Positions 1 to 64,000 of a DNA stretch of 64,000 bases are shown one piece after another. How positions within the stretch are numbered: the first letter of the stretch is position 1; every line of letters starts with the position of its first letter. Below the pieces are notes generated by a model that saw only the letters and a program-made list of their open reading frames with translations, made no database searches and had not been told where the DNA came from. Origin of the DNA: Nocardiopsis sp. YSL2 (GTDB lineage Bacteria; Actinomycetota; Actinomycetes; Streptosporangiales; Streptosporangiaceae); assembly GCF_030555055.1 (NCBI RefSeq), contig NZ_JAMOAO010000001.1:2790001-2854000 (forward strand), written 5' to 3'. The position numbers were made by a program, and so were the translations under genes.

Positions 1-422
1 GCCCGGGTTCCGGTCACCCCCGCCCTGACGCCCCCGAGTCGGAGCCCGAGGGCTCCGCGGACGAGGAAGCCGTCGAGGAGGCGGACGTGGACGCCGACGC
101 GGCGTTCGCTCCGGTCGAGGACGTCGCGTTCCCCGAAGCCGCCGACGTCCCCGAGGAGGAGGCCGGCGCGGCCGAGCCCGCGGCCGACTCCGACACCCCG
201 GCCGTCACCACCGACACGTCCGTGGTGTCGTCGCTCAACAGCGTCACCGGTGCGTCCTCCGGTTCCTCCGCCCCGGCCACCGCGGTCGGTGGCCTGGTCG
301 CGGACCACCCGTTCACCATCGGGGCCTCGGCCCCGCAGCCCGGCCTGTCCCAGGCCGCGTGGCACGTCCTGCGCTCGGTTCCCGCCGAAGACGCCGACGA
401 GCCCACCTTCTCGCCCGACTAG
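1..422 (+). CDS. C-terminal fragment of an acidic, low-complexity protein
   Basis: Only the last 139 or so codons are present; the reading frame is open from base 3 to the TAG at 420-422, so the start lies left of the window. The visible part is rich in Asp, Glu, Ala, Ser and Pro with no hydrophobic segment, then a Gly/Ala/Ser-rich stretch and a short tail ending in FSPD. This looks like a disordered extracellular or linker tail, but no family can be named. A strong inverted repeat follows at 534-573. The 365 bases up to the next start hold no gene that I can support. Confidence 0.5.
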   Translation, partial: PGSGHPRPDAPESEPEGSADEEAVEEADVDADAAFAPVEDVAFPEAADVPEEEAGAAEPAADSDTPAVTTDTSVVSSLNSVTGASSGSSAPATAVGGLVADHPFTIGASAPQPGLSQAAWHVLRSVPAEDADEPTFSPD

Positions 423-533
423 CGCGGCGCCTCTCCCCGGTTCGGTCGCCTGAGCGACCCCTTCCTGGCACCCCCATCCCAGCCACGGGACACCCGCATC
501 ACCGCGGGGACGGTCCCGCGACGCTCTGGGGAT

Positions 534-573
534 TGACGTGAGCCGCGCACTCGAAGCGGCGAGGTTCACGTCA
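534..573 (+). terminator. hairpin downstream of the partial gene
   Basis: The outer arms TGACGTGA (534-541) and TCACGTCA (566-573) are exact complements, and the inner arms GCCGC (542-546) and GCGGC (556-560) pair as well, with a small bulge on the right side. There is no T-run, which is common for actinobacterial terminators. A weaker hairpin with CGCGGG/CCCGCG arms precedes it at 503-520. The position, about 110 bases after the stop, fits transcription termination, but an operator role is not excluded. Confidence 0.45.
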
Positions 574-787
574 GTCAGTGGTCGGCCAGACCAAGGACTG
601 GAGAAACCGACCGGGTCCGTCGCTCCCACCAGGAACGGCGGAACACCCCCGGACGGAGAGCTCGACCCACCGCGGCCCTCGGATTCCCCCCGGCCAAGGG
701 GAACCGGACCGCGGCACGGCGGGGCACGACACCCGTCCCGCCGTACACACCGCCATAGCGAGACAACGCACTTTCGGAAGGACTCCC

Positions 788-2005
788 ATGTTCAACACCG
801 CCCGCACCTCCGCCAGGGCCCTGCTGGTGGCCGCCAGCGCCGCGAGCTTCGTCGCTCTGGGCGCCGGGATCGCAGGGGCCGACGCGCTCGGTGGTGCCAC
901 GGACGGTCTCCCGCTCAACGACCTGGGCAGCCAGGTCCCCGCACCGCTGACCGAGGGTGTCTCCACCCCGCTGGGCGACCTGGTCCAGGTCGACCCCGGG
1001 GAGGTCTCGGCGGCTCCGGAGATCGAGCACAACACCGCACCGGTCGAGAGGGCCGCGGGTGAGGGCCTCACGACCGACGCCCCGCTGGAGGTGGCCGAGG
1101 ACAACGCGGCCGACCTCGGGCCGCTGGCCCTGACCGAGACCCTGCCCCTGTCCGACGCCTCCGGCACCGTCACCGGTGCCGCCGAGGGCCAGGAACTGGG
1201 CTCGGACCCCGTCTCGGAGCTCCTGGGGACCGTGGGCCTGGGCTCGCAGTCGGACGTCGTGCCGCTGTCCAACGGCGCGAGCGACCCGCTCTCGGGTCTG
1301 CTGGGCGGCCTGACGGGCGGCGGCACGCTCGGTGGCGTCGACACGCTCGGCGGACTGACCGGCGGCCTGTCGCCCGAGACCCTGCCGATGAGCAACCCGG
1401 TCGGCGGCCAGCCGCTCAACGAGCTGAACGGCACTCTGAAGCCCGCCACCGGCGGCCAGCCGCTCAACGAGCTGAACGGCACCGTGAAGCCCGCCACCAG
1501 CGGCCAGCCGCTGCACCTGGCCGGGCCCGTGGAGCAGGCCGACGGCCAGGTGTCCGAGGTCGGTGCGCTGGCCGAGTCCGGCGCCGAGCAGGTGGGCGGC
1601 GAGCTGGTCGGTCTGGACGAGACCGTCGCCATGGCCGGCACGGACCAGCCGATCGCCCTGGACGCGGGTGAGAACACCGACCTGACCGGTGGCGCGGGCG
1701 ACCTGGTCACCGGCGTGGTGCCGACCGACGAGGTCCTGCCCATGGCCGGCGGTGCCCCGGAGCTGCCCGCGCTGCCCGAGGCCGGCGAGGCCACCGACGT
1801 CGTGGGCGGCGTCGGCTCGCTCACCGACGCGGCCGACACCGAGATGCTGCCGATGGCCGCGCCCGACACCTCCGCGGTGACGGACCTGGTGGGGTCGGAC
1901 GTCCTGGGCGGAGACGTGGCCTCCGTGAACGGCCTGCCCGAGGTGGGCGAGCCCACCGTCGACACCGGCCAGGTCACCGACCTGCTGGGTGGCGGCCTGG
2001 TCTGA
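788..2005 (+). CDS. secreted low-complexity repeat protein
   Basis: 405 residues. I chose the ATG at 788 because GGAAGGA lies just upstream and translation begins with a clear Sec signal peptide (NTARTSAR basic start, Ala-rich hydrophobic core, AGA cleavage motif near residue 31). The mature part is acidic and rich in Gly, Leu, Pro, Thr and Val with no Cys. Two exact-phase 16-residue repeats carry GGQPLNELNG, and a short motif of the type (E/D)-x-(L/V)-P-(L/M)-(S/A) recurs about six times along the chain (for example TLPLSD, TLPMSN, VLPMAG, MLPMAA). No enzyme family is recognised; a cell-surface or matrix role is only a guess. An 11-bp-stem terminator follows. Confidence 0.75.
   Translation: MFNTARTSARALLVAASAASFVALGAGIAGADALGGATDGLPLNDLGSQVPAPLTEGVSTPLGDLVQVDPGEVSAAPEIEHNTAPVERAAGEGLTTDAPLEVAEDNAADLGPLALTETLPLSDASGTVTGAAEGQELGSDPVSELLGTVGLGSQSDVVPLSNGASDPLSGLLGGLTGGGTLGGVDTLGGLTGGLSPETLPMSNPVGGQPLNELNGTLKPATGGQPLNELNGTVKPATSGQPLHLAGPVEQADGQVSEVGALAESGAEQVGGELVGLDETVAMAGTDQPIALDAGENTDLTGGAGDLVTGVVPTDEVLPMAGGAPELPALPEAGEATDVVGGVGSLTDAADTEMLPMAAPDTSAVTDLVGSDVLGGDVASVNGLPEVGEPTVDTGQVTDLLGGGLV
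1403..1498 (+). repeat. 48-bp in-frame tandem repeat inside the secreted protein
   Basis: Two adjacent 48-base units (1403-1450 and 1451-1498) differ at only two or three positions. A third, partial unit begins at 1499 and diverges after about 15 bases. Each unit encodes 16 residues carrying GGQPLNELNG. Such repeats can vary in number by slippage. Confidence 0.85.
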
Positions 2006-2024
2006 CAGAAGGACCACCCCGAAC

Positions 2025-2052
2025 GTGCGCCCGCCGGTCGTGGCGGGCGCAC
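2025..2052 (+). terminator. stem-loop terminator after the secreted protein gene
   Basis: A perfect 11-bp stem (GTGCGCCCGCC with GGCGGGCGCAC) closes a six-base loop, 20 bases past the stop of the preceding gene. No T-run follows. Confidence 0.7.
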
Positions 2053-2161
2053 ACGCCTCGGGTGGCGCGCGGAACCACGTCCTTCCGATGTGGCACCGGT
2101 CGAACTGTGGGGGTTCCCGGTGTGTACCGGTCCGACGAAGAGTTCCCGCCGCCCGGGGCAC

Positions 2162-2195
2162 ACCGCGGCCCCGGACATCCGTCCGGGGCCGCGGT
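2162..2195. terminator. bidirectional hairpin between convergent genes
   Basis: A perfect 15-bp stem (ACCGCGGCCCCGGAC and its complement) surrounds the loop ATCC. It lies between the rightward secreted-protein gene and the leftward LCP gene, so it can stop transcription from both sides. The remaining bases of the 296-base gap hold other GC-rich short repeats but no gene. Confidence 0.75.
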
Positions 2196-2301
2196 CCTGT
2201 ACTGCCTGGTTCCGACGCGGTGCGGTCTCCACGGGCCGCCCCGCGGGGCCCTGCCGCCCCGCGGGCCCGCGCGGTGGACGTCCGCGAGGGCCCGTCGGAC
2301 G

Positions 2302-3666
2302 CTAGCGCTCCTCGACCCCGTCCTCGTCCGAGCCGAAGCCGAGGCCGTCGGCGCACGGGTTGGAGGTGGCGTCGCGGCCGCCACCGTTCAGCGAGTCCGG
2401 GGACCGCTCTTCGGAGGCCTGCCGGTCGTCCTCGGTGGCGGATGTGTCCGCGGGTGTGGGTGAGGCATCCGGACGCTCCTGCGGCGTGCCCGCCTCGTCG
2501 GCGGGGAGCGGGGGCAGGGAACGGCCTTCCCGCACGGCGGCGAACAGCTCCTCGGACTCCTCCGGGTACCACATGACCCGGTTGGGATCGTGGGGCGCCT
2601 GGTACCAGGGAACCGTGTGGAACTCGATGTCGGACAGGTCCACGTCCGTCAGCGTCACGGCCACGCTCAGCATCTTGTTGAGCGTGAGTTCCCGGTCGGT
2701 AGCGCTGTGCTGGGCGACCGCCTCCAGGACACCGTTGAGCTTGCCCGGGCTGGTGAGGACGTCGCCGCTGGTCACCTGGTCCGCCAGGGCCCCGAGGAAC
2801 ATCTGCTGGCGGTCGATGCGGCCGATGTCGCCGCCGTCGCCGATCTCGTAGCGCGCCCGTACGAAGGACAGGGCCTGGTCTCCGTCGAGCACCTGGTCGC
2901 CCGCGTCGATGTCCAGGTGGGAGCGGCGGTCGCTCATGGGTTCGGGGATGCACATCCGCACGCCCCCGATGGCGTCCACGACGTCGCGGAAGCTCATGAA
3001 GCTCAGGTGCACGAAGTGGTCGACGCGGATGTCGGTGAGGCTCTCGACCGTGCGCACGACGCACGGCGGACCGCCGTGGTACATCGCCGCGTTGATCATG
3101 CCGAAGTAGCCGGAGGTGCCCTCGGTCTGTGCGTAGGCGTCGCACTGGGGGAGTTGGACGAGCGAGTCGCGGGGGAAGCTGATCACCGACACCCGGTCGT
3201 CCGGGGAGATGTGCGCGAGCATGATCGAGTCCGAGCGCTCGCCCTCGAACTCCCGCTGGTAGGCCGTGCTCCCCTCCTCGTAGCCGTCGGAGCCGATGAA
3301 GAGGATGTTCACGGCGTCGCTGAGGCGGTCGGGGCGGTCGGCCTCGTCGAGCACGGCCTCCAGGTCGTGCTGGACCATGCCCGAACGCAGCGACTGGTAG
3401 TAGCCGTAGGCGGTGGCGACACCGGCGGCCATGACCAGGGCCAGGCCCGCGGCGGCCCACAGGGCCATCCGGCGACCGCGTCGGCGCGGGGGACCGGAGG
3501 CCGCCCCGAGGGCGGGCGCGGCGGCGGCGTCCTCCGGCGGCGCGGGGTCGGGTCCGGCCAGGTCGCCGGTGTCCTCTTCTCTCACGGAGTCGCTCCCGTC
3601 GTCGGACGGTGCATCCGGAGTGCGGTCCTCGCCGTGGTCGGGCGGAAAGTTCTCGTCAGCGGGCAT
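2302..3666 (-). CDS. LytR-CpsA-Psr (LCP) family cell-wall glycopolymer ligase
   Basis: 454 residues from the ATG at 3664-3666; an upstream extension of about 100 codons is Pro/Arg-rich and looks untranslated. An acidic cytoplasmic N-terminus is followed by RRRGRR and one membrane span (about residues 67-88), then an extracellular LCP domain. Family motifs are visible: NILFIGSD, ERSDSIMLAHI, ISFPRDS, the Arg-rich block ALSFVRARY and GGDIGRIDRQQ. The C-terminal 100 residues are Pro/Thr/Asp/Glu-rich. LCP proteins transfer undecaprenyl-linked polymers such as teichoic acid or arabinogalactan to peptidoglycan. Two Cys in the LCP domain may form a disulfide. Transcribed alone; the gene converges on the secreted-protein gene. 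Confidence 0.9.
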   Translation of the reverse strand: MPADENFPPDHGEDRTPDAPSDDGSDSVREEDTGDLAGPDPAPPEDAAAAPALGAASGPPRRRGRRMALWAAAGLALVMAAGVATAYGYYQSLRSGMVQHDLEAVLDEADRPDRLSDAVNILFIGSDGYEEGSTAYQREFEGERSDSIMLAHISPDDRVSVISFPRDSLVQLPQCDAYAQTEGTSGYFGMINAAMYHGGPPCVVRTVESLTDIRVDHFVHLSFMSFRDVVDAIGGVRMCIPEPMSDRRSHLDIDAGDQVLDGDQALSFVRARYEIGDGGDIGRIDRQQMFLGALADQVTSGDVLTSPGKLNGVLEAVAQHSATDRELTLNKMLSVAVTLTDVDLSDIEFHTVPWYQAPHDPNRVMWYPEESEELFAAVREGRSLPPLPADEAGTPQERPDASPTPADTSATEDDRQASEERSPDSLNGGGRDATSNPCADGLGFGSDEDGVEER

Positions 3667-4039
3667 AGCGCAATCTCGGTCAGGGCGGACGGCGAGGCGT
3701 GCCAACGGCCGGACACCAGGGGAACGCGCGCGTCCGGGCCGGGGGCGGTCGGAGGGCGCGGGGGGTACACACGGGGAAGGCCATGGGCGACGAGGGGCCG
3801 ACCGCGAGAACGGCGGGGGCACGGGGGGTCTCGACAGCGGAGACGGCGGGAACCGGTCGACGGCTCCGGAATCCCCGCGTCGCAGTGATCCTAGGTGAAG
3901 TTCCGTCGGTGTGCGCGCGCGTGTTGTCCGCGCACGCGTGTCCTGACCCCAATTGCGCCGCACGAATCCTCGGTCGGTCGTCGTCCGCGGACGCTTCCTT
4001 GCCCGATCCTCTCAGCAGAGCCCTCGGAAACACGCATGA

Positions 4040-4063
4040 CCCGCCGTGATCGGACACGGCGGG
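4040..4063 (-). terminator. stem-loop terminator after the membrane protein gene
   Basis: CCCGCCGTG and CACGGCGGG form a perfect 9-bp stem around a six-base loop, about 30 bases past the stop codon of the leftward gene at 4095-4778. The rest of the stretch 3667-4094 holds no convincing gene; it includes an alternating CG-rich tract near 3910-3940 and presumably the promoter of the LCP gene. Confidence 0.6.
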
Positions 4064-4094
4064 CCACTGCGACGGGTGGAGGGGGACGCGGGGG

Positions 4095-4778
4095 TCAGTC
4101 GTCCCAGAAGGTGCTCGGCTTCTCGTCCTTGTCCTCGTTCTCGTCGGCGGTCGCGGTACCGGTGCGCCCGCCCTTGGCCGCGGGCTTGGCGGTGGTCTTC
4201 GTACCGCTCTTGGCGGACTTGCGCGCGGGCGCGGGCGTCGTCTTGGCCGGCGTGTGCCGCGGGCGGGAGGTGACGGCGCTCTTGGCGATGGGCGGGTTGG
4301 GCCGCGGAGCCTCACCGGAGTGGATGCTCAGCGCCTCCTCCTCGATGCTGAGCATCTTGCGGATCTGCGGGGGCGTCTCGGGCAGCCGCTCGGAGCGCAG
4401 GTGGGCTCCGAGAACCTCAAGGGCGTGGTCGCACAGCACCTGCCGGGCGCGCTCGGCCTTGATGCCGCCGAGCTCCTCGACCTCCGGGAGCGTGCGCTCG
4501 CGCAGCAGCCGGATGGTGTCCCGGAGCCGGTCGCGCGTCTTGCGGTCGGTCATCGACATGACCGTGAGCTCCGCTTCGGCGAGGAAGCTCTCCCTGGAGT
4601 CATCCGCGTCGCGCTCCGCGATGAACGCGCTGGTCAGGCTGCGGGCCGAGGACCGTGAGGAGGCGCGGATGTCGCCGCGTCGGATGATGCGGGCCTGCAC
4701 GCCGGTCACGACCACGCTGGTGACGAGGCTGATGGCGGCGCCCAGCAGGATCAGCAGTATCGGGTTCTCTGTGAGCAC
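4095..4778 (-). CDS. small membrane-anchored protein with a Lys/Ala/Pro-rich tail
   Basis: 227 residues from a GTG at 4776-4778, chosen because GGAAAGG sits just upstream and because translation then starts right before a single hydrophobic helix (ENPILLILLGAAISLVTSVV). Next comes a basic stretch (RIIRRG), a predicted helical cytoplasmic region with many Arg/Glu residues (about 35-150), and a low-complexity tail of Lys, Ala, Thr and Pro ending in an acidic DENEDKDEKPSTFWDD segment. The alternating basic and acidic tail may bind nucleic acid or partner proteins. I do not recognise a family. It is preceded by more than 400 bases of non-coding DNA. Confidence 0.65.
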   Translation of the reverse strand: MLTENPILLILLGAAISLVTSVVVTGVQARIIRRGDIRASSRSSARSLTSAFIAERDADDSRESFLAEAELTVMSMTDRKTRDRLRDTIRLLRERTLPEVEELGGIKAERARQVLCDHALEVLGAHLRSERLPETPPQIRKMLSIEEEALSIHSGEAPRPNPPIAKSAVTSRPRHTPAKTTPAPARKSAKSGTKTTAKPAAKGGRTGTATADENEDKDEKPSTFWDD

Positions 4779-5211
4779 GGGGGACCTTTCCGGGCGGGGG
4801 TCCGCACGGGGTGCGGTCACGGGGGTGACGGATGTGTGCGGGGTCGGGAACGGTGCTGGTGGACTATTCGCCACCGAGGGGGTGCTTGTCAAGTGTCATG
4901 ACGGGACCGACGCTCGTCGTGAACGGCGTCCGTGCAGGTCCAGGCGGTGTATCCGCGCCGAAGGCGTCGGTCGGTGCGGGGCGCGGGGGCATGGCCGGGA
5001 TCGGTGGAATGGGGCGGGTCGGGCGCGGAGCGCCTCGTTCGGGGGGGTGCCGGCCCATCCCCTGCGCGGTGCCGCGGTGGGCGCCGACGGGCGGAGACGG
5101 GACCACGTCCTTCATAGGAGTCGTGCCCGGGGCGGCGGGGGTGGCAAACCTCCTGTCCACAGGCTGTGGACGAACCGCGCCCCGGAGCCCCGACCCGAAA
5201 CCCCGCCCCGA
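4779..5211. other. non-coding interval with a DnaA-box-like inverted pair
   Basis: No gene is supported here. The 5' part must carry the promoter of the leftward membrane-protein gene. At 5155-5171 GTCCACA and TGTGGAC face each other across GGC; each arm with its neighbours resembles the DnaA box TTGTCCACA at 8 of 9 positions. Confidence 0.5.
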
Positions 5212-5238
5212 GGCACCGGCGCGCCGTCCGCCGGTGCC
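5212..5238 (-). terminator. stem-loop terminator of the ROK gene
   Basis: A perfect 10-bp stem (GGCACCGGCG with CGCCGGTGCC) and a seven-base loop lie seven bases beyond the leftward ROK stop codon. Confidence 0.65.
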
Positions 5239-5244
5239 CGAACG

Positions 5245-6432
5245 TCAGCCGGACAGCAGTTTGTTGACCGCCTCCGGGGACAGGATCTCCTCGGTGACCA
5301 GCGTCGCGCAGCCGCGCACGCCCGCGTCGTCCCACAGGCTGCTGGGGACCACGCGCAGCTGGCGGGTCGCCAGCGCGGTGCACTGCTGGAAGACCACTTC
5401 CCGCACGCCCGCGACGAGGTGGTCGTAGGCCTCCGACAGGTCCCCGCCGAGCACGATCACCTCGGGGTTGAGCAGATTGACCGCCCCGGCCAGCGCCTCA
5501 CCGAGGCGTCGGCCCGCCTCGCGGATCAGGGTGACCGCCACCGCGTCGCCCTCGCCCGCCAGGGACACCAGGTCCTTGAGCCCGGCGACCGGCCGTCCCT
5601 GCTCGGCGGCGCGCTCCAGGAGTCGGCGGCCCCCGGCCACCGCCTCCAGGCAGTCGGTGTTGCCGCACCGGCACGGCAGGCCCCCGCCCCCGCGCACCGG
5701 GATGTGGCCGAGTTCGCCGGCCGCGCCCAGTGCGCCCCTGAGCAGGTTCCCCCCGGAGAGCAGGCCGGCGCCGATCCCCGTGGAGACCTTGACGAACACC
5801 ATGTCGTCGGGGTGCCCGTGCCCTCCTGCGACGTGTTCGCCGAGCGCCATCACGTTCACGTCGTTGTCCACCAGGACCGGTACGGGGAAGCGCTCGGCGA
5901 TCAGCGGGGCCAGGGCGACACCCGCCCACTTGCCCAGGAAGGGGCGGTCCTCGGCGCGCCCCGCGTGGAACTCGACGGTGCCGGGCAGGCCGATCCCCAC
6001 GCCGCGCACCTCGGAGGGGTCCCGTCCCAGCGCCGCGATCTGTTCGGACCAGGTGTCCAGCAGCCAGGGGACCGTGGCGTCCGGTCCCTGTTCCATGTCG
6101 GGTGAGCCCGGCGCGCGGACCAGGATCGTGCCGTTGAGGTCGCATACGGCGGCCTGGCTGCGTGCCATGCCCAGGGCACTGGTGAGGACGAGTCCGCTGT
6201 CGGCGTTGAACTCCAGCAGCGTCGGCGGGCGTCCGCCGCTGGAGACCGCGCCGGTCCGCTCCACGACCAGGCCGCTGTTGATCAGCTCGGTGACGCGTAG
6301 GGCGACGGACGGGCGGGAGAGCCCGGTCGCCCGTCCGATCTCCGAGCGGCTCGTCGCGGTGCCGGTGCGGATCATCTCCAGGATGTGGCCGCTGGTCGCC
6401 GAGGAGGACAGGCGTCCCGGGGTTCTAGCCAT
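5245..6432 (-). CDS. ROK-family transcriptional regulator
   Basis: 395 residues. The N-terminal 65 or so residues are a winged helix-turn-helix (SRSEIGRATGLSRPSVALRV). The rest is the ROK sugar-binding fold with VLVDNDVNVMALGEH, the phosphate-loop-like STGIGAGL, and the zinc-binding CRCGNTDCLE, followed by EVIVLGGD. NagC/Mlc/XylR-type repressors of this family sense sugars. The gene is divergent from zwf-edd-eda across 222 bases, so it most likely controls that operon and itself. The effector (for example gluconate, glucose-6-phosphate or KDPG) cannot be told from sequence. A hairpin terminator follows directly. Confidence 0.92.
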   Translation of the reverse strand: MARTPGRLSSSATSGHILEMIRTGTATSRSEIGRATGLSRPSVALRVTELINSGLVVERTGAVSSGGRPPTLLEFNADSGLVLTSALGMARSQAAVCDLNGTILVRAPGSPDMEQGPDATVPWLLDTWSEQIAALGRDPSEVRGVGIGLPGTVEFHAGRAEDRPFLGKWAGVALAPLIAERFPVPVLVDNDVNVMALGEHVAGGHGHPDDMVFVKVSTGIGAGLLSGGNLLRGALGAAGELGHIPVRGGGGLPCRCGNTDCLEAVAGGRRLLERAAEQGRPVAGLKDLVSLAGEGDAVAVTLIREAGRRLGEALAGAVNLLNPEVIVLGGDLSEAYDHLVAGVREVVFQQCTALATRQLRVVPSSLWDDAGVRGCATLVTEEILSPEAVNKLLSG

Positions 6433-6654
6433 GTCTCATTGAACCATTTCACCCGCGTTGCGGTGGGAAGGCTGGGAGGTTATGTAAAGAAGTGTTCTGA
6501 AGTGTGCTTGGTTTTTTACCATAGTCGGCCTTAGGCTCGAAAGAGGCCAAGGGGGGTCGAACCGGTGGTTCGCCTCTCACTTGCCACACGTCTTCGTGGC
6601 GGTCGGCGTCACACCCCCTCCCTCCCCGTCCGCATCCCCGCAGGAGAAGCCGAG
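6433..6654. promoter_or_regulatory. divergent promoter region, ROK regulator / zwf operon
   Basis: This gap separates divergent genes and is visibly richer in A/T than its surroundings from about 6475 to 6545. It contains the short inverted pair TGGT-TTTTT-ACCA around 6508-6521, a candidate operator or promoter core. AGGAG at 6642-6646 serves as the ribosome binding site for zwf. No exact promoter can be assigned by eye. Confidence 0.5.
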
Positions 6655-8136
6655 ATGTCGCAGCAGTCCGTGTCCCGTCCCACCGACCTGGTGGTCTTCG
6701 GGGGTACCGGCGACCTGTCCATGCGTAAACTCCTCCCCTCCCTCTACCTCCTGGACCGCGACGGGCACCTGGACGGGAGAACCCGGGTCGTCGCGGTCTC
6801 CCGTGACGGCCTCACCGACGCCGATCTGCGCGACAAGGCCGCCTCGGCGGTCCGCGGCCACCAGGCCGTGCAGGTCACCGAACCCGACGTGCTCAGTCGC
6901 TTCCTGGACCGCCTCTCCCACGTCACCGTGGACGTCGGGGGCGACCCCTCCGGCTGGGCGGACCTCGTGGCGGCCCTGTCGCCCGACCGCGACCGCGTCT
7001 TCTACCTCGCCGTCCCCCCGATGATCTCCGGCGGCATCTGCCGCGGCCTCAGTGACGCCGGACTCGTCACGCCCGAGTCGCGCGTCGTCATGGAGAAGCC
7101 GCTGGGCCGCGACCTGGCCTCCTCGCAGAAGGTCAACGACGAGGTCGGCGCCATCTTCACCGAGCAGCAGATCTACCGGATCGACCACTACCTGGGGAAG
7201 GAGACGGTCCAGAACCTGCTCGTGCTGCGGTTCGCCAACGTCTTCCTCGAACCCCTGTGGAACTCCCGCTGGATCGACCACGTCCAGATCACCGCCGCCG
7301 AGACCGTCGGCGTGGGCGGGCGCCGCGGCTACTACGACGGCTCCGGCGCGATGCGGGACATGGTCCAGAACCACCTGCTCCAGTTGCTCTGCCTCACCGC
7401 CATGGAGCCCCCGGCCAGCTACGACCGCGAGGCCGTGCGCGACGAGAAGCTCAAGGTCCTGCAGTCCCTGCGCCCCCTGTCCGGCGACCAGGTCACCGAG
7501 GACACCGTCCGGGGCCAGTACGGCGGCGGCGTCATCCAGGGAACCGAGGTTTCCGGCTACCTCGACGAGCCCGGCGGTTCCCCGGCGAGCACCACCGAGA
7601 CCTTCGTGGCCCTGCGCGCCGAGGTCGCCAACTGGCGCTGGGCGGGCGTGCCGTTCTACCTGCGCACCGGAAAGCGCCTCGGGCACTCCCGCTCCGAGAT
7701 CGTGATCCGCTTCCGCGAGGTCCCCCACACGATCTTCCCCGGCACCAACAGCCTTCCCGGTGCGGGCAGCCTCGTCATCAGCCTCCAGCCGGACGAGGGC
7801 ATCCACCTCACCATGCTGGCCAAGACCCCCGGCGCGGGAGCGCTGCGGCTGCGGCCGGTCCCCCTGGAACTCAGCTTCGCCGACACCTTCGCCACCCGCT
7901 CGCCCGAGGCCTACGAGCGGCTGCTGATGGACGTGTTGGCGGGGGACTCCACCCTGTTCATGCGGCGTGACGAGGTCGAGGCCGCCTGGCGCTGGGTGGA
8001 TCCCATCATCGAGGCCTGGAACGGCCTGAGCACCACTCCCGAGACCTACCCCGCCGGAAGCGCCGGCCCCGCGGGCGCCCACCGGCTCATCGGCCGTACC
8101 GGCCGGACGTGGCACGAAGAGGAGCAGCACCGATGA
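6655..8136 (+). CDS. zwf: glucose-6-phosphate 1-dehydrogenase
   Basis: 493 residues. The enzyme oxidises glucose-6-phosphate to 6-phosphogluconolactone with NAD(P)+. Residues 16-25 give the dinucleotide-binding [10 protein letters not shown], and near 176-184 RIDHYLGKE carries the catalytic His region and substrate-binding Lys. Length matches the family. The ATG at 6655 was preferred over an upstream in-frame GTG because AGGAG precedes it and the conserved start of the fold follows at once. The stop overlaps the next start (ATGA), so zwf and edd are translationally coupled. No 6-phosphogluconolactonase gene is next to it. Confidence 0.96.
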
Positions 8137-10019
8137 CCGCGAACACCCCCGACGCCGGTGACGGCAACACCGTCCACCCGTCGCCCGCCACCACCTCCGA
8201 CGGACGCCTCCAGCGCGGGGTCCACCCTGTCGTCGCCGAGGTCACCCGACGCCTGGCCGAGCGCAGTGCCGCCAGCCGCTCCGCCTACCTGGAGCGGATC
8301 GCCGCCGCGGCGAGCGAGGGTCCCGCCCGGGGCTCCCTCGGCTGTGCCAACCTCGCTCACGGATTCGCCGCCTGCGGAGTCTCCGACAAGCTCAAGCTGT
8401 CGGGCGACGTGACCCCCAACCTGGCGATCGTCTCCTCCTACAACGACATGCTCTCCGCGCACCAGCCGCTGAAGGACTACCCCGAGACCATCAAGGCCGC
8501 GGTGGCCGAGGCGGGCGGCGTCGCCCAGTTCGCCGGCGGCGTGCCCGCCATGTGCGACGGCATCACCCAGGGGCGCGCGGGCATGGAGCTCTCGTTGTTC
8601 AGCCGCGACGTGATCGCCATGGCCACCGCCGTTGCGCTCTCCCACGACATGTTCGACGGCGCCCTCATGCTGGGTGTGTGCGACAAGATCGTGCCCGGCC
8701 TGCTGATCGGCGCGCTGTCCTTCGGTCACCTGCCGGTGGCCTTCGTCCCCGCCGGTCCGATGCCCTCCGGCCTGCCCAACAAGGACAAGGCGCGGGTGCG
8801 CCAGCAGTTCGCCGAGGGCAAGGTGGGGCGCCGCGAGCTGCTCCAGGCCGAGTCCGCCGCCTACCACTCGCCCGGCACCTGCACGTTCTACGGCACGGCC
8901 AACTCCAACCAGATGCTCATGGAGGTCATGGGCCTGCACCTGCCCGGTGCGAGCTTCGAGCAGCCGGGCACACCGCTGCGCGAGGCGTTCACCGCCGAAG
9001 CCGGGCGCCGCGTCCTCGGGCACACCGCCCTGGGGCAGCACCACACCCCGATCGGTGAGCAGGTCGACGAACGCGCGATCGTCAACGCCGTGGTCGCGTT
9101 GCTGGCCACCGGCGGGTCGAGCAACCACACCCTGCACCTGGTGGCCATGGCCGCCGCGGCCGGGATCGAGCTGACCTGGGACGACTTCGCGAGCCTGTCC
9201 GAGGTCGTGCCGCTGCTCACCCGCATGTACCCGAACGGTGCCGCGGACGTGAACCAGTTCCACGAGGCCGGCGGCATGGCCTACCTGATCGGCTCCCTGC
9301 TCGACGCCGGTCTCCTCCACGAGGACGTGCGCACCCTGATGGGCGGGGGCCTGTCGCAGTACCGGCTGGCTCCGCGCCTGGACGACGGCAACCTGACCTG
9401 GGTCGACGAGGTCAAGGAGAGCGGCGACACCAGCGTGCTCCGCGGCGTCGAGGACCCCTTCGCCCCCGACGGCGGCCTGCGCATGCTCTCGGGCAACCTG
9501 GGCCGCGCGGTCATCAAGGTCTCGGCCGTGGCCCCCGAGCGGCACGTCGTGGAGGCCCCGGCCAAGGTGTTCGGGGACCAGGCCGAACTCCAGGCCGCCT
9601 TCTCCGCCGGTGAGCTGACCGGTGACTTCGTCGCCGTGGTGCGCTTCCAGGGCCCGCGGGCCAACGGTATGCCCGAGCTGCACAAGCTCACCCCGCCGCT
9701 GGCGGTGCTCCAGGACCGCGGCCAGAAGGTCGCCCTGGTGACCGACGGGCGCATGTCCGGCGCCTCCGGCAAGGTGCCCGCCGCCATCCACGTCTCCCCG
9801 GAGGCGAAGGCGGGCGGTCCGCTGGCGTTCGTGCGCGACGGCGACCTCATCCGGCTGGACGCCACCACCGGCACACTGGAGGTGCTGGCCGACCTCAGCG
9901 GGCGCGAGCCCGCCGAGGCGACGGCGGACTCCGCTTCCGGTACCGGCCGCGAGCTGTTCGCGGCCATGCGCGGCTCGGTCGGCCCCGCCGAGAAGGGCGC
10001 CGGAGTCTTCCACCTCTGA
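8133..10019 (+). CDS. edd: phosphogluconate dehydratase
   Basis: 628 residues. It dehydrates 6-phosphogluconate to 2-keto-3-deoxy-6-phosphogluconate, the defining step of the Entner-Doudoroff route. It belongs to the IlvD/Edd iron-sulfur dehydratases: [13 protein letters not shown] near residue 70, [37 protein letters not shown] and [17 protein letters not shown] near the C-terminus. Dihydroxyacid dehydratase is the alternative, but the length and the zwf and eda neighbours favour Edd. It starts inside the zwf stop codon. A tandem 81-bp duplication separates it from eda. Confidence 0.95.
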
Positions 10020-10030
10020 CCCGCCCGGCG

Positions 10031-10194
10031 GCCCGCCCGTCGCCCGCCATCGCCCACCGGGGTGCTGCGCGGGGGTGGGCTACCGCCCTCAACCGAGGCG
10101 CTTCGCGCCCAGCCCGCCCGTCGCCCGCCATCGCCCACCGGGGTGCTGCGCGGGGGTGGGCTACCGCCCTCAACCGAGGCGCTTCGCGCCCAGC
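10031..10194 (+). repeat. perfect 81-bp tandem duplication between edd and eda
   Basis: Bases 10031-10111 are repeated without mismatch at 10112-10192, and the identity runs two bases further. Each unit contains the inverted pair GCCCACC/GGTGGGC (10052-10058 and 10074-10080 in the first copy), so the RNA can form two identical hairpins between the two cistrons. The period is a multiple of three, but no start codon with a ribosome binding site suggests translation. Confidence 0.93.
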
Positions 10195-10225
10195 TCAGTT
10201 TGATCGAATCCTGGAGAGCACGCAC

Positions 10226-10864
10226 ATGACGACGACGCCCCGATCTGGAGCCGACATCCTGGACCTCGCCCCGGTCATGCCGGTGGTCGTGGTCTCCGAC
10301 GCCGAGACGGCGGTGCCGCTGGCCCGCGCGCTGGTGGCGGGCGGGCTGCCCGGCATCGAGGTGACCCTGCGGACCCCGGCCGCGCTGGAGGCGATCGAGC
10401 GGATCGCCGCCGAGGTGCCCGAGGCCGTCGTGGGCGCGGGCACCGTGGCCACCCCGGACCAGGCGCGGGCGGCGGCGGAGGCGGGTTCCCGCTTCCTGGT
10501 CAGCCCCGGCTGCACCCCCGACCTGGCCCAGGGGATGGCCGACACCGGACTGCCCTTCCTGCCGGGTGTGGCCACGGTGTCCGAGGCGCTGGCACTGATG
10601 GAGCGCGGGATCACCGCGATGAAGTTCTTCCCGGCCGAGGCGGCGGGCGGTGTCCCGTTCCTGAAGTCGCTGGGCGGCCCCCTGCCCCAGGTGCGGTTCT
10701 GCCCGACCGGTGGCATCACGGCCGCGTCGGCACCCACCTACCTGGCGCTGCCCAACGTCGGCTGTGTCGGCGGCAGCTGGCTGACCCCGTCCGACCTGGT
10801 GTCGGCGGGCGCGTGGGACAAGGTCGAGGCGCTGGCCCGCGAGGCCGCCGCCCTGCGCGGCTGA
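10226..10864 (+). CDS. eda: 2-dehydro-3-deoxyphosphogluconate aldolase
   Basis: 212 residues. It splits KDPG into pyruvate and glyceraldehyde-3-phosphate. The class I aldolase motifs are present: [33 protein letters not shown], and the Schiff-base Lys133 in AMKFFPAE, then FCPTGGI. GGAGAG upstream sets the ATG at 10226. It is the third gene of the zwf-edd-eda set and ends in a strong terminator. Confidence 0.95.
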
Positions 10865-10879
10865 GGCGCGAGAGGACCT

Positions 10880-10918
10880 GAACGGCCGTGTGTCCCCACG
10901 AGGGGCGCACGGCCGTTC
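10880..10918 (+). terminator. terminator of the Entner-Doudoroff operon
   Basis: GAACGGCCGTG (10880-10890) and CACGGCCGTTC (10908-10918) form a perfect 11-bp stem that can extend inward with G-U pairs and CCC/GGG, 16 bases past the eda stop. Confidence 0.75.
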
Positions 10919-10957
10919 CCGTTCGCGAAGGCAGACGATACGCGCGGTATGGTTTAG

Positions 10958-10975
10958 TATGCAGACTACTGCATA
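10958..10975 (+). promoter_or_regulatory. operator-like palindrome before the PaiB-like gene
   Basis: TATGCAG-ACTA-CTGCATA is a perfect 7-bp inverted repeat, 16 bases ahead of the GTG start. It lies in a short A/T-rich patch (TATGGTTTAGTATG) that probably contains the promoter, so a bound protein would block transcription. The cognate regulator is not known. Confidence 0.6.
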
Positions 10976-10991
10976 TTCTTGAGGTGATGTC

Positions 10992-11642
10992 GTGCTCATC
11001 CATCCGTGGGACGCCGCGGTCGGCGACGACGAGTGGCGCACCTGGATCGCTGAGGGCCGCGACTTCGGCCAGCTCGCCGTCAACGGCCCCGCCGGACGCC
11101 CGCCGGTGGTCGTCCCCGTCCACGCCGCCCCGGAACCGGGGCGGCTGCTGGTGCACCTGGCCCGGCCCAATCCGGTGTGGAAGGTCCTCTCCGACGGCGA
11201 CCCGGTGCTCTACACCGTGATCGACGACCACGCCTTCGTTCCGGGGACCCTGCGCGCCCAGCCCGGAACGGACCCGCGCGACGGCGTGCCCACCAGCTAC
11301 TACGCGGCGGTCCAGTTCACCTGCCGGGCCGAGTTCGTGGACGATCCGACGGACAAGGCCGAGCTGCTCAACGCCCAGATGGCCTACTTCCAGAGCGAGG
11401 AGGGCTACGCGCCCGTCACCCCGGACGGGCCCCCGTACGCCCGGCTGCTCTCCGGCATCCGGGGCCTGCGCCTGCACGTGGAGGAGGCCGCCGCCAAGTT
11501 CAAGTACGACGACCGGAGACCGACCGAACAGCGCGCGGAGATCGCCGACGGGCTCGTCGCCCGGGACCCGGCCAACGGCGGAGCCGCCCGCCAGCAGCGA
11601 CGGCGGCTCCGGGAGATCGGTGACTGGGGAGGGCGGCCGTAG
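10992..11642 (+). CDS. PaiB-like FMN-binding protein
   Basis: 216 residues from a GTG preceded by GAGGTGAT. The N-terminus [10 protein letters not shown]-x-E and motifs [29 protein letters not shown] and KFKYDDRRP-x-EQR match the FMN-binding split-barrel family named after Bacillus PaiB (annotated as a negative transcriptional regulator). Members bind flavin and probably act as small-molecule oxidoreductases; direct DNA binding is doubtful. It is a single gene with its own operator-like palindrome and converges on the methyltransferase gene. Confidence 0.85.
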
Positions 11643-11699
11643 GTCACGCGCCTCCGGCACCCGGGGGCGAACCGGGGACGAGGTTCGGGGAACCCGGCC

Positions 11700-12425
11700 T
11701 CAGCGGGCGGGCCGCACGTCCTGGTGCACCGGCATGCGGAAGAAGATCATCGGGTTGTGGGTGCTCGTGCGGACCGGTTCACCCAGGCCCAGGTCCTCCC
11801 GCAGCTCCATGAGCGCGGTGTAGGGGGCGGGCGCCTTCTTGCGCGAGACGGTGAGGAAGTCGGTGCCGGTCCGGCGCAGCCACGACAGCACCACGGCCCC
11901 CTCGGTCAGCGGCAGGGCCCGCTTGCCGTGGAACACGTCGTGGACGCTCACCGGCGTACCCGGCGCCACCCGGGGGAACAGCTCGTTCAGGTACCACTTC
12001 GCGAAGCGGCCGTTGTGCGCGGCGTCCACGAACAGGTAGTCGATCCCCTCGGGAACCTCGGCCATGTTCTGGCGCACGTCGCCCTTGTGGAACTCCCAGC
12101 GGCCCAGCGCCAGTTCCTCGGGCACGTTCGCCACCACGTTGTCCACGATGTCGAAGGAGTGCAGCGTCCCCCGGCCGTTGTCGCGCAGCGCCGACAGGAT
12201 CCAGGTGGTGGACCAGCCGTGGAAGGTGCCCAGCTCCATCACCGTGTCCGGTCGCCGCTCGCGCAGGAGGAGGTAGGTGATCTCCGCCTCCAGGTCGTCC
12301 AGCTGGGGGGTCATCCGCCCCTCGGTGCGCCGGAGGAACTCCCGCTGCGCGTCCCGGACCTCCGCCAGCGGACCGCGGTACCTGCGGTACAGGTCGCCGA
12401 TCAACGACAGGTCGAGGTCCTCCAT
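11700..12425 (-). CDS. class I SAM-dependent methyltransferase
   Basis: 241 residues from the ATG at 12423-12425, which has GGGAGGGG upstream. The SAM-binding glycine-type loop is VMELGTFHGWSTTWILSAL (about 60-78), followed by LHSFDIVD (acidic residue at the end of beta-2), WEFHKGDVRQNM and IDYLFVDAAHNG. This pattern fits the Methyltransf_24 / cephalosporin-hydroxylase-like (CmcI) group. The substrate cannot be told. An in-frame upstream extension of 79 codons lacks a ribosome binding site and is not counted. Confidence 0.8.
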   Translation of the reverse strand: MEDLDLSLIGDLYRRYRGPLAEVRDAQREFLRRTEGRMTPQLDDLEAEITYLLLRERRPDTVMELGTFHGWSTTWILSALRDNGRGTLHSFDIVDNVVANVPEELALGRWEFHKGDVRQNMAEVPEGIDYLFVDAAHNGRFAKWYLNELFPRVAPGTPVSVHDVFHGKRALPLTEGAVVLSWLRRTGTDFLTVSRKKAPAPYTALMELREDLGLGEPVRTSTHNPMIFFRMPVHQDVRPAR

Positions 12426-12665
12426 ACCATCCCCTCCCGGGATACGCGGCGCGGTCGCGCGCCGATGCGGAGCCGACGCGTGGTCCACCCTATCGCCGGG
12501 CGCGGCGCACGTTCCGTTCCGCCGCGCGGCGTCGACGGCGCCGCCTCCGTGGGGCCGTTCACGCTCCGCGCGACGGAACGCGGGCGGCGATGCAGGCCCG
12601 GACGGCGGCGTCGGCAGCGATGTTGGCCGCCCGCCGCAGGTCGGCCGCGGCGGCCCGCTCACGGC

Positions 12666-13262
12666 TCACGGAGAGCCGGTAGCGCACGGGGTCGCCGGCT
12701 TGGCGGGACAGCCGACCAGATGGTCGTCGACCAGCCCGTTGGCCTGGAGATAGGAGTAGACGATGGTGGTGCCGACGAAGTTGAACCCGCGCTTCTTCAG
12801 GTCCCTGCCGACGCGGTCCGACAACGGCGTGCTGGCCGGGACCTCGGAGGCGTCCGTGAAGTGGTGGACGACCGGAGTGTGGTCCACCCACCCCCACAGG
12901 TAGTCGGCGAAGGTTCCGAACTCCTTCTGCACGCGCAGGAACGCCTGGGCGTTGCGGACGGCGGAGGCGATCTTGAGGCGGTTGCGGATGATCCCGGCGT
13001 CCTGGAGGAGGCGGTCGGTGTCGGCCTGTCCGTACTCCGCGATCCGCTGGACGTCGAAGCCGTCCATGGCCGCGCGGTAGTTCTCCCGCTTGTTGAGCAC
13101 GGTGGACCAGGACAGTCCGGCCTGGGCCCCTTCCAGCACCAGCATCTCGAACAGGTGGCGGTCGTCGTGCGAGGGCCGGCCCCACTCGGTGTCGTGGTAG
13201 GCGCGCATGAGTTCCGAGGAGCCCTGCGCCCAGGAACACAGTCGGTCGTCGGTCGGGGGCAT
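12666..13262 (-). CDS. tag: DNA-3-methyladenine glycosylase I
   Basis: 198 residues. It removes 3-methyladenine from alkylated DNA. Typical Tag features are seen: zinc-site Cys9 in RLCSWAQG, YHDTEWGRPSHDDRHLFEML, EGAQAGLSWSTVLNKRENYR, FGTFADYLWG and GFNFVGTTIVYSYLQANGLVDDH-x2-GC, the last providing the other His and Cys ligands. GAGGAG sets the start. The last 16 residues after the zinc Cys (PAKPATPCATGSP) are unlike the family and may reflect a late frameshift, without loss of the core. Confidence 0.92.
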   Translation of the reverse strand: MPPTDDRLCSWAQGSSELMRAYHDTEWGRPSHDDRHLFEMLVLEGAQAGLSWSTVLNKRENYRAAMDGFDVQRIAEYGQADTDRLLQDAGIIRNRLKIASAVRNAQAFLRVQKEFGTFADYLWGWVDHTPVVHHFTDASEVPASTPLSDRVGRDLKKRGFNFVGTTIVYSYLQANGLVDDHLVGCPAKPATPCATGSP

Positions 13263-13375
13263 GGCGACTCCTCGAAGCGCTGGTGTGCGGTGGTCGTCCC
13301 CCATGGTGGCAGCGCCGGCGGACAGTGCGGGGAATGGCGTTGTGGGGCGGGCACCTCCCGGAGGATGATCGAGCC

Positions 13376-13954
13376 ATGACGGATATCGACGCGAGCGCCG
13401 ACCCGGCGGGCCGGAGCGCCCGGCGGGTGCGCCTCGTGGAACTCGGCGTACCCGCTCTCGCCGCACTGGCCGACGGGGACCTGGCCGCGGCAGGTGAGGC
13501 CGCGGGGGCCGAGTTGGGGCCCTACTTCCTCGGCGAGACCTGGTGGTGGCGGCTGCGGCAGTCCCAGCTCCAGGACGATCCGCACCGCGCCGGGTGGCTG
13601 GCCCACGCGGCGGTGGACGCCGAGGCCGACGGGCCGAGCGCGGCGGTCGGGTTCGCCAGCTTCCACGGGCCGCCGGACGACCACGGGATGGTCGAGATCG
13701 GCTACGCGGTGGCTCCGGAGTTCCGCCGTCGCGGCTACGCCAGGGCCATCGTGGCGGCGTTGATCGTCCGGGCCGCCACGGCCCCGGAGGTCACGACGGT
13801 GCGCGCGGCGATCAGCCCGGACAACCCCGCGTCGCTGGCGGTCATCGCCGGATTCGGGTTCGAGCACGTGGGCCAGCAGTGGGAGAAGGCGGACGGCCTG
13901 GAGTACCTGTACGAGCGCCCGGTGGTCCTGTCGCCCGGCCGATCCGGAACCTAG
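13376..13954 (+). CDS. GNAT-family N-acetyltransferase
   Basis: 192 residues. GGAGG lies about ten bases before the ATG. The acetyl-CoA loop is EFRRRGYARAIVAALI (motif A, R-x2-G-x-A), preceded by the beta-strand MVEIGYAVAPE and followed by VRAAISPDNPASLAVIAGFGFEHVG (motif B). This resembles RimJ/RimL-type acetyltransferases; the substrate is unknown. It is divergent from tag and ends three bases before a 30-bp palindrome. Confidence 0.85.
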   Translation: MTDIDASADPAGRSARRVRLVELGVPALAALADGDLAAAGEAAGAELGPYFLGETWWWRLRQSQLQDDPHRAGWLAHAAVDAEADGPSAAVGFASFHGPPDDHGMVEIGYAVAPEFRRRGYARAIVAALIVRAATAPEVTTVRAAISPDNPASLAVIAGFGFEHVGQQWEKADGLEYLYERPVVLSPGRSGT

Positions 13955-13956
13955 AC

Positions 13957-13986
13957 GACAGGTACCTTGACATCAAGGTACCTGTC
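13957..13986. repeat. 30-bp palindrome after the GNAT gene
   Basis: GACAGGTACCTTGA and its exact complement TCAAGGTACCTGTC flank the dinucleotide CA. The stem is 14 bp with almost no loop, and no T-run follows. The core TTGACATCAA is symmetric and resembles MarR-type operator half-sites. It may be a terminator hairpin or a protein-binding site. Confidence 0.8.
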
Positions 13987-14373
13987 GGCTCGGGGCAGTG
14001 AGGAGAGTGCCACGACCGGAACCTCCCTCGGCGGCGGGGTCCGCGCGCCACGGCTCGCAGGGAAGGCGGAACAGAAACCCGGGGCCTGTCCTTCCCTCCA
14101 CGGGGTTTCCGCCGTCGGAAGGTGAGACATTCGGGCACGATCTCTGTTCTTCGGTGCGCAAACGTCCAACACCACCCGAAAGTCACGTGACAGTGCGAGT
14201 CGGGCGCGATAGAACGGCAGGCAGTGTCCTGGGCGCGCGGACCGGCCGCTGGTGGGCTCCGGCCGTCCCGCCGTGCCCGGCAGCGGTCGTCTCGGCTCGC
14301 CACGACGTTTCCCGCCGCCGCAACCGGGGTGGGCCGCCCAGGCCGATGAGCACCGACCCCAGGAGCCGCAGCC
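13987..14373 (+). other. non-coding interval before the M3 peptidase gene
   Basis: No gene is supported; the opposite-strand open frame across here continues antisense through the peptidase gene and lacks family features. The stretch presumably carries the peptidase promoter. AGGAG near 14361 is the ribosome binding site for the TTG start at 14374. Confidence 0.55.
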
Positions 14374-16338
14374 TTGACCGACAATCCCTTCTTCGCGCCC
14401 AGCACCCTTCCCTACGGACTGCCGGACTTCGCCGCCGTCCGCGAGGAGCACTTCGTCCCGGCGTTCGAGCGGGGTATGGCCGACCACCTGGCCGAAGTCG
14501 AGGCGATCGCGAACAGCCCCGAACCGCCGACCTTCGACAACACCCTCGCGGCGCTGGAGCGGTCCGGCCGGATCCTGCACCGCGTCCAGACGGTGTTCGA
14601 CACGCTGGCCGAGTCCCTCGGCACGGAGGGCATCTGGGAGATCGAGAGGGAGATGGCGCCGAGGCTCGCCCGGCACCGGGACGCGATCACGCTCCACCGT
14701 CCCTTGTGGGAGCGGATCAGGCGGGTCACCGCCGCCGACCCCGAGGAGGCACGGCTGCTGGAGCGCTACCGCACGGACTTCGTCAAGGCCGGCGCGGACC
14801 TGACCGAGGACCAGCAGGCCCGGCTGCGCGAGCTCAACGGCGAGCTCGCCGAGCTCTCCACGGAGTTCGCCCAGAACGTCCTCAGATCCGCCACCGAGTC
14901 CGCGCTCGTCGTCGGGAACGCCGCCGAGCTCGACGGGCTGGACGAGGCCCGGATCCGGGCGATCGAAAAGGACGGCGAGTACGTCCTCCCACTGCTGAAC
15001 AGCACCGTGCAGCCCGCGCTCGCCCGGCTGACCGACCGCGCCACGCGCGAGCGGCTCTACACCCTCAGCACCGAGCGCGCCCCGGAGAACCTCGCCCTCG
15101 CGGCCCGGATGGCGACTCTGCGCGCCGAGCGCGCCGTGCTGCTCGGCTACCCCGACCACGCCGCGTACAAGGTCGCCGACCAGACGGCGAGGACCGTCGA
15201 CGCGGTGGAGGAGCGGCTCGGACAGCTCGTCGGCCCTGCCGTCCGCAACGCCCTGAAGGAGGCCGAGGCACTGGCCGAGCAGGCCGGCCACGCCATCGAG
15301 CCCTGGGACTGGTCCTTCTACACCGAGAAGGTCCGCCAGGCGCGCTACGACATCGACAAGGACGCCCTGCGGCCCTTCTTCGAGCTGAACCGGGTCTACG
15401 AGGACGGGGTCTTCCTCGCCGCCGCCCTGTTGTACGGCGTCACCCTCACCGAGCGGCACGACCTGCACGGCTACCACCCCGACGTACGCGTGTGGGAGGT
15501 CTTCGACGAGGACGGCACCGCACTCGGGCTCTTCCTGCTCGACCCCTACGCCCGCCCGACCAAGCGGGGCGGCGCCTGGATGCACAACCTGGTCGAGCAG
15601 TCGTTCCTGCTGGACGAGCGCCCGGTGGTCGTCAACAACCTCAACATCGCCAAGCCGGAGACCGGGCCGACCCTGCTGACCCTGGACGAGGTCCGGACGG
15701 CCTTCCACGAGTTCGGCCACGCCCTCCACGGCCTGTTCTCGTCGGTCCGCTTCCCCCGGCTCGAAGGCACCAACGTGCCGCGCGACTTCGTGGAGTACCC
15801 GTCCCAGGTCAACGAGATGTGGATGTTCTGGCCGGAGATCCTCGCCGGCTACGCCAGGCACCACGAGACCGGGGAGCCGCTTCCGGGCGACCTCGTCGCG
15901 AAGCTGACCGAGGCCCAGACGTTCAACCAGGGCTTCGCGATGGTGGAGTACCTCGCGGCCGCCCTGCTCGACTGGTCCTGGCACCGCATCGGCGCCGACG
16001 AGGACCTGGACCCGCCCGCGTTCGAGGCGCGCGCGCTGGAGCGGTGGGGCCTGGACCTCGACCAGGTGCGCCCGCGCTACCGCACCGCCTACTTCCTGCA
16101 CATCTTCTCCGGCGACTACCACGCGGGCTACTACTCCTACGTGTGGAGCCAGGTCTTCGACGCCGAGAGCGTGGAGTGGTTCACCGCCAACGGCGGACCG
16201 ACCAGGGAGAACGGTGACCGCTTCCGGGAGCTGGTGCTGGCGCGCGGCGGGAGCGTCGACCCCCTGGACGCCTTCCGCGAGTTCCTCGGCCGCGACGCGG
16301 AGATGGGCCCGCTGCTGCGCCGCAAGGGCCTGGAGTAG
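14374..16338 (+). CDS. M3-family metallopeptidase (oligopeptidase A / dipeptidyl carboxypeptidase type)
   Basis: 654 residues from a TTG with AGGAG upstream; the family start TDNPFFAPSTLPYGLPDF follows. The zinc motif HEFGHALHG is at residues 445-453, followed by the conserved EGTNVPRDFVEYPSQVNEMW, which supplies the third ligand, and later YRTAYFLHIFSGDYHAGYYSYVWS for substrate binding. Such cytoplasmic enzymes trim short peptides, including released signal peptides. Length is near the usual 680 residues. The gene stands alone. Confidence 0.93.
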   Translation: MTDNPFFAPSTLPYGLPDFAAVREEHFVPAFERGMADHLAEVEAIANSPEPPTFDNTLAALERSGRILHRVQTVFDTLAESLGTEGIWEIEREMAPRLARHRDAITLHRPLWERIRRVTAADPEEARLLERYRTDFVKAGADLTEDQQARLRELNGELAELSTEFAQNVLRSATESALVVGNAAELDGLDEARIRAIEKDGEYVLPLLNSTVQPALARLTDRATRERLYTLSTERAPENLALAARMATLRAERAVLLGYPDHAAYKVADQTARTVDAVEERLGQLVGPAVRNALKEAEALAEQAGHAIEPWDWSFYTEKVRQARYDIDKDALRPFFELNRVYEDGVFLAAALLYGVTLTERHDLHGYHPDVRVWEVFDEDGTALGLFLLDPYARPTKRGGAWMHNLVEQSFLLDERPVVVNNLNIAKPETGPTLLTLDEVRTAFHEFGHALHGLFSSVRFPRLEGTNVPRDFVEYPSQVNEMWMFWPEILAGYARHHETGEPLPGDLVAKLTEAQTFNQGFAMVEYLAAALLDWSWHRIGADEDLDPPAFEARALERWGLDLDQVRPRYRTAYFLHIFSGDYHAGYYSYVWSQVFDAESVEWFTANGGPTRENGDRFRELVLARGGSVDPLDAFREFLGRDAEMGPLLRRKGLE

Positions 16339-16457
16339 CACCGGCGGGCGCCTCCCGCCCCAGGGCGACCGGGCGAGCGGGGTCGAGAAGCCGGGCCGGA
16401 CGGCGCCCGCCACGCCCGCGTCGGGGAGGCGCCGCACGGTACGCCCTGCCGGTGGCG

Positions 16458-17183
16458 TCAGGCTCCGGGGATGCCGACGGCGCGCGCCGCCGCGCGTGCC
16501 ACGCGTTCCAGGTGCGCCTCGCGTGCGTCGATGATGTTGGCGTAGTGGCCGAAGAGCTCGAAGCCGACCGTTCCGAACAGTGTGGTCCACCCGTCGATGA
16601 CCCCGAGCGCCATCTCCGGCGGGGCACCGGTGAGCATCGCGGCCTGCTCGGGCTCCAGGTCGGCGGCGATGCGCTCGATACGCGCCACGATGTCGTCTCG
16701 CAGCTCCGGCGGCACCGGCGGCAGGTCCGCGGGGGCCAGGCCCGGCCCCTGGCGGGCATCGTGAGCGATGCGCGTGAGCAGCAGCACGACGCGGGTGGCC
16801 GGTTCGGTGGTGTCCCGCGGTGCCGCGTAACCCGGTACCGGTGAGCCGTAGATGAGGGCGTACTCGTGCGGATGGGCCAGCGCCCAGGCGCGTACCGCCC
16901 GGAAGACGGCGATCCAGCGCCCGGCGTGGTCGTCGCGGGCGACGGCGGACTCCGCCTTCTGCGCCGCGTCCCCCGCTCCTTCGTAGGCCGCGACGATGAG
17001 CGCCGTCAGCAGCGCGTCCCGGTTCGGGAAGTACCGGTAGACCGCCGACGCGGCCATGCCGAGTTCGCGCGTGACGGCGCGTACCGACAGGCCCGCCGCG
17101 CCGCGCTCGGCGAGATGGCGGCGCGCGACCTCGGTGATCTCGGCGACGTACTCGGCGCGAACGCGGTCTCGGATGCCAACCAT
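16458..17183 (-). CDS. TetR-family regulator with WHG-type C-terminal domain
   Basis: 241 residues. The N-terminal helix-turn-helix reads GAAGLSVRAVTRELGMAASAVYRYFPNRDALLTALIV. The C-terminal part (PHEYALIYGSPVPGY) matches a ligand-binding domain common in actinobacterial TetR proteins. I chose the ATG at 17181-17183; the in-frame start 23 codons upstream would overlap the operator area. It is divergent from an SDR gene, and repeated GATCAGTG/GATCACTG-like boxes lie between them, so it probably represses both. Confidence 0.87.
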   Translation of the reverse strand: MVGIRDRVRAEYVAEITEVARRHLAERGAAGLSVRAVTRELGMAASAVYRYFPNRDALLTALIVAAYEGAGDAAQKAESAVARDDHAGRWIAVFRAVRAWALAHPHEYALIYGSPVPGYAAPRDTTEPATRVVLLLTRIAHDARQGPGLAPADLPPVPPELRDDIVARIERIAADLEPEQAAMLTGAPPEMALGVIDGWTTLFGTVGFELFGHYANIIDAREAHLERVARAAARAVGIPGA

Positions 17184-17202
17184 GCGGCGAGTCTGCCACG
17201 AA

Positions 17203-17286
17203 AGATCAGTGATGTGAAGTGTGAACAGTGATCTTGACTGGAGGGTCTTCATCGTGGAACGCTGATCTTGTGCGAGATCACTGTTC
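17203..17286. promoter_or_regulatory. operator boxes between the TetR and SDR genes
   Basis: Four related boxes occur in 84 bases: AAGATCAGTG (about 17202-17211), GAACAGTGATCT (17223-17234), GCTGATCTT (17261-17269) and AGATCACTGTTC (17275-17286). The second and fourth are exact reverse complements; the first pairs with the second with one mismatch over ten bases. The arrangement suggests two TetR operator sites, one over each promoter. Confidence 0.6.
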
Positions 17287-17311
17287 TCGCCAATGTCGAG
17301 AAGGGTCCACC

Positions 17312-18289
17312 ATGTCTTTCCACGTCATCGTCGGTGCGGGTGCGCTCGGCACCTCCCTGGCCCTGCAGCTCGCGGAGAGGGGTACCGAGGTCCGGATCAT
17401 CACCCGCTCCGGAGGCGGCCCCGAGCACCCGTCGGTCGAGCGGGTGCGGGCCGACGCCACCGACGCGGCCGAGCTCATCCGGCTCACGCGCGGCGCCGCC
17501 GTCCTCTACAACTGCGCCAACCCGCCCTCCTACGAGATGTGGGAACGGCTCTGGCCCCCGCTGGCCGCCTCCCTGCTGGAGGCCGCCGAGCGGACCGGGG
17601 CGGTCCTGGCCATCGGCGGCAACCTCTACGGCTACGGCCCGGTCCAGGGGCCGATCCACCGCGACCTGCCCCTGGCCGCCACCGACCACAAGGGGCGGTT
17701 GCGCGCGCGGATGTGGGCGGACGCGCTGGCCCGGCACGAGGCGGGCGCGGTCCGGGTGACGGAGGTGCGCGCCTCGGACTACATGGGTGCCATGAACCCG
17801 ATGAACAGCTACCCCGAGTTCTACGCCGACCAGGCGCGTACCCGGCGGCGCGTGTTCACCTTCGCCGACCCCGACCAGGTGCACAGCGTCACCTACGTCC
17901 CGGACGTCGCCCGCACGCTGGCCGCTGTGGCCACCGACGAGCGGGCGTGGGGGCTGGGCTGGCACGTGCCCTCGCCCAGGGCTCGCACGGTGCGGGAGAC
18001 GGTCGCCGACCTGGCGCGGGAGTTCGGTGCGGACCACCCCTCCGTGTCGAAGATCCCGCGGCCGCTGCTCAGGGCGGCCTTCCCGTTCTCACCGTTCCTC
18101 CGGGAGGTGGGGGAGCTGCTCTACCAGTGGGACGCTCCCTACGTCATCGACGCCGACGTGACCACCGAGACCTTCGGGATCGAGGCGACCCCGTGGGAGG
18201 AGGTCGTGCGCGCGACGGCCGCGGGGCTCACCTCGCGTGCCCGTGCCGCCCGCTCCGGCGGCGTCGGCACCTCGGCCCGTTCGTCGTGA
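17312..18289 (+). CDS. NAD(P)-binding epimerase/dehydratase-like protein
   Basis: 325 residues. The N-terminus FHVIVGAGALGTSLALQLAERG is an NAD(P)-binding Rossmann loop (G-x-G-x2-G). TRSGGG, ADATDAAEL and YNCANPP follow, with the conserved IGGNLYGYGPV and VTYVPDVARTLAAV typical of extended SDR proteins. The usual Tyr-x3-Lys is not obvious, so it may be an atypical member. GAAGGG precedes the ATG. Its divergent TetR neighbour suggests induction by a small molecule. Confidence 0.8.
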   Translation: MSFHVIVGAGALGTSLALQLAERGTEVRIITRSGGGPEHPSVERVRADATDAAELIRLTRGAAVLYNCANPPSYEMWERLWPPLAASLLEAAERTGAVLAIGGNLYGYGPVQGPIHRDLPLAATDHKGRLRARMWADALARHEAGAVRVTEVRASDYMGAMNPMNSYPEFYADQARTRRRVFTFADPDQVHSVTYVPDVARTLAAVATDERAWGLGWHVPSPRARTVRETVADLAREFGADHPSVSKIPRPLLRAAFPFSPFLREVGELLYQWDAPYVIDADVTTETFGIEATPWEEVVRATAAGLTSRARAARSGGVGTSARSS

Positions 18290-18472
18290 CGGCGCTCCCG
18301 GGGCGGGCCGTGGAGGGATCGAGGAAGAACTGGCGCGGGGCCGACGGGCGCCGGTCCGGGTCCCGCGGGGCGTCCGAGGGCAGGTGTTCGATCCCCCGGC
18401 CACGGCCGCGTGACCTCGGGGAAGTCCCCGGCATGGTCCTAGAATCGGTTGCTGAGGGGGAGGTGGACGACC

Positions 18473-18931
18473 ATGGTGCAGGAGTCTGACCCGCGAGACA
18501 CGGAGGCCGTCGCCTGCGCGGCGATCGAGGAGTTCCTCGTGGGCCGTCTGGAGAAGACGCTGAGCGTGTACCGCAGAGCGCGACAGGCGGACGGGGCCGC
18601 GCGGGGCGCGGGGGAGGCCATGGCGGAACTGCACGCCGAAGACCTGACCGCGTGGCAGGAGCACGGATACCTCAGTCACGCGAACGCCGCCACCGTCGTC
18701 GGCGAGTTCTATGAACGGCGCATCGCCAAGGCTGCCCGCGCGCTGCGGCAGGCACCGAGGAACACCGGTCGTCGGGAGCGTTGCCGGGCCCGGTACCACT
18801 CGCTGCGGCACGAGAGGGCGGCCGTCGAGACCTGGTTGGTCGCCCAGGGGTGGGACCTGGAACTCCGGGCCGCCGACCACGGGACCGAGCGGGGCGTGGC
18901 CGGCCACCGCTGGACGTCCGCCCGCCGCTGA
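18473..18931 (+). CDS. hypothetical protein
   Basis: 152 residues from the ATG at 18473, which has GGGGGAGG upstream; an in-frame GTG eight codons earlier is less well placed. The protein is Arg/Ala/Glu-rich and looks all-helical, with no signal or membrane segment. I do not recognise a family. The 183 bases before it hold no gene. Confidence 0.5.
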   Translation: MVQESDPRDTEAVACAAIEEFLVGRLEKTLSVYRRARQADGAARGAGEAMAELHAEDLTAWQEHGYLSHANAATVVGEFYERRIAKAARALRQAPRNTGRRERCRARYHSLRHERAAVETWLVAQGWDLELRAADHGTERGVAGHRWTSARR

Positions 18932-18963
18932 GAACGCGCCAGCGTAGTGCGGATACAGAGATA

Positions 18964-18976
18964 CTCGATTTTCGAG
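18964..18976. promoter_or_regulatory. short palindrome upstream of tspO
   Basis: CTCGA-TTT-TCGAG lies in an A/T-rich patch about 95 bases before the tspO start, a plausible promoter or operator position. The arms are only 5 bp, so chance is possible. Confidence 0.35.
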
Positions 18977-19071
18977 ATTATTTCCGCGGCCACGTGGAAT
19001 GACGCTGTGTGAGGCGCCGGTGTCCCGATCCCGGGGCGCCGGCGTACGGCGATCTCGAGAGGAGGGCAGGC

Positions 19072-19581
19072 GTGACGATCGCACCGCGAGAACGGCGGCA
19101 CGGCGGCGCCACCGCCCTGGCGGGCCTGGTGGTGTTCGTGTCGGCGGTGGCGGCCACCGCCCTGGCGGGCGTACTCCTGAGTCCTGACACCGCCCAGGAG
19201 TACGCGCGGCTCGACCAGCCGGACTGGGCGCCCCCGTCCTGGCTGTTCGGCCCCGTGTGGACGACCCTCTACGCCATGATCGCCCTGGCGGGCTGGCTGG
19301 TGTGGCGGCGCTTCGGCTGGAGGGAGGCGCGCCCGGCGCTCTCGCTGTTCGCACTGCAGCTACTGCTCAACGCCGCGTGGAGCCCTCTGTTCTTCACCCT
19401 GGGGCTGCGCGGCATCGCCTTCGCCGACATCGTCGTGCTCTGGGTGGTCCTGTCCGCGACGATCGCCCTCTTCGCGAGGCTCTCGCGACCGGCGGCCTGG
19501 CTCCTGGTCCCCTACTGGGCGTGGACGACCTTCGCCGCACTGCTGAGCTTCACGATGTGGCGGCTCAACCTCGGGGCGTAG
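19072..19581 (+). CDS. TspO/MBR family membrane protein
   Basis: 169 residues from a GTG with GAGAGGAGGG upstream. Five membrane spans are visible. TspO signatures are present: DWAPPSWLFGPVWTTLYAMI (WAPP and GPVW-x3-Y-x2-M), LQLLLNAAWSPLFF, and PYWAWTTFAALLSFTMWRLN. Family members bind porphyrins and act in tetrapyrrole or stress responses. It is the last ordinary gene before the tRNA remnant and the NRPS cluster. Confidence 0.93.
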   Translation: MTIAPRERRHGGATALAGLVVFVSAVAATALAGVLLSPDTAQEYARLDQPDWAPPSWLFGPVWTTLYAMIALAGWLVWRRFGWREARPALSLFALQLLLNAAWSPLFFTLGLRGIAFADIVVLWVVLSATIALFARLSRPAAWLLVPYWAWTTFAALLSFTMWRLNLGA

Positions 19582-19611
19582 GCCGGGTGCCGTGCGGATG
19601 CCTCCGGACAC

Positions 19612-19655
19612 GAAAAAAGACCTGGGGAGTTCCGCGATGCGGAAAGCCCCAGGTC
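19612..19655 (-). terminator. classical intrinsic terminator, leftward
   Basis: GACCTGGGG (19619-19627) and CCCCAGGTC (19647-19655) pair perfectly, with a further inner stem TTCCGC/GCGGAA. On the minus strand the hairpin is followed by six T residues (AAAAAA at 19613-19618 on the given strand). It follows the tRNA-like remnant and is of the type found after tRNA genes. Confidence 0.85.
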
Positions 19656-19660
19656 GAAGC

Positions 19661-19710
19661 GCGGAGGATATGGGATTTGAACCCGGGGGTTCGCTCCCCC
19701 ACCCGCATGA
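19661..19710 (-). pseudogene. decayed 3' end of a tRNA-Ser-like gene (possible attachment-site remnant)
   Basis: Read leftward, the sequence has a variable-arm-like hairpin (GGGGG-AGCGAA-CCCCC), then GGGTTCAAATCCC, which is a T-arm with only three paired bases, and ATATCCTCCGC, matching the usual 3' acceptor end of actinobacterial class II tRNA-Ser genes. No intact D-arm or complementary 5' acceptor GGAGGAT is found upstream within the expected 90 bases. A T-run terminator follows directly. I therefore read it as a 3' fragment, as left when an element integrates into a tRNA gene. A strongly degenerate whole tRNA is the alternative. Confidence 0.55.
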
Positions 19711-19886
19711 TCAGAGCGAAGACCAGGGTTATATCGTTCCGTGTGGTATCGCGCTATGACGTTTCCTATGGTCAGGGCCTAGCGTCCCTGATGTTGTGTG
19801 GCGCCTCCTGCCGGCGCGTGCCATCTGGTCGGCATTTTCCTTATGAGAACGTCCCGGGGGCCTGGGCCGCGCGGCCCAGGCCCCCA

Positions 19887-20705
19887 TCATCTCAGGAAGC
19901 CCTCGTCCCCATCAGTAGCCCCTCTGGCCTGTGGCGTCGCCACGGCGGTATGGCACCGACCCTCGTTCTCCGGCGAAAGTCTCGCCGCGATCGAGGCAGC
20001 TCCGAGAATCTGGATGTCCTTCATCAACCAGGGGGACAGTCCGGTCAGTTCGTGGATCCTGCGCAGGCGATAGTCCAGCGTATTGGGGTGGATGTGGAGT
20101 TGTCGTGCGACGTTGGCACGCTCCCTGCCGTGCTCCAGATATGACAGGAGCGTTTCCATCAACGGGGCGCCCGCGAGCGTGAGCGGCACGAGTCGGCCCG
20201 CGAGTAGTTCGGCGAGGTCCGGTGAACGCATGAGAGCGATTTCTATCGGTATGTCTTCGGTTCGGTAGACACCCGGTGAGTACCCCAGCCGTTCCACCAC
20301 ACGTATGACCATTTCAAGGTCGTCCACGGTGGTGCCGATCCGGTTGTGCCCGGTTGCGGATCCGAAGGCGGCGCAGCGTCGTTCACCGGTCGCCTCGATC
20401 CAGGCGGAAGCTTGCGCGATCAGGCTCTCCAACGCCTCGGGGTGGGCGCTTTCCGTGACAGGGATCAGAGTGACCGAGTAGCCGCCGTGGACGAATGACC
20501 GGGAGGTGCCCCAGTGTTCGACGGGGGCGAGGGGCTGTGTGATCGGGAAGCCGAGACCACCCAACGGGTTCAGCTCCGAGGGGTCCGGCTTCATCATGAT
20601 AACCAAGTGATAGTCGGCATCCTGCGCGGGGTATCCGCGGGTACCGAGAACGGATGGCCAGGTTAGGCCAACATGTGATCTTGGGAGGAAGTCTTGCCGC
20701 TGCAA
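19887..20705 (-). CDS. PucR/CdaR-type regulator lacking the N-terminal sensor domain
   Basis: 272 residues from a TTG; the start is uncertain, and MMKPDPSEL near 20597 is a possible later start. The C-terminal helix-turn-helix ERANVARQLHIHPNTLDYRLRRIHELTGLSP is the HTH_30 domain of PucR/CdaR proteins, preceded by a GGDEF-like middle domain (about 60-180). Family members usually run 380-550 residues with an N-terminal sensing domain, which is missing here, and no start codon occurs further upstream in the open frame. It borders the NRPS operon and is read in the same direction, so it is the best candidate for a pathway activator. Confidence 0.78.
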   Translation of the reverse strand: MQRQDFLPRSHVGLTWPSVLGTRGYPAQDADYHLVIMMKPDPSELNPLGGLGFPITQPLAPVEHWGTSRSFVHGGYSVTLIPVTESAHPEALESLIAQASAWIEATGERRCAAFGSATGHNRIGTTVDDLEMVIRVVERLGYSPGVYRTEDIPIEIALMRSPDLAELLAGRLVPLTLAGAPLMETLLSYLEHGRERANVARQLHIHPNTLDYRLRRIHELTGLSPWLMKDIQILGAASIAARLSPENEGRCHTAVATPQARGATDGDEGFLR

Positions 20706-20822
20706 AGAAGAGCCCTTTCCCTGGTAAGGGGCGCGGACGGTGCGCGATGGGATCCCAGGCTGGGAGTATTCCGTTGGAGGGTGCTCAGAGGCAGTCCTCG
20801 ACCGTAGCGATAGTACACACTG

Positions 20823-23800
20823 TTATGGTTTGGTTTCCATGGGTGGTGATCCCTCGTTCACCAGGATCCGCTCGATCATGAGCGCCTGCTCGGCCAGGGT
20901 CGGATTGTTGAAGATGTCGGCCACCTTCACTGGGGAATCGGTCCAACGGCTGACCAGCCCGGCCAACACGATCGCGTGCAGGGAGTTTCCCCCGAGGTCG
21001 AAGAAGTCGTCGGACACGTCGCTCGGCAGCTCGCCGAGGCGCTGTTCCCACAGCGTGGCTAGTTCGGTTTCGAGCAGGCCCGAAGGCGGGCGCAGACGAG
21101 GCCGTGTGGTGATCAGACCCGTCTCCAGGCGGGGAAGGGCAGCAGCGTCGATCTTTCCGGAGGGAAGGCGGGGCCAGCCGGTGACGGGTACCAGGGCCTC
21201 CGGGATCGACGCCGGGAGGAGTCTGTCCAGGAGGAAGCGGCGTAGTTCCGCGGCAGACGGTGGCGTCGCGGAGTTCAGGAGCAGGTAACCGGCGAGGACC
21301 GGCTTCCCGTGGTCGCGCTCGCGTTGCACCACGAGCGCTTCGTCGATCTGGGGGTGGCAGGTGAGTGCGGCCTCGACCTCAGCTGGTTCGATGCGGACGC
21401 CGCGCACCTTGATCTGCCGGTCGGCTCTGCCGAGGAGTTCGAGTGAGCCGTCCCTGCTCCGCACGGCGAGATCGCCCGTGCGGTAGACGCGGAGCCCGGG
21501 CGTGCCTGGTGCCGGGGCGAACCGCAACGCTGTCATCGCTGCGTCTGCCTGGTAGCCCTGGGCCAAGCAGGCGCCGCCGATGGCCAGCTCGCCCACGGTG
21601 CCGTCCGGCACGGTGCCGCCGTCCTCATGGAGCACGTGTACGGTCACACCGGACAGGGGCGTACCCACCGGCACGCGGCCTGTTTCGCGGCCGGTCACCA
21701 GGTGAGTGGTGGCATCCGCGCAGACTTCCGTCGAACCGTAGATGTTGCGGATGCGGGCGTTCGGCAGCTGGTCGTGTAGGGCGTGAGCGAGGGAGGCGCG
21801 CAAGGGCTCGCCGCTCAGATGCCACGTGCGCAGGTTCGGCAGCACCGCGGCGAGGTCGGTGCCCGTGCGGAGGATTTCCGCCAGGAGGGTCGGAACCAGC
21901 GTCAATTTCGTGACGTTGCTGCGCGACAGGACGGCGATGAGGTCTTCGGGCGCCTGGACGCGCTCGGGGACGATCACGGTGGGGACGCCCCTGAGCAGGC
22001 CGTCGAACAGTTCGGCGATGGAGTCCACGAAGCCGATCGGTGTGCGCATCGCGAAGACCTCGTCAGGGCCTGCGGGCTCCTCGCGGGTGGACCAGTCGAG
22101 GCGGTTCATGATCGCCGTGTGCGGCAACGCCACTGCTTTGGGCTGTCCAGTGCTTCCGGAGGTGAAGACGACGGCGGCGGTGCGCCCGGGGTCGGGGGAG
22201 ACCGCGGGTACCCAGCCCGGCGCGGGCGGTGAGCTGACGTCCAGCGCGACCGTCCCTGAGGGCACGGGGAGTCGGGCGGTGTTTCCCAGAGCCACGGGCC
22301 CGGCCGCGGCGCTGAGCAGGGTGCGCAGGCGTTCCCGTGGTTGGGAAGGGTCCATGGGAGCGTAGGACGCCCCCAGCCTCAGGACGGCGAGAACGGCGGC
22401 TGCGTAGGCGGGTGTCCGTTCCAGGCACACGGGTACGACCGTGCCTTCTGACACTCCGTGCGCAGCCAGGTGCGCGGACAGGCGCGCGACGTCCTCGGCG
22501 AGATCGGCGTAGCGGACCGCCTCGCCCTCCCAGCGCAGCGCTTCCGCGCGGGGCGTGTGCTGTGCTTGGCGCGTGAACCGGTCGAACAGGTCGGATTCCT
22601 CGTCGATCAGGTCGTGTGAGGTGTCCTGGACGCGGGGTGTCTCGGCTGCGCGCAGCCGGTCCAGTGGGGAGGCCGGAGCGTGGGGGGAAGAGGCCATATG
22701 GCGTAGGGCTTCTTCGTAGTACCCGGCGATGCCGTCCATGTGCGCGTCGCTCAGACCCGCGTCGGAGAACTCCAGGAACAACCCCACCCCGCCGCTGAGT
22801 ACGTCGCGTCGGAACTGCGCGGTGAGACGGTGGTAGGTCTGGTCGGTGGCGCGCAAGGAGAGCAACTGTGGACCGCTGTCGTGTGTGCGGTGTTCGTAGG
22901 GCCGGAAGTGGGTGTAGTTGAACGTGGTGTCGAAGGGGGTGTCGATCCGGGCATCCTGCAGCATCTGGGCGTAGGGGTAGCCGCGGTGGGTGAGGGCGCC
23001 GGCCTCGGCGGCGTGGACTCTGCGGATGTCGTCGACCGTGGACCCGGTTCCCACGTTGACCCGGATCGGTGTGGTGTTCAGGAACATGCCGACCGCAGCG
23101 GCGCCGTGGGCGTTCTCCGGACGACTGTTGGCCATCAGGCCGGTCAGGACGTCACGTCGGCCGGTCAGCAACGACACGACCTGGACATGCGCGGCCATGA
23201 GGACGGACTTGAGCGGGACCGCCAGGGACTCGGCCAGTGCTTGGAGCCCGTCGGAGGTCTCTGCCGTGACCCGCACAGGGCGTACTTCGTACCCGGAGGA
23301 GGAGCGTCCGGGCAGGCCGGCGGGGGGCGGGTCGGAGAGGACACCGAGCCAGTAGTCCCGGGCCCCGGGGTCCTTGCAGGCGGCGGACTCCAGGAGCAGG
23401 AAATCGGTCTGGGCGCGTACGGGCTCTGGCTGGGGGAGGGGCCCCATGGCCAGTTCCCGGTAGTTGTCGAGCAGTTCGTTGACCGCCAGGGCGACGCTCC
23501 AGCCGTCGAGGAAGGGCTCGGTCAGGGTGAGCTGGAACTCGTCATCGGACATCAGGTGGGCGGTGAGCACCAGCAGAGGGGGACACTGCCAGTCGAAGGA
23601 GCGGTCGCGCTCGACGGTGAACCACTGGTCGAACGCGGTGCGTTGGTGTGACGGGTCCAGTTCCCGCAGGTCGACAACGGTGAGAGCGTCCGGTATGTGC
23701 GTGTGGACCAACTGGAGGGGCTCGTCGAAGGACGTGACGTCGATCGAGCTGCGCAGGAAGGGGTGGCGGTCTACCAGCGCTTTGAGGGCCGCTCTCATGC

Positions 23801-26800
23801 GCGACGCGTCGAACTCTCCCCGGAGCCGCAAGGAGGTGGTGTAGACCCGGTAGTCGGGGTTGGCCGTGGACTCGTAGTAGAGCCCAGCGAGCAGCCGGGA
23901 GAGGGGGAAGGCATCCTCCACTCCTGCAGGGAGGCGTGTGCGGACGGAGGGGGGGACCAGGGCGAAGGGCGCTGTGTCGGTCGGCACCTGGGATGTGTCG
24001 ATGTCGTCGGCCACGGCTGCCATGGCCGTGAGCACGGGGTTCTGGAAGACCTTTTCCACGGTGAGTTCGAGACCGGCCGCGCGCGCGGCGGAAACGAGGT
24101 CGATGCTGAGGATCGAGTCGCCGCCCAGGAGGAAGAAGTCGTCGCGCGGGCTGCGCGGGGGCACGCCCAGCGTCCGCTCCCACAGCTGGGCGAGCAGTGT
24201 CTCGCGGTCGGTCCATGCCTGGTCGCCCTCGTCCTCGTCGGGACCACGAGGACTGTCGGGTTGGGGCAGCGCTGAACGGTCGACCTTCCCGGAGGGCAGA
24301 AGCGGAAAGTGCGGCAGCACCGTCCACTGCGTGGGGACCATGTACTCGGGCAGCCACTGAGCGAGTGCGTCCCGGGTCGTCTGAACCACGTGCGGGTCCT
24401 CTTGTGAGCAGGTCAGGTAGGCGACCAGCACGGGTTTTCCGGACGGGCCCGTCCAGAGTGCAGCGACGGCTTGGCGGACTCCGGGGACCCGCTCGATCGC
24501 ACTCTCCACCTCGCTCAGTTCGATCCGGAAGCCGCGGAGCTTGACCTGGCCGTCATTGCGCCCGAGGAACTCGATGGATCCGTCGGTGAGCCGTCGGCCC
24601 AGGTCGCCCGTGCGGTACAACCGTGCGCCGGGCTCTCCGAGGGGAGAAGGGACGAACCTGTCGGCGGTGAGTTCGGGTCGCCCTACGTAACCTCGGGCGA
24701 GCCCGATGCCGCCAATGTGGAGTTCACCGATCACGCCCGGGGGGAGGAGTTCCCCGCGTGGTCCCAGTACGTGCACCGAGACACCGCTGATGGGACGTCC
24801 GATGGGGACGGTGTCCCCATCGGAGGAGGGGTCCACGCACTCATGGGCGGTGACGTCGATGGCTGCTTCGGTGGGCCCGTACAGGTTGTGCAGGCGGGCA
24901 TCGCACAGGCGCGTGAAGTCCTCACGCAGCCCTGCGGTGAGTGCCTCTCCACTGCACACGACGTGTCTGACCCCGGTGAGGGAGCGTGCCTGGTCGGCTG
25001 TCAGGAAGGCGCGCAGCATCGAGGGGACGAAGTGGAGGACGGTGACGCCCTCCTGCTGGATGATCCTGCCGAGGTATGCGGGGTCGCGGTGTCCACCGGG
25101 CGCTGCGACCGCCAGTGTCGCGCCGACAGTGAGCGGCCACAGCAGCTCCCAGACCGACACGTCGAAGCTGAGCGGGGTCTTCTGGAGCACGGTATCGGTC
25201 GCGTCGAGGGGGTAGGCCCGCTGCATCCAGGCCAGCCGGTTGTTCAGCGCTTCATGGGTGTTCATCACTCCCTTGGGCCGCCCAGTCGACCCCGATGTGA
25301 AGATCACGTAGGCGAGTGAGGCCTGGGGCGGGGCGGGCAGGTCATCGGTGCCCGCCGTCGAGGCCGCGGTGAGTTCGGCGAGAGGGATGGGTACGGGGCC
25401 GGGCGGAGGGGTCACCTGTGCGGTGTCGACAACGACGGCGACCGGGCGAGCGTCCTCGACCATTGCCTGGAGCCGGGCGGAGGGCAGGGAGGGATCCAGG
25501 GGCAGGTAGGCGCCGCCTGAACGAAGAATGGCCAGCACCGCGATGATGAGATCGGGCGAGCGGTCGGCGTGAACGCCGACGATGTCGTCGGTCCCCACAC
25601 CCAGGGCACGTAGTCGATGGGCTGCGGCGCGGACGCGAGCGTCGAGTTCGGCGTAGGTCAGTGACACCTGCGCCATGCGAACGGCGACGCGGCCGGGGTG
25701 GCGGTGGGCGATGGCGGCGACCGACTCGGCCACGCCCGTGGTGACCTTCTCGGGGACGGCGCCTGTGCCCAGGGACAGGGCCTGGGCTGCCTCGTCCTCG
25801 GGCATCAGGGCGAGGCGGGAGATGGGCTGGTCCGGGGCGGTGAGCATCTGGCGCAGCAGATGTTCCAAGTGCCGAAGGATCCGCCGTGCCGTGTCCTCTT
25901 CGAACAGGTCCCGTTGGGCCCAGAGCATGATCGCCATCTCGTCGCCGTCGGGGCGCAGGTACAGCTCCAAGTCGAAGCGGGCCGCGCCCGTGTCGACGAT
26001 GAACAGCTCTGCTCGGATCCCCGCGGCCTCGGGCAGCGGCTGGGCCTTGCCGTTGTAGCCGATGAGTACTTGGAAGAGGGGGTGGTGGGCGGTGGTGCGG
26101 GTGAGCCCCAGGGACTGGACCAGCTTGTCGAAGCGAAGCCGGTGGTGCCCGGTCCCGGTGAGGATCTCCTTGCGTACTCGGGCCAGCAGGTCGAGCACGG
26201 TCGGGTCGTCCCCCGACTGGACGCGTTGCAGGAGGGTGCTGATGTGCGGTCCCACGACATCCGCTTGCTCTGGACGCAACCGGCCGGCGAAGGGGTAGCC
26301 GACTGTGATGTCGTCCTGTCCGGAATAGCGGGCCAGCAGGATGTGCAGCGCCGCACTGAAGAGCATGAAGGGGGTGATGTGCCGGCTGCGGGCGAACGCT
26401 TCGAGCCGCGCGGTCAGTTCGGCGCGCAGGCGGTGCTCGACCGGGCGGCCCTGGAAGGTCGGCGCGCTCGGCCTGGGGTGGTCCGTCGGCAGGGCCAGGA
26501 GCGCGGGCGCGTCCGCCATCCGCTTCTGCCAGTAGGCGTGGTGGCGGGCCGTCTGGGTGGCGGCCTGCTCGCCGAACTGGTCGGCGATGAAAGCGCGGTA
26601 GTCCGATCGGGGCGCTGGTGGGTAGTCCGTCGCACTCTCCCGGACCCGTGCGTAGACGTTCAGCAGGGTCCGGTTGATGACGGGAAGGGACAGGCCGTCC
26701 GTCACCAGGTGGTGCATCGGCATGAGCAGGACGTGGTCGTCAGGTGCCAGACGCATCAATGTGGGGCGGAAGAGGGGGTCGTGTGCGAGGTCGAACGGTT

Positions 26801-27326
26801 CGGCCATCACCTCCCGGGCACAGCTGAGCCCTGTGGATTCGCGTTGCGCGGAAGGCACCCCCGTCAGATCGATCACCGGTAGTTCCGGAGCCGACGCGGG
26901 GGCGATGCGTTGTACGACCTGTGTGCCCACGGTCAGGACGGAGGCGCGCAGCATGGGATGGTGGGCGACGAGGTGTTCCAGCGCCGTCCGCAGGGCCGCG
27001 GTGTCGAGGGGGCCGCGCAGTCGCAGCGCGTGGGGTACGGTCGAGACCGCCTGGGCGCCCTCCTGGTGGGAGGCGAAGTACATGCGCTGTTGCGTCCAGG
27101 ACAGGGGGAGAACCGTACTGCCCGCAGGAACGGTGGCCTGGGCCCGGCGCAGTACCCGCAGTAGTTGGGCGTCGAGCGAGGTGGAGCGTTCGGGCAGCAG
27201 CGCGTGGTCCACACCCTCGGGTACGTCGACGTGGAGCGTCCCGTCGCGGTCGGACAACTGCACGCCCGACTCGCAGTAGCGGGCCAGCGCGGTGAGCGCG
27301 GGGGCGCCCTCTTCGGAGTGGGTCAT
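20823..27326 (-). CDS. two-module NRPS: docking-C-A(Ser)-PCP-C*-A(beta-Ala-like)-PCP
   Basis: 2167 residues. An N-terminal TubC-like docking domain (about 10-60) precedes C1 (70-490; HHLVTDG near 204), A1 (500-1010; FTSGSTGRPKG near 675, FDVSVWE near 724), PCP1 (LGGDSI near 1070), C2 (1130-1560), A2 (1590-2060; FVDSIAE near 1766) and PCP2 (LGGNSL near 2112). No thioesterase, epimerase or reductase domain follows. Reading the specificity positions by alignment to GrsA gives DVWHVSLIDK for A1, close to known serine codes, and VDATHSIADK for A2, where Val replaces Asp235 and Asp stands at 236, as in beta-alanine codes. C2 has TEPFLDG where HHxxxDG is expected. The start overlaps the mbtH stop by four bases. 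Confidence 0.92.
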   Translation of the reverse strand: MTHSEEGAPALTALARYCESGVQLSDRDGTLHVDVPEGVDHALLPERSTSLDAQLLRVLRRAQATVPAGSTVLPLSWTQQRMYFASHQEGAQAVSTVPHALRLRGPLDTAALRTALEHLVAHHPMLRASVLTVGTQVVQRIAPASAPELPVIDLTGVPSAQRESTGLSCAREVMAEPFDLAHDPLFRPTLMRLAPDDHVLLMPMHHLVTDGLSLPVINRTLLNVYARVRESATDYPPAPRSDYRAFIADQFGEQAATQTARHHAYWQKRMADAPALLALPTDHPRPSAPTFQGRPVEHRLRAELTARLEAFARSRHITPFMLFSAALHILLARYSGQDDITVGYPFAGRLRPEQADVVGPHISTLLQRVQSGDDPTVLDLLARVRKEILTGTGHHRLRFDKLVQSLGLTRTTAHHPLFQVLIGYNGKAQPLPEAAGIRAELFIVDTGAARFDLELYLRPDGDEMAIMLWAQRDLFEEDTARRILRHLEHLLRQMLTAPDQPISRLALMPEDEAAQALSLGTGAVPEKVTTGVAESVAAIAHRHPGRVAVRMAQVSLTYAELDARVRAAAHRLRALGVGTDDIVGVHADRSPDLIIAVLAILRSGGAYLPLDPSLPSARLQAMVEDARPVAVVVDTAQVTPPPGPVPIPLAELTAASTAGTDDLPAPPQASLAYVIFTSGSTGRPKGVMNTHEALNNRLAWMQRAYPLDATDTVLQKTPLSFDVSVWELLWPLTVGATLAVAAPGGHRDPAYLGRIIQQEGVTVLHFVPSMLRAFLTADQARSLTGVRHVVCSGEALTAGLREDFTRLCDARLHNLYGPTEAAIDVTAHECVDPSSDGDTVPIGRPISGVSVHVLGPRGELLPPGVIGELHIGGIGLARGYVGRPELTADRFVPSPLGEPGARLYRTGDLGRRLTDGSIEFLGRNDGQVKLRGFRIELSEVESAIERVPGVRQAVAALWTGPSGKPVLVAYLTCSQEDPHVVQTTRDALAQWLPEYMVPTQWTVLPHFPLLPSGKVDRSALPQPDSPRGPDEDEGDQAWTDRETLLAQLWERTLGVPPRSPRDDFFLLGGDSILSIDLVSAARAAGLELTVEKVFQNPVLTAMAAVADDIDTSQVPTDTAPFALVPPSVRTRLPAGVEDAFPLSRLLAGLYYESTANPDYRVYTTSLRLRGEFDASRMRAALKALVDRHPFLRSSIDVTSFDEPLQLVHTHIPDALTVVDLRELDPSHQRTAFDQWFTVERDRSFDWQCPPLLVLTAHLMSDDEFQLTLTEPFLDGWSVALAVNELLDNYRELAMGPLPQPEPVRAQTDFLLLESAACKDPGARDYWLGVLSDPPPAGLPGRSSSGYEVRPVRVTAETSDGLQALAESLAVPLKSVLMAAHVQVVSLLTGRRDVLTGLMANSRPENAHGAAAVGMFLNTTPIRVNVGTGSTVDDIRRVHAAEAGALTHRGYPYAQMLQDARIDTPFDTTFNYTHFRPYEHRTHDSGPQLLSLRATDQTYHRLTAQFRRDVLSGGVGLFLEFSDAGLSDAHMDGIAGYYEEALRHMASSPHAPASPLDRLRAAETPRVQDTSHDLIDEESDLFDRFTRQAQHTPRAEALRWEGEAVRYADLAEDVARLSAHLAAHGVSEGTVVPVCLERTPAYAAAVLAVLRLGASYAPMDPSQPRERLRTLLSAAAGPVALGNTARLPVPSGTVALDVSSPPAPGWVPAVSPDPGRTAAVVFTSGSTGQPKAVALPHTAIMNRLDWSTREEPAGPDEVFAMRTPIGFVDSIAELFDGLLRGVPTVIVPERVQAPEDLIAVLSRSNVTKLTLVPTLLAEILRTGTDLAAVLPNLRTWHLSGEPLRASLAHALHDQLPNARIRNIYGSTEVCADATTHLVTGRETGRVPVGTPLSGVTVHVLHEDGGTVPDGTVGELAIGGACLAQGYQADAAMTALRFAPAPGTPGLRVYRTGDLAVRSRDGSLELLGRADRQIKVRGVRIEPAEVEAALTCHPQIDEALVVQRERDHGKPVLAGYLLLNSATPPSAAELRRFLLDRLLPASIPEALVPVTGWPRLPSGKIDAAALPRLETGLITTRPRLRPPSGLLETELATLWEQRLGELPSDVSDDFFDLGGNSLHAIVLAGLVSRWTDSPVKVADIFNNPTLAEQALMIERILVNEGSPPMETKP

Positions 27327-27535
27327 GTCGGGCCCTTCGCGCTCAGGCGTTCACGGAGTGACCGCGGTCTTTGGTCCGTCCAGTTCACGGCGATCCAGTC
27401 CAGACACTGGCGCCGGCTTCCGCTCACCCCCACAGGGCGCCAGCCCGGGGGGCAGGCGGCCCCGACGGGCCACAGCGAGTACTGCTCCTCGTCGTTGACC
27501 ACCACGGTGTGTGCGTCGTTCGGGTCCTGCTCCAT
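27323..27535 (-). CDS. MbtH-like NRPS chaperone
   Basis: 70 residues with the full family signature: VVVNDEEQYSLWP, PPGWRPVG, CLDWIAVNWTDQRP and SLRERL. MbtH proteins bind and activate adenylation domains. AAGGGAG sets the ATG. The stop overlaps the NRPS-1 start (ATGA), giving coupled translation; it may also serve NRPS-2, since no second mbtH is present. Confidence 0.96.
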   Translation of the reverse strand: MEQDPNDAHTVVVNDEEQYSLWPVGAACPPGWRPVGVSGSRRQCLDWIAVNWTDQRPRSLRERLSAKGPT

Positions 27536-27568
27536 GTGAGCACTCCCTTTCTCGTCATCCTGGGTGGG

Positions 27569-28870
27569 TCAGGGAGCCGGGGTGGTTCCAGGCAGGTGTT
27601 CGGGGACAGTGATCGTCGGCAGATCCTCGATGTCGCGTGTGCGGCGGAGGCCGGAGAAGAGCACGGGCAGGGCGAACACGCACATGAGGATGGTCGCGAT
27701 GAGGATGGCGCCTCGTGTGCCCAACGGCACCCCCAGCCAGCCGCCGACGAGTGCACCCGCGGCAGAGGCCGCGCCGATACAGAAGCGGATGCTGGCCGTG
27801 ATGGCCCCGAGTTTGTCGAGCGGGCAGGCTGCCTGCCGGTAGGAGTACTGCGAGATGTCGAAGAGGACGAACCTGATCGACGTCAGGAGCAGGTAGCCGA
27901 TGGCGAATACCAGGGGCAGAGCCGGGGCCAGAAGCAGGAGCAGGCCCGCCGGACTGAGGAAGACGGCCAGCCACATGATCCGTGCACTTCCCACGCGCCG
28001 CATGATGGAAGAGGCGAGCATTGCCGCGAGCAGGCCGCCGCTTTCCCCGACGAAGAAGACGGCGGCCACGGACACGGGGGAGAGCCCGAGGTCGACTACC
28101 AATAGGTAGAGGAATACCGCATTCACCATGCTGAGGCAGAACATCGAACCGACGGTGGTCAGGGCTGTTCGCGCCAGCGGTGGATTGGCGCCGAGAAGAA
28201 CGAATCCCTCGCGTACCGAATTCCACCACTGGCCGCGGCCGCGCGGCGCGGTTGTGGAAGCGTCGCCAGCCGCCCTGCCCCGGGGTGCATCCTTGGGTAG
28301 GAAAGCCACCGCCACGGCGCTCAGGAGAGAGAGCACGGCGTCGACGAGCAGTGTGGGAGGGCCGCCGATGCGGCCGTTGAGCATGGAGCCCGCGCTGGGT
28401 CCGCCGACGCGGGCGATCGACTCGGTGACCTCGATCCTGGCGTTGGCCTCGGGGAGGTGGTCGCGGGTCACCAACGCCGGTATGTAGGCGTGGTAGGCGA
28501 TGCCGAAGATGATGACCATGGCCCCGATGAGGAACGCCGCAGCGTAGAGCCAGAGCATCGACAGCAGTCCCATGAGCGCCAGGACGGGGATCGACAGGAG
28601 GACGAGGGCTCGCACGACGTTGCACGCGATCATCAGCCTGCGTTTGCTCACACGGTCGATGTAGAGCCCAGCGGGGACTGCCACGAGGAGCACGGCGATG
28701 GACGCCATGGCCTTGAGTGCACCTACCTCCGCGGTGTTGGCGTCCAGCACGGTGATGGCCACAAGCGGTAGGACGATCGTGGTGATCGCTATTCCCATTT
28801 CGCTTGCCGACTGCCCGAGCCAAAGGGTGAGAAAAGAGCGATCACGCCAGAGTGATCCCTGCTCAGACAT
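27569..28870 (-). CDS. MFS efflux transporter, EntS-like
   Basis: 433 residues, about 12 membrane spans. The start FLTLWLGQSASEMGIAITTIVLPL and the loop AGLYIDRVSKRRLMIACNVVRA (the G-x3-D-R-x-x-(K/R)-R motif between helices 2 and 3) fit the MFS_3 group that exports siderophores and peptides. It lies first in the leftward NRPS-1 operon, 33 bases before mbtH, and probably exports the product and gives self-protection. AAGGAAGG lies upstream of the ATG. Confidence 0.88.
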   Translation of the reverse strand: MSEQGSLWRDRSFLTLWLGQSASEMGIAITTIVLPLVAITVLDANTAEVGALKAMASIAVLLVAVPAGLYIDRVSKRRLMIACNVVRALVLLSIPVLALMGLLSMLWLYAAAFLIGAMVIIFGIAYHAYIPALVTRDHLPEANARIEVTESIARVGGPSAGSMLNGRIGGPPTLLVDAVLSLLSAVAVAFLPKDAPRGRAAGDASTTAPRGRGQWWNSVREGFVLLGANPPLARTALTTVGSMFCLSMVNAVFLYLLVVDLGLSPVSVAAVFFVGESGGLLAAMLASSIMRRVGSARIMWLAVFLSPAGLLLLLAPALPLVFAIGYLLLTSIRFVLFDISQYSYRQAACPLDKLGAITASIRFCIGAASAAGALVGGWLGVPLGTRGAILIATILMCVFALPVLFSGLRRTRDIEDLPTITVPEHLPGTTPAP

Positions 28871-28943
28871 GTTCTTTATTCGCCTTCCTTCGGGTCTCTC
28901 CGGGTCGCCGACGACATTCTAGTTCCAGTGCGATCGGATGTCT

Positions 28944-28996
28944 TTGTGATGCTTCACAAGCATCGCATGTGTGTCGTCCTTGGTGAAATCTCACAA
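28944..28996. promoter_or_regulatory. paired operator-like sites in the divergent NRPS promoter
   Basis: The 290-base gap between the two diverging NRPS operons holds TTGTGA-TGCT-TCACAA at 28944-28959 and TGGTGA-AATC-TCACAA at 28981-28996, centres 37 bases apart. The first overlaps a second palindrome, GATGCTT-CAC-AAGCATC (28948-28964). A further half-site TTGTGA lies at 29035-29040. The spacing of four differs from the CRP consensus (six). A pathway regulator could control both operons here. No other gene lies in the gap. Confidence 0.65.
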
Positions 28997-29160
28997 CGGG
29001 GAAGGTCATTTCCCCAGGAGGTGTCGTGCGCGGTTTGTGAGAAACACGGTCTCGTTTGCCGACCCTTTCCCCGGTGCTGGACGGCAAGGCACTCTCATCA
29101 CGGGGGCGACCACGTTGATGCCGTCCGCCGTCGTAACACCGAGCATGGCGAGGAGCGCGA

Positions 29161-32100
29161 ATGTCGTTCGATCCGCGTACCGGAACGAACCCGGAGGATC
29201 CGCGCCGGCGCGAACAGGCCGAACGCCTTCTACGTGCCCGTATGGGCCGGGCTGGTGCGCCGACTCCTCCCGCCGGCGCCGAAGGGGGGTACGACGGCCT
29301 GTCCTTCGGTCAGGAACGCATGTGGTTCCTGCACGTGATGGACCCTGACAGCTCGGCCTACAACATCACCAACGTTGTGCGGCTGGTCGGCAGGATCGAC
29401 ACGGACGCGCTCGTGGGTGCCTGCGGCGATCTGGTGGAGCGCCACCCCGAGCTGGGGGTCTCCTATCACGCGGCCGAAGACGGGTCGCCCCGACGCAGGA
29501 GGCCGTCGGGGCCGGTACCCGCACCAGTGACAGTGCTCTCGCGCGGTCCCGACGACGCATCGCTGGTGCGTGAGTTCCTGCACCGTCCGTTCGATCTGGC
29601 CGACCCTCCCCTCATCCGGTTCCTGCTGATCACCGGCGGCCCCTCTTCGGAGGAGGGCGAGCACACTCTGGCAATGGCGGTCCACCACATCGCCGCCGAC
29701 GGGTGGTCTCTCGGCATCGTGAACCGGGATCTTCGTGACCTGTACCTGGCCCGCGTGGGCCACGGCGCCGCCCCCGCGCCGCCCGCCCACGACTTCGTCG
29801 ACTTCGCGGCGCGCGAACGCACCTGGATGGCGGGGCCCGAAGGTGCCTCGGGGCGGGCCGCGTGGCGCCGGGCGCTGGAGGGCATGGCGGCGATCGAGCT
29901 GCCCATGTCGCGTACCAGGCCTCCGGTGCCCACCTTCCACGGGGGAAGATGCGAGCACCGCCTACCGTTGGAGACCGTCGAACGGCTGGAAGAGCTGGGC
30001 CGCCGTCACGGTGCTTCGCTCTACATGATTCTGGGCGCGGCGTTCTCCTGCCTGCTGCACCGGTACTCGGGCCAGACCGACATCGTGTTCGGGTCGCCCG
30101 TGGCCAACCGTGAAGACGCCGCGTTCTCCGACGTCGTGGGCCTGTTCGTCAACAGTGTCGTGCTGCGGACCGACCTGTCGGGCGGGCCGTCCTTCACCGA
30201 CGCGCTCCGCCGGTTCAGGTCCACATCCTTGGAGGCCCTGCAGCACCAGCGCGTTCCCTTCGAGACGGTCGTGGACGATCTCAGTCCAGAGCGCACCCTG
30301 AGCCACAACCCGCTCTTCCAGGTCATGTTCGCCCTCCAGAACGCTGACACCGGTTCCCTGGAGGTTCCAGGAACCCGGTCCGAGCCGGTCGGATTCGACG
30401 CCGACGTGTGCCGCTTCGACCTGGAGTGGACGCTGTGGCGCGACGCCGACGGCGCCCGCCTGCGCATCAAGTACTCCGACGCCCTCTTCGACCAGGCCGT
30501 CGTGGACCGGCTCGGAGCCGAATACGCGCGTTTGTTGGAACTGGCCTGTGACCAGCCCGACCGTCCGATCGGGGAACTGGCGGTCTTCGCGGCGGGCCCC
30601 GGGCGTTCGAGCGGGCCGGCTCCAGCCCTGCCCGTGGGGGTGCGCGGTTGGCACGAGTTGTTCACGCGCGCCGCCCGGGAACGGCCGGACGCCGTCGCTG
30701 TCGCCGACGCCACCACCGACCTGACCTTCCACGCCCTGGAACGTCGTGCGGGGCACCTGGCGCGACGCCTGCACGAGGCGGGGGTGCGCCCCGGGCAGGT
30801 GGTGGGTGTTCGTACCGGCCGCACCGTGGACATGGCCGCGGCCACACTCGGCGTCGCCATGGCCGGGGCCGTGTTCCTGCCGTTGAACCCGGACGACCCC
30901 CCGGCACGGCGGGCCTTCCTGCTGCGGGACGCCGGTGCCCGAGCCCTGCTCACCGACGCTTCCGAGACGGGCGAGGGGGAGGTGCCGGTCATCGACGTCG
31001 CCGACCGGGAGGCAGAGGCCGAAGGAGCTCCCGCACCACCGGTGAAGGTGGCGGCCGAGGACGCGGCCTACGTCATCTACACCTCGGGGACCACAGGCTC
31101 ACCCAAGGGCGTGGTCGTGGAACACCGCAACATCATCAACACGCTGCTCTCCTGCGGACGGCTGTTCGACTTCGACGAGAACGACGTCAGCCTGGTGACG
31201 GCGGCCGGCACCTTCGACGTCTTCTACTACGAGTTGTTCGCCGTGATGCTCGCAGGTGGGCGGGCGAGGATCGTCACACGCGCCGAGCTGTTCTCCCCGC
31301 CCGCCATGGTCGCGCTCCTGGGCAGTGCCACCGCCATCCAGGCCGTGCCGGGTCTGATGGAACACCTCCTCACCGCCATGTCCGAGGAGGGGACATCGAC
31401 CATCGATTCCCTGCAGACCGTCCTGACAGGGGGCGACACCGTCCCCGCATCCCTGCTTGACCGTCTCTGCCGGGCCTTCCCCCGCGCCCGGGTCGCCGTC
31501 GCCTACGGGCCGACCGAGACGGCGATCTTCGCGACCATCCACCCCGTCACCCGTGGCGAACCGGTCAGGGGCAACCCGATCGGAACCGCGCTGCCCGGCG
31601 TGGAAGTCCTCATCGCCGACGAGTACGGCAACGAACTCCCCCCGGGGGTCACCGGCGAGATCATGATCGGTGGCGCCGGGGTGGCGCGCGGCTATCTCCA
31701 GCGCCCCGAAGAGACCAGCGGCCGCTTCGTCACGCACCGCGGTCGACGCTACTACCGCAGCGGTGACCTCGGCTCACGCCGCGTCGGTGACGAGGTGCTG
31801 CAGTTTCACGGCCGCAACGACACGCAGGTCAAGGTGCGGGGGTTCCGCATCGAGCTGGGCGAGGTCGAAGCCGCGCTCTCGGGCCTGGACGGAGTACGCC
31901 AGGCCGCCGTGGCCGCAGTCGGAGAGGACCTGGGCGCCCAGCGTCTGGTGGCCTGTGTGGTGCCGGCCCCCGAGGCGCTGGAGCGGGCTCGGGGCGACAA
32001 GGACAGCGCGGAGGCCGTGGACGAGTGGCGCGCCCTGTTCGACGACACCCATACCGAGGGTTCGGCCGAGGACCGGGACTTCACGGGCTGGAACTCCAGC

Positions 32101-34851
32101 TACGACGGCCGCCCGGTGCCCCGTCACGAGATGGACGAGTGGGTCGAGGGCACCGTCGGGCACATCCGTGAGCTCGCGCCGGTGACGGGCACCCGTGCTC
32201 CCCGGATCCTGGAGGTCGGTTGCGGAACCGGGCTGCTGCTGCTTGAGCTGGCCGAGAAGTGCGCACGCTATGTGGGTACCGACTTCTCGGCCGCCGCGAT
32301 CGCCGCACTCCGTGAACGGGTGGCAGAGCGCGACCTGGACGGGGTGGAACTGCACGTCACCGAAGCGAACGAGTTCCCCGAGGTCGGCGACGACTTCGAT
32401 CTGGTGGTCGTCAACTCGGTGTCGCAATACCTGCCCGACGCCGACTACCTCGCCTCCGTCCTTGACGCCGCACTGCGAGTTCTGCGCCCCGGCGGTGCCG
32501 TCTTCGTCGGTGACGTGCGCAGCCTGCCCCTCCTCGAAGCGTTCCATCTCTCCGTCACCAAGGCTCGCCACCCCGACCGCGACCCCCGCCACCAGCTGGC
32601 CACCGCCGTGCAGGCCGCAGCCGACGAGGCGGAGCTGGTGCTGGCCCCCGCGTTCTTCCGCACCTTCGCCGCCGAGCGCGGCATCGTGGATGTCCAGGTG
32701 CAGCCCCGCCGGGGCCACTGCCCCAACGAGATGAACAAGTTCCGCTACGACGTGGTGCTGCGCACGCAGATCCGCGACGTGCCCCCCGCCGTCCACCCCC
32801 AGGCACCCGCACCGCGGGCCTGGGGCGAGCAGGGGTGGACCCTGGAGAGGCTCGACGCGGCCCTCGTGTCCGCGAGGACGGACGTGTTCTACTTCCGCCT
32901 GATCCCCCACGGGCTGGTCCACCCGGACGTGGCCCACCACAGCACGGTGGCCGGGGCCCCGGCACCGCCGGGGGGAGAACCGGTCGTCCCTGAGGATCTG
33001 CGGCGACTGGCGCGGCGGCACGGCTATCGGGTCAGGCTCGACTGGAGCGAGAACGGTGCCACCTTCGACGCGGTCCTCGCCCCCGCAGCGATGCCGCTCC
33101 CCCTGCCGCGCCCCCGGCCGATGGCGCCGCACGCCCCGGTCGCCAACCGGCCGCGATCGCGCGTGGACCGCCGGATGCTGGCTGAGGGCTGGCGCCAAGA
33201 GCTGGCCGCGCTGCTCCCCGAGTACATGCTGCCTTCGTCTCTGCAGGTGGTGGACGCCCTGCCACTGACTTCCAACGGCAAGGTGGACCGTTCCCGTCTG
33301 CCTGCCGCACCGCCCCCGACCGGACCGGGCCGCCCGGTGTCCTCCTTGACTGAGAAGACGGTCGCCCAGGTGTGGGAGGAGGTCCTCGACGCCCCAGTCG
33401 TCTCGGCCACCGACGACTTCTTCACACTGGGTGGCACGTCGCTGCTGGCGATCAGGATCACCGTCGGCCTTCGCCGGCGCGGTCTACGGCTGTCCCCTCA
33501 GACGATCTTCGAACAACGCACCGTGGAGCGGATCGCACGGCGCATCGAACAGCTTGCCCTGGATGAAGCCAGGCCCGCCCCCACCGGTGCGGCGCGCACT
33601 CGCGAGCGCCACGCCGGTGCTGAGCTGGATGTGGACGGCGGCGCACAGGCCGCCGCCTCCGGAAGCGACCAGGCCGTGCCGGGGCAGGACCGGTGGCGTT
33701 CCGCCCAACACCTGCTCCTGACCGGCGCCACCGGGATGCTGGGCGTCCACCTCCTGGACCAGGCACTGCGTGACTACCCCGACCTCGCCATCACGTGCCT
33801 GGTCCGGGCCTCCGGCAGGGACGCCGCCCAGCGTCGGGTGGAGGAGTCGTACCGCCGGTACTTCCCCGACTCGGTCGTCGGGTCGGCGGAGTTCGCCCGT
33901 CGAGTCCACACCCTCCCCGGCGATCTGGCCAGCCCCGGCCTGGGGCTGGGCCCGGGGGTGGGGCGTGACCTGGCCCAGTCCTGTGATCGCGTCGTACACG
34001 CCGCAGCCGACGTGCGCCACGTGGCCGCGCGTGAGGAGGTCTTCGCCGCGAATACGGCGGGCACCGAACGGGTGCTGGAACTCTGCTCGCAGATGGGCGA
34101 ACCCGACCTGTGCCACATCTCCACCATCGGTGTGGCCGGCTACAGCGCGGACGGGCTCCCCCGCACCCTCGACGAGCATGTGCTCGACATCGGCCAGACC
34201 CCCAGCGAGGCCTACTCCGAGAGCAAGATCGCCGCGGAAAGGGCTGTCGCCCGCTTCAACGCCGACACCGCGGGAGCCACGGTCATGCGGGTGGGCACGG
34301 TTGCCCCGCACTCCGTCACCGGCCGTTTCCAGCACAACATCAACGACCATTTCTTCAGCCGGTTCCTGCGCGCCGTGCTCCGGCTGGGGATCGCCACCGA
34401 TTGGCCCGACCGCCGGTTCCAGCTGATCCCCGCCGACACCATGGCGCGCATGGTGCTGGCCCTGTCCGGCCAGACGGCGGCGCGCGGACGCACCTTCCAC
34501 ATCCAGTCACCCCACGCTCTGACCCACGGTGAACTCGCACGGCTCGCGAACACACTGGGCTACGGGATTCGGCTGGTCCCGCCGGACGCCTTCGCCGACA
34601 GCGTGATGGCGGCCGGGGCCGCCACGGGCCTGGACGAAGAAGTCGGCCGTCTGCTGCCCATGCTCGACCGCAGGAGGGGGAGACCCGTCACTCTGGCCCA
34701 TGCGTGGACCGACTCCTGGTTGGAGTCGCTCGGCCTGAACTACCCCGAACCTCGGGCTGCCTGGGTCACGGCCTTCATCCGACGCGGGGTCGAGGTGGGC
34801 TACTTCCCACCGCCGGGCGCCGACCGCCGACACGACGGTACCGACTACTGA
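29161..34851 (+). CDS. single-module NRPS: C-A with inserted methyltransferase-PCP-terminal reductase
   Basis: 1896 residues. C (about 45-470; HHIAADG near 174), A (480-1395; YTSGTTGSPKG near 640, FDVFYYE near 684, VAYGPTETAI, NDTQVKVRGFRIELGEVE, NGKVDR near 1373), a SAM methyltransferase inserted between A8 and A10 (LEVGCGTG near 1017), PCP (LGGTSL near 1424) and an NAD(P)H-dependent thioester reductase (TGATGMLG near 1520, YSESK near 1685) that would release an aldehyde or alcohol. The code read by alignment is DVYQLGAIFK. It shares D-x-Y-x-L-G and K with hydroxyphenylglycine codes and Q-L-G with glycine codes. The inserted domain predicts an N-methylated residue. It opens the ten-gene rightward operon. 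Confidence 0.92.
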   Translation: MSFDPRTGTNPEDPRRREQAERLLRARMGRAGAPTPPAGAEGGYDGLSFGQERMWFLHVMDPDSSAYNITNVVRLVGRIDTDALVGACGDLVERHPELGVSYHAAEDGSPRRRRPSGPVPAPVTVLSRGPDDASLVREFLHRPFDLADPPLIRFLLITGGPSSEEGEHTLAMAVHHIAADGWSLGIVNRDLRDLYLARVGHGAAPAPPAHDFVDFAARERTWMAGPEGASGRAAWRRALEGMAAIELPMSRTRPPVPTFHGGRCEHRLPLETVERLEELGRRHGASLYMILGAAFSCLLHRYSGQTDIVFGSPVANREDAAFSDVVGLFVNSVVLRTDLSGGPSFTDALRRFRSTSLEALQHQRVPFETVVDDLSPERTLSHNPLFQVMFALQNADTGSLEVPGTRSEPVGFDADVCRFDLEWTLWRDADGARLRIKYSDALFDQAVVDRLGAEYARLLELACDQPDRPIGELAVFAAGPGRSSGPAPALPVGVRGWHELFTRAARERPDAVAVADATTDLTFHALERRAGHLARRLHEAGVRPGQVVGVRTGRTVDMAAATLGVAMAGAVFLPLNPDDPPARRAFLLRDAGARALLTDASETGEGEVPVIDVADREAEAEGAPAPPVKVAAEDAAYVIYTSGTTGSPKGVVVEHRNIINTLLSCGRLFDFDENDVSLVTAAGTFDVFYYELFAVMLAGGRARIVTRAELFSPPAMVALLGSATAIQAVPGLMEHLLTAMSEEGTSTIDSLQTVLTGGDTVPASLLDRLCRAFPRARVAVAYGPTETAIFATIHPVTRGEPVRGNPIGTALPGVEVLIADEYGNELPPGVTGEIMIGGAGVARGYLQRPEETSGRFVTHRGRRYYRSGDLGSRRVGDEVLQFHGRNDTQVKVRGFRIELGEVEAALSGLDGVRQAAVAAVGEDLGAQRLVACVVPAPEALERARGDKDSAEAVDEWRALFDDTHTEGSAEDRDFTGWNSSYDGRPVPRHEMDEWVEGTVGHIRELAPVTGTRAPRILEVGCGTGLLLLELAEKCARYVGTDFSAAAIAALRERVAERDLDGVELHVTEANEFPEVGDDFDLVVVNSVSQYLPDADYLASVLDAALRVLRPGGAVFVGDVRSLPLLEAFHLSVTKARHPDRDPRHQLATAVQAAADEAELVLAPAFFRTFAAERGIVDVQVQPRRGHCPNEMNKFRYDVVLRTQIRDVPPAVHPQAPAPRAWGEQGWTLERLDAALVSARTDVFYFRLIPHGLVHPDVAHHSTVAGAPAPPGGEPVVPEDLRRLARRHGYRVRLDWSENGATFDAVLAPAAMPLPLPRPRPMAPHAPVANRPRSRVDRRMLAEGWRQELAALLPEYMLPSSLQVVDALPLTSNGKVDRSRLPAAPPPTGPGRPVSSLTEKTVAQVWEEVLDAPVVSATDDFFTLGGTSLLAIRITVGLRRRGLRLSPQTIFEQRTVERIARRIEQLALDEARPAPTGAARTRERHAGAELDVDGGAQAAASGSDQAVPGQDRWRSAQHLLLTGATGMLGVHLLDQALRDYPDLAITCLVRASGRDAAQRRVEESYRRYFPDSVVGSAEFARRVHTLPGDLASPGLGLGPGVGRDLAQSCDRVVHAAADVRHVAAREEVFAANTAGTERVLELCSQMGEPDLCHISTIGVAGYSADGLPRTLDEHVLDIGQTPSEAYSESKIAAERAVARFNADTAGATVMRVGTVAPHSVTGRFQHNINDHFFSRFLRAVLRLGIATDWPDRRFQLIPADTMARMVLALSGQTAARGRTFHIQSPHALTHGELARLANTLGYGIRLVPPDAFADSVMAAGAATGLDEEVGRLLPMLDRRRGRPVTLAHAWTDSWLESLGLNYPEPRAAWVTAFIRRGVEVGYFPPPGADRRHDGTDY

Positions 34852-34868
34852 CTCCCGAGGAGTGACCG

Positions 34869-35873
34869 ATGCACTTCAGCCTCTTCTACTTCGCCGAGGA
34901 CGCGGGACACAGCACAGGGAACCGCTACCGTCTGCTACTCGACGGGGCTCGTTACGCGGACCGCAGTGGATTCTCCGCCGTTTGGATCCCCGAACGGCAC
35001 TTCCACCCCGTCGGGGGTATCTACCCCAACCCGGCCGTTGTCGGAGCGGCCGTGGCGGCCGTCACCGAACGCGTGGGCATTCGTGCCGGAAGCGTCGTCG
35101 CCCCTCTCCACCACCCGCTGAGGATCGCGGAGGAGTGGTCGGTGGTGGACAACCTGTCCCGTGGTCGGATCGGGCTCTCTCTGGCTTCGGGATGGAACCA
35201 GCGCGACTTCGTTCTGAACCCCACCGGCTTCGAGACACGGAAGGAGGACACGCTCTCCTCAGTCGATGTCCTGCGTGCGTTGTGGCTCGGTGAGAGCTGG
35301 AACGAGGACGGCTCCCCCCACGTCGGTGTGTTTCCACGCCCTGTGGGTCCGCTTCGGCTGTGGCTCAGCGCCGCCGGCGGCGTGGAAACGTTCCGCGCGG
35401 CCGGGCGGGCCGGCACCGGTGTGCTCACTCACCTGGTCAAGCAGGACATGGACGAGCTGGCACAGAAGATCCTGGAGTACCGCAAGGCGTATGCCGCCTC
35501 AGGAGCGCCGGGGCAGGGACACGTCACGCTGATGCTGCACACCTTCGTCGACCCCGACCAGCGGCGCGCCGTCGACACTGCTCGCGCCCCGCTTGAGAAC
35601 TACCTGGTGGGGGCTCTGACGCCCACACGTAGGGCCGTCGATGACCAGACCCGCGCCAAAGCCCTGGCCGCGGTGCGCCCCGCCGCCGACCGCTACCTGT
35701 TCTCCGACGGGCTGATCGGTGGACCCGAGCACGGGGCCCTGGTCGTCGACCGCTGCCGACAGAGCGGTGTCGACGAGATCGCCTGCCTGATCGACTTCGG
35801 CGTGGACCCCGACACGGTTCTGGCGGGGCTGGAACACCTGAACGAGCTGCGTGCGGCCCACACCGATGACTGA
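34869..35873 (+). CDS. luciferase-like flavin-dependent monooxygenase (LLM class)
   Basis: 334 residues. The start MHFSLFYFAED and FSAVWIPERHFHPVGGIYPNPAVVGAA, RVGIRAGSVVAPLHHPLRIAEEWSVVDNLSRGRIGL and ASGWNQRDF match the natural-product luciferase-like subfamily that often appears inside or beside NRPS and PKS modules. It needs reduced FMN, which the FMN reductase at the end of the operon could supply. A hydroxylation (C- or N-) of a carrier-bound substrate is the likely job. GAGGAG sets the start, 17 bases after NRPS-2. Confidence 0.9.
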   Translation: MHFSLFYFAEDAGHSTGNRYRLLLDGARYADRSGFSAVWIPERHFHPVGGIYPNPAVVGAAVAAVTERVGIRAGSVVAPLHHPLRIAEEWSVVDNLSRGRIGLSLASGWNQRDFVLNPTGFETRKEDTLSSVDVLRALWLGESWNEDGSPHVGVFPRPVGPLRLWLSAAGGVETFRAAGRAGTGVLTHLVKQDMDELAQKILEYRKAYAASGAPGQGHVTLMLHTFVDPDQRRAVDTARAPLENYLVGALTPTRRAVDDQTRAKALAAVRPAADRYLFSDGLIGGPEHGALVVDRCRQSGVDEIACLIDFGVDPDTVLAGLEHLNELRAAHTDD

Positions 35874-35918
35874 GTACCCCCACTGCCGCAGCGCGGCTCT
35901 GACCTGAGGACGAGGACA

Positions 35919-36158
35919 TTGACTACTGAGCAATTGGAAGAGCTGATTCTGGCGACGTTCCGTGATGTCCTGCGCAATCCGGAACTGGGGACTGACGACG
36001 ACTTCTTCTCCGTGGGTGGTGACTCGTTGCTGGCCGTGGAGGTGTCATACACCATCTCCGAGAAGCTCGGGCAGGAGGTGGACCCGTTGATCGTTTATGT
36101 CAATCCCACTGCGAGCAGTTGCGCGAAAGCCATCACCGAACTCAATGCCAGCACGTGA
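35919..36158 (+). CDS. free-standing peptidyl/acyl carrier protein
   Basis: 79 residues from a TTG preceded by GAGGAC. DDFFSVGGDSLLAVEVSYTI carries the phosphopantetheine site Ser36 (GGDSL), typical of PCPs. No adenylation enzyme for it is nearby, so an NRPS A domain in trans or another enzyme must load it. It lies 36 bases before the LanB-like gene, which suggests a shared step. Confidence 0.9.
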   Translation: MTTEQLEELILATFRDVLRNPELGTDDDFFSVGGDSLLAVEVSYTISEKLGQEVDPLIVYVNPTASSCAKAITELNAST

Positions 36159-36194
36159 GCGGGCGTGGCTGTGCGGGGTGGGGAAGGGAGTCGC

Positions 36195-38531
36195 ATGCGA
36201 AATGACGACATCGGTGACTGGCGTCTTTGGCGCCACCTACTGGTACGCGGGGCGGGTTTTTCCGCCGAGGGCGTTCTGCGGCTGGCCGACACCGAGCTGG
36301 CCGGCGCCGCCGACACGGTCGCGGCGTCCGACCGCCAGGACGACCAGGGTATGTGGGAGCGTTTCGAGGACGAGTACGAGGCAGCGGCGCGGCGAATCTC
36401 CGCCGAACTGCAGAAGATCGCGTCGCGAGACGACTTTCTACGCGCCCTGACCTGGCAGAACCACCGACTCGTGGACGGGGCTGTACGCCCCTTTCTGCAG
36501 TGGGACGCCACCTCGGGGAAACGCAATTCCAAGCATCGCCAGCGCGAGGAACTCATTGCGAACTACTGGCAGAGGTACTGCGTCAAGAACGACACCATCG
36601 GGTTCTTCGGTCCTTCCGCCTGGGGGAGGATCGAGGACGAGCTCACGTCCTCGGTACGGCCCGGGCACCGGCTGATCCGCGACGGTGACGTCTACTTCGA
36701 GGCGTGGGCCGTCGACGCTCTGGCGCGGGCGGTGGAACGTGTGCCGGGTATGGGCCCCTGGCTCATGCCCCGCATGGTCTCCTTCATCCGGTTGGAGGGC
36801 GACGACGTCGTGCCTCCGATCGGCCCGCGTGTGCGCCTGGCTCCGGCCCAGCGCGAGGTGTTGCGTCTGAGCGACGGCACCATGCGGCTGAACGCCATCG
36901 CGGAACGGGCCGGCCTGTCCTTGGCCGAGGCCGAGGAGAGCGTTGCCGCGCTGGCCAAACGGCGATGGGTGGTCCATGCCCTGGAGTTGCCCATCACCCC
37001 CCACCCCGAGGAGGACCTCCGCGCTTTCCTGGAGGGGGTCGGCGACGACGAGCCCAGGGATGTGGCCCTTGGCTGGTTGGACTCGCTGGAAGAGGCCCGC
37101 CGACACGTCTGGAAGGCCGAACGGGCCGACGAACTCGCTGAGGCGCTTGGGGGGCTTGACGCGCTCTTCGCCACCATCACGGGGACTGATTCCACGCGCA
37201 ACGAAGGACGTACCTACGGGGGGCGCACGCTCGTCTACCACGACACCAGCCGCGACCTGGACATCAGCGTCGGCCGGGACCTCATCGGGGCCTGTCGCCC
37301 GATCGGGTTGTTGGCGCGTGCCGCCCGGTGGTTCTGCTTCCGTATCGGGGAAGAGGTCCGGGACACACTGGTGTCCGTCCACGCCAAGGCCGTCGACAAG
37401 CACGGCGGCCCGGTGGACCTGTCCACCCTGTGGTTCGAGTCGCTGCGTCCGCTGACCCGCGTCATCGAGCAGTCCCTGGAGCTTACGGAGAAGGAGTTCA
37501 CCGAGAAGTGGTCGCGGATCATCCCCCTGCCCGAGGACGGTCGCGAGATCCACTTCGCCCACGACGACCTGCTCCCCTCGGTATTCGAGGAGTTCCCGGA
37601 CACCGCCCCCGGCTGGGAGGGAGCCCGCTACTTCTGTCCCGACGTCATGGTGGCCGCTCCTGACCTGGACGCACCCAGCTACAACCGCAAGCTGGTGCTG
37701 GGCGAGATCCACATGGCCATCAACACCGTGCGTAGCCACTGCTTCGTGACCCAGCACCCGAACCAGGCCGAGCTGCTGGCGACCGTCGACGAGGATTTTC
37801 CCGAACCGAGGCTGCTGACGGTCCTGCCCAAGGAGAGCCCGCCCCGACTGTCGGTCCGCACGCACCCGGGCCTGATCAGGGATACCGATCGGTTGGTGGA
37901 GTTCAGCCACCACACGGTGCCCGCGGGACGGCCTGGGCTGTACTTGAGCCGCGATGTCACCGCCACCGAAGAGGCGGGCAGGATCGTGGTCCACCTGCCC
38001 GACGGTCACCGCCATGAACTCATCGACGTCTTCTCCGAGATGCTCATGGGCATGGTGATCGATCGCTTCCAGCTCTTCTCCGATCGTCCCCATATGCCCC
38101 GGGTCAGTATCGACGACCTGGTCATCGCCAGAGAAAGCTGGCGGATCAGCGCCGGGGACCTCACGTTCGCGAACGAGCGGCAGGAGGCCAGGCGGTTCGT
38201 CCGCACCCGTCGGTGGCGCACGGACTCGGGCATGCCGCGGTTCGTCTTCGCCAAGTCCAGGGCCGCTGAGAAACCCGTCTACGTCGACTTCGACAGCCCG
38301 GTGTACGTCAACGCCTTGTCCAAGTTGGTCCGGCGCACGCTGGCGGACGAACGCCTGGCGGACAAGACGATCACCTTCGTGGAGATGTTCCCCGCCCACG
38401 ACGATCTGTGGCTGACCGATGCAACGGGCGCCCGCTACACGTCAGAACTTCGCTTCACCTGGGTCGACCAGCGCAGAAGAACACACTCTGAGGGATCTGC
38501 GACCCACCCGACGAAAGGAGCGGAAGAATGA
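36195..38531 (+). CDS. LanB-like lantibiotic dehydratase N-terminal family protein
   Basis: 778 residues; the ATG at 36195 has AAGGGAG at the right distance, unlike the GTG ten codons upstream. The region LTWQNHRLVDGAVRPFLQW and RYCVKNDTIGFFGPSAWGRI (residues 131-140 cover KNDTIGFFGP) corresponds to the LanB N-terminal domain, where classical members read R-x-TPFGLF. Known LanB enzymes use glutamyl-tRNA to glutamylate and dehydrate Ser/Thr; relatives called PEARLs join amino acids from tRNA to a carrier peptide. No precursor peptide gene is visible, and no separate elimination-domain gene. Here it sits among NRPS genes, between a lone carrier protein and an aminotransferase whose start overlaps its stop. 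Its substrate is unknown. Confidence 0.8.
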   Translation: MRNDDIGDWRLWRHLLVRGAGFSAEGVLRLADTELAGAADTVAASDRQDDQGMWERFEDEYEAAARRISAELQKIASRDDFLRALTWQNHRLVDGAVRPFLQWDATSGKRNSKHRQREELIANYWQRYCVKNDTIGFFGPSAWGRIEDELTSSVRPGHRLIRDGDVYFEAWAVDALARAVERVPGMGPWLMPRMVSFIRLEGDDVVPPIGPRVRLAPAQREVLRLSDGTMRLNAIAERAGLSLAEAEESVAALAKRRWVVHALELPITPHPEEDLRAFLEGVGDDEPRDVALGWLDSLEEARRHVWKAERADELAEALGGLDALFATITGTDSTRNEGRTYGGRTLVYHDTSRDLDISVGRDLIGACRPIGLLARAARWFCFRIGEEVRDTLVSVHAKAVDKHGGPVDLSTLWFESLRPLTRVIEQSLELTEKEFTEKWSRIIPLPEDGREIHFAHDDLLPSVFEEFPDTAPGWEGARYFCPDVMVAAPDLDAPSYNRKLVLGEIHMAINTVRSHCFVTQHPNQAELLATVDEDFPEPRLLTVLPKESPPRLSVRTHPGLIRDTDRLVEFSHHTVPAGRPGLYLSRDVTATEEAGRIVVHLPDGHRHELIDVFSEMLMGMVIDRFQLFSDRPHMPRVSIDDLVIARESWRISAGDLTFANERQEARRFVRTRRWRTDSGMPRFVFAKSRAAEKPVYVDFDSPVYVNALSKLVRRTLADERLADKTITFVEMFPAHDDLWLTDATGARYTSELRFTWVDQRRRTHSEGSATHPTKGAEE

Positions 38532-39835
38532 GTCGTGCTCCATCGCCGCAGGCGAACCACGGCAGCGACACATGGCTCGAACGGGACCGCGCCCACCTGT
38601 GGCACCCCTGGGCACCCAACAGGATCAGCTCGGAGACGCTGGTCATCGTCTCCGGAGAGGGCTGCCGGGTCTGGGACGCCGACGGGCGCGGCTTCCTCGA
38701 CGCCAAGGCCTCTGGGCTCAACGCCACCCTGGGTTACGGATGTCGGCCGGTCATCGACGCGGTGAGCGACCAGCTGTCGCGGCTGATGACCTACGACATG
38801 ATCGAGGGGACCAGTGTTCCCGCGATCGAGCTGGCGCGTCGAATAGCGGGCCTGACCGGCCCGGAACTGAACCGGACCTTCTTCTGCAACAGCGGTTCCG
38901 AGGCGATCGAGGCGTGTGTGCGCATCGCCCGCTCCTACCACACCCTTTCGGGCTCATCCGAGCGGACGCAGGTCGTCTCCCTGAGGAACGGCTACCACGG
39001 CACCACCATGGCCGCGTTCGCCGCCACCACCGGAGCCGCCCCCGAGGCCGGGTTCGTCAGCCTGCCCGGTCCGGTTCCCCCCGCTGCGCCGGGCATGGGA
39101 GACCGCGGCGGCCTGGACGTGATCCGCGACCACCTTGGTGAACACGGCCGCCGCACGGCCGCGGTGCTGTTGGAGCCCGTTCAGGGGCTGGGCGGGCACA
39201 TCGTCCCCGACGAGTACCTGTGGGAACTGCGCAAACTGTGCGACGAGCACGGTGTGCTGATGATCCTGGACGAGGTCATGACGGGTTTCGGCCGCACCGG
39301 GCGGATGTTCGCCTACGAGTACGCCGACATCCGCCCCGACATCCTTGCCACCAGCAAGGGGCTGACCGCCGGCTACGCCTCCCTGGGCGCGGTGACCACC
39401 ACACAGCGCGTGTTCGACGCCTTCGAGCACGATCGGGACGTGGGCGGCCTGGCTCACGGGCACACGCATTCGGGACACGCCACGGCGTGCGCGACGGCTC
39501 TGGCCGTGCTGGACCAGTTGGAGGGCGCGGGTGTGCTGGCGAACACCCAGGAACGCGGCCGCCAGCTCCTCGAGGGCCTGGGCGCGGGCGGCGTCGGGGA
39601 TACCGCGTTCGTTCGTGATCTGCGTGGCCGTGGCCTGCTCGTCGTCGTCGAACTCGACTCGCCCCGGCGCGCGGTACGCGTGAAACAGAGCATGCAGCAG
39701 GACGGTGTCCTGGTCCGGCGCAGTGGAGCGAACATCATCCTCGCCCCACCACTGGTGATCACCGCGGAGGAGGTCGACCGCGTCACCGAAGCGGTGGTCG
39801 CGGCCCTGAACTCGGACTACGTGCTCGCCATTTGA
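38528..39835 (+). CDS. class III PLP-dependent aminotransferase
   Basis: 435 residues. Family motifs are NSGSEAIEACVRIARSYH, GYHGTTMAAFAATTG, LLEPVQG, LMILDEVMTGFGRTG and the PLP Lys277 in ATSKGLTAGYASLGA. Such enzymes move amino groups to or from omega-positions, aldehydes or beta-amino acids. Because NRPS-2 ends in a reductase, conversion of the released aldehyde into an amine is an attractive role; use of beta-alanine as donor is another. It starts inside the LanB-like stop codon (ATGA). Confidence 0.9.
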   Translation: MSRAPSPQANHGSDTWLERDRAHLWHPWAPNRISSETLVIVSGEGCRVWDADGRGFLDAKASGLNATLGYGCRPVIDAVSDQLSRLMTYDMIEGTSVPAIELARRIAGLTGPELNRTFFCNSGSEAIEACVRIARSYHTLSGSSERTQVVSLRNGYHGTTMAAFAATTGAAPEAGFVSLPGPVPPAAPGMGDRGGLDVIRDHLGEHGRRTAAVLLEPVQGLGGHIVPDEYLWELRKLCDEHGVLMILDEVMTGFGRTGRMFAYEYADIRPDILATSKGLTAGYASLGAVTTTQRVFDAFEHDRDVGGLAHGHTHSGHATACATALAVLDQLEGAGVLANTQERGRQLLEGLGAGGVGDTAFVRDLRGRGLLVVVELDSPRRAVRVKQSMQQDGVLVRRSGANIILAPPLVITAEEVDRVTEAVVAALNSDYVLAI

Positions 39836-39885
39836 CGGTGGGCATCCCCCGTCCCCATCCCACCCGAACCACGAGAGGCGAAGAC

Positions 39886-40953
39886 ATGACGACTCACCCG
39901 GCCCTACGGCAGCTGTCGGTGGACCACGTCCGGTTCCACGTCGCCGATGCGAGTGCCGCTGCCGAACGAGTGAAGAGAAGCTATGGGCTGGAGGTCTATG
40001 CCCTCGGAGAGGCCGGCACCGACGCGCAGGAGGAGTCCGTCGCGGTGGGGGCCGGAAGCATCCGACTGGTGATGACCCAGGCACTGGTCGATGACCACCC
40101 TGCGACTCCCTACACCAGCGCCCACGGAGACGGCGTCGCGGACATCGCCATGCGCACACCCGACGCCCGTGCCGCCTATGCCGCGGCCGTCGACCGGGGA
40201 GCACGTCCGGTTTCTCCCCCCTCGGAACACGAGGGGATCGTGACGGCTACGGTCGCCGGGTTCGGCGATGTGGTGCACACCTTTGTGGAACGCGGTTCCG
40301 GGGTCGATGACCAGAGCCTTCCCGGCCTGAGCACGGTCAGGTCCACCGGTGGCGAGAAGGGGAGCACCGGGTTGCTCGAGGTGGACCACTTCGCGGTGTG
40401 CCTGGAGGCTGGTCAGCTCGAACCGACCGTGCGCTTCTACATCGATGCCCTGGGCTTCGAGGACATCTTCGCCGAGCACATCGTCGTGGGCGACCAGGCG
40501 ATGAACTCCAAGGTGGTGCAGAGCATCTCGGGCGAGGTCACCCTCACTCTCATCGAGCCTGACCAACGCCGTGAACCGGGCCAGATCGACGGGTTCCTGA
40601 AGAACCATGCCGGCGCGGGGGTGCAGCACATCGCCTTCTCCACGGACGACATCGTCGCGACAGTGGGGGCGCTGCGAGGACGCGGAACGGAATTCCTGCC
40701 CACCCCGGAGACCTACTACACGCAGCTGTCCCAGCGTTTGGAACTGAGCAGACACAGCGTGGACGAACTGCGCCGGCTCGACCTGCTCGTCGACGAGGAC
40801 CACGACGGGCAGCTGTTCCAGATCTTCGCGCGCTCCACCCACCCCAAACGCACCTTCTTCTTCGAGGTCATCGAGCGTCTGGGAGCCACCACGTTCGGCA
40901 GCGGCAACATCAAGGCTCTGTACGAAGCGGTGGAGCAGGAGCGTTCCCTGTGA
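39886..40953 (+). CDS. hmaS: 4-hydroxymandelate synthase
   Basis: 355 residues with two vicinal-oxygen-chelate halves. Iron ligands are His168 (VDHFAV), His248 (VQHIAF) and Glu327 (FFFEVIE). The sequence belongs to the 4-hydroxyphenylpyruvate dioxygenase family. HmaS converts 4-hydroxyphenylpyruvate to 4-hydroxymandelate and is very similar to the dioxygenase of tyrosine breakdown. The call of HmaS rests on the next two genes, which complete hydroxyphenylglycine synthesis, and on the C-terminal pattern FGSGNIKALYEAVE. GAGAGGCGAAG precedes the ATG. Confidence 0.88.
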   Translation: MTTHPALRQLSVDHVRFHVADASAAAERVKRSYGLEVYALGEAGTDAQEESVAVGAGSIRLVMTQALVDDHPATPYTSAHGDGVADIAMRTPDARAAYAAAVDRGARPVSPPSEHEGIVTATVAGFGDVVHTFVERGSGVDDQSLPGLSTVRSTGGEKGSTGLLEVDHFAVCLEAGQLEPTVRFYIDALGFEDIFAEHIVVGDQAMNSKVVQSISGEVTLTLIEPDQRREPGQIDGFLKNHAGAGVQHIAFSTDDIVATVGALRGRGTEFLPTPETYYTQLSQRLELSRHSVDELRRLDLLVDEDHDGQLFQIFARSTHPKRTFFFEVIERLGATTFGSGNIKALYEAVEQERSL

Positions 40954-42029
40954 TGGCCGCCGAAGCGGTCGACCTGGCGGATCTGGAGCGGGGCGCCGAA
41001 GCCGCTCTGCCGGCATCGGTCTGGGACTTCGTCGCAGGGGGAAGCACCCGGGAGGCCGTGTGCTCCAACCGCACAGGGCTCGATGCGGTCCACGTGATTC
41101 CCCGGGTGCTGACCGGCGCCGCCGCGGTCAGCACCCGAGCCCCCTTGCCCGGCGGCTGGGCGCAGGCCCCTCTCGCCGTGGCTCCCATGGCCTACCAGTG
41201 CCTGATGCATCCTGAGGGCGAGGTGGAGGCTGCTCAGGCGGCGAAGGAGCACGGTATCCCGTTCTCGGTGAGCACCCTGACCAGCCGGTCGCTGGGAGAC
41301 ATCGCCGCGACGGATGCGGATCTGTGGTTCCAGCTGTACTGGGTGGGCAGCGACCGACGCGTGCGAGAGCTGGTCGAGCATGCCCAGGAGGTGGGCTGCC
41401 GCGCCCTGGTCATCACTGTGGACGTCCCGGTGATGGCACGCAGGCCCCGCGACATCCGCAACGGCTTTCGCCTGCCGCCGTCGGTGCGGGCCGTCCTGTT
41501 GGACGAGGCGTTCGGCGAGGCCCATCGCCAGGGCAGCGGCTCGGCTGTCGCCCGCCACACCAACGGGCTCTTCCATCCAGCGCTGACGTGGGACCACGTG
41601 CGCAAGGTGCGTGAGTGGTGCGATATGCCCATCGTCGTCAAGGGGATTCTCGACCCTCGCGACGCGGTTCTGGCCGCCGACCACGGGGCCGACGCGGTCG
41701 TGGTGTCCAACCACGGCGGACGGCAGTTCGGTGCGGGGCCCCCGGCCAGCGCCCGGATAGGCCCGATCGCTGACGCCGTAGGCGAGCGGTGCCGAATCCT
41801 GTTCGACAGCGGGGTGCGCAGCGGAGCCGACATCCTGCGTGCGCTGGCCCTCGGTGCGTCGGGAGTCCTCATCGGGCGCCCTGTGCTGTGGGGGTTGGCC
41901 GTGGGCGGCCGCGAGGGTGTGACGCGTGTGCTCGACCTGCTGCAGACCGAACTGGCCGAGGCGCTGGTCCTCGCCGGGTGTTCGAGTCCTGGCGACGCTG
42001 GTGATCTCGATGTCGAGGTGGGGTCGTGA
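40953..42029 (+). CDS. hmo: 4-hydroxymandelate oxidase (FMN alpha-hydroxyacid oxidase)
   Basis: 358 residues. It oxidises 4-hydroxymandelate to 4-hydroxybenzoylformate. The lactate/glycolate-oxidase family fold is shown by APMAYQCLMHPEGE, ALVITVDVPVMARRPRDIRNGF, IVVKGILDPRDA and the catalytic His254 with the FMN site in VVSNHGGRQ, then ILFDSGVRSGADILRALALGA. The ATG overlaps the hmaS stop by one base (TGATG); a GTG one codon earlier is an alternative start. Confidence 0.92.
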   Translation: MAAEAVDLADLERGAEAALPASVWDFVAGGSTREAVCSNRTGLDAVHVIPRVLTGAAAVSTRAPLPGGWAQAPLAVAPMAYQCLMHPEGEVEAAQAAKEHGIPFSVSTLTSRSLGDIAATDADLWFQLYWVGSDRRVRELVEHAQEVGCRALVITVDVPVMARRPRDIRNGFRLPPSVRAVLLDEAFGEAHRQGSGSAVARHTNGLFHPALTWDHVRKVREWCDMPIVVKGILDPRDAVLAADHGADAVVVSNHGGRQFGAGPPASARIGPIADAVGERCRILFDSGVRSGADILRALALGASGVLIGRPVLWGLAVGGREGVTRVLDLLQTELAEALVLAGCSSPGDAGDLDVEVGS

Positions 42030-43324
42030 CACAGGGAGAGGAGATGAGGCTGGGCCGATTGCACTGGGCGCTGGAGGACTCCACGTTCGCTTCGATGGAC
42101 TTCCTCAACGAGGTCGCGGAACGCTATCCGAACGCGGTGTCGATGGCGGCCGGACGACCCTTCGACGGCTTCCTCTCGCTGGAGTCCGTTCACCGGCGTC
42201 TGGAGACCTACCACCGCTACCTGGAGAGCGTCCAGGGGCTGGGGTCTGACCGGGCCACCCGGACGCTGTTGCAGTACGGTCCGGCGGGCGGCGTCATCAA
42301 CGACCTCATCGCCCGGCATCTGGCAGTGGACGAGGGGATCGAGACCGAAGGCGAATCCATCGTGGTCACGGTGGGATGCCAAGAGGCGATGTTCCTCGTG
42401 CTACGGGCCCTGCGGGCCGATGAGCGGGACCTGGTCATGGCCGTGTCACCGACCTACGTGGGGTTGAGCGGGGCGGCCAAGCTCGCCGACATACCGGTCC
42501 TGCCGGTCCCCACCGACGAGACCGGTGTGAGCCTGTCCCATCTGGCTTCCCAGGTGCGCCAGGCCAGAGCGGAAGGGCGGACTCCCCGCGCCCTGTATGT
42601 GATGCCCGACTTCGCCAACCCCTCCGCTGTCAGCATGGACCTGCCGGCCCGCCGGGCGTTGCTGCGGATGGCGGAAGAGGAGGACATCCTCCTGCTGGAG
42701 GACAACCCCTATGGGCTCTTCCACGGCGAGAAGGCGAGACTGCCGACGCTGAAGGCACTCGACCGGACACAGCGGGTCGTCTACCTGGGGTCCTTCGCCA
42801 AGACCGTGGTGCCCGGAGCCAGGGTCGGCTATCTCGTGGCCGACCAGCAGGTGGAGGACGATCGCGGTGGTGCACATCCGCTCGCCTTCTACCTGTCCCG
42901 GCTCAAGAGCATGCTCACGGTCAACACCTCGCCTATCGCCCAAGCGGTCGTGGCGGGCTGTCTGCTGGAGAGCGACTTCAGTCTCGCCCGGGCCAACAGC
43001 CAGGAGAGGGCGTTCTACCAACGCAACCTGAACCATCTCCTGGCAGGCCTGCGCGACCGATTGGGAGAGTTCTCCGACGAGGTGACCTGGACCAGTCCGA
43101 CGGGAGGATTCTTCGTCGTGCTGACGCTGCCCTTCACGGTCGACGACGAGGACCTGCAGGTGTGCGCCGACAAGTACGGGGTCCTGTGGACACCGATGTC
43201 CCACTTCCACGGACCGGACGGAGGAGAGAACCAACTGCGGTTGTCCTGTAGCGCCATCTCCACAGACATGATCGACATCGGCCTGGACCGACTTCGCGAC
43301 TACATCCTGTCCCGGCTGCGGTGA
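42026..43324 (+). CDS. hpgT: 4-hydroxyphenylglycine aminotransferase
   Basis: 432 residues from a GTG that overlaps the preceding stop (GTGA). It is a fold-type I aminotransferase of the MocR/Aro8-like group without a DNA-binding domain. AAGRPFDGFLSLESV, LLQYGPAGGVINDLIARHL, VTVGCQEAMFLVLRAL, YVMPDFANPSAVSM, LLEDNPYGLF and the PLP Lys259 in YLGSFAKTVVPGARVGY are seen. HpgT converts 4-hydroxybenzoylformate to 4-hydroxyphenylglycine, usually with tyrosine as donor, which regenerates hydroxyphenylpyruvate for hmaS. The gene order hmaS-hmo-hpgT completes the pathway. Confidence 0.91.
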   Translation: MTQGEEMRLGRLHWALEDSTFASMDFLNEVAERYPNAVSMAAGRPFDGFLSLESVHRRLETYHRYLESVQGLGSDRATRTLLQYGPAGGVINDLIARHLAVDEGIETEGESIVVTVGCQEAMFLVLRALRADERDLVMAVSPTYVGLSGAAKLADIPVLPVPTDETGVSLSHLASQVRQARAEGRTPRALYVMPDFANPSAVSMDLPARRALLRMAEEEDILLLEDNPYGLFHGEKARLPTLKALDRTQRVVYLGSFAKTVVPGARVGYLVADQQVEDDRGGAHPLAFYLSRLKSMLTVNTSPIAQAVVAGCLLESDFSLARANSQERAFYQRNLNHLLAGLRDRLGEFSDEVTWTSPTGGFFVVLTLPFTVDDEDLQVCADKYGVLWTPMSHFHGPDGGENQLRLSCSAISTDMIDIGLDRLRDYILSRLR

Positions 43325-43351
43325 AGCCGCACCATCCCAGAAGAGGACCCC

Positions 43352-43801
43352 ATGTTCCGCACCATGTTCAAGTCGAAGATCCACCGGGCCACAGTGACCC
43401 AAGCTGACCTGCACTACGTCGGATCGGTGACGGTCGACACCGACTTGATGAAGGCCGCAGACCTGCTTCCCGGAGAACAGGTACAGATCGTCGATATCAC
43501 CAACGGATCCCGGCTGGACACCTACGTGATCGAGGGCGAGCCGGGAACCGGGGTGATCGGCATCAACGGCGCCGCAGCGCACCTGGTCCACCCCGGAGAC
43601 CTCGTCATCCTCATCAGCTATGTCCAGGTCGGCGACGAGGACGCCGCAAGTCTGCGCCCGAAGGTGGTTCACGTGGACGCGGACAACCGGGTGACCGATC
43701 TCGGCGATGACCCCTCGGAACCGGTCAGGGGAAGTGGAACCAGCCGCGGCCCCCATGCGGTGCCAGGAGGCGGTACGGAAAGGGCTCCAGGACGATCGTG
43801 A
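43352..43801 (+). CDS. panD: aspartate 1-decarboxylase (beta-alanine supply)
   Basis: 149 residues. [29 protein letters not shown] contains the self-cleavage site Gly24-Ser25 that creates the pyruvoyl group; [30 protein letters not shown] follows. The enzyme makes beta-alanine from aspartate. The last 20 or so residues extend past the usual end and are Gly/Ser-rich. PanD normally sits with pantothenate genes; here it lies in the NRPS operon beside an A domain with a beta-alanine-like code, so it is probably a pathway-dedicated copy. Confidence 0.95.
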
Positions 43802-43811
43802 GGACAACACC

Positions 43812-44378
43812 ATGCGAATCGTGGGCATAGGGGGATCGGCCAGGGACGGGTCGGGAACCGAGGAACTCGTCCGTGCCGTGCTGGGTGCCGTCGAAAACAC
43901 AGGGGTGCACCGGACACGGATGTTCAGCGGTACCGCCCTGGCGGCATTCCCGATCTATGGGCACGGGTCGGCGCCGACCAGGGAGGTCAAGGCGTTCGTG
44001 GAGTGCGTGCGAGCCGCCGACGCCGTGGTCATCGGTTCGCCTTCCTACCATGGGTCGGTTTCCGGCCTGGTCAAGAACGCGATCGACCACTTGGAGGAAC
44101 TGCGCGCGGACGCGCGGCCCTACCTCGATGGACGACCGGTCGGGCTGCTCAGCACCGCACGAGGGCAGCAGGCCGCAGTCAACACGCTCAACGTACTGCG
44201 GGACATCACCCACGCCCTGCGGGGCTGGCCCACACCGCTCGGGATCGCGGTCGATACCTCGCGGACAAGTGTGGAATCCTACTCCGCAGGCCCCATGAAG
44301 GCCCGTGTATCCCAGCTTGCCCTACAGCTTTCGTCGTTCCGTGTCGAACCGGCGGCCCAGCCTCCGCCGAGGCACTGA
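43812..44378 (+). CDS. NAD(P)H-dependent FMN reductase
   Basis: 188 residues from the ATG at 43812 with GAGGA upstream. The flavodoxin-like fold shows MRIVGIGGSARDGSGTEELV (phosphate loop) and VIGSPSYHGSVSGLVKNAIDHL, the flavin-binding segment of the NADPH-dependent FMN reductase family. It probably supplies reduced flavin to the luciferase-like monooxygenase in the same operon. Last gene of the rightward NRPS operon, ten bases after panD. Confidence 0.88.
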   Translation: MRIVGIGGSARDGSGTEELVRAVLGAVENTGVHRTRMFSGTALAAFPIYGHGSAPTREVKAFVECVRAADAVVIGSPSYHGSVSGLVKNAIDHLEELRADARPYLDGRPVGLLSTARGQQAAVNTLNVLRDITHALRGWPTPLGIAVDTSRTSVESYSAGPMKARVSQLALQLSSFRVEPAAQPPPRH

Positions 44379-44720
44379 CCGTCGTGAGCGAGTCTGTTCA
44401 GCCGGGATCGGAAAAGCACCTGGGTGCGACGAATATGGTGCACGCGACAAACCTCGGTTCGAGAATCCTTCCTCTGTCGAAGGCAGAGCGAAGCCAGGTG
44501 GGTCGATCGACGGCCTGTCTATGCCGCATCAATGGCTCCCGGTTTGCAGAACCGGGATCGTCGGCTCCAATGTGGTCGTGTGGGCGTCATTCGCTTTGGT
44601 GGGATGCTGTGAAATTCACATGTGGCTTGCATGTGACAAAAGCAAGGCTAATTCGGAAAATCGCGATGAATAATCATATATCGACCGACAGGCTGGTGCG
44701 CGGTTTCCGATCGCCCAGGG
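44379..44720. other. non-coding junction with several palindromes
   Basis: No gene is supported. CCCGGTT-TGCAG-AACCGGG (44538-44556) may end the NRPS operon. TGTGAAATTCACA (44608-44620) overlaps TCACATG-TGGCTTG-CATGTGA (44616-44636). The right half is clearly more A/T-rich than the surroundings, as often seen near insertion-sequence remnants. Confidence 0.5.
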
Positions 44721-45181
44721 GTGTGTCTGCGCACCTTGTCGGATGTGTTTGCCTACGCCCAGGCCGAAGGCGTCGAACTGACGCTGGAGGCCACCGAGAT
44801 CCAGGTGCGCCCGCCCCGTGCGGGTCGAGGCGGGCGGCGGGCGTTCGTCTCGGGCAAGAAGAAGTAGAACACTATGAAGGCCACCGTCGTCGCCGACCAT
44901 CGCGGACGCACGCTGTGGACCGACTTGCTGCGGCTCGGACGGATGCACGACGCCACCGCAGTCCGCGCCGGAGGCATCGACTCCTGCTTTCGTCACTTCT
45001 CGGAGGGGGTGCTGCTGGACGCCGACCACAAACGCTCGAAGCAACCGACACGCTGGGCCCACCCACGCGAGAACCCTCGGTCACCTACTGGGCCAACGCT
45101 GGCCTGGTCTCCGACCGCACCGCGAACAAAAGCAGAGAGGGGATCATCACGTCTCACCTGCTAGCACGCACCGAATCGTAG
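44721..45181 (+). pseudogene. decayed IS5-type transposase
   Basis: Frame one reads LRTLSDVFAYAQAEGVELTLEATE, then the IS5-type PRAGRGGRRAFVSGKKK and an in-frame TAG at 44865-44867, after which it resumes with NTMKATVVADHRGRTLW and RLGRMHDATAVRAGGID. It loses homology near 45040. A second frame (45070-45181) gives the typical C-terminal end as NAGLVSDRTANK. N-terminus, middle and frame are all damaged, so it cannot be active. It sits exactly between the NRPS operon and the type II PKS cluster. Confidence 0.75.
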
Positions 45182-45195
45182 ACCCCCAGTAGAAA

Positions 45196-45420
45196 TCAGG
45201 ACGCGGTGGCGAGGCACCAGGACCGTGCACCATTGAAGGCCGCCTCCCGTTCGAGCCGCTGCCAGACCGCGGCGGATCGGGGGCGGGACTGGGCCTCGGG
45301 CTCATTCACGCGTGCGGCGTAGGAGATCAGCACGGCGGTGAGGGCGGCCAGCTCCTCCTCAGAGATCTCTCCCTTGTCCACGCGGATCAGCCGTTCGGAT
45401 GCGATGGTGGTTCCGGTCAT
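45196..45420 (-). CDS. acyl-CoA carboxylase epsilon subunit
   Basis: 74 residues. LIRVDKGEISEEELAALTAVLISYAAR and the C-terminal W-x-R-x-n-ARSWCLA pattern match the small epsilon subunit found only in actinobacterial acyl-CoA carboxylases, where it stabilises the alpha-beta complex. It is the last gene of the leftward PKS operon, 38 bases after the beta subunit, and is often missed by annotation. GGGAGTATCC lies before the ATG. Confidence 0.8.
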   Translation of the reverse strand: MTGTTIASERLIRVDKGEISEEELAALTAVLISYAARVNEPEAQSRPRSAAVWQRLEREAAFNGARSWCLATAS

Positions 45421-45458
45421 TGGATACTCCCTTGTCTTGCGAGGCCGTAACGGATTCA

Positions 45459-47027
45459 TCACTGAGGGGGATTCCCGTGCTTGCGCCGCGGGAGGTCGGC
45501 GTTCTTGCGGGCGAGCATGGCCAGGGACCGGGCGAGCGCACTCCGGGTTTCGCGCGGGTCGATCACATCGTCCACGAGCCCCCGCTCGGCCGCGTAGTAG
45601 GGATGGACCAGCTCCCTCCGGTACTCCTCGATCTTCTGGCGGCGGACCTCGTCGGGATTCTCGGCCGCCGCGATCTCCTTGCGGAAAACAACGTTGGCGG
45701 CGCCCTCCGCTCCCATGACGGCGATCTCGTTCGTGGGCCAGGCCAGGGCGACGTCCGCACCGATCGACCGTGAGTCCATGACGATGTAGGCGCCGCCGTA
45801 GGCCTTGCGGAGCACCACGGACACCCGGGGGACCGTGGCGTTGCAGTACGCGTAGAGCAGCTTCGCGCCGCGCCGGATGATGCCGTCGTGCTCCTGGTCC
45901 ACGCCGGGTAGGAAGCCGGGGACGTCGATCAGGGTGACCAGTGGGATGTTGAACGCGTCACAGAACTGGACGAACCGGGCGCCCTTCTCACTGGCCTTGA
46001 TGTCGAGTACGCCCGCCATGGCGGTCGGCTGGTTGGCGACGATGCCGACGACCTGCCCGTCCAGGCGGGCCAGCGTACAGACGATGTTGGGGGCCCAGGT
46101 GGCGTGGACCTCCATGTGGTCGCCGTCGTCGACAATCTGGGCGATGACGTCGCGCACATCGTAGGAGGCGCTGCCGTCCGTGGGCACGATGTCTAGCAGA
46201 TTGTTCAGCGGCCGGTCCACCGGGTCCGTCGCGCCCTCCGCTTCGGGCGGCAGTTCGCGGTTGTTGGATGGGAGCAGGGACAGCAGGTACCGCACGTCGG
46301 CGAGGCAGCTTTCCTCGTCGTCATATGCGGCGTGCGCCACCCCCGAGATCTCCGAGTGCACGTCCGCACCGCCGAGCTCGTTCTGCGAGACCTGCTCGCC
46401 GGTGACGGCCCGGACCACGTCCGGTCCGGTGATGAACATCTGGGAGATGTCGCGGACGGCGAAGACGAAGTCGGTCAAGGCAGGGGAATAGGCGGCGCCT
46501 CCTGCACAGGGGCCGAGCATCACCGAGATCTGTGGGATCACCCCGGAGGCCTGGGTGTTGCGCTGAAAGATGCCGCCGTACCCGGCGAGGGCGGAGACTC
46601 CCTCTTGGATACGGGCTCCCGCGCCGTCATTGAGCGAGACCAGGGGGGCTCCGGCTGCCAGGGCCATGTCCATGACCTTGTGGATCTTCTGTGCGTGCGC
46701 CTCGCCGAGGGCCCCGCCGAAAATCCGGAAGTCGTGGGCGTAGACGAAGACCGTTCGGCCCTCGACCGTCCCCCACCCGGTGACGACGCCGTCCGTGTAC
46801 GGTCGGTTGGCTTCCAGCCCGAACCCGCTGGCCCGGTGCCGACGCAGCGGCTCGAGGTCAGTGAAGCTGTCCTTGTCCACCAGCAGGTCGATCCGCTCGC
46901 GGGCGGTGAGCTTGCCCTTGGCGTGTTGGCGCTCGGTAGCTTTGGGAGAGGGACCCTGGTGGGCACCATTCCGAATCTCGGCCAGTTTCTCCAGCCGCGC
47001 GGCGAAGTCGGACTCGGTGATCGACAT
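45459..47027 (-). CDS. acyl-CoA carboxylase beta subunit (carboxyltransferase)
   Basis: 522 residues, a PccB/AccD-type carboxyltransferase. GAVGEAHAQKIHKVMDMAL-like crotonase segments, SLNDGAGARIQEGVSALAGYG, LGPCAGGAAYSPALTDFVF, and FLPGVDQEHDGIIRRGAKLLYAY, KAYGGAYIVM are seen. With the biotin subunit at the other end of the operon it would make malonyl-CoA for the polyketide. It begins one base before the MFS stop. Confidence 0.94.
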   Translation of the reverse strand: MSITESDFAARLEKLAEIRNGAHQGPSPKATERQHAKGKLTARERIDLLVDKDSFTDLEPLRRHRASGFGLEANRPYTDGVVTGWGTVEGRTVFVYAHDFRIFGGALGEAHAQKIHKVMDMALAAGAPLVSLNDGAGARIQEGVSALAGYGGIFQRNTQASGVIPQISVMLGPCAGGAAYSPALTDFVFAVRDISQMFITGPDVVRAVTGEQVSQNELGGADVHSEISGVAHAAYDDEESCLADVRYLLSLLPSNNRELPPEAEGATDPVDRPLNNLLDIVPTDGSASYDVRDVIAQIVDDGDHMEVHATWAPNIVCTLARLDGQVVGIVANQPTAMAGVLDIKASEKGARFVQFCDAFNIPLVTLIDVPGFLPGVDQEHDGIIRRGAKLLYAYCNATVPRVSVVLRKAYGGAYIVMDSRSIGADVALAWPTNEIAVMGAEGAANVVFRKEIAAAENPDEVRRQKIEEYRRELVHPYYAAERGLVDDVIDPRETRSALARSLAMLARKNADLPRRKHGNPPQ

Positions 47028-47028
47028 G

Positions 47029-48303
47029 TCACTCTCTTTCGTTTCGGTATGTGTGTCCCGGACTCGGGCGGTGCCTGCTGGCGGGGGCCAGCGCGGCGGC
47101 CCCCGCCAGCAGGCACGCCAGGCCGCCCGCGATCAGGCCCACCCTCACCCCGAATACCTCGCTCAGCCACCCGATGAGCAGGGCCCCGAGGGGGGTGGTC
47201 CCCGTGAAGACGACCGTGTAGAGGGCCATGACACGACCCCGGTAGGCGGGATCGCTGCCGAGCTGGACCCGGTGGTTGGCGGCTTGGGCGAAGTAGATGG
47301 CGGCGAAACCGGTCAGGAACAGTAGCCCCATCGCGGCGGGGAAGCCGGGTGCGAGCCCGGTGAGGGCCTCGGTTGCCCCGAATGCCAGGGCCGATCCGAC
47401 GACGACCCCCGGGGCCGGGCGCCCTTTCCGGGCTGTGGTAGCGAAGGCGGCCAGCAGGGATCCCGCCGCGAGCGCGGAGGTCAGCAGCCCGAACGCCGCT
47501 GGACCGGCGTCGAACACGGTCCTGGCGAGCAGGGGCAGGGTCAGCTCGAAGTTCATCCCGAACAGGCCGACGACGGCGATGAGGGACAGCGGTAGGAGGA
47601 GGTCGGGACGGGAGGCGACGTAGCGTAGCCCGTCCACCACACCGCCTCGGGCCGCCCGGCTCGCCGTGCGGTGTAGTTCCTTCGCGCGCATCATCAGCAG
47701 AGCGGCCACCGTCGCCGTGAAGCTGACGGAGTTCACCAGCATCACGGCGCCCGGACTGACGGAGGCGAGAAGCAGGCCGCCGAGCGCCGGCCCCGCGACC
47801 CGGGCCGTGTTGAAGTAGGCCGCGCTGAGCGCCGAGGCGTTCGGGAGCAGATCGGAGCCGACCATCTCGCTGACGAACGACATCCTGGTGGGAACTTCCA
47901 AGGCGTTGACGACACCGAGGCACAGCGCGAAGGCGTAGACGTGCCAGAGCTGAACGGCGTCTGTGAGCACCAGGGACGCCAGCAGCAGGGCCAGGGCACC
48001 AGAGACCGAGTTCGCGCCGACGAGTAGGGCCCGCTTGTCGAACCGGTCGGCCAGCCGCCCGCCATACAGGGTCAGCAGCAGCAGCGGGGTGAACTGCAGA
48101 GCCGTCACCGTCGCGAGGGCGATGGCCGAGTCCCCGGAAAGGCCGAGGACCAGCCAGTCCTGCGCCACGATCATCATCCACGTGCCCATGAGGGACACGA
48201 CCTGGCCGATCGCGAACAGCCGGAAGTTGCGGACGGCCAGTGAACGGAACATCCCGTCGAACACCCGCCGCGTGAGGGTCCGCTCACCCCTCGCGTTGGG
48301 CAA
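47029..48303 (-). CDS. MFS transporter, probable polyketide exporter
   Basis: 424 residues, about 12 membrane spans. FRSLAVRNFRLFAIGQVVSLMGTWM, GGRLADRFDKRALLVGANSVSG (motif A) and GRVMALYTVVFTGTTPLGALLIGWL are typical of MFS_3 drug exporters. Translation starts at a TTG with GGAGGA upstream, overlapping the hydrolase gene end by 20 bases, so the two are coupled. Likely export and self-resistance for the aromatic product. Confidence 0.88.
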   Translation of the reverse strand: MPNARGERTLTRRVFDGMFRSLAVRNFRLFAIGQVVSLMGTWMMIVAQDWLVLGLSGDSAIALATVTALQFTPLLLLTLYGGRLADRFDKRALLVGANSVSGALALLLASLVLTDAVQLWHVYAFALCLGVVNALEVPTRMSFVSEMVGSDLLPNASALSAAYFNTARVAGPALGGLLLASVSPGAVMLVNSVSFTATVAALLMMRAKELHRTASRAARGGVVDGLRYVASRPDLLLPLSLIAVVGLFGMNFELTLPLLARTVFDAGPAAFGLLTSALAAGSLLAAFATTARKGRPAPGVVVGSALAFGATEALTGLAPGFPAAMGLLFLTGFAAIYFAQAANHRVQLGSDPAYRGRVMALYTVVFTGTTPLGALLIGWLSEVFGVRVGLIAGGLACLLAGAAALAPASRHRPSPGHTYRNERE

Positions 48304-49168
48304 GGCAGTCCTCCAGGAAGGCGATGGAGCGTAGGTGGTAGGAGCGGGCCGCCCACCCCAGGCTGATGTTGTGGCCCGCGTTCGGCTGGCGGTCCACGAC
48401 CACCCGCGGTGCCCCGCTCAGCCGGGAGACGAGGTCGGCCAGGGACTGGTCGTCGTGCCGCCACCAGTGCTCGTGTTCGGCGAAGGTCAGCCGGACCGGG
48501 ATTCTGATCTGCCCGGCGACCCCGTCGAAGAGCCTCGGCCATGCGGCCGCGTCCGTCAGCTCGTTCCTCGGCATGGGCGAGACCATCGTGCTGCTGAGCT
48601 GGAAGGTGCCGGGCGGGTACAGGCCCAGGCCGCCCCACGTGCGCTCCCACCTGCCCTTGCCGTGCGGGTCGGCGAGCTGGTCGGGGTGGACGGCGTAGCG
48701 GTGGCCCATCCCGGAGATGTCCAGGCCCAGCAGGTCACCGGCAGTGTCGTCGGCGGCGGTGGTCAGGGCCAGCTTGCCGCCGTAGGAGTGGGCGAGCAGG
48801 AACATTCCCGCGCCTGTGTCGTGCCGGGTCCGGAAGTCGTGGAGCGCCTCCCGCAGAGTGGCGGCCTGGTCGACCAGGCGCTGTCCGAGGGGAAACCGGT
48901 CGGCATACCGTCCATAACCTGGGCGGTCGACGGCCAGGACCGAGAACCCGAGGCGCGCGCCGAGCGCCAGGAGCGACACCTGCGGGTGGGCCTGGCCGTC
49001 GAAGTAGTGGGCGTTGACTCCTCCCCCGTGGACGGCGATCACCGCGGCGCGCGCCGGCGCGTCCTCTGGTTCGAGGAGTAGTCCGGAGACCGGGGCTTCC
49101 TCTGTCTCCAGAGAAATCCGGCGCACGCCGCGCGACAGCGTGCTCTCCTTCATCACTGAGGTCGTCAT
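48284..49168 (-). CDS. alpha/beta hydrolase
   Basis: 294 residues from the ATG at 49166-49168 with GGGAGA upstream. The oxyanion region is VIAVHGGGVNAHYFDG, the nucleophile Ser lies in LLAHSYGGKLAL (G/H-x-S-x-G), and GHNISLG near the C-terminus supplies His. It could act as an ester or lactone hydrolase, or as a thioesterase-like editing enzyme in the polyketide pathway; the substrate is unknown. Confidence 0.85.
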   Translation of the reverse strand: MTTSVMKESTLSRGVRRISLETEEAPVSGLLLEPEDAPARAAVIAVHGGGVNAHYFDGQAHPQVSLLALGARLGFSVLAVDRPGYGRYADRFPLGQRLVDQAATLREALHDFRTRHDTGAGMFLLAHSYGGKLALTTAADDTAGDLLGLDISGMGHRYAVHPDQLADPHGKGRWERTWGGLGLYPPGTFQLSSTMVSPMPRNELTDAAAWPRLFDGVAGQIRIPVRLTFAEHEHWWRHDDQSLADLVSRLSGAPRVVVDRQPNAGHNISLGWAARSYHLRSIAFLEDCLAQREG

Positions 49169-49199
49169 CGTGTCTCCCGTCGTCGGTCGAGAGGCGGAG

Positions 49200-50687
49200 T
49201 CAGGCTTCGGCGGACGGGTCACCGAACCACCGCCTGAGCGCGGTGGCGGGCTCCTCGTCCCCGGGGTCTGCGCCGACCCACGCGACGTATCCGTCCGGGC
49301 GGACCAGTACCGCCCTCGCCTCCGCGAGGACGGAGGACGTCTCCGGACCGGCGGGCTCGGCCGCCACGACGGCGACCCGCTCCTTCCAAGCGGTCGCCAG
49401 TTCGCGCAGGTCGGTGTCGCCGGAAAGATCGATCAGGACCCCCTGCGCCTCGTGGAACTGCGCGGCGGTGTCGATCAGCGCACCGTCGGCGCGCAGTCGC
49501 GTGTGCGGCAGCCGCGCGCCGAGCAGGGGGTGGCCGCCCTGGCCGACCCGGTAACGCACGTCCAGGTGGCTGACGGTCCCCGCCAGGTGACGCCTGACGT
49601 CCTCGTAGGCCATGAGTTCGCCGAACAGCTCGCGCAGGGGGTCGGCCTCCTTGCCGCCGAGGAAGATCATCCCCTGGGCACGGGTGTTCATCAGGAGGCG
49701 TTCCCCGACGGGGTGTCGCTCGTCGTGGTAGGTGTCCAGCAGACCCTCCGGCGCCCAGCCGCGGACGGCGGCGGCGAGCTTCCAACCGAGGTTGGCGGCG
49801 TCCTGCACGCCGACACTGAGCCCCTGTCCGCCGGCCGGGAGGTGGATGTGCGCCGCGTCCCCGGCCACGAACACACGGCCCTTGCGGTACTGGGCGGCCT
49901 GGCGCGTGGCGTCGGTGAAGGAGCTGACCCACGTGGCGGTCGTGTGGTGGATGCTCTCACCGGTGATGCGCTGCCAAGCGTCGGCGACCTCGGAGAAGTC
50001 CGGGGTCCTGCCGCGGTCGCCCGCCGGGGTCCCGTGCTCGGCCACGATGATGCGGTCGATCCCTTCTCGCAGGGGTGCCGCCATCACCATGCCGCCCGGC
50101 AGCCGCTCCCCCAGGAAGCGGGTCTCCAGATCACCGCCGACGACGTCGGCCAGGTACATCCCCCGGGTCGCGGGTGTTCCGGGGAAGTCGATGCCCACGG
50201 CCTTGCGTACGGTGCTCTGCCCGCCATCGCAGCCCACCAGGTAGGCCGAGGACATGACCCGCTCGCCCTCGGGGGTGGCCAGGGTGGTCTCGACGCTGTC
50301 CCCATGGTCGTCGACGTCCACGACCTCCCAACCGCGTTCGACGCGGGCGCCCAGGTCGAGGGCCCAGTCCTGGAGTACTTGCTCGGTGGTCGACTGGGGG
50401 ACGCCGCGGGCGCCGAAGTGCGCGCCCTCCAGGATGGTGTAGTCGAAGCGGATCCCTCCGAAGTGGCCGAGAGGGGAGGGCTCCAGACCGCCGAATCTGG
50501 GGTGCAGGCCCCGTTGGTCGAAGATCTCCATGGCCCGTGCGGTGAAGCCCAGCCCGCGCGATTGACCGGTGGGTTCGGGCAGTCGTTCGACCACCGTGAC
50601 CCGCGCTCCGCCCAGGCGGAGTTCCCCAGCGAGCATCAGCCCGGTCGGGCCCGCTCCCACGACGATGACATCAGTGTCCGTGTGCAT
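49200..50687 (-). CDS. PgaE-like FAD-dependent aromatic monooxygenase (1)
   Basis: 495 residues. GAGPTGLMLAGELRLGG near residue 10 binds FAD; CDGGQSTVRKAVG and GRVFVAGDAAHIHLPAGGQGLSVGVQDAANLGWKL are the DG and GD motifs. The C-terminal thioredoxin-like domain ends in WVGADPGDEEPATALRRWFG. Length and pattern match PgaE/JadH/UrdE oxygenases, which hydroxylate or ring-open angucycline intermediates with NADPH and O2. One of three paralogues in this cluster. A 28-bp palindrome lies just upstream. Confidence 0.92.
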   Translation of the reverse strand: MHTDTDVIVVGAGPTGLMLAGELRLGGARVTVVERLPEPTGQSRGLGFTARAMEIFDQRGLHPRFGGLEPSPLGHFGGIRFDYTILEGAHFGARGVPQSTTEQVLQDWALDLGARVERGWEVVDVDDHGDSVETTLATPEGERVMSSAYLVGCDGGQSTVRKAVGIDFPGTPATRGMYLADVVGGDLETRFLGERLPGGMVMAAPLREGIDRIIVAEHGTPAGDRGRTPDFSEVADAWQRITGESIHHTTATWVSSFTDATRQAAQYRKGRVFVAGDAAHIHLPAGGQGLSVGVQDAANLGWKLAAAVRGWAPEGLLDTYHDERHPVGERLLMNTRAQGMIFLGGKEADPLRELFGELMAYEDVRRHLAGTVSHLDVRYRVGQGGHPLLGARLPHTRLRADGALIDTAAQFHEAQGVLIDLSGDTDLRELATAWKERVAVVAAEPAGPETSSVLAEARAVLVRPDGYVAWVGADPGDEEPATALRRWFGDPSAEA

Positions 50688-50724
50688 GTCTCTCCGTAAT
50701 GTGTCGAGTGGCTCATCAAGGTGC

Positions 50725-50752
50725 GGGCTCGGACCGGGCCCGGTCCGAGCCC
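50725..50752. repeat. perfect 28-bp palindrome between two monooxygenase genes
   Basis: GGGCTCGGACCGGG is followed directly by its exact complement. In RNA it can form a strong hairpin 43 bases after the upstream gene stop and 37 bases before the downstream start. It may weaken read-through or stabilise the upstream mRNA end. Confidence 0.85.
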
Positions 50753-50795
50753 TGGGAGTCGATGCGACGGGGCGCAGCACCCGGGCGCGCTCCCT

Positions 50796-52283
50796 TCAGG
50801 CGTGCGGGGACGGTCCGAGCCAGCGCCGCAGGCTGGGTCCCGGGTCGTCGTCGGGGCCTCCGACCCAGGCGACGTGTCCGTCCGGCCGAACCAGGAGGGC
50901 CTTGCCGCCGGACGCGCCCTCGGCAGGCTCGGGGAGGGCCGGGACGACTGTGACGAGGTCCGACCACGGCCGTGCGGCATCGGCCGGCCCGCCACGCCGT
51001 GCGCCCGTGCGGTCGACGAGGAGGGCTCGCCCCCGACGCAGCTGCGCCCGGGCGGCCTCCGCAGCCTTGGGATCGCCGGCCAGGACTGTGTCGGGCAGGC
51101 GCGCGCCCAGCGGGTGGGGACCGAGCCCACCGACGTCGTAGCGGACGTCGAGGCCGCTGATCATGCCGGCGAGGTGGACGCGCACGTCCTCCAGCGAGAT
51201 CAGCCGGGTGACCAGCTCCCGGAGCGGTTCCACCTCGGGGCCGCCGAGCAGCAACTGCGCCTGCGCCCTGATGTTGGCCAGGACTCGGCGCCCCACCGCG
51301 TGCCGTTCGTCCTGGTAGGTGTCGAGCAGGTCGGATCCGGCTCGGCCGGACGTGTACAGGGGCAGTTTCCATCCGAGGTTGACCGCGTCCTGCAGACCGA
51401 GGTTGAGCGCCTGTCCGCCAATGGGCATCTGGATGTGCGCGGCGTCGCCCGCGAACAGGACCCGGCCCTGGCGGTACCCGGTCACCTGGCGGTTCGCGTC
51501 GTCGAAGGAGTTCACCCACAGCGGTTTCCCGGAGCCGATGTGCTCCCCGGTGAGGCGCCTCCATACGGTGGCGATCTCATCGAACCCGGGAGGGGCGGTC
51601 CGGTCCCCGGCCACCGCGTCGAACTCGTGCGCCATGACCCGGGTGACGCCGTCGTCGCGGCGGGCCGCGACGACCATCCCCCGCTCCAGGCGCTCGAACC
51701 GCCGGGGGCGGACGTCGATCCCGGCGACGTCCGCGCGCAGCAGCTCGCGCCGGGCCGCGTGACCTGGGAAGTCGGCTCTGACCAGGCGCCGTATCGTGCT
51801 GTCCTGGCCATCGCAGGCGACGAGGACGCGGCTCTGGAACCACTTGGTCCGGCCGCTCGGAGCACGGGCCTCCGCCACGACGCGGTCGTCGGCCTCGTCC
51901 ACGGCCCGTACGTCGTAGCCGCGCAGGATGGTCGCGCCCAGCTCCTCGGCCCGTTCCTGGAGTACCTGTTCGGTCCGCGTCTGCGGGACCTTCCACTGGC
52001 CCGGGTACCGGCTCGGCAGAGTGAGGTCGAGCGGGACACCGCCGAAGTGGCCCCGGGTGTCGCCGGGCGGGGTTCCCAAGCGGTCGGCCAGGCCGCGATC
52101 GTCGAGGATCTCCATCGTGCGCGCGTGCAGTGTGGAGGCTCTCGACTCGGTGGTGGGCTCGGGCCTGCGCTCCAGCACGACCACCTCGGTCCCGGCGAGG
52201 CGCAGCTCGCACGCGAGCATCAGGCCGACCGGGCCCGCCCCGACCACGATGACCCTGGAGCGACCGGGGCGGTTCTCGGCCAT
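50796..52283 (-). CDS. PgaE-like FAD-dependent aromatic monooxygenase (2)
   Basis: 495 residues. GAGPVGLMLACELRLAG, CDGQDSTIRRLV and GRVLFAGDAAHIQMPIGGQALNLGLQDAVNLGWKL are the FAD motifs; the C-terminal thioredoxin-like domain ends in HVAWVGGPDDDPGPSLRRWLG. It differs clearly from paralogue 1 (STLHARTMEILDDRGLADRLG in place of GLGFTARAMEIFDQRG), so it likely acts on another position or does another reaction. It starts two bases after the cyclase stop. Confidence 0.91.
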   Translation of the reverse strand: MAENRPGRSRVIVVGAGPVGLMLACELRLAGTEVVVLERRPEPTTESRASTLHARTMEILDDRGLADRLGTPPGDTRGHFGGVPLDLTLPSRYPGQWKVPQTRTEQVLQERAEELGATILRGYDVRAVDEADDRVVAEARAPSGRTKWFQSRVLVACDGQDSTIRRLVRADFPGHAARRELLRADVAGIDVRPRRFERLERGMVVAARRDDGVTRVMAHEFDAVAGDRTAPPGFDEIATVWRRLTGEHIGSGKPLWVNSFDDANRQVTGYRQGRVLFAGDAAHIQMPIGGQALNLGLQDAVNLGWKLPLYTSGRAGSDLLDTYQDERHAVGRRVLANIRAQAQLLLGGPEVEPLRELVTRLISLEDVRVHLAGMISGLDVRYDVGGLGPHPLGARLPDTVLAGDPKAAEAARAQLRRGRALLVDRTGARRGGPADAARPWSDLVTVVPALPEPAEGASGGKALLVRPDGHVAWVGGPDDDPGPSLRRWLGPSPHA

Positions 52284-52285
52284 GG

Positions 52286-53230
52286 TCAGCGCACCCCCTC
52301 GGCGTACCGCTTGGCATGGTTCAGGGTCGCGAGGCTGTTGGTGCTCAGTGCCCCCTGAACGTAGGCCTTGGCATCGTCCACCGTGGCGTCCTCCCCCAGG
52401 ATCCGCGCGATGTTGTCGGTATTGAGCACGACCGTGTGCTGGGAGGAGGCGGTGGTCCCGTCGCCCGGACCCTCCTCGAAAGTCCAGTAGCCGGTGTGCA
52501 GCTTCATCAGGGCGGGCAGAGTGGTCTGTTTGTAGGCGATCTTCCGGTGCTCGACGCACACCCGGTACGACTTGGTGGTGTGCACGGAGCCGTCCTTGGC
52601 TCTGGTCTCCATCTCCAGTGTCTGGAGGCCGGGGGTGTCCTCCGCCAACGTGACGCTGGCGACGTGCGGAAGTCGCTCGGGCCACAGGTGGGCGTCGTTG
52701 ACGAAGTCGTACAAGTCCTTGGGCGACCCGTCGACGCGGACGGTGTCGGTGAAGGAGAAGGTGACGTCCTCCGCGGCGTGGGCGAACTCGACGTTGTCCT
52801 TGAGGGCGGCGAGCTCCGAGCGCGAGTTGCGGTCCACCGCCTCGTCGATCCAGGTCAGGCTGCCGGGATCGTCGCCGAGCGCCTGGTAGTCGTGCAGCAG
52901 CCGGATCCGAGACTCGGCGTCGTCGAGCGGCTCGATGACCCAGGCTCCGCCCATTGAGGCGACGGGCGGAGCGGAGACCTCCTGGCGGAAGTCGATCCGC
53001 AACCCCTGCGGGTCCAGCGCTCGGCGCGAGGTCCACGTCTTGGCTTCGCCGTTGGCGGTCGCGCTGATCCGGATGCGCTCCTCGTTCCCGGACTCCTCCA
53101 GGTGGTCGACGTAGATGGTCGGGGGGAAAATCCGCGGCCAGTTGGCCACGTCGGCGATGAGGCGGTAGACGGCGGACGCGGGCGCCGAGACGGTGATCTC
53201 GTGCTCCACCTCGCGGTGACCGGTGGTCAT
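52286..53230 (-). CDS. didomain aromatase/cyclase
   Basis: 314 residues made of two SRPBCC (START-like) halves, about 1-150 and 155-314. Each begins with an EHEITV- or DVTFSFTDTV-like strand, then YRLIADVANWPRIFPP and YDFVNDAHLWPERLPHV. ActVII-like and angucycline-type didomain enzymes of this size aromatise the first ring of a C9-reduced polyketide. Neighbours KR, ACP and KS support this. Confidence 0.93.
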   Translation of the reverse strand: MTTGHREVEHEITVSAPASAVYRLIADVANWPRIFPPTIYVDHLEESGNEERIRISATANGEAKTWTSRRALDPQGLRIDFRQEVSAPPVASMGGAWVIEPLDDAESRIRLLHDYQALGDDPGSLTWIDEAVDRNSRSELAALKDNVEFAHAAEDVTFSFTDTVRVDGSPKDLYDFVNDAHLWPERLPHVASVTLAEDTPGLQTLEMETRAKDGSVHTTKSYRVCVEHRKIAYKQTTLPALMKLHTGYWTFEEGPGDGTTASSQHTVVLNTDNIARILGEDATVDDAKAYVQGALSTNSLATLNHAKRYAEGVR

Positions 53231-53277
53231 GCTCTCTCCTGTGATGCTCTTGAACGGGGCGGGCAGGGCGGCGCTGA

Positions 53278-54075
53278 TCAGAAGTTGCCGAGGCCACCGC
53301 AGACGTTCATCGCCTGGGAGGTGATGGAGGCGGCGGTATCCGAGGCCAGGTAGCCGACCATCCCGGCCACCTCCTGCGGGGTGGAGTAGCGGCCGAGTGG
53401 GATCTTGCTCTGGAACTTCGCGAGGATCTCCTCCTCGGTGGTGTCGAAGGCGGCCGCGTAGCCTTGGCGGACGCGCTCGGCCATGGGCGTCTCGACGTAT
53501 CCGGGGCACACCGCGTTGACGGTGATGCCTGTGGGGGCGAGCTCGTTGCCCAGTGCCTTGGTCAGCCCGACGACACCGTGCTTGGAAGCCGAGTAGGGGG
53601 CGCCCAGGACGACGCCCTGCTTGCCCGCGGTGGAGGCGATGTTGATAATCCGGCCGCGGTCCTTGTGCCGCATACCGCCGGTGTTGAGCACTTCCCGGGT
53701 GACCAGGAAGACGCTGTTGAGATTCGTGTCCACCACGTCGAACCAGAGGTCGTCTCCGATGTCGGCGGTGACGCCCCCGCCGCTGCGGCCCGCGTTGTTC
53801 ACGAGGACGTCGATCGTGCCGAACCGGTCCACGGCTGCCTGGACGAACGCGCCCACGCTCTCGCGCGAGCGCACGTCCACGGTGGTGCCGGCGGCCTCGA
53901 TGCCCTCCTCCCCGAGCTGTTTGACGGTGGAGTCCACGTTCTCCGCGTTGCGGGCACCGATGAACACCTGGTGATCCTGGTCGCCCAGCCGCCGGGCGAC
54001 CTCCAGCCCTATACCGCTGGTGGCCCCAGTGACGATCGCGACCCGCTTGTCGTTCCGCTCGTCGTTGTTCGACAT
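53278..54075 (-). CDS. polyketide C9 ketoreductase (ActIII type)
   Basis: 265 residues, a short-chain dehydrogenase. TGATSGIGLEVARRLG binds NADPH; NNAG at 93-96; the active site is Ser in INIASTAGKQG and YSASK. Where ActIII has Pro-Gly-Gly after NNAGR, this protein has Ser98-Gly-Gly, a spot linked to stereocontrol in the family. It ends in the family pattern TSQAMNVCGGLGNF. Reduction at C9 points to reduced aromatic polyketides such as angucyclines or benzoisochromanequinones. Confidence 0.94.
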   Translation of the reverse strand: MSNNDERNDKRVAIVTGATSGIGLEVARRLGDQDHQVFIGARNAENVDSTVKQLGEEGIEAAGTTVDVRSRESVGAFVQAAVDRFGTIDVLVNNAGRSGGGVTADIGDDLWFDVVDTNLNSVFLVTREVLNTGGMRHKDRGRIINIASTAGKQGVVLGAPYSASKHGVVGLTKALGNELAPTGITVNAVCPGYVETPMAERVRQGYAAAFDTTEEEILAKFQSKIPLGRYSTPQEVAGMVGYLASDTAASITSQAMNVCGGLGNF

Positions 54076-54164
54076 GCTCCCTCTTCCTTCTTCCGGTGGG
54101 TGGGGGATGGGTGGGACACCGGGCACGGGGAGTGCCCGGTGGTGCCGTGGCGACGGATGCGAGG

Positions 54165-54425
54165 TCAGACGGACGCGGCCAGGCGGTCGTTGACGACCTT
54201 GATGAGGGCCTCGGGGGTCACAGCGTCGGTCAGGGTCTCGTCGTCCAACTTGATGCCGTACTCGCGCTCGATCCTGCTGCCCGCCTCCAGCAGGGCCAGG
54301 GACTCGTAGCCGAGATCCTCGAACTCACTGGTGAGGATGTCGCCGTCGAGGTCGATGCTCTCGGCCTCGCCGGCGGCCTCACGGAGGATGCGCCTGAGGT
54401 CGTCGAGGGTGAACTGCGGTGCCAT
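54165..54425 (-). CDS. type II PKS acyl carrier protein
   Basis: 86 residues. Ser42 in EDLGYESLALLEAGSRIE is the phosphopantetheine site; LTLDDLRRIL-like N-terminus and ALIKVVNDRLA at the end are typical of aromatic PKS ACPs. GAGAGGC lies before the ATG. Part of the minimal PKS with the two KS genes upstream. Confidence 0.95.
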   Translation of the reverse strand: MAPQFTLDDLRRILREAAGEAESIDLDGDILTSEFEDLGYESLALLEAGSRIEREYGIKLDDETLTDAVTPEALIKVVNDRLAASV

Positions 54426-54471
54426 GGAATGCCTCTCTTCGGTGGGTGGGGATGGGGAATCGGGGGAAGGA

Positions 54472-55689
54472 TCAGGAGTCGGCTGAACGAACGACCATCA
54501 CGGAGTTGAAGCCCGCGTGGCCGCGTGCCACGACCATCGCGGAACGCACCGGGGCGGTGCGCGGTTCGGAGCCGACCAGGTCGAGTCCGTGCCCGGGGTC
54601 GGCGGCCACGTTCACGGTCGGGGGGATGACCCCCTGCTCCATGGACAAAAAAGCCGCGGCCAGGTCCAGGGGAGCCGCCCCCGAGTACAGGCGGCCCGTC
54701 ATCGTCTTGGGCGCGGTGACGGGCACACCCCCGCGACCGAACACGGCGTTGAGGGCCTCGGCCTCGACACGGTCCAGTTCGGGGACTGCGGCGGCATCGG
54801 CGAAGACGACATCGATATCCTCGGCCGGAGTCCCCGCGTCGGCGAGGGCTGACTCCATCGCTCTTCGCAGGCCCGGTTCACGGTCGCTGCCGGGCCGGGG
54901 GTCGAAGGTGGCGGCGTAACCCGCCACCTCGCCGTAGACCTTCGCGTCGCGCGCGCGGGCTGCCTCGGCGGACTCCGTCACGAGGATGGCGCCGCCCTCA
55001 CCCGGAACGTGGCCGTGCGCCCGGCGGTCGAAGGGCAGGTAGGCGGTCTCGGGGTCCTCTCCTGTACTGAGCCGCCCGCTGGCCAGCTGGGCCACCCAGC
55101 CCCACGGGCAGATCGAGGCGTCGATCGAGCCGGACACGACCAGCTTCGTCCCCTTGCGAATCTGCCGTCTGGCCTGCGCGACCGCGTCGAGACCGCCGGC
55201 CTGGTCGCTGACCACCACGCCGCTGGGCCCCTTCATCCCGTTGCGGATGGAGATCTGGCCGCTGTTGACCGCGTAGAACCACGCGAACGACTGGTAGGCG
55301 CTGACGTGCTCGCTGCCCAGACTCCACAGTTTGCGCAGTTCGTTCTGGCCGAACTCGAATCCTCCGGAGGAACTCGCGGTGATGACGCCCATGTCGAAGC
55401 CGGCCAGATCGTCGGGGGCCACGCCGGCGTCGGCCAGCGCCCAGTCCGCCGCCACCAGAGCCAGCCGGGTCATACGGTCGGTCTGCGGGATCAGCCTTCC
55501 GGGGAGGTGCTCCTTGGCGTCGAAGCCGTCGATCTCCCCCGCCAACCGCGCGGGGTAGCCCTCCGGGGCGAAGCTCCGGATCCGTCCCAGGCCGGTCTTG
55601 CCGTTGAGGGTCGCAGCCCAGAAGTCCTGGGTGCCGAGCCCGTTCGGGGAGGCGATGCCCAGGCCGGTGACGACGGTCGGTGTGCTCAT
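54472..55689 (-). CDS. ketosynthase chain-length factor (KS-beta)
   Basis: 405 residues. The active-site Cys of ketosynthases is replaced by Gln163 in [12 protein letters not shown], the hallmark of chain-length factors. [11 protein letters not shown] and the [21 protein letters not shown] segment replace the KS His motifs. The start overlaps the KS-alpha stop (ATGA), as is usual for the heterodimer. It sets the number of malonyl extensions; the exact length cannot be read by eye. Confidence 0.95.
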
Positions 55690-56957
55690 GCCGTTCTCCT
55701 CTCCGGGCGGGTCAGGACCATCGCGCTCTGGAAGCCGCCGAACCCGCTGCCGACTGTCAGTACCGAGTCCACGATCTGGTCCCGAGCGGTCAGCGGTACG
55801 TAGTCCAGGTCGCACTCGGGGTCCGGATCGTGCAGGTTCGCGGTCGGAGGCACGACGCCGTGTTCCATCGCCAGCGCGGAGGCGGCGATCTCGATGGAGC
55901 CGATGGCGCCCAGCGAGTGGCCGACCATCGATTTGATCGAGCTCACCGGCGTTCGGTAGGCGTGCTCGCCCAGGCTCTTCTTGAAGGCCGCGGTCTCGTG
56001 CCGGTCGTTCTGTTTGGTGCCGGAGCCGTGGGCATTGACGTAGTCGATCGCGTCGGGGTTGAGCCGGGCCTCGGCCATCGCGGTGTCGATCGCCTCGGCC
56101 ATCTCCGCGCCGTCACGCCGTAGACCGGTCATGTGGTAGGCGTTGCTCCGGGTGGCGTATCCGGCGATCTCGGCGTAGATGTGGGCCCCGCGTGCCCGAG
56201 CGCTCTCCAGTTCCTCCAGGACGAACATGGCCGAGCCCTCGCCGAGGACGAAGCCGTTACGGCTCTTGTCGAAGGGGCGCGAGGCGTGCTCCGGCTCGTC
56301 ATAGCGGGGAGTGGTCGCCTTGATGGCGTCGAAGCACGCCATGGTGATGGGTGAGATGGGGGCGTCCGACGCCCCGGCCACGAGGACGTCGGCGGAGCCT
56401 TCGCGGATCAGCTCCACGGCATAGCCCACGGCGTCGATTCCCGAGGTACAGCCGGTGGACACCACCGTGCTCGGACCCTCGGAGCCGGTGTCCCAGGCGA
56501 CCTCGGCCGCGAAGGAGCTGGGCACCAGGTAGTTGTACAGATGCGGGACGGCGTAGTCGTTGTCGACCAGGTTCAGGCGGCCGCCGTCGCTCACCACCCG
56601 GTACTCCTCGTCGAGACCCATGGTGGCGCCCACGGCGCTGCCGATGGTGACGCCCACCCGGTGCGGGTCGACCTCGTCGAACCGGATACCGCTGTCGGTG
56701 ACGGCGCCCCGCGCAGCGACCAGCGCCAGTTGCGCGGCCCGGTCGGTACGGCGGACCACATGCGGGTTCAGTCCGTGCTCGTAGGGGTCGAAGTCGATTT
56801 CCGCCGCGACCCGTGAGCGGAACGGAGCGGGGTCGAAGAAGGTGATCCCTCGGGTCGCGGTGCGGCCGTCGGTGAGCAGGCTCCAGAACTCCTTGAGCCC
56901 GACACCACCCGGCGCCAGGACCTCGATCCCGGTGATGGCTACACGTCTGGCGGTCAC
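55686..56957 (-). CDS. ketosynthase alpha subunit (KS-alpha)
   Basis: 423 residues from a GTG that overlaps the cyclase stop (GTGA). Catalytic Cys170 in [12 protein letters not shown], then [14 protein letters not shown] and [15 protein letters not shown] with the two His residues. It performs decarboxylative condensation on ACP-bound malonate together with the chain-length factor. Confidence 0.96.
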
Positions 56958-57283
56958 TTGCCCGCCTCCCACGAGTAGAAGCGCGTGGCCATCGCGTCGG
57001 CGGGGGAGCGCCAGGTGGCCGGGTCGTAGGCGCCGATGAACGGTTTGAGGTCATCGCTGATGCGCACGAAGCGCGGATCGTTCTTGGCCTCCTCGATGCG
57101 CCGGTCGCCGTCGTCGGAGCCGAAGTCCTGAAGGTGGAAGTAGAGCCCTCGGTAGGCGAAGAGCTGGCGGCGCCGCGTTCCCATCAGGTGCGGCATCTCT
57201 GTCTTGTCGAAGTCGGTGAACAGCCCGGCCACTTCGCTGCTCGATGCCAGGTCCATCCGGGCGACGATCAATGTGCTGTACAT
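56954..57283 (-). CDS. TcmI-family polyketide cyclase
   Basis: 109 residues. [49 protein letters not shown] and [21 protein letters not shown] match the ferredoxin-like cyclases (TcmI, JadI, LanF) that close later rings. GAGGAGAG sets the ATG. First gene of the core PKS run, coupled to KS-alpha. Confidence 0.93.
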
Positions 57284-57320
57284 CTGTTCTCTCCTCGCGG
57301 TGGGAACTGTGTAGGGGGCG

Positions 57321-57343
57321 CCCGGAGTTCCGGGAACTCCGGG
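57321..57343 (-). terminator. hairpin between the biotin carboxylase gene and the PKS core
   Basis: CCCGGAGTTCC and GGAACTCCGGG pair perfectly around one base. It lies in the 158-base gap upstream of the cyclase. It could reduce read-through from the carboxylase gene or mark an RNA processing point; more GGCC-type repeats follow to about 57360. Confidence 0.5.
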
Positions 57344-57441
57344 GCCGGTTCGGGCCGGTGTGTCGGTCGGAACCGTGACGGGGAAGGTCGTGGGAGGCGG
57401 GTGAGGACGGGATGGTGGCTGCCTCAGGATGGTCTGGGCCG

Positions 57442-59214
57442 TCAGTCCTCGATGCGGCAGATCGCCGCGCCTGAGGACACAGAGGCTCCGACTTCGAGGC
57501 TCAGGCCGGTGACCGTGCCGGCCTTGTGGGCGTTGAGCGGCTGCTCCATCTTCATCGCCTCCAGGACGATCACGGGGCTTCCCGCCTCGATGGGCTTGCC
57601 CTCCTCGGTCGCGACCTTGACGACCGTGCCCTGCATCGGCGAGATGAGGGTGTCTCCCGACGCGGACGGTGTGGCGTTCTTGGAGGTCCGGCGCTCCGGC
57701 CGCCCGCGCACGGCGGTGCCCTTGCGGGAGCCGCTGCCTCCGAGATCGGCGGGGAGGGAGACCTCCACGCGTCTGCCGCCGACCTCGACCACGACCCGCT
57801 CCCGCTCGGGGGCGGCCCCCTCAGGGGTGTCGGTCGACGGGTCGAACGGCGCTATGCGGTTGTCGAAGTCGGTCTCGATCCAGCGTGTGTGGACTGTGAA
57901 CGGGCCGTCGAACCCGGCAGCGCCGGGGGCGAACGCCGGGTCCGCGATCACGGTTCGGTGGAAGGGCAGGACGGTCGGCAGCCCGTCGACCTCGAACTCC
58001 TTCAGGGCCCGGGCGGCACGTCGGAGCGCATGTCCACGGGTGGAACCGGTGACGATGAGCTTCGCCAAGAGTGAGTCCCACGCGGGGGCGATCACGGTGC
58101 CCGGCTCCACCCCGGCGTCCACGCGCACGCCTGGGCCGGAGGGCGGGACGAAGCGGCCGACACGGCCGGGCACGGGCAGGAATCCCCGGCCGGGGTCCTC
58201 GCAGTTGATCCGGAACTCGAAGGAGTGCCCGCGCACCTCGGGGTCGGTGAAGCCCAGCTCCTCGCCGTCGGCGATGCGGAACATCTCCTGGACCAGGTCC
58301 ACGCCGGTGACCTCCTCGGTCACCGGGTGCTCGACCTGGAGCCGGGTGTTGACCTCCAGGAAGGAGATCGTGCCGTCCACCCCGACCAGGAACTCACAGG
58401 TGCCCGCGCCCACGTACCCGGCCTCGGCCAGGACGGCCTTGGACGCCGCGTACAGCTTCGCGTTCTGCTCCGGGCTCAGGAACGGGGCCGGAGCCTCCTC
58501 CACGAGCTTCTGGTGGCGGCGCTGCAGCGAGCAGTCCCGGGTGGAGACCACCACGACGTTGCCGTGCGTGTCGGCCAGGCACTGGGTCTCCACGTGGCGG
58601 GGCCGGTCCAGGTAGCGCTCCACGAAGCACTCCCCGCGCCCGAACGCGGTGACGGCCTCGCGCACCGCCGACTCGTAGGCGTCCGCGACCTCCGCCAGGG
58701 TGTGGGCGACCTTGAGGCCGCGACCGCCGCCTCCGAAGGCGGCCTTGATCGCGATGGGCAGCCCGTGCTCCTCGGCGAAGGCCACCACCTCCTCGGCCGA
58801 CTCCACCGGGTCGGGCGTGCCGGCCACCAGCGGGGCACCGACCTTCTGCGCGATGTGGCGGGCCTGGACCTTGTCGCCCAGGGCCGTGATCGCGGACGGG
58901 GGCGGGCCGATCCAGGTGAGCCCGGCGTCGATGACGGCCTGGGCGAAGTCGGCGTTCTCGGCCAGGAAGCCGTAGCCGGGGTGGACCGCGTCGGCACCGG
59001 AGTCCGCGGCTGCTCGCAGAACCTTGTCGGCGTCCAGATAGCTGTCGGATGGAGTGTCGCCTCCGAGTGCGAACGCCTCGTCCGCCGCACGGACGTGCGG
59101 GGCGTCCGCGTCGGGCGAGGCATAGACCGCGACGCTGCCGAGTCCGGAATCCCTGCAGGCACGGACGATGCGGACGGCGATTTCCCCACGATTGGCGATG
59201 AGCACCTTGCGCAC
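57442..59214 (-). CDS. acyl-CoA carboxylase alpha subunit (biotin carboxylase plus biotin carrier)
   Basis: 590 residues from a GTG with AGGAGAGG upstream. [18 protein letters not shown] begins the biotin carboxylase domain; the ATP-grasp loop is [11 protein letters not shown], and [22 protein letters not shown] is the catalytic signature. The C-terminal carrier holds the biotinylated Lys555 in [10 protein letters not shown]. With the beta and epsilon subunits further along it supplies malonyl-CoA to the PKS. It opens the leftward operon. Confidence 0.95.
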
Positions 59215-59734
59215 GCTGGATCCTCTCCTGAACTCGCTCCCGTCGGTGTGCCCCTGTACTCCGGGAGTGGGACAGGCCCCCGAAAGGACAGCGCACCGGA
59301 TCATGAATTCAAGGATCTTCGGTAACGGGGCGGGCGACAAGAAGCCGGTGTACAGATCGGGGTCAGCCTTTGTAAGGAAGTAGTGCCGATGTCAGATGAA
59401 CAACACGGGAGTGTCAAGTCCTGTGCCTCCGGCTGCCCCGCCATCGGTTTCCGGAAAGGAGAAACGAAGGCGTGGCCCCGGCGTTTCTGGCGGCCAGGGG
59501 TGCTATGTCCTCTCCGATCCGGCACGCGGTTCTTCGCCACCGCGGCGGTGCACGGGGTGTGCCGCGAGTAGGTTCTGTCCTCCTCTGGCCTCGACACCCT
59601 CTCCGTTGAGCTTGTGCTGTAGTAGGGGAAGCAATCCTGAAGAACTTGTCACACCTTTGTACCTGGGGCCGTTCACCTCCCTGGCCGGGATCACCATACT
59701 GAAGGAGGTATTCACTGGCTGGGAGGGTGCGGTA
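59215..59734. promoter_or_regulatory. divergent promoter region of the PKS cluster
   Basis: The gap separates the leftward carboxylase-PKS operon from the rightward oxygenase-halogenase operon and must hold both promoters. An imperfect hairpin with CGCGGC (59541-59546) and GCCGCG (59561-59566) is present. A 60-codon open frame (59389-59571) is not convincing. No SARP or other pathway regulator gene is found here. GGGAGG precedes the ATG at 59735. Confidence 0.6.
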
Positions 59735-61207
59735 ATGAGCGAATTTGACGCAGAGGTAATTATCGCTGGTGCAGGGCCGACGGGTCTGATGCTGGCGGGC
59801 GAGCTCCGTTTGGCCGGAGTGTCGGCCATCGTGCTCGAGCGGTTGGAAGAGCCCATGCAGCAATCGCGGGCACTGGGGTTCTCAGCGCGGACGATCGAGG
59901 AATTCGACCAGCGTGGGCTGTTGGGCGCCTTCGGGGACATCGACACCATTCCGATGGGTCATTTCGGTGGACTTCCCGTGGACTACGGCGCCATCGAGGG
60001 TGGCAATTTCGGAGTGCGGGGTGTGCCACAGTCGAAAACCGAGGCGATCCTGACCGACTGGGCGGTCGGGCTCGGTGTCGACCTGCGTCGCGGGTATGAG
60101 GTGATCGGGATCGACGCGGGTGACGACGGCGTTGTCGTCCAAGCCACCGGCCCTGAGGGGGACCTGAGGCTGAGCGCCGGCTACGTGGTGGGCTGCGACG
60201 GCGCCCGCAGCGTGGTCCGCAAGGCGACGGGCATCGGCTTCTCCGGCGTGGACGCGACCATGGAGATGAAGATCGCAGATGTGACCGGCGTCCAGACACG
60301 TATCCGTCCGACCGGCGAGGTCGGCGAGGCAGGGATGGTGGTGGTCCTGCCCCTGGGCCCCGCGGCTACCCGGGTCGTCGTCTATGAGCGCGACGCCGGG
60401 GTCCGCCCCACCCACGAGCCCCCCACCTTCACCGAGGTCGCGGACGCCTTCCAACGAGTGACCGGCGAGGACATCCACGGCGCCACGCCCCTGTGGACCA
60501 GTTACTTCACCGACGCGAGCCGCCAGGCCGACACCTACCGGGAGGGCAGGATCTTCCTGGCCGGGGACGCCGCCCACATCCACCTGCCCATCGGGGCGCA
60601 GGGCATCAGCGCCGGAGTGGGGGACGCGGTCAACCTCGGCTGGAAACTCGCCGCCGAGATCAAGGGGCACGCTCCCGAAGGGTTGCTGGACACCTACCAC
60701 ACAGAGCGCCACCCGGTCGGAGCGGGCGTGGTGAACAACACGCTGGTGCAGCGCTCCCTCTACCTGGGCGGAGAGGAGATGGGGCCACTGCGCGAGCTGT
60801 TCGCCGAACTGCTCACCATCGACGAGGTCAAGCGCCACCTGGTCGGCCTGGTGACCGGCCTGAACATCGCCTACGACGTCGGCCCCGGTGACCACCCGCT
60901 GCTCGGCCGCCGCCTGCCCAAGCAGGATCTGCTGGTCGACGGTACCAAGATCAGCACCTACGACCTGCTGCACCAGGGCCGGGCACTGCTCTTGGACGTG
61001 CACGACAACGCCGGGCTGCGGGACGCCGTCGGTGAATGGTCCGATCGAGTGCGGACGGTCACCGCCACCCGCCACGACACTCAGGCTCCGGCGGCCAGTC
61101 TGCTGGTGCGCCCGGACGGCTACGTCGCCTGGGCCTCGGGCGACGGTTCAGCCGACGGCCTGACCGAGGCCCTCACCCGCTGGTTCGGCCGTCCCCCGCG
61201 GCGTTGA
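59735..61207 (+). CDS. PgaE-like FAD-dependent aromatic monooxygenase (3)
   Basis: 490 residues. GAGPTGLMLAGELRLAG, CDGARSVVRKATG and GRIFLAGDAAHIHLPIGAQGISAGVGDAVNLGWKL are the FAD motifs, with a C-terminal thioredoxin-like domain ending in VAWASGDGSADGLTEALTRWFG. It is closer to paralogue 1 (LGFSART-x-E-x-FDQRGL, GHFGGLPVDYG) than to paralogue 2. Likely ring hydroxylation on the aromatic polyketide. First gene of the rightward operon, 34 bases before the halogenase. Confidence 0.92.
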   Translation: MSEFDAEVIIAGAGPTGLMLAGELRLAGVSAIVLERLEEPMQQSRALGFSARTIEEFDQRGLLGAFGDIDTIPMGHFGGLPVDYGAIEGGNFGVRGVPQSKTEAILTDWAVGLGVDLRRGYEVIGIDAGDDGVVVQATGPEGDLRLSAGYVVGCDGARSVVRKATGIGFSGVDATMEMKIADVTGVQTRIRPTGEVGEAGMVVVLPLGPAATRVVVYERDAGVRPTHEPPTFTEVADAFQRVTGEDIHGATPLWTSYFTDASRQADTYREGRIFLAGDAAHIHLPIGAQGISAGVGDAVNLGWKLAAEIKGHAPEGLLDTYHTERHPVGAGVVNNTLVQRSLYLGGEEMGPLRELFAELLTIDEVKRHLVGLVTGLNIAYDVGPGDHPLLGRRLPKQDLLVDGTKISTYDLLHQGRALLLDVHDNAGLRDAVGEWSDRVRTVTATRHDTQAPAASLLVRPDGYVAWASGDGSADGLTEALTRWFGRPPRR

Positions 61208-61241
61208 GCCACCGTTCATCCGACTGAGAAGGAGTGCTGTT

Positions 61242-62945
61242 GTGACCACCAACGCGACTACCGGGGAAACGAAGGAAGCCACCGCGCCCGAGCCGATCCA
61301 GTGCGACGTCGTCATCCTCGGCTCCGGTCTGGCGGGTTCGATCACGGGTGCGATCCTGGCCCGGCGGGGGGCGAGCGTCGTGCTCGTCGACGCCGGCCAG
61401 CACCCGAGGTTCGCGGTCGGAGAGTCGCAGAACCCGCAGCTCGTGGAGTGGCTGCACATCCTCGCGGATCGCTATGACGTCCCGGAGATCGAACACATGT
61501 TGGACGTCAAGGCCATCACGAAGCACATCGGCCCCCACCACGGCCGCAAACAGAGCTTTGGTTTCGTCAGTCACCGGAAGAACCGTGAACCGGACCCGCG
61601 CGAGGCCACGATGTTCGTCATCCCCAAGATGCTCACCGAAGCCTCACACATGTTCCGTCAGGACACGGACTCCTACTACCTGAACGTCGCCGCCAAGTAC
61701 GGCTGCGCCCTGCGCCAGAACTGGCGGGCCACCGATCTGGACTTCGACGACGACGGGGTGACCGTCACCGGGCACACGGGAGAGGTCTTCCGGGCCAAGT
61801 ACCTGATCGACGCGAGCGGGTTCCGTTCGCCACTGGCACAGAAGTTCGATCTGCGGGAGGACCCGCCCCGGCACAAGCACCACGCGCGGTCCCTGTTCAC
61901 GCACTACATCGGGGTGAAGCCCTACGACGATGTGTGCAACTACCCCGACAACCTGCGCCCACCACAGGGAGCCCCGTTCCATGGCGGGACCCTGCACCAC
62001 CTGATCGAACGCGGCTGGTTCTGGATCATCCCGTTCGACAACCACAAGGATTCCCGCAACCCGGTGTGCAGTGTGGGGCTCACCTTCGACGAGCGTCTCT
62101 ACCCCAAGCCGAAGGACATGACGCCCGACGAGGAGTTCAACCACTACCTGGACATGTATCCGGCGGTCAAGCGCCAGTTCGAGGGTGCCAAGCGCGTCCG
62201 GGAGTGGGTGTCCACCGACCGCATCCAGTACTCCTCCAAGCGGACGGTCGGCGATCGTTGGTGCCTGATGTCGCACGCCGCCGGATTCATCGATCCGCTG
62301 TACTCGCGCGGGCTGTCGAACACCTTCGAGGTGGTCGACGCGCTCGCCTGGCGTCTCCTGGACGCGTTGCGCGACGACGACTTCTCCGTCGAGCGCTTCG
62401 AGTACGTCGAGCAGCTCGAACAGGGGTTGCTGAAGTACAACGACATGATCGTGAACAGCTCCTACATCTCCTTCTCCCACTTCCGGTTGTGGAACGCGGT
62501 GTTCCGGGTGTGGGCCTGCTTCACCACCCCTGCCACCATGCGCCTGATCCAGGCCCGACAGGAGTACAGCCTGGACGGCGACGACAGGCACTTCAAGGAG
62601 ATGGAGAAGTCGCCCTACCCCGGGCTGTGGTGGCCGGACAGCCACGCCTTCAAACACCTGATGGATGTCACCGCCGAGACCTGCGAGCGCTATGAAGCCG
62701 GGGAGATCGACGGTGACAAGGCGGCGGACATCGTCTTCGAGGCGATCCGCGACTGTGAGTCGGTCAACGTGCCCTTCGGCTGGAAGGACGGGGAGGACCA
62801 CCGTTACTTCTGGGCGACGACGCCCACGATGGTGAGGTTCATGTGGTGGGCGAGCCTCCAGGGTCCTCCCGAGATGCGAGATCTCGGCCGCTCCATGCTC
62901 ACCGGGGTCGTCAAGCAGGGGCTGCGCGGCCGCAAGGTGTCCTGA
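61242..62945 (+). CDS. flavin-dependent halogenase, CtcP-like
   Basis: 567 residues. The FAD loop GSGLAGSITGAILARRG (27-43) and RFAVGESQNPQLVEWL are followed by RQDTDSYYLNVAAKYGC, YLIDASGFRSPLAQKFDLRE, HHARSLFTHYIGVKPYDD, the W-x-W-x-I-P-type GWFWIIPFDNH near 257 and WCLMSHAAGFIDPLYSRGLSN. The whole layout matches CtcP, the chlortetracycline halogenase, and related phenol halogenases. It would chlorinate or brominate the aromatic polyketide, using FADH2 from a flavin reductase; none is in this operon, but the NRPS operon has one. Confidence 0.9.
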   Translation: MTTNATTGETKEATAPEPIQCDVVILGSGLAGSITGAILARRGASVVLVDAGQHPRFAVGESQNPQLVEWLHILADRYDVPEIEHMLDVKAITKHIGPHHGRKQSFGFVSHRKNREPDPREATMFVIPKMLTEASHMFRQDTDSYYLNVAAKYGCALRQNWRATDLDFDDDGVTVTGHTGEVFRAKYLIDASGFRSPLAQKFDLREDPPRHKHHARSLFTHYIGVKPYDDVCNYPDNLRPPQGAPFHGGTLHHLIERGWFWIIPFDNHKDSRNPVCSVGLTFDERLYPKPKDMTPDEEFNHYLDMYPAVKRQFEGAKRVREWVSTDRIQYSSKRTVGDRWCLMSHAAGFIDPLYSRGLSNTFEVVDALAWRLLDALRDDDFSVERFEYVEQLEQGLLKYNDMIVNSSYISFSHFRLWNAVFRVWACFTTPATMRLIQARQEYSLDGDDRHFKEMEKSPYPGLWWPDSHAFKHLMDVTAETCERYEAGEIDGDKAADIVFEAIRDCESVNVPFGWKDGEDHRYFWATTPTMVRFMWWASLQGPPEMRDLGRSMLTGVVKQGLRGRKVS

Positions 62946-62981
62946 AACCCCGATCCTCCGACCGACTCGATGGGACCTCCA

Positions 62982-64000
62982 GTGATCAGTCGCAGAAACC
63001 TCATCGGCACGGGGACGGCCGCCCTCGGTCTGGCCTCGCTCACCGCCGCTCCCGCCAGCTCGGGCACGGGCAGGCGCATCCACTGGCGCCGGCTCCAGCG
63101 GTGCCTGAAGGGTGACCTCGTGCTGCCCTCGGACTCCTACTACGTGATCGCCCGGCAGCTTGAGCTCGGCCAGTTCGACGAGGTCAATCCACAGGCCGTC
63201 GCCTACTGCGTGAATGCCTCCGACGTGGCGCACTCGCTCCGGTTCGCCCAGGACCACGACCTGCCGGTGGCGGTGCGCAGCGGCGGCCACAGCTTCGGTG
63301 GGTATTCCACCACCGAGGGCCTGGTCGTCGATGTCTCACGGCTCAACGCGGTCACCGTCGGCGAGAACACCGCGGACATCGGACCCGGTTCCCAGAATGT
63401 GGATGTTCTCAACGCCCTGGCCGCGCACGGAATGGTGCTCGGTGGGGGCGGCTGCCCCACGGTGTCATCAGGCGGGTTTCTGCAGGGCGGCGGGTTCGGT
63501 CTGCTGACCCGGCCCCTGGGAATGACCTGTGACTCGCTGGTCTCGGCCGAGGTGGTGCTGGCCGACGGCCGTATCGTCACTGCTTCGGCACAGGAGAACA
63601 GCGACCTGTTCTGGGCGCTGCGCGGTGGCGGCGGTGGCAACTTCGGAGTCGTCACCAGGTTCACGGTCACACCACACGCAGGCGACCAGATGGCGACGGC
63701 CATCCTGGCCTTCCCCTATGACCAGGCGGTCGAAGTCATGGACGGTACCGCCCAGTGGTTGGTGGAGGCGCCCGACAACATCGGCGGCGGTGCCTACCTG
63801 AACCAGCCGGACGCCTCTCCCGGCGGTCCGGTGCAGACCAGTGTCATGGTGTCCATGTACGACGGCACGCCGGAGGAACTGGCCGGAGAAGTGGACCGGC
63901 TACTCGCGTTGACCGGTCAGCCGATACACCGGCAGGACAGCGCGACGACCTACCGGGATCTGATGATGACGATCTACGGGTGCGCCGAACTGTCCCAGGA
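62982..64000 (+). CDS. berberine-bridge-like FAD oxidase with Tat signal, truncated by window end
   Basis: The frame is open to the window edge (340 codons seen). I start at the GTG at 62982; an in-frame ATG at 62970 is possible, and neither has a strong ribosome binding site. The N-terminus SRRNLIGTGTAALGLASLTAAPAS is a twin-arginine signal. FAD-linked oxidase motifs follow: RSGGHSFGGYSTTEGLVVD with the His attachment site near residue 103, and GGGGCPTVSSGGFLQGGGFG with the Cys near 157, so FAD may be bound at two points. Such enzymes perform late oxidations, including in aromatic polyketide pathways. It follows the halogenase by 36 bases. Confidence 0.88.
   Translation, partial: MISRRNLIGTGTAALGLASLTAAPASSGTGRRIHWRRLQRCLKGDLVLPSDSYYVIARQLELGQFDEVNPQAVAYCVNASDVAHSLRFAQDHDLPVAVRSGGHSFGGYSTTEGLVVDVSRLNAVTVGENTADIGPGSQNVDVLNALAAHGMVLGGGGCPTVSSGGFLQGGGFGLLTRPLGMTCDSLVSAEVVLADGRIVTASAQENSDLFWALRGGGGGNFGVVTRFTVTPHAGDQMATAILAFPYDQAVEVMDGTAQWLVEAPDNIGGGAYLNQPDASPGGPVQTSVMVSMYDGTPEELAGEVDRLLALTGQPIHRQDSATTYRDLMMTIYGCAELSQ

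Follow-up and report, generated by a model that had tools for sequence, protein, structure and literature searches.

A displaced tRNA-Ser(GCU) 3' end as a highly probable border of a 55-kb natural-product island in Nocardiopsis

How did the 3' end of a serine tRNA gene, followed by a terminator, come to lie apart from any intact tRNA gene, at the edge of a biosynthetic region? We addressed this question in a window of 64,000 nucleotides, the whole stretch of DNA analyzed here, which corresponds to G000:C1:2790001-2854000 of a 6.42-Mb Nocardiopsis genome (G000). The initial annotation had located the fragment at positions 19612-19710, between tspO and an NRPS cluster, had described it as devoid of a 5' half, and had interpreted it as a duplicated 3' end marking the far end of an element integrated at a tRNA gene. 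The position proved accurate, with TspO at 19009-19581 and the NRPS cluster beginning at 19887, and the interpretation gained support from direct repeats, from flanks joined in the relative G060 and from a shift in G+C content.

The fragment and its intact counterpart

Read on the minus strand, the fragment displays the acceptor strand ATCCTCC, a TTCAAAT loop and a variable-arm hairpin, all belonging to a class II tRNA 3' end. Chance similarity was rejected because the fragment matched the tRNA-Ser(GCU) locus of the same genome with an E value of 1.9e-33, and the tRNA-Ser-like 3' end with its terminator was confirmed. We also rejected the presence of a complete, functional tRNA gene at 19.6 kb: ARAGORN found no tRNA gene in the window, and Rfam reported no tRNA at the fragment, even at E≤10 for positions 19500-19900. 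One point of the initial annotation needs correction: homology extends past the variable arm, and a decayed stretch of it spans the anticodon arm as far as about 19718.

Decay of the fragment is uneven. In an alignment with 26 other copies, it was intact from the T-loop onward, and its anticodon and variable arms were decayed. The two copies in G000 were identical in 28 of 40 columns up to the T-arm (the 40 take in gap columns plus a few end columns) and in 67 of 70 columns from the T-arm through the terminator; for trimmed segments, the difference amounted to 22/30 versus 65/68 (Fisher p = 0.003). The terminator stem carries a single substitution relative to the intact copy, with predicted folds of -28.5 and -32.4 kcal/mol for the fragment and the intact copy, respectively. 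This pattern could stem from selection acting on the terminator, from gene conversion at a later time, or from a crossover located nearer to the T-arm.

The second copy of the 3' end lies in the same orientation 55.2 kb away, 10.8 kb beyond the end of the window (Table 1). It overlaps an intact tRNA-Ser with the anticodon GCT, predicted by ARAGORN at G000:C1:2864822-2864909 (window-equivalent 74822-74909), and the island thus delimited runs to window-equivalent 74770. The other two matching serine tRNAs of G000 have the anticodons GGA and CGA. The intact tRNA-Ser sharing this 3' end, which the initial annotation had anticipated, is therefore present, and neither of the outcomes named there as contrary to its reading (a complete tRNA at the fragment or a genome devoid of a similar tRNA-Ser) was encountered.

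The G+C content was 0.720 to the left of the fragment, 0.678 between the two copies, and 0.732 to the right of the tRNA. The island differed from its flanks with a Mann-Whitney p value of 4.6e-11 (1-kb windows), and a step was visible at about 19.7 kb. A short repeat fixes both borders of this natural-product island, which gene content alone would not do.

Table 1. Coordinates of the features discussed in the text (window positions unless a genome or locus is given)
Feature	Location	Strand	Basis
Displaced tRNA-Ser(GCU) 3' part with terminator, highly probable far attachment site of the island	19608..19718	-	89% identity over 111 bp to G000:C1:2864771-2864881
Intrinsic terminator (hairpin 19619-19655, T-run 19613-19618)	19613..19655	-	Sequence; fold -28.5 kcal/mol
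tRNA-Ser 3' portion, discriminator base back to anticodon arm	19662..19718	-	Alignment with 26 other copies
Candidate decayed element-end arm, like the ~130-nt arm of nine relatives' fragments	19722..19776	-	Profile match, weak
Host left flank: TetR	16458-17252	-	Near tRNA-Ser in G060
Host left flank: epimerase-like	17228-18289	+	Near tRNA-Ser in G060
Host left flank: 160-aa protein	18449-18931	+	≤3 kb from tRNA-Ser in G010; by degenerate fragment in G031
Host left flank: TspO	19009-19581	+	PF03073; ≤3 kb from tRNA-Ser in G010; by degenerate fragment in G031
Cargo 1: NRPS cluster with hydroxyphenylglycine-type genes, MbtH, free-standing PCP, LanB-like protein	19887..44378		Pfam; colinearity with G022:C141
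Cargo 2: type II PKS cluster	45196..64000, continuing beyond the window		Pfam; colinearity with G035:C14, G011:C35
Head-to-head integrase pairs in relatives	L117 2827-5852 (G036); G020:C6:245581-248578; G015:C1:422453-425450		

Flanks and contents of the island

The flanks of the island are found joined in G060, a close relative. In this genome, genes for the M3 peptidase, TetR and the epimerase lie to the left, and those for the sigma factor and a 345-aa protein to the right, of one tRNA-Ser (in the order M3 peptidase, TetR, epimerase, HTH, MFS, tRNA-Ser, sigma factor, spanning no more than about 9 kb), and both G000 3' copies align to this single place. G060 thus offers the empty site that the initial annotation had envisaged in a related strain, with the difference that HTH and MFS genes replace those for the 160-aa protein and TspO on its left side. 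The gene order in G031 is MFS, 160-aa protein, TspO, a degenerate fragment, about 50 kb of DNA and the tRNA, and that in G010 is 160-aa protein, TspO, a 491-aa ORF and the tRNA; all gene calls in relatives stem from the ORF filter of this analysis rather than from annotation. No tRNA genes were found near the TspO matches in 30 short loci, 29 of them from other genomes.

The island carries two natural-product clusters. The NRPS cluster (about 19.9-44.4 kb) encodes condensation, adenylation and carrier domains, MbtH, HPPD-type and FMN-dehydrogenase enzymes, and aminotransferases, and the PKS cluster, from 45.2 kb on, encodes KS, CLF, ACP, a ketoreductase-type SDR, cyclases, a carboxylase and hydroxylases. 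Positions 19887-43324 were colinear with G022:C141 (54-80% protein identity), 45196-59340 with G035:C14 (64-93%) and 45459-56972 with G011:C35 (62-85%), with some island ORFs lacking a counterpart. The LanB-like protein of the NRPS cluster was present in 2 of 40 genus genomes and KS relatives (E≤1e-120) in 15 of 40, both counts including G000. In the stretches fetched around the related clusters of G022, G035 and G011, we found no tRNA and no clear element ends, the one weak tail match being in G011 (9.6 bits, E = 0.42). Other Nocardiopsis genomes have the NRPS and PKS clusters at separate places, so that two separately distributed clusters are enclosed here by one pair of borders and have one entry point in common.

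Pfam was run on 44 island proteins, comprising all 42 island ORFs that passed the filter and two more, with the ORF 62970-64508 scanned up to the end of the window. Three of the 44 had no Pfam match: 44874-45164, 50721-52358 and window-equivalent 64658-66169. The latter two are probably not genes.

Within the NRPS cluster, a 788-aa protein that matches the LanB N-terminal family (PF04738) comes immediately after a 79-aa free-standing carrier protein (PF00550); the pair occupies 35919-38531. The larger protein had no NCBIfam match, and the pair is kept in G022 at 75-80% identity. The LanB-like protein is possibly a tRNA-dependent enzyme acting on the carrier protein. A separate observation concerns the PKS-type cluster of G035, about 12.5 kb from which (G035:C14 ~388170-388309, L188) lie pieces of 26 and 15-19 residues resembling the C-terminal part of the hotspot integrases described below (best E = 7.6e-7).

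The initial annotation had raised the prospect of an integrase gene between the two copies, and here the expectation failed: none was found in the island, though integrases do occur at the tRNA-Ser(GCU) of relatives. PF00589 had 20 matches in the G000 genome, PF01580 (FtsK/SpoIIIE) had 17, and PF00239 (serine recombinase) had one, which lies far from the island; neither PF00589 nor PF01580 matched within it. In tblastn searches with eight hotspot integrases of relatives, no integrase traces appeared in the island, and the only match in G000 (E = 1.0) fell outside it, beside the tRNA. Pfam assigned none of the 44 island proteins to a mobility family, and no replication initiator gene was seen among them. 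With no integrase or FtsK-type gene found, the island appears to be fixed and is apparently immobile. Decayed islands often lack an integrase of their own. What the missing integrase calls into question is the mobility of the island rather than its status as one. An AICE that still possesses its own transfer gene was rejected, as no FtsK/SpoIIIE match fell within the island.

The tRNA-Ser(GCU) locus across Nocardiopsis

We evaluated how common such arrangements are in the genus. At least two copies of the tRNA 3' end (E≤1e-8) were present in 10 of 40 genus genomes, G000 included, and one genome had none. Of 23 relatives, 12 had a tyrosine integrase or its remnant no more than 1.6 kb downstream of the tRNA, and none was seen in the remaining 11; these 23, of the 39 other genus genomes searched, were picked in knowledge of earlier matches, so that 12/23 does not describe a random sample, and for G006, G010, G012, G017, G022, G024 and G029 the downstream sequence available was shorter than 5 kb. 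A tRNA-Ser(GCT) also lies about 0.7 kb from IntA in N. salina (NZ_ANBF01000177.1) and N. quinghaiensis (NZ_VWVU01000006.1).

The integrases range from near complete to vestigial. Near-full-length genes free of stop codons were found in G015, G036, G018 and G024. IntA of G020 is near full length but has one in-frame stop and was thus not counted as intact. The integrase is broken or partial in G007, G002, G004, G012, G022, G025 and G006 (in the last at a contig end), and just C-terminal pieces remain in G004, G012 and G025. In G020, G036 and the second element of G015, a second, divergently oriented integrase (IntB), 47-50% identical to the first, lies about 300 bp away (Table 1); in the first G015 element, it is reduced to a remnant of 84 residues. 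Both integrase frames are open in G036. Outside the genus, an integrase relative and a tRNA-Ser(GCT) are separated by 98 bp in G070. This genome is one of two among 150 family genomes with an integrase match at E≤1e-100; the fetched stretch of the other contained no tRNA. No close IntA relatives were found in phages, plasmids or viral contigs: phage and plasmid records all stayed below 60% identity, and one viral contig reached 29%.

The integrase was the only protein family widely common to the blocks (6 of 13 intervals, as opposed to a maximum of 3 for any other family). The cargo at this locus differs between genomes: G015 carries CRISPR-Cas genes, of which G020 has homologues, G036 carries a KS gene, G031 a hydantoinase-B gene and G002 an amidohydrolase gene, and a KS gene lies 3.8 kb from the tRNA in G025. 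No PF01580 match was found in the corresponding intervals of G018, G007, G015, G002, G020, G036 and G031. The CRISPR-Cas cargo of G015 (G015:C1:410562-417376, L109) consists of Cas_GSU0053, Cas_GSU0054 and a Cas3-like protein, 86-91% identical to their homologues in the G020 element.

Several tRNA-Ser 3' fragments are arrayed downstream of one intact tRNA in G015 (G015:C1:388906-447450) and in G007 (G007:C1:5355159-5383822), which suggests repeated integration in these genomes. The tails of the G007 tRNA and of its first fragment are nearly identical for more than 100 bp past the terminator.

Within tRNA genes, integrases favor certain sites. Among nine fragments, which come from seven relatives, identity to the tRNA starts at the anticodon loop (CTGCTAATGCGG, slightly changed in one fragment), and in seven of the nine it spans the 3' end and the terminator. 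A different hairpin follows the tRNA end in five copies, namely the G002 and G036 fragments, the G001 tRNA and the weak third fragments of G007 and G015. On this sequence evidence, the elements would usually bring a replacement tRNA 3' half together with its terminator, and the crossover would be placed at the anticodon loop. Beyond the tRNA, an outer arm of about 130 nt aligns in all nine fragments.

We built profiles of the element ends from relatives only (eight sequences for the tail and nine for the arm). The tail behind the intact G000 tRNA matched the tail profile weakly, at 14.5 bits, compared with 3.3 bits for the best of 300 mononucleotide shuffles. Just the inner half of the conserved arm matched at 19722-19776 (8.5 bits, E = 0.023; best of 300 mononucleotide shuffles, 2.7 bits), and this weak match ranked last, with E = 0.8, when all fetched regions were searched. 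Though weak, both G000 matches sit at the expected places. The tail behind the fragment did not match the tail profile, nor did the tails of G060 and G010. Tail matches also occurred at tRNAs for which no integrase was seen in the fetched DNA (G031, 95.8 bits; G062, 60.1; G005, 25.7; G061, 9.8; G029, 6.9), so the profile is not exclusive to proven elements; of these genomes, G031 does carry a 50-kb block. Taken together, tRNA-Ser(GCU) is best read as a genus-wide hotspot, and the fragment in the window as a decayed attachment site there.

Origin of the island

In our assessment, the fragment is very probably the far attachment site of a 55-kb island that integrated site specifically into the tRNA-Ser(GCU) gene. 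Two direct repeats, an intact tRNA at one end, joined flanks in G060, a shift in composition and integrases in relatives were all observed. For the course of events, we infer where the crossover took place, which integrase was responsible and in what order parts were lost. A member of the tyrosine integrase family present at tRNA-Ser(GCU) in relatives would have recombined within or close to the anticodon loop, and the incoming DNA would have supplied a new tRNA 3' half and terminator, so that the tRNA stayed functional. The original 3' half of the chromosome, with its terminator, would have been displaced by 55 kb to its place next to tspO. The integrase may later have been lost, or its gene may have lain elsewhere than in the present island. 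The part of the displaced copy that was not in use would have decayed.

A decayed tandem duplicate of the tRNA, that is, a pseudogene formed without integration, with the clusters arriving separately by homologous recombination, might also show the uneven identity between copies (28/40 versus 67/70) and would leave no integrase. Such a history is very improbable: the repeats lie precisely at the two ends of the 55-kb low-GC block, like 3' fragments border blocks in relatives, several of them with integrases, the G060 flanks are joined around one tRNA, and no tRNA is recognized at the fragment. Integration itself may have taken other courses. We consider it rather unlikely that at least two elements, carrying the NRPS and PKS clusters, integrated successively and that the inner attachment site was lost; the four profiles detected no third tRNA-Ser fragment or element arm inside the island, whereas the occurrence of the clusters apart, in G022 versus G035 and G011, and the multi-fragment arrays of G015 and G007 speak for such a sequence.

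It is likewise doubtful that homologous recombination at tRNA 3' ends swapped the content of an older element, from which the fragment would derive, for the two clusters. A swap would fit the absence of an integrase where both ends persist, and the near identity of the copies from T-arm to terminator is what recent exchange or conversion would leave. However, we found no direct trace of a swap, and the integrase has also decayed in G004, G012 and G025, where no swap is known.

The integration of a 55-kb island is comparable to several systems described previously. Partial, non-canonical tRNA genes result from the integration of genetic elements, and the worked cases in the abstract of PMC9897764 are archaeal. 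The fragment in the window resembles them as a partial tRNA gene very probably produced by integration, and differs from those cases in that two natural-product clusters form the cargo, no integrase is left, and the duplicated stretch includes the terminator. In Salinispora and other actinobacteria, genomic islands show an enrichment of specialized-metabolite clusters, and an adjacent tRNA gene and a difference in G+C content serve as marks of horizontal transfer in PMC11195616. In contrast to the islands covered there, the present one belongs to Nocardiopsis, and both of its ends were mapped by an att-like repeat and by a relative with joined flanks. AICEs, as presented in PMC3218068, use tyrosine integrases at tRNA 3' ends, and feature tandem integrations and repeats reaching past the tRNA end. 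Unlike the AICEs of that account, neither the G000 island nor the intervals of seven relatives had an FtsK/SpoIIIE match, and the G000 island is devoid of an integrase. Islands of this tRNA-integrated kind are already known, and the present analysis adds a cargo of two clusters and, in relatives, conserved element ends. We found no description of a Nocardiopsis tRNA-Ser hotspot among the open-access papers searched.

As a tentative generalization, about which we have some reservations, the tRNA-Ser(GCU) of Nocardiopsis may dock a family of elements that have no transfer gene of their own but share conserved ends and, often, a divergent integrase pair. Most would bring a complete 3' half and terminator; they would exchange whole functional blocks among species, be it natural-product clusters, CRISPR-Cas or catabolism, and would fossilize upon loss of the integrase, as in the window. 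A search recipe follows from the locus: recently acquired clusters can be sought downstream of tRNA-Ser(GCU) in any Nocardiopsis, with a displaced 3' fragment as the far border.

Two relatives show arrangements of a different kind around the tRNA. In G010, the 5' side of the tRNA-Ser is separated from the sigma factor by 37 kb of DNA with an EryCIII-type glycosyltransferase gene (G010:C1:2745010-2782190, L096-L098), a position that 3'-end integration does not explain. In G001 (G001:C1:7020539-7034404, L132), the orientation of the tRNA-Ser relative to the sigma factor is opposite to that in other genomes, with about 13 kb between the two, which suggests an inversion.
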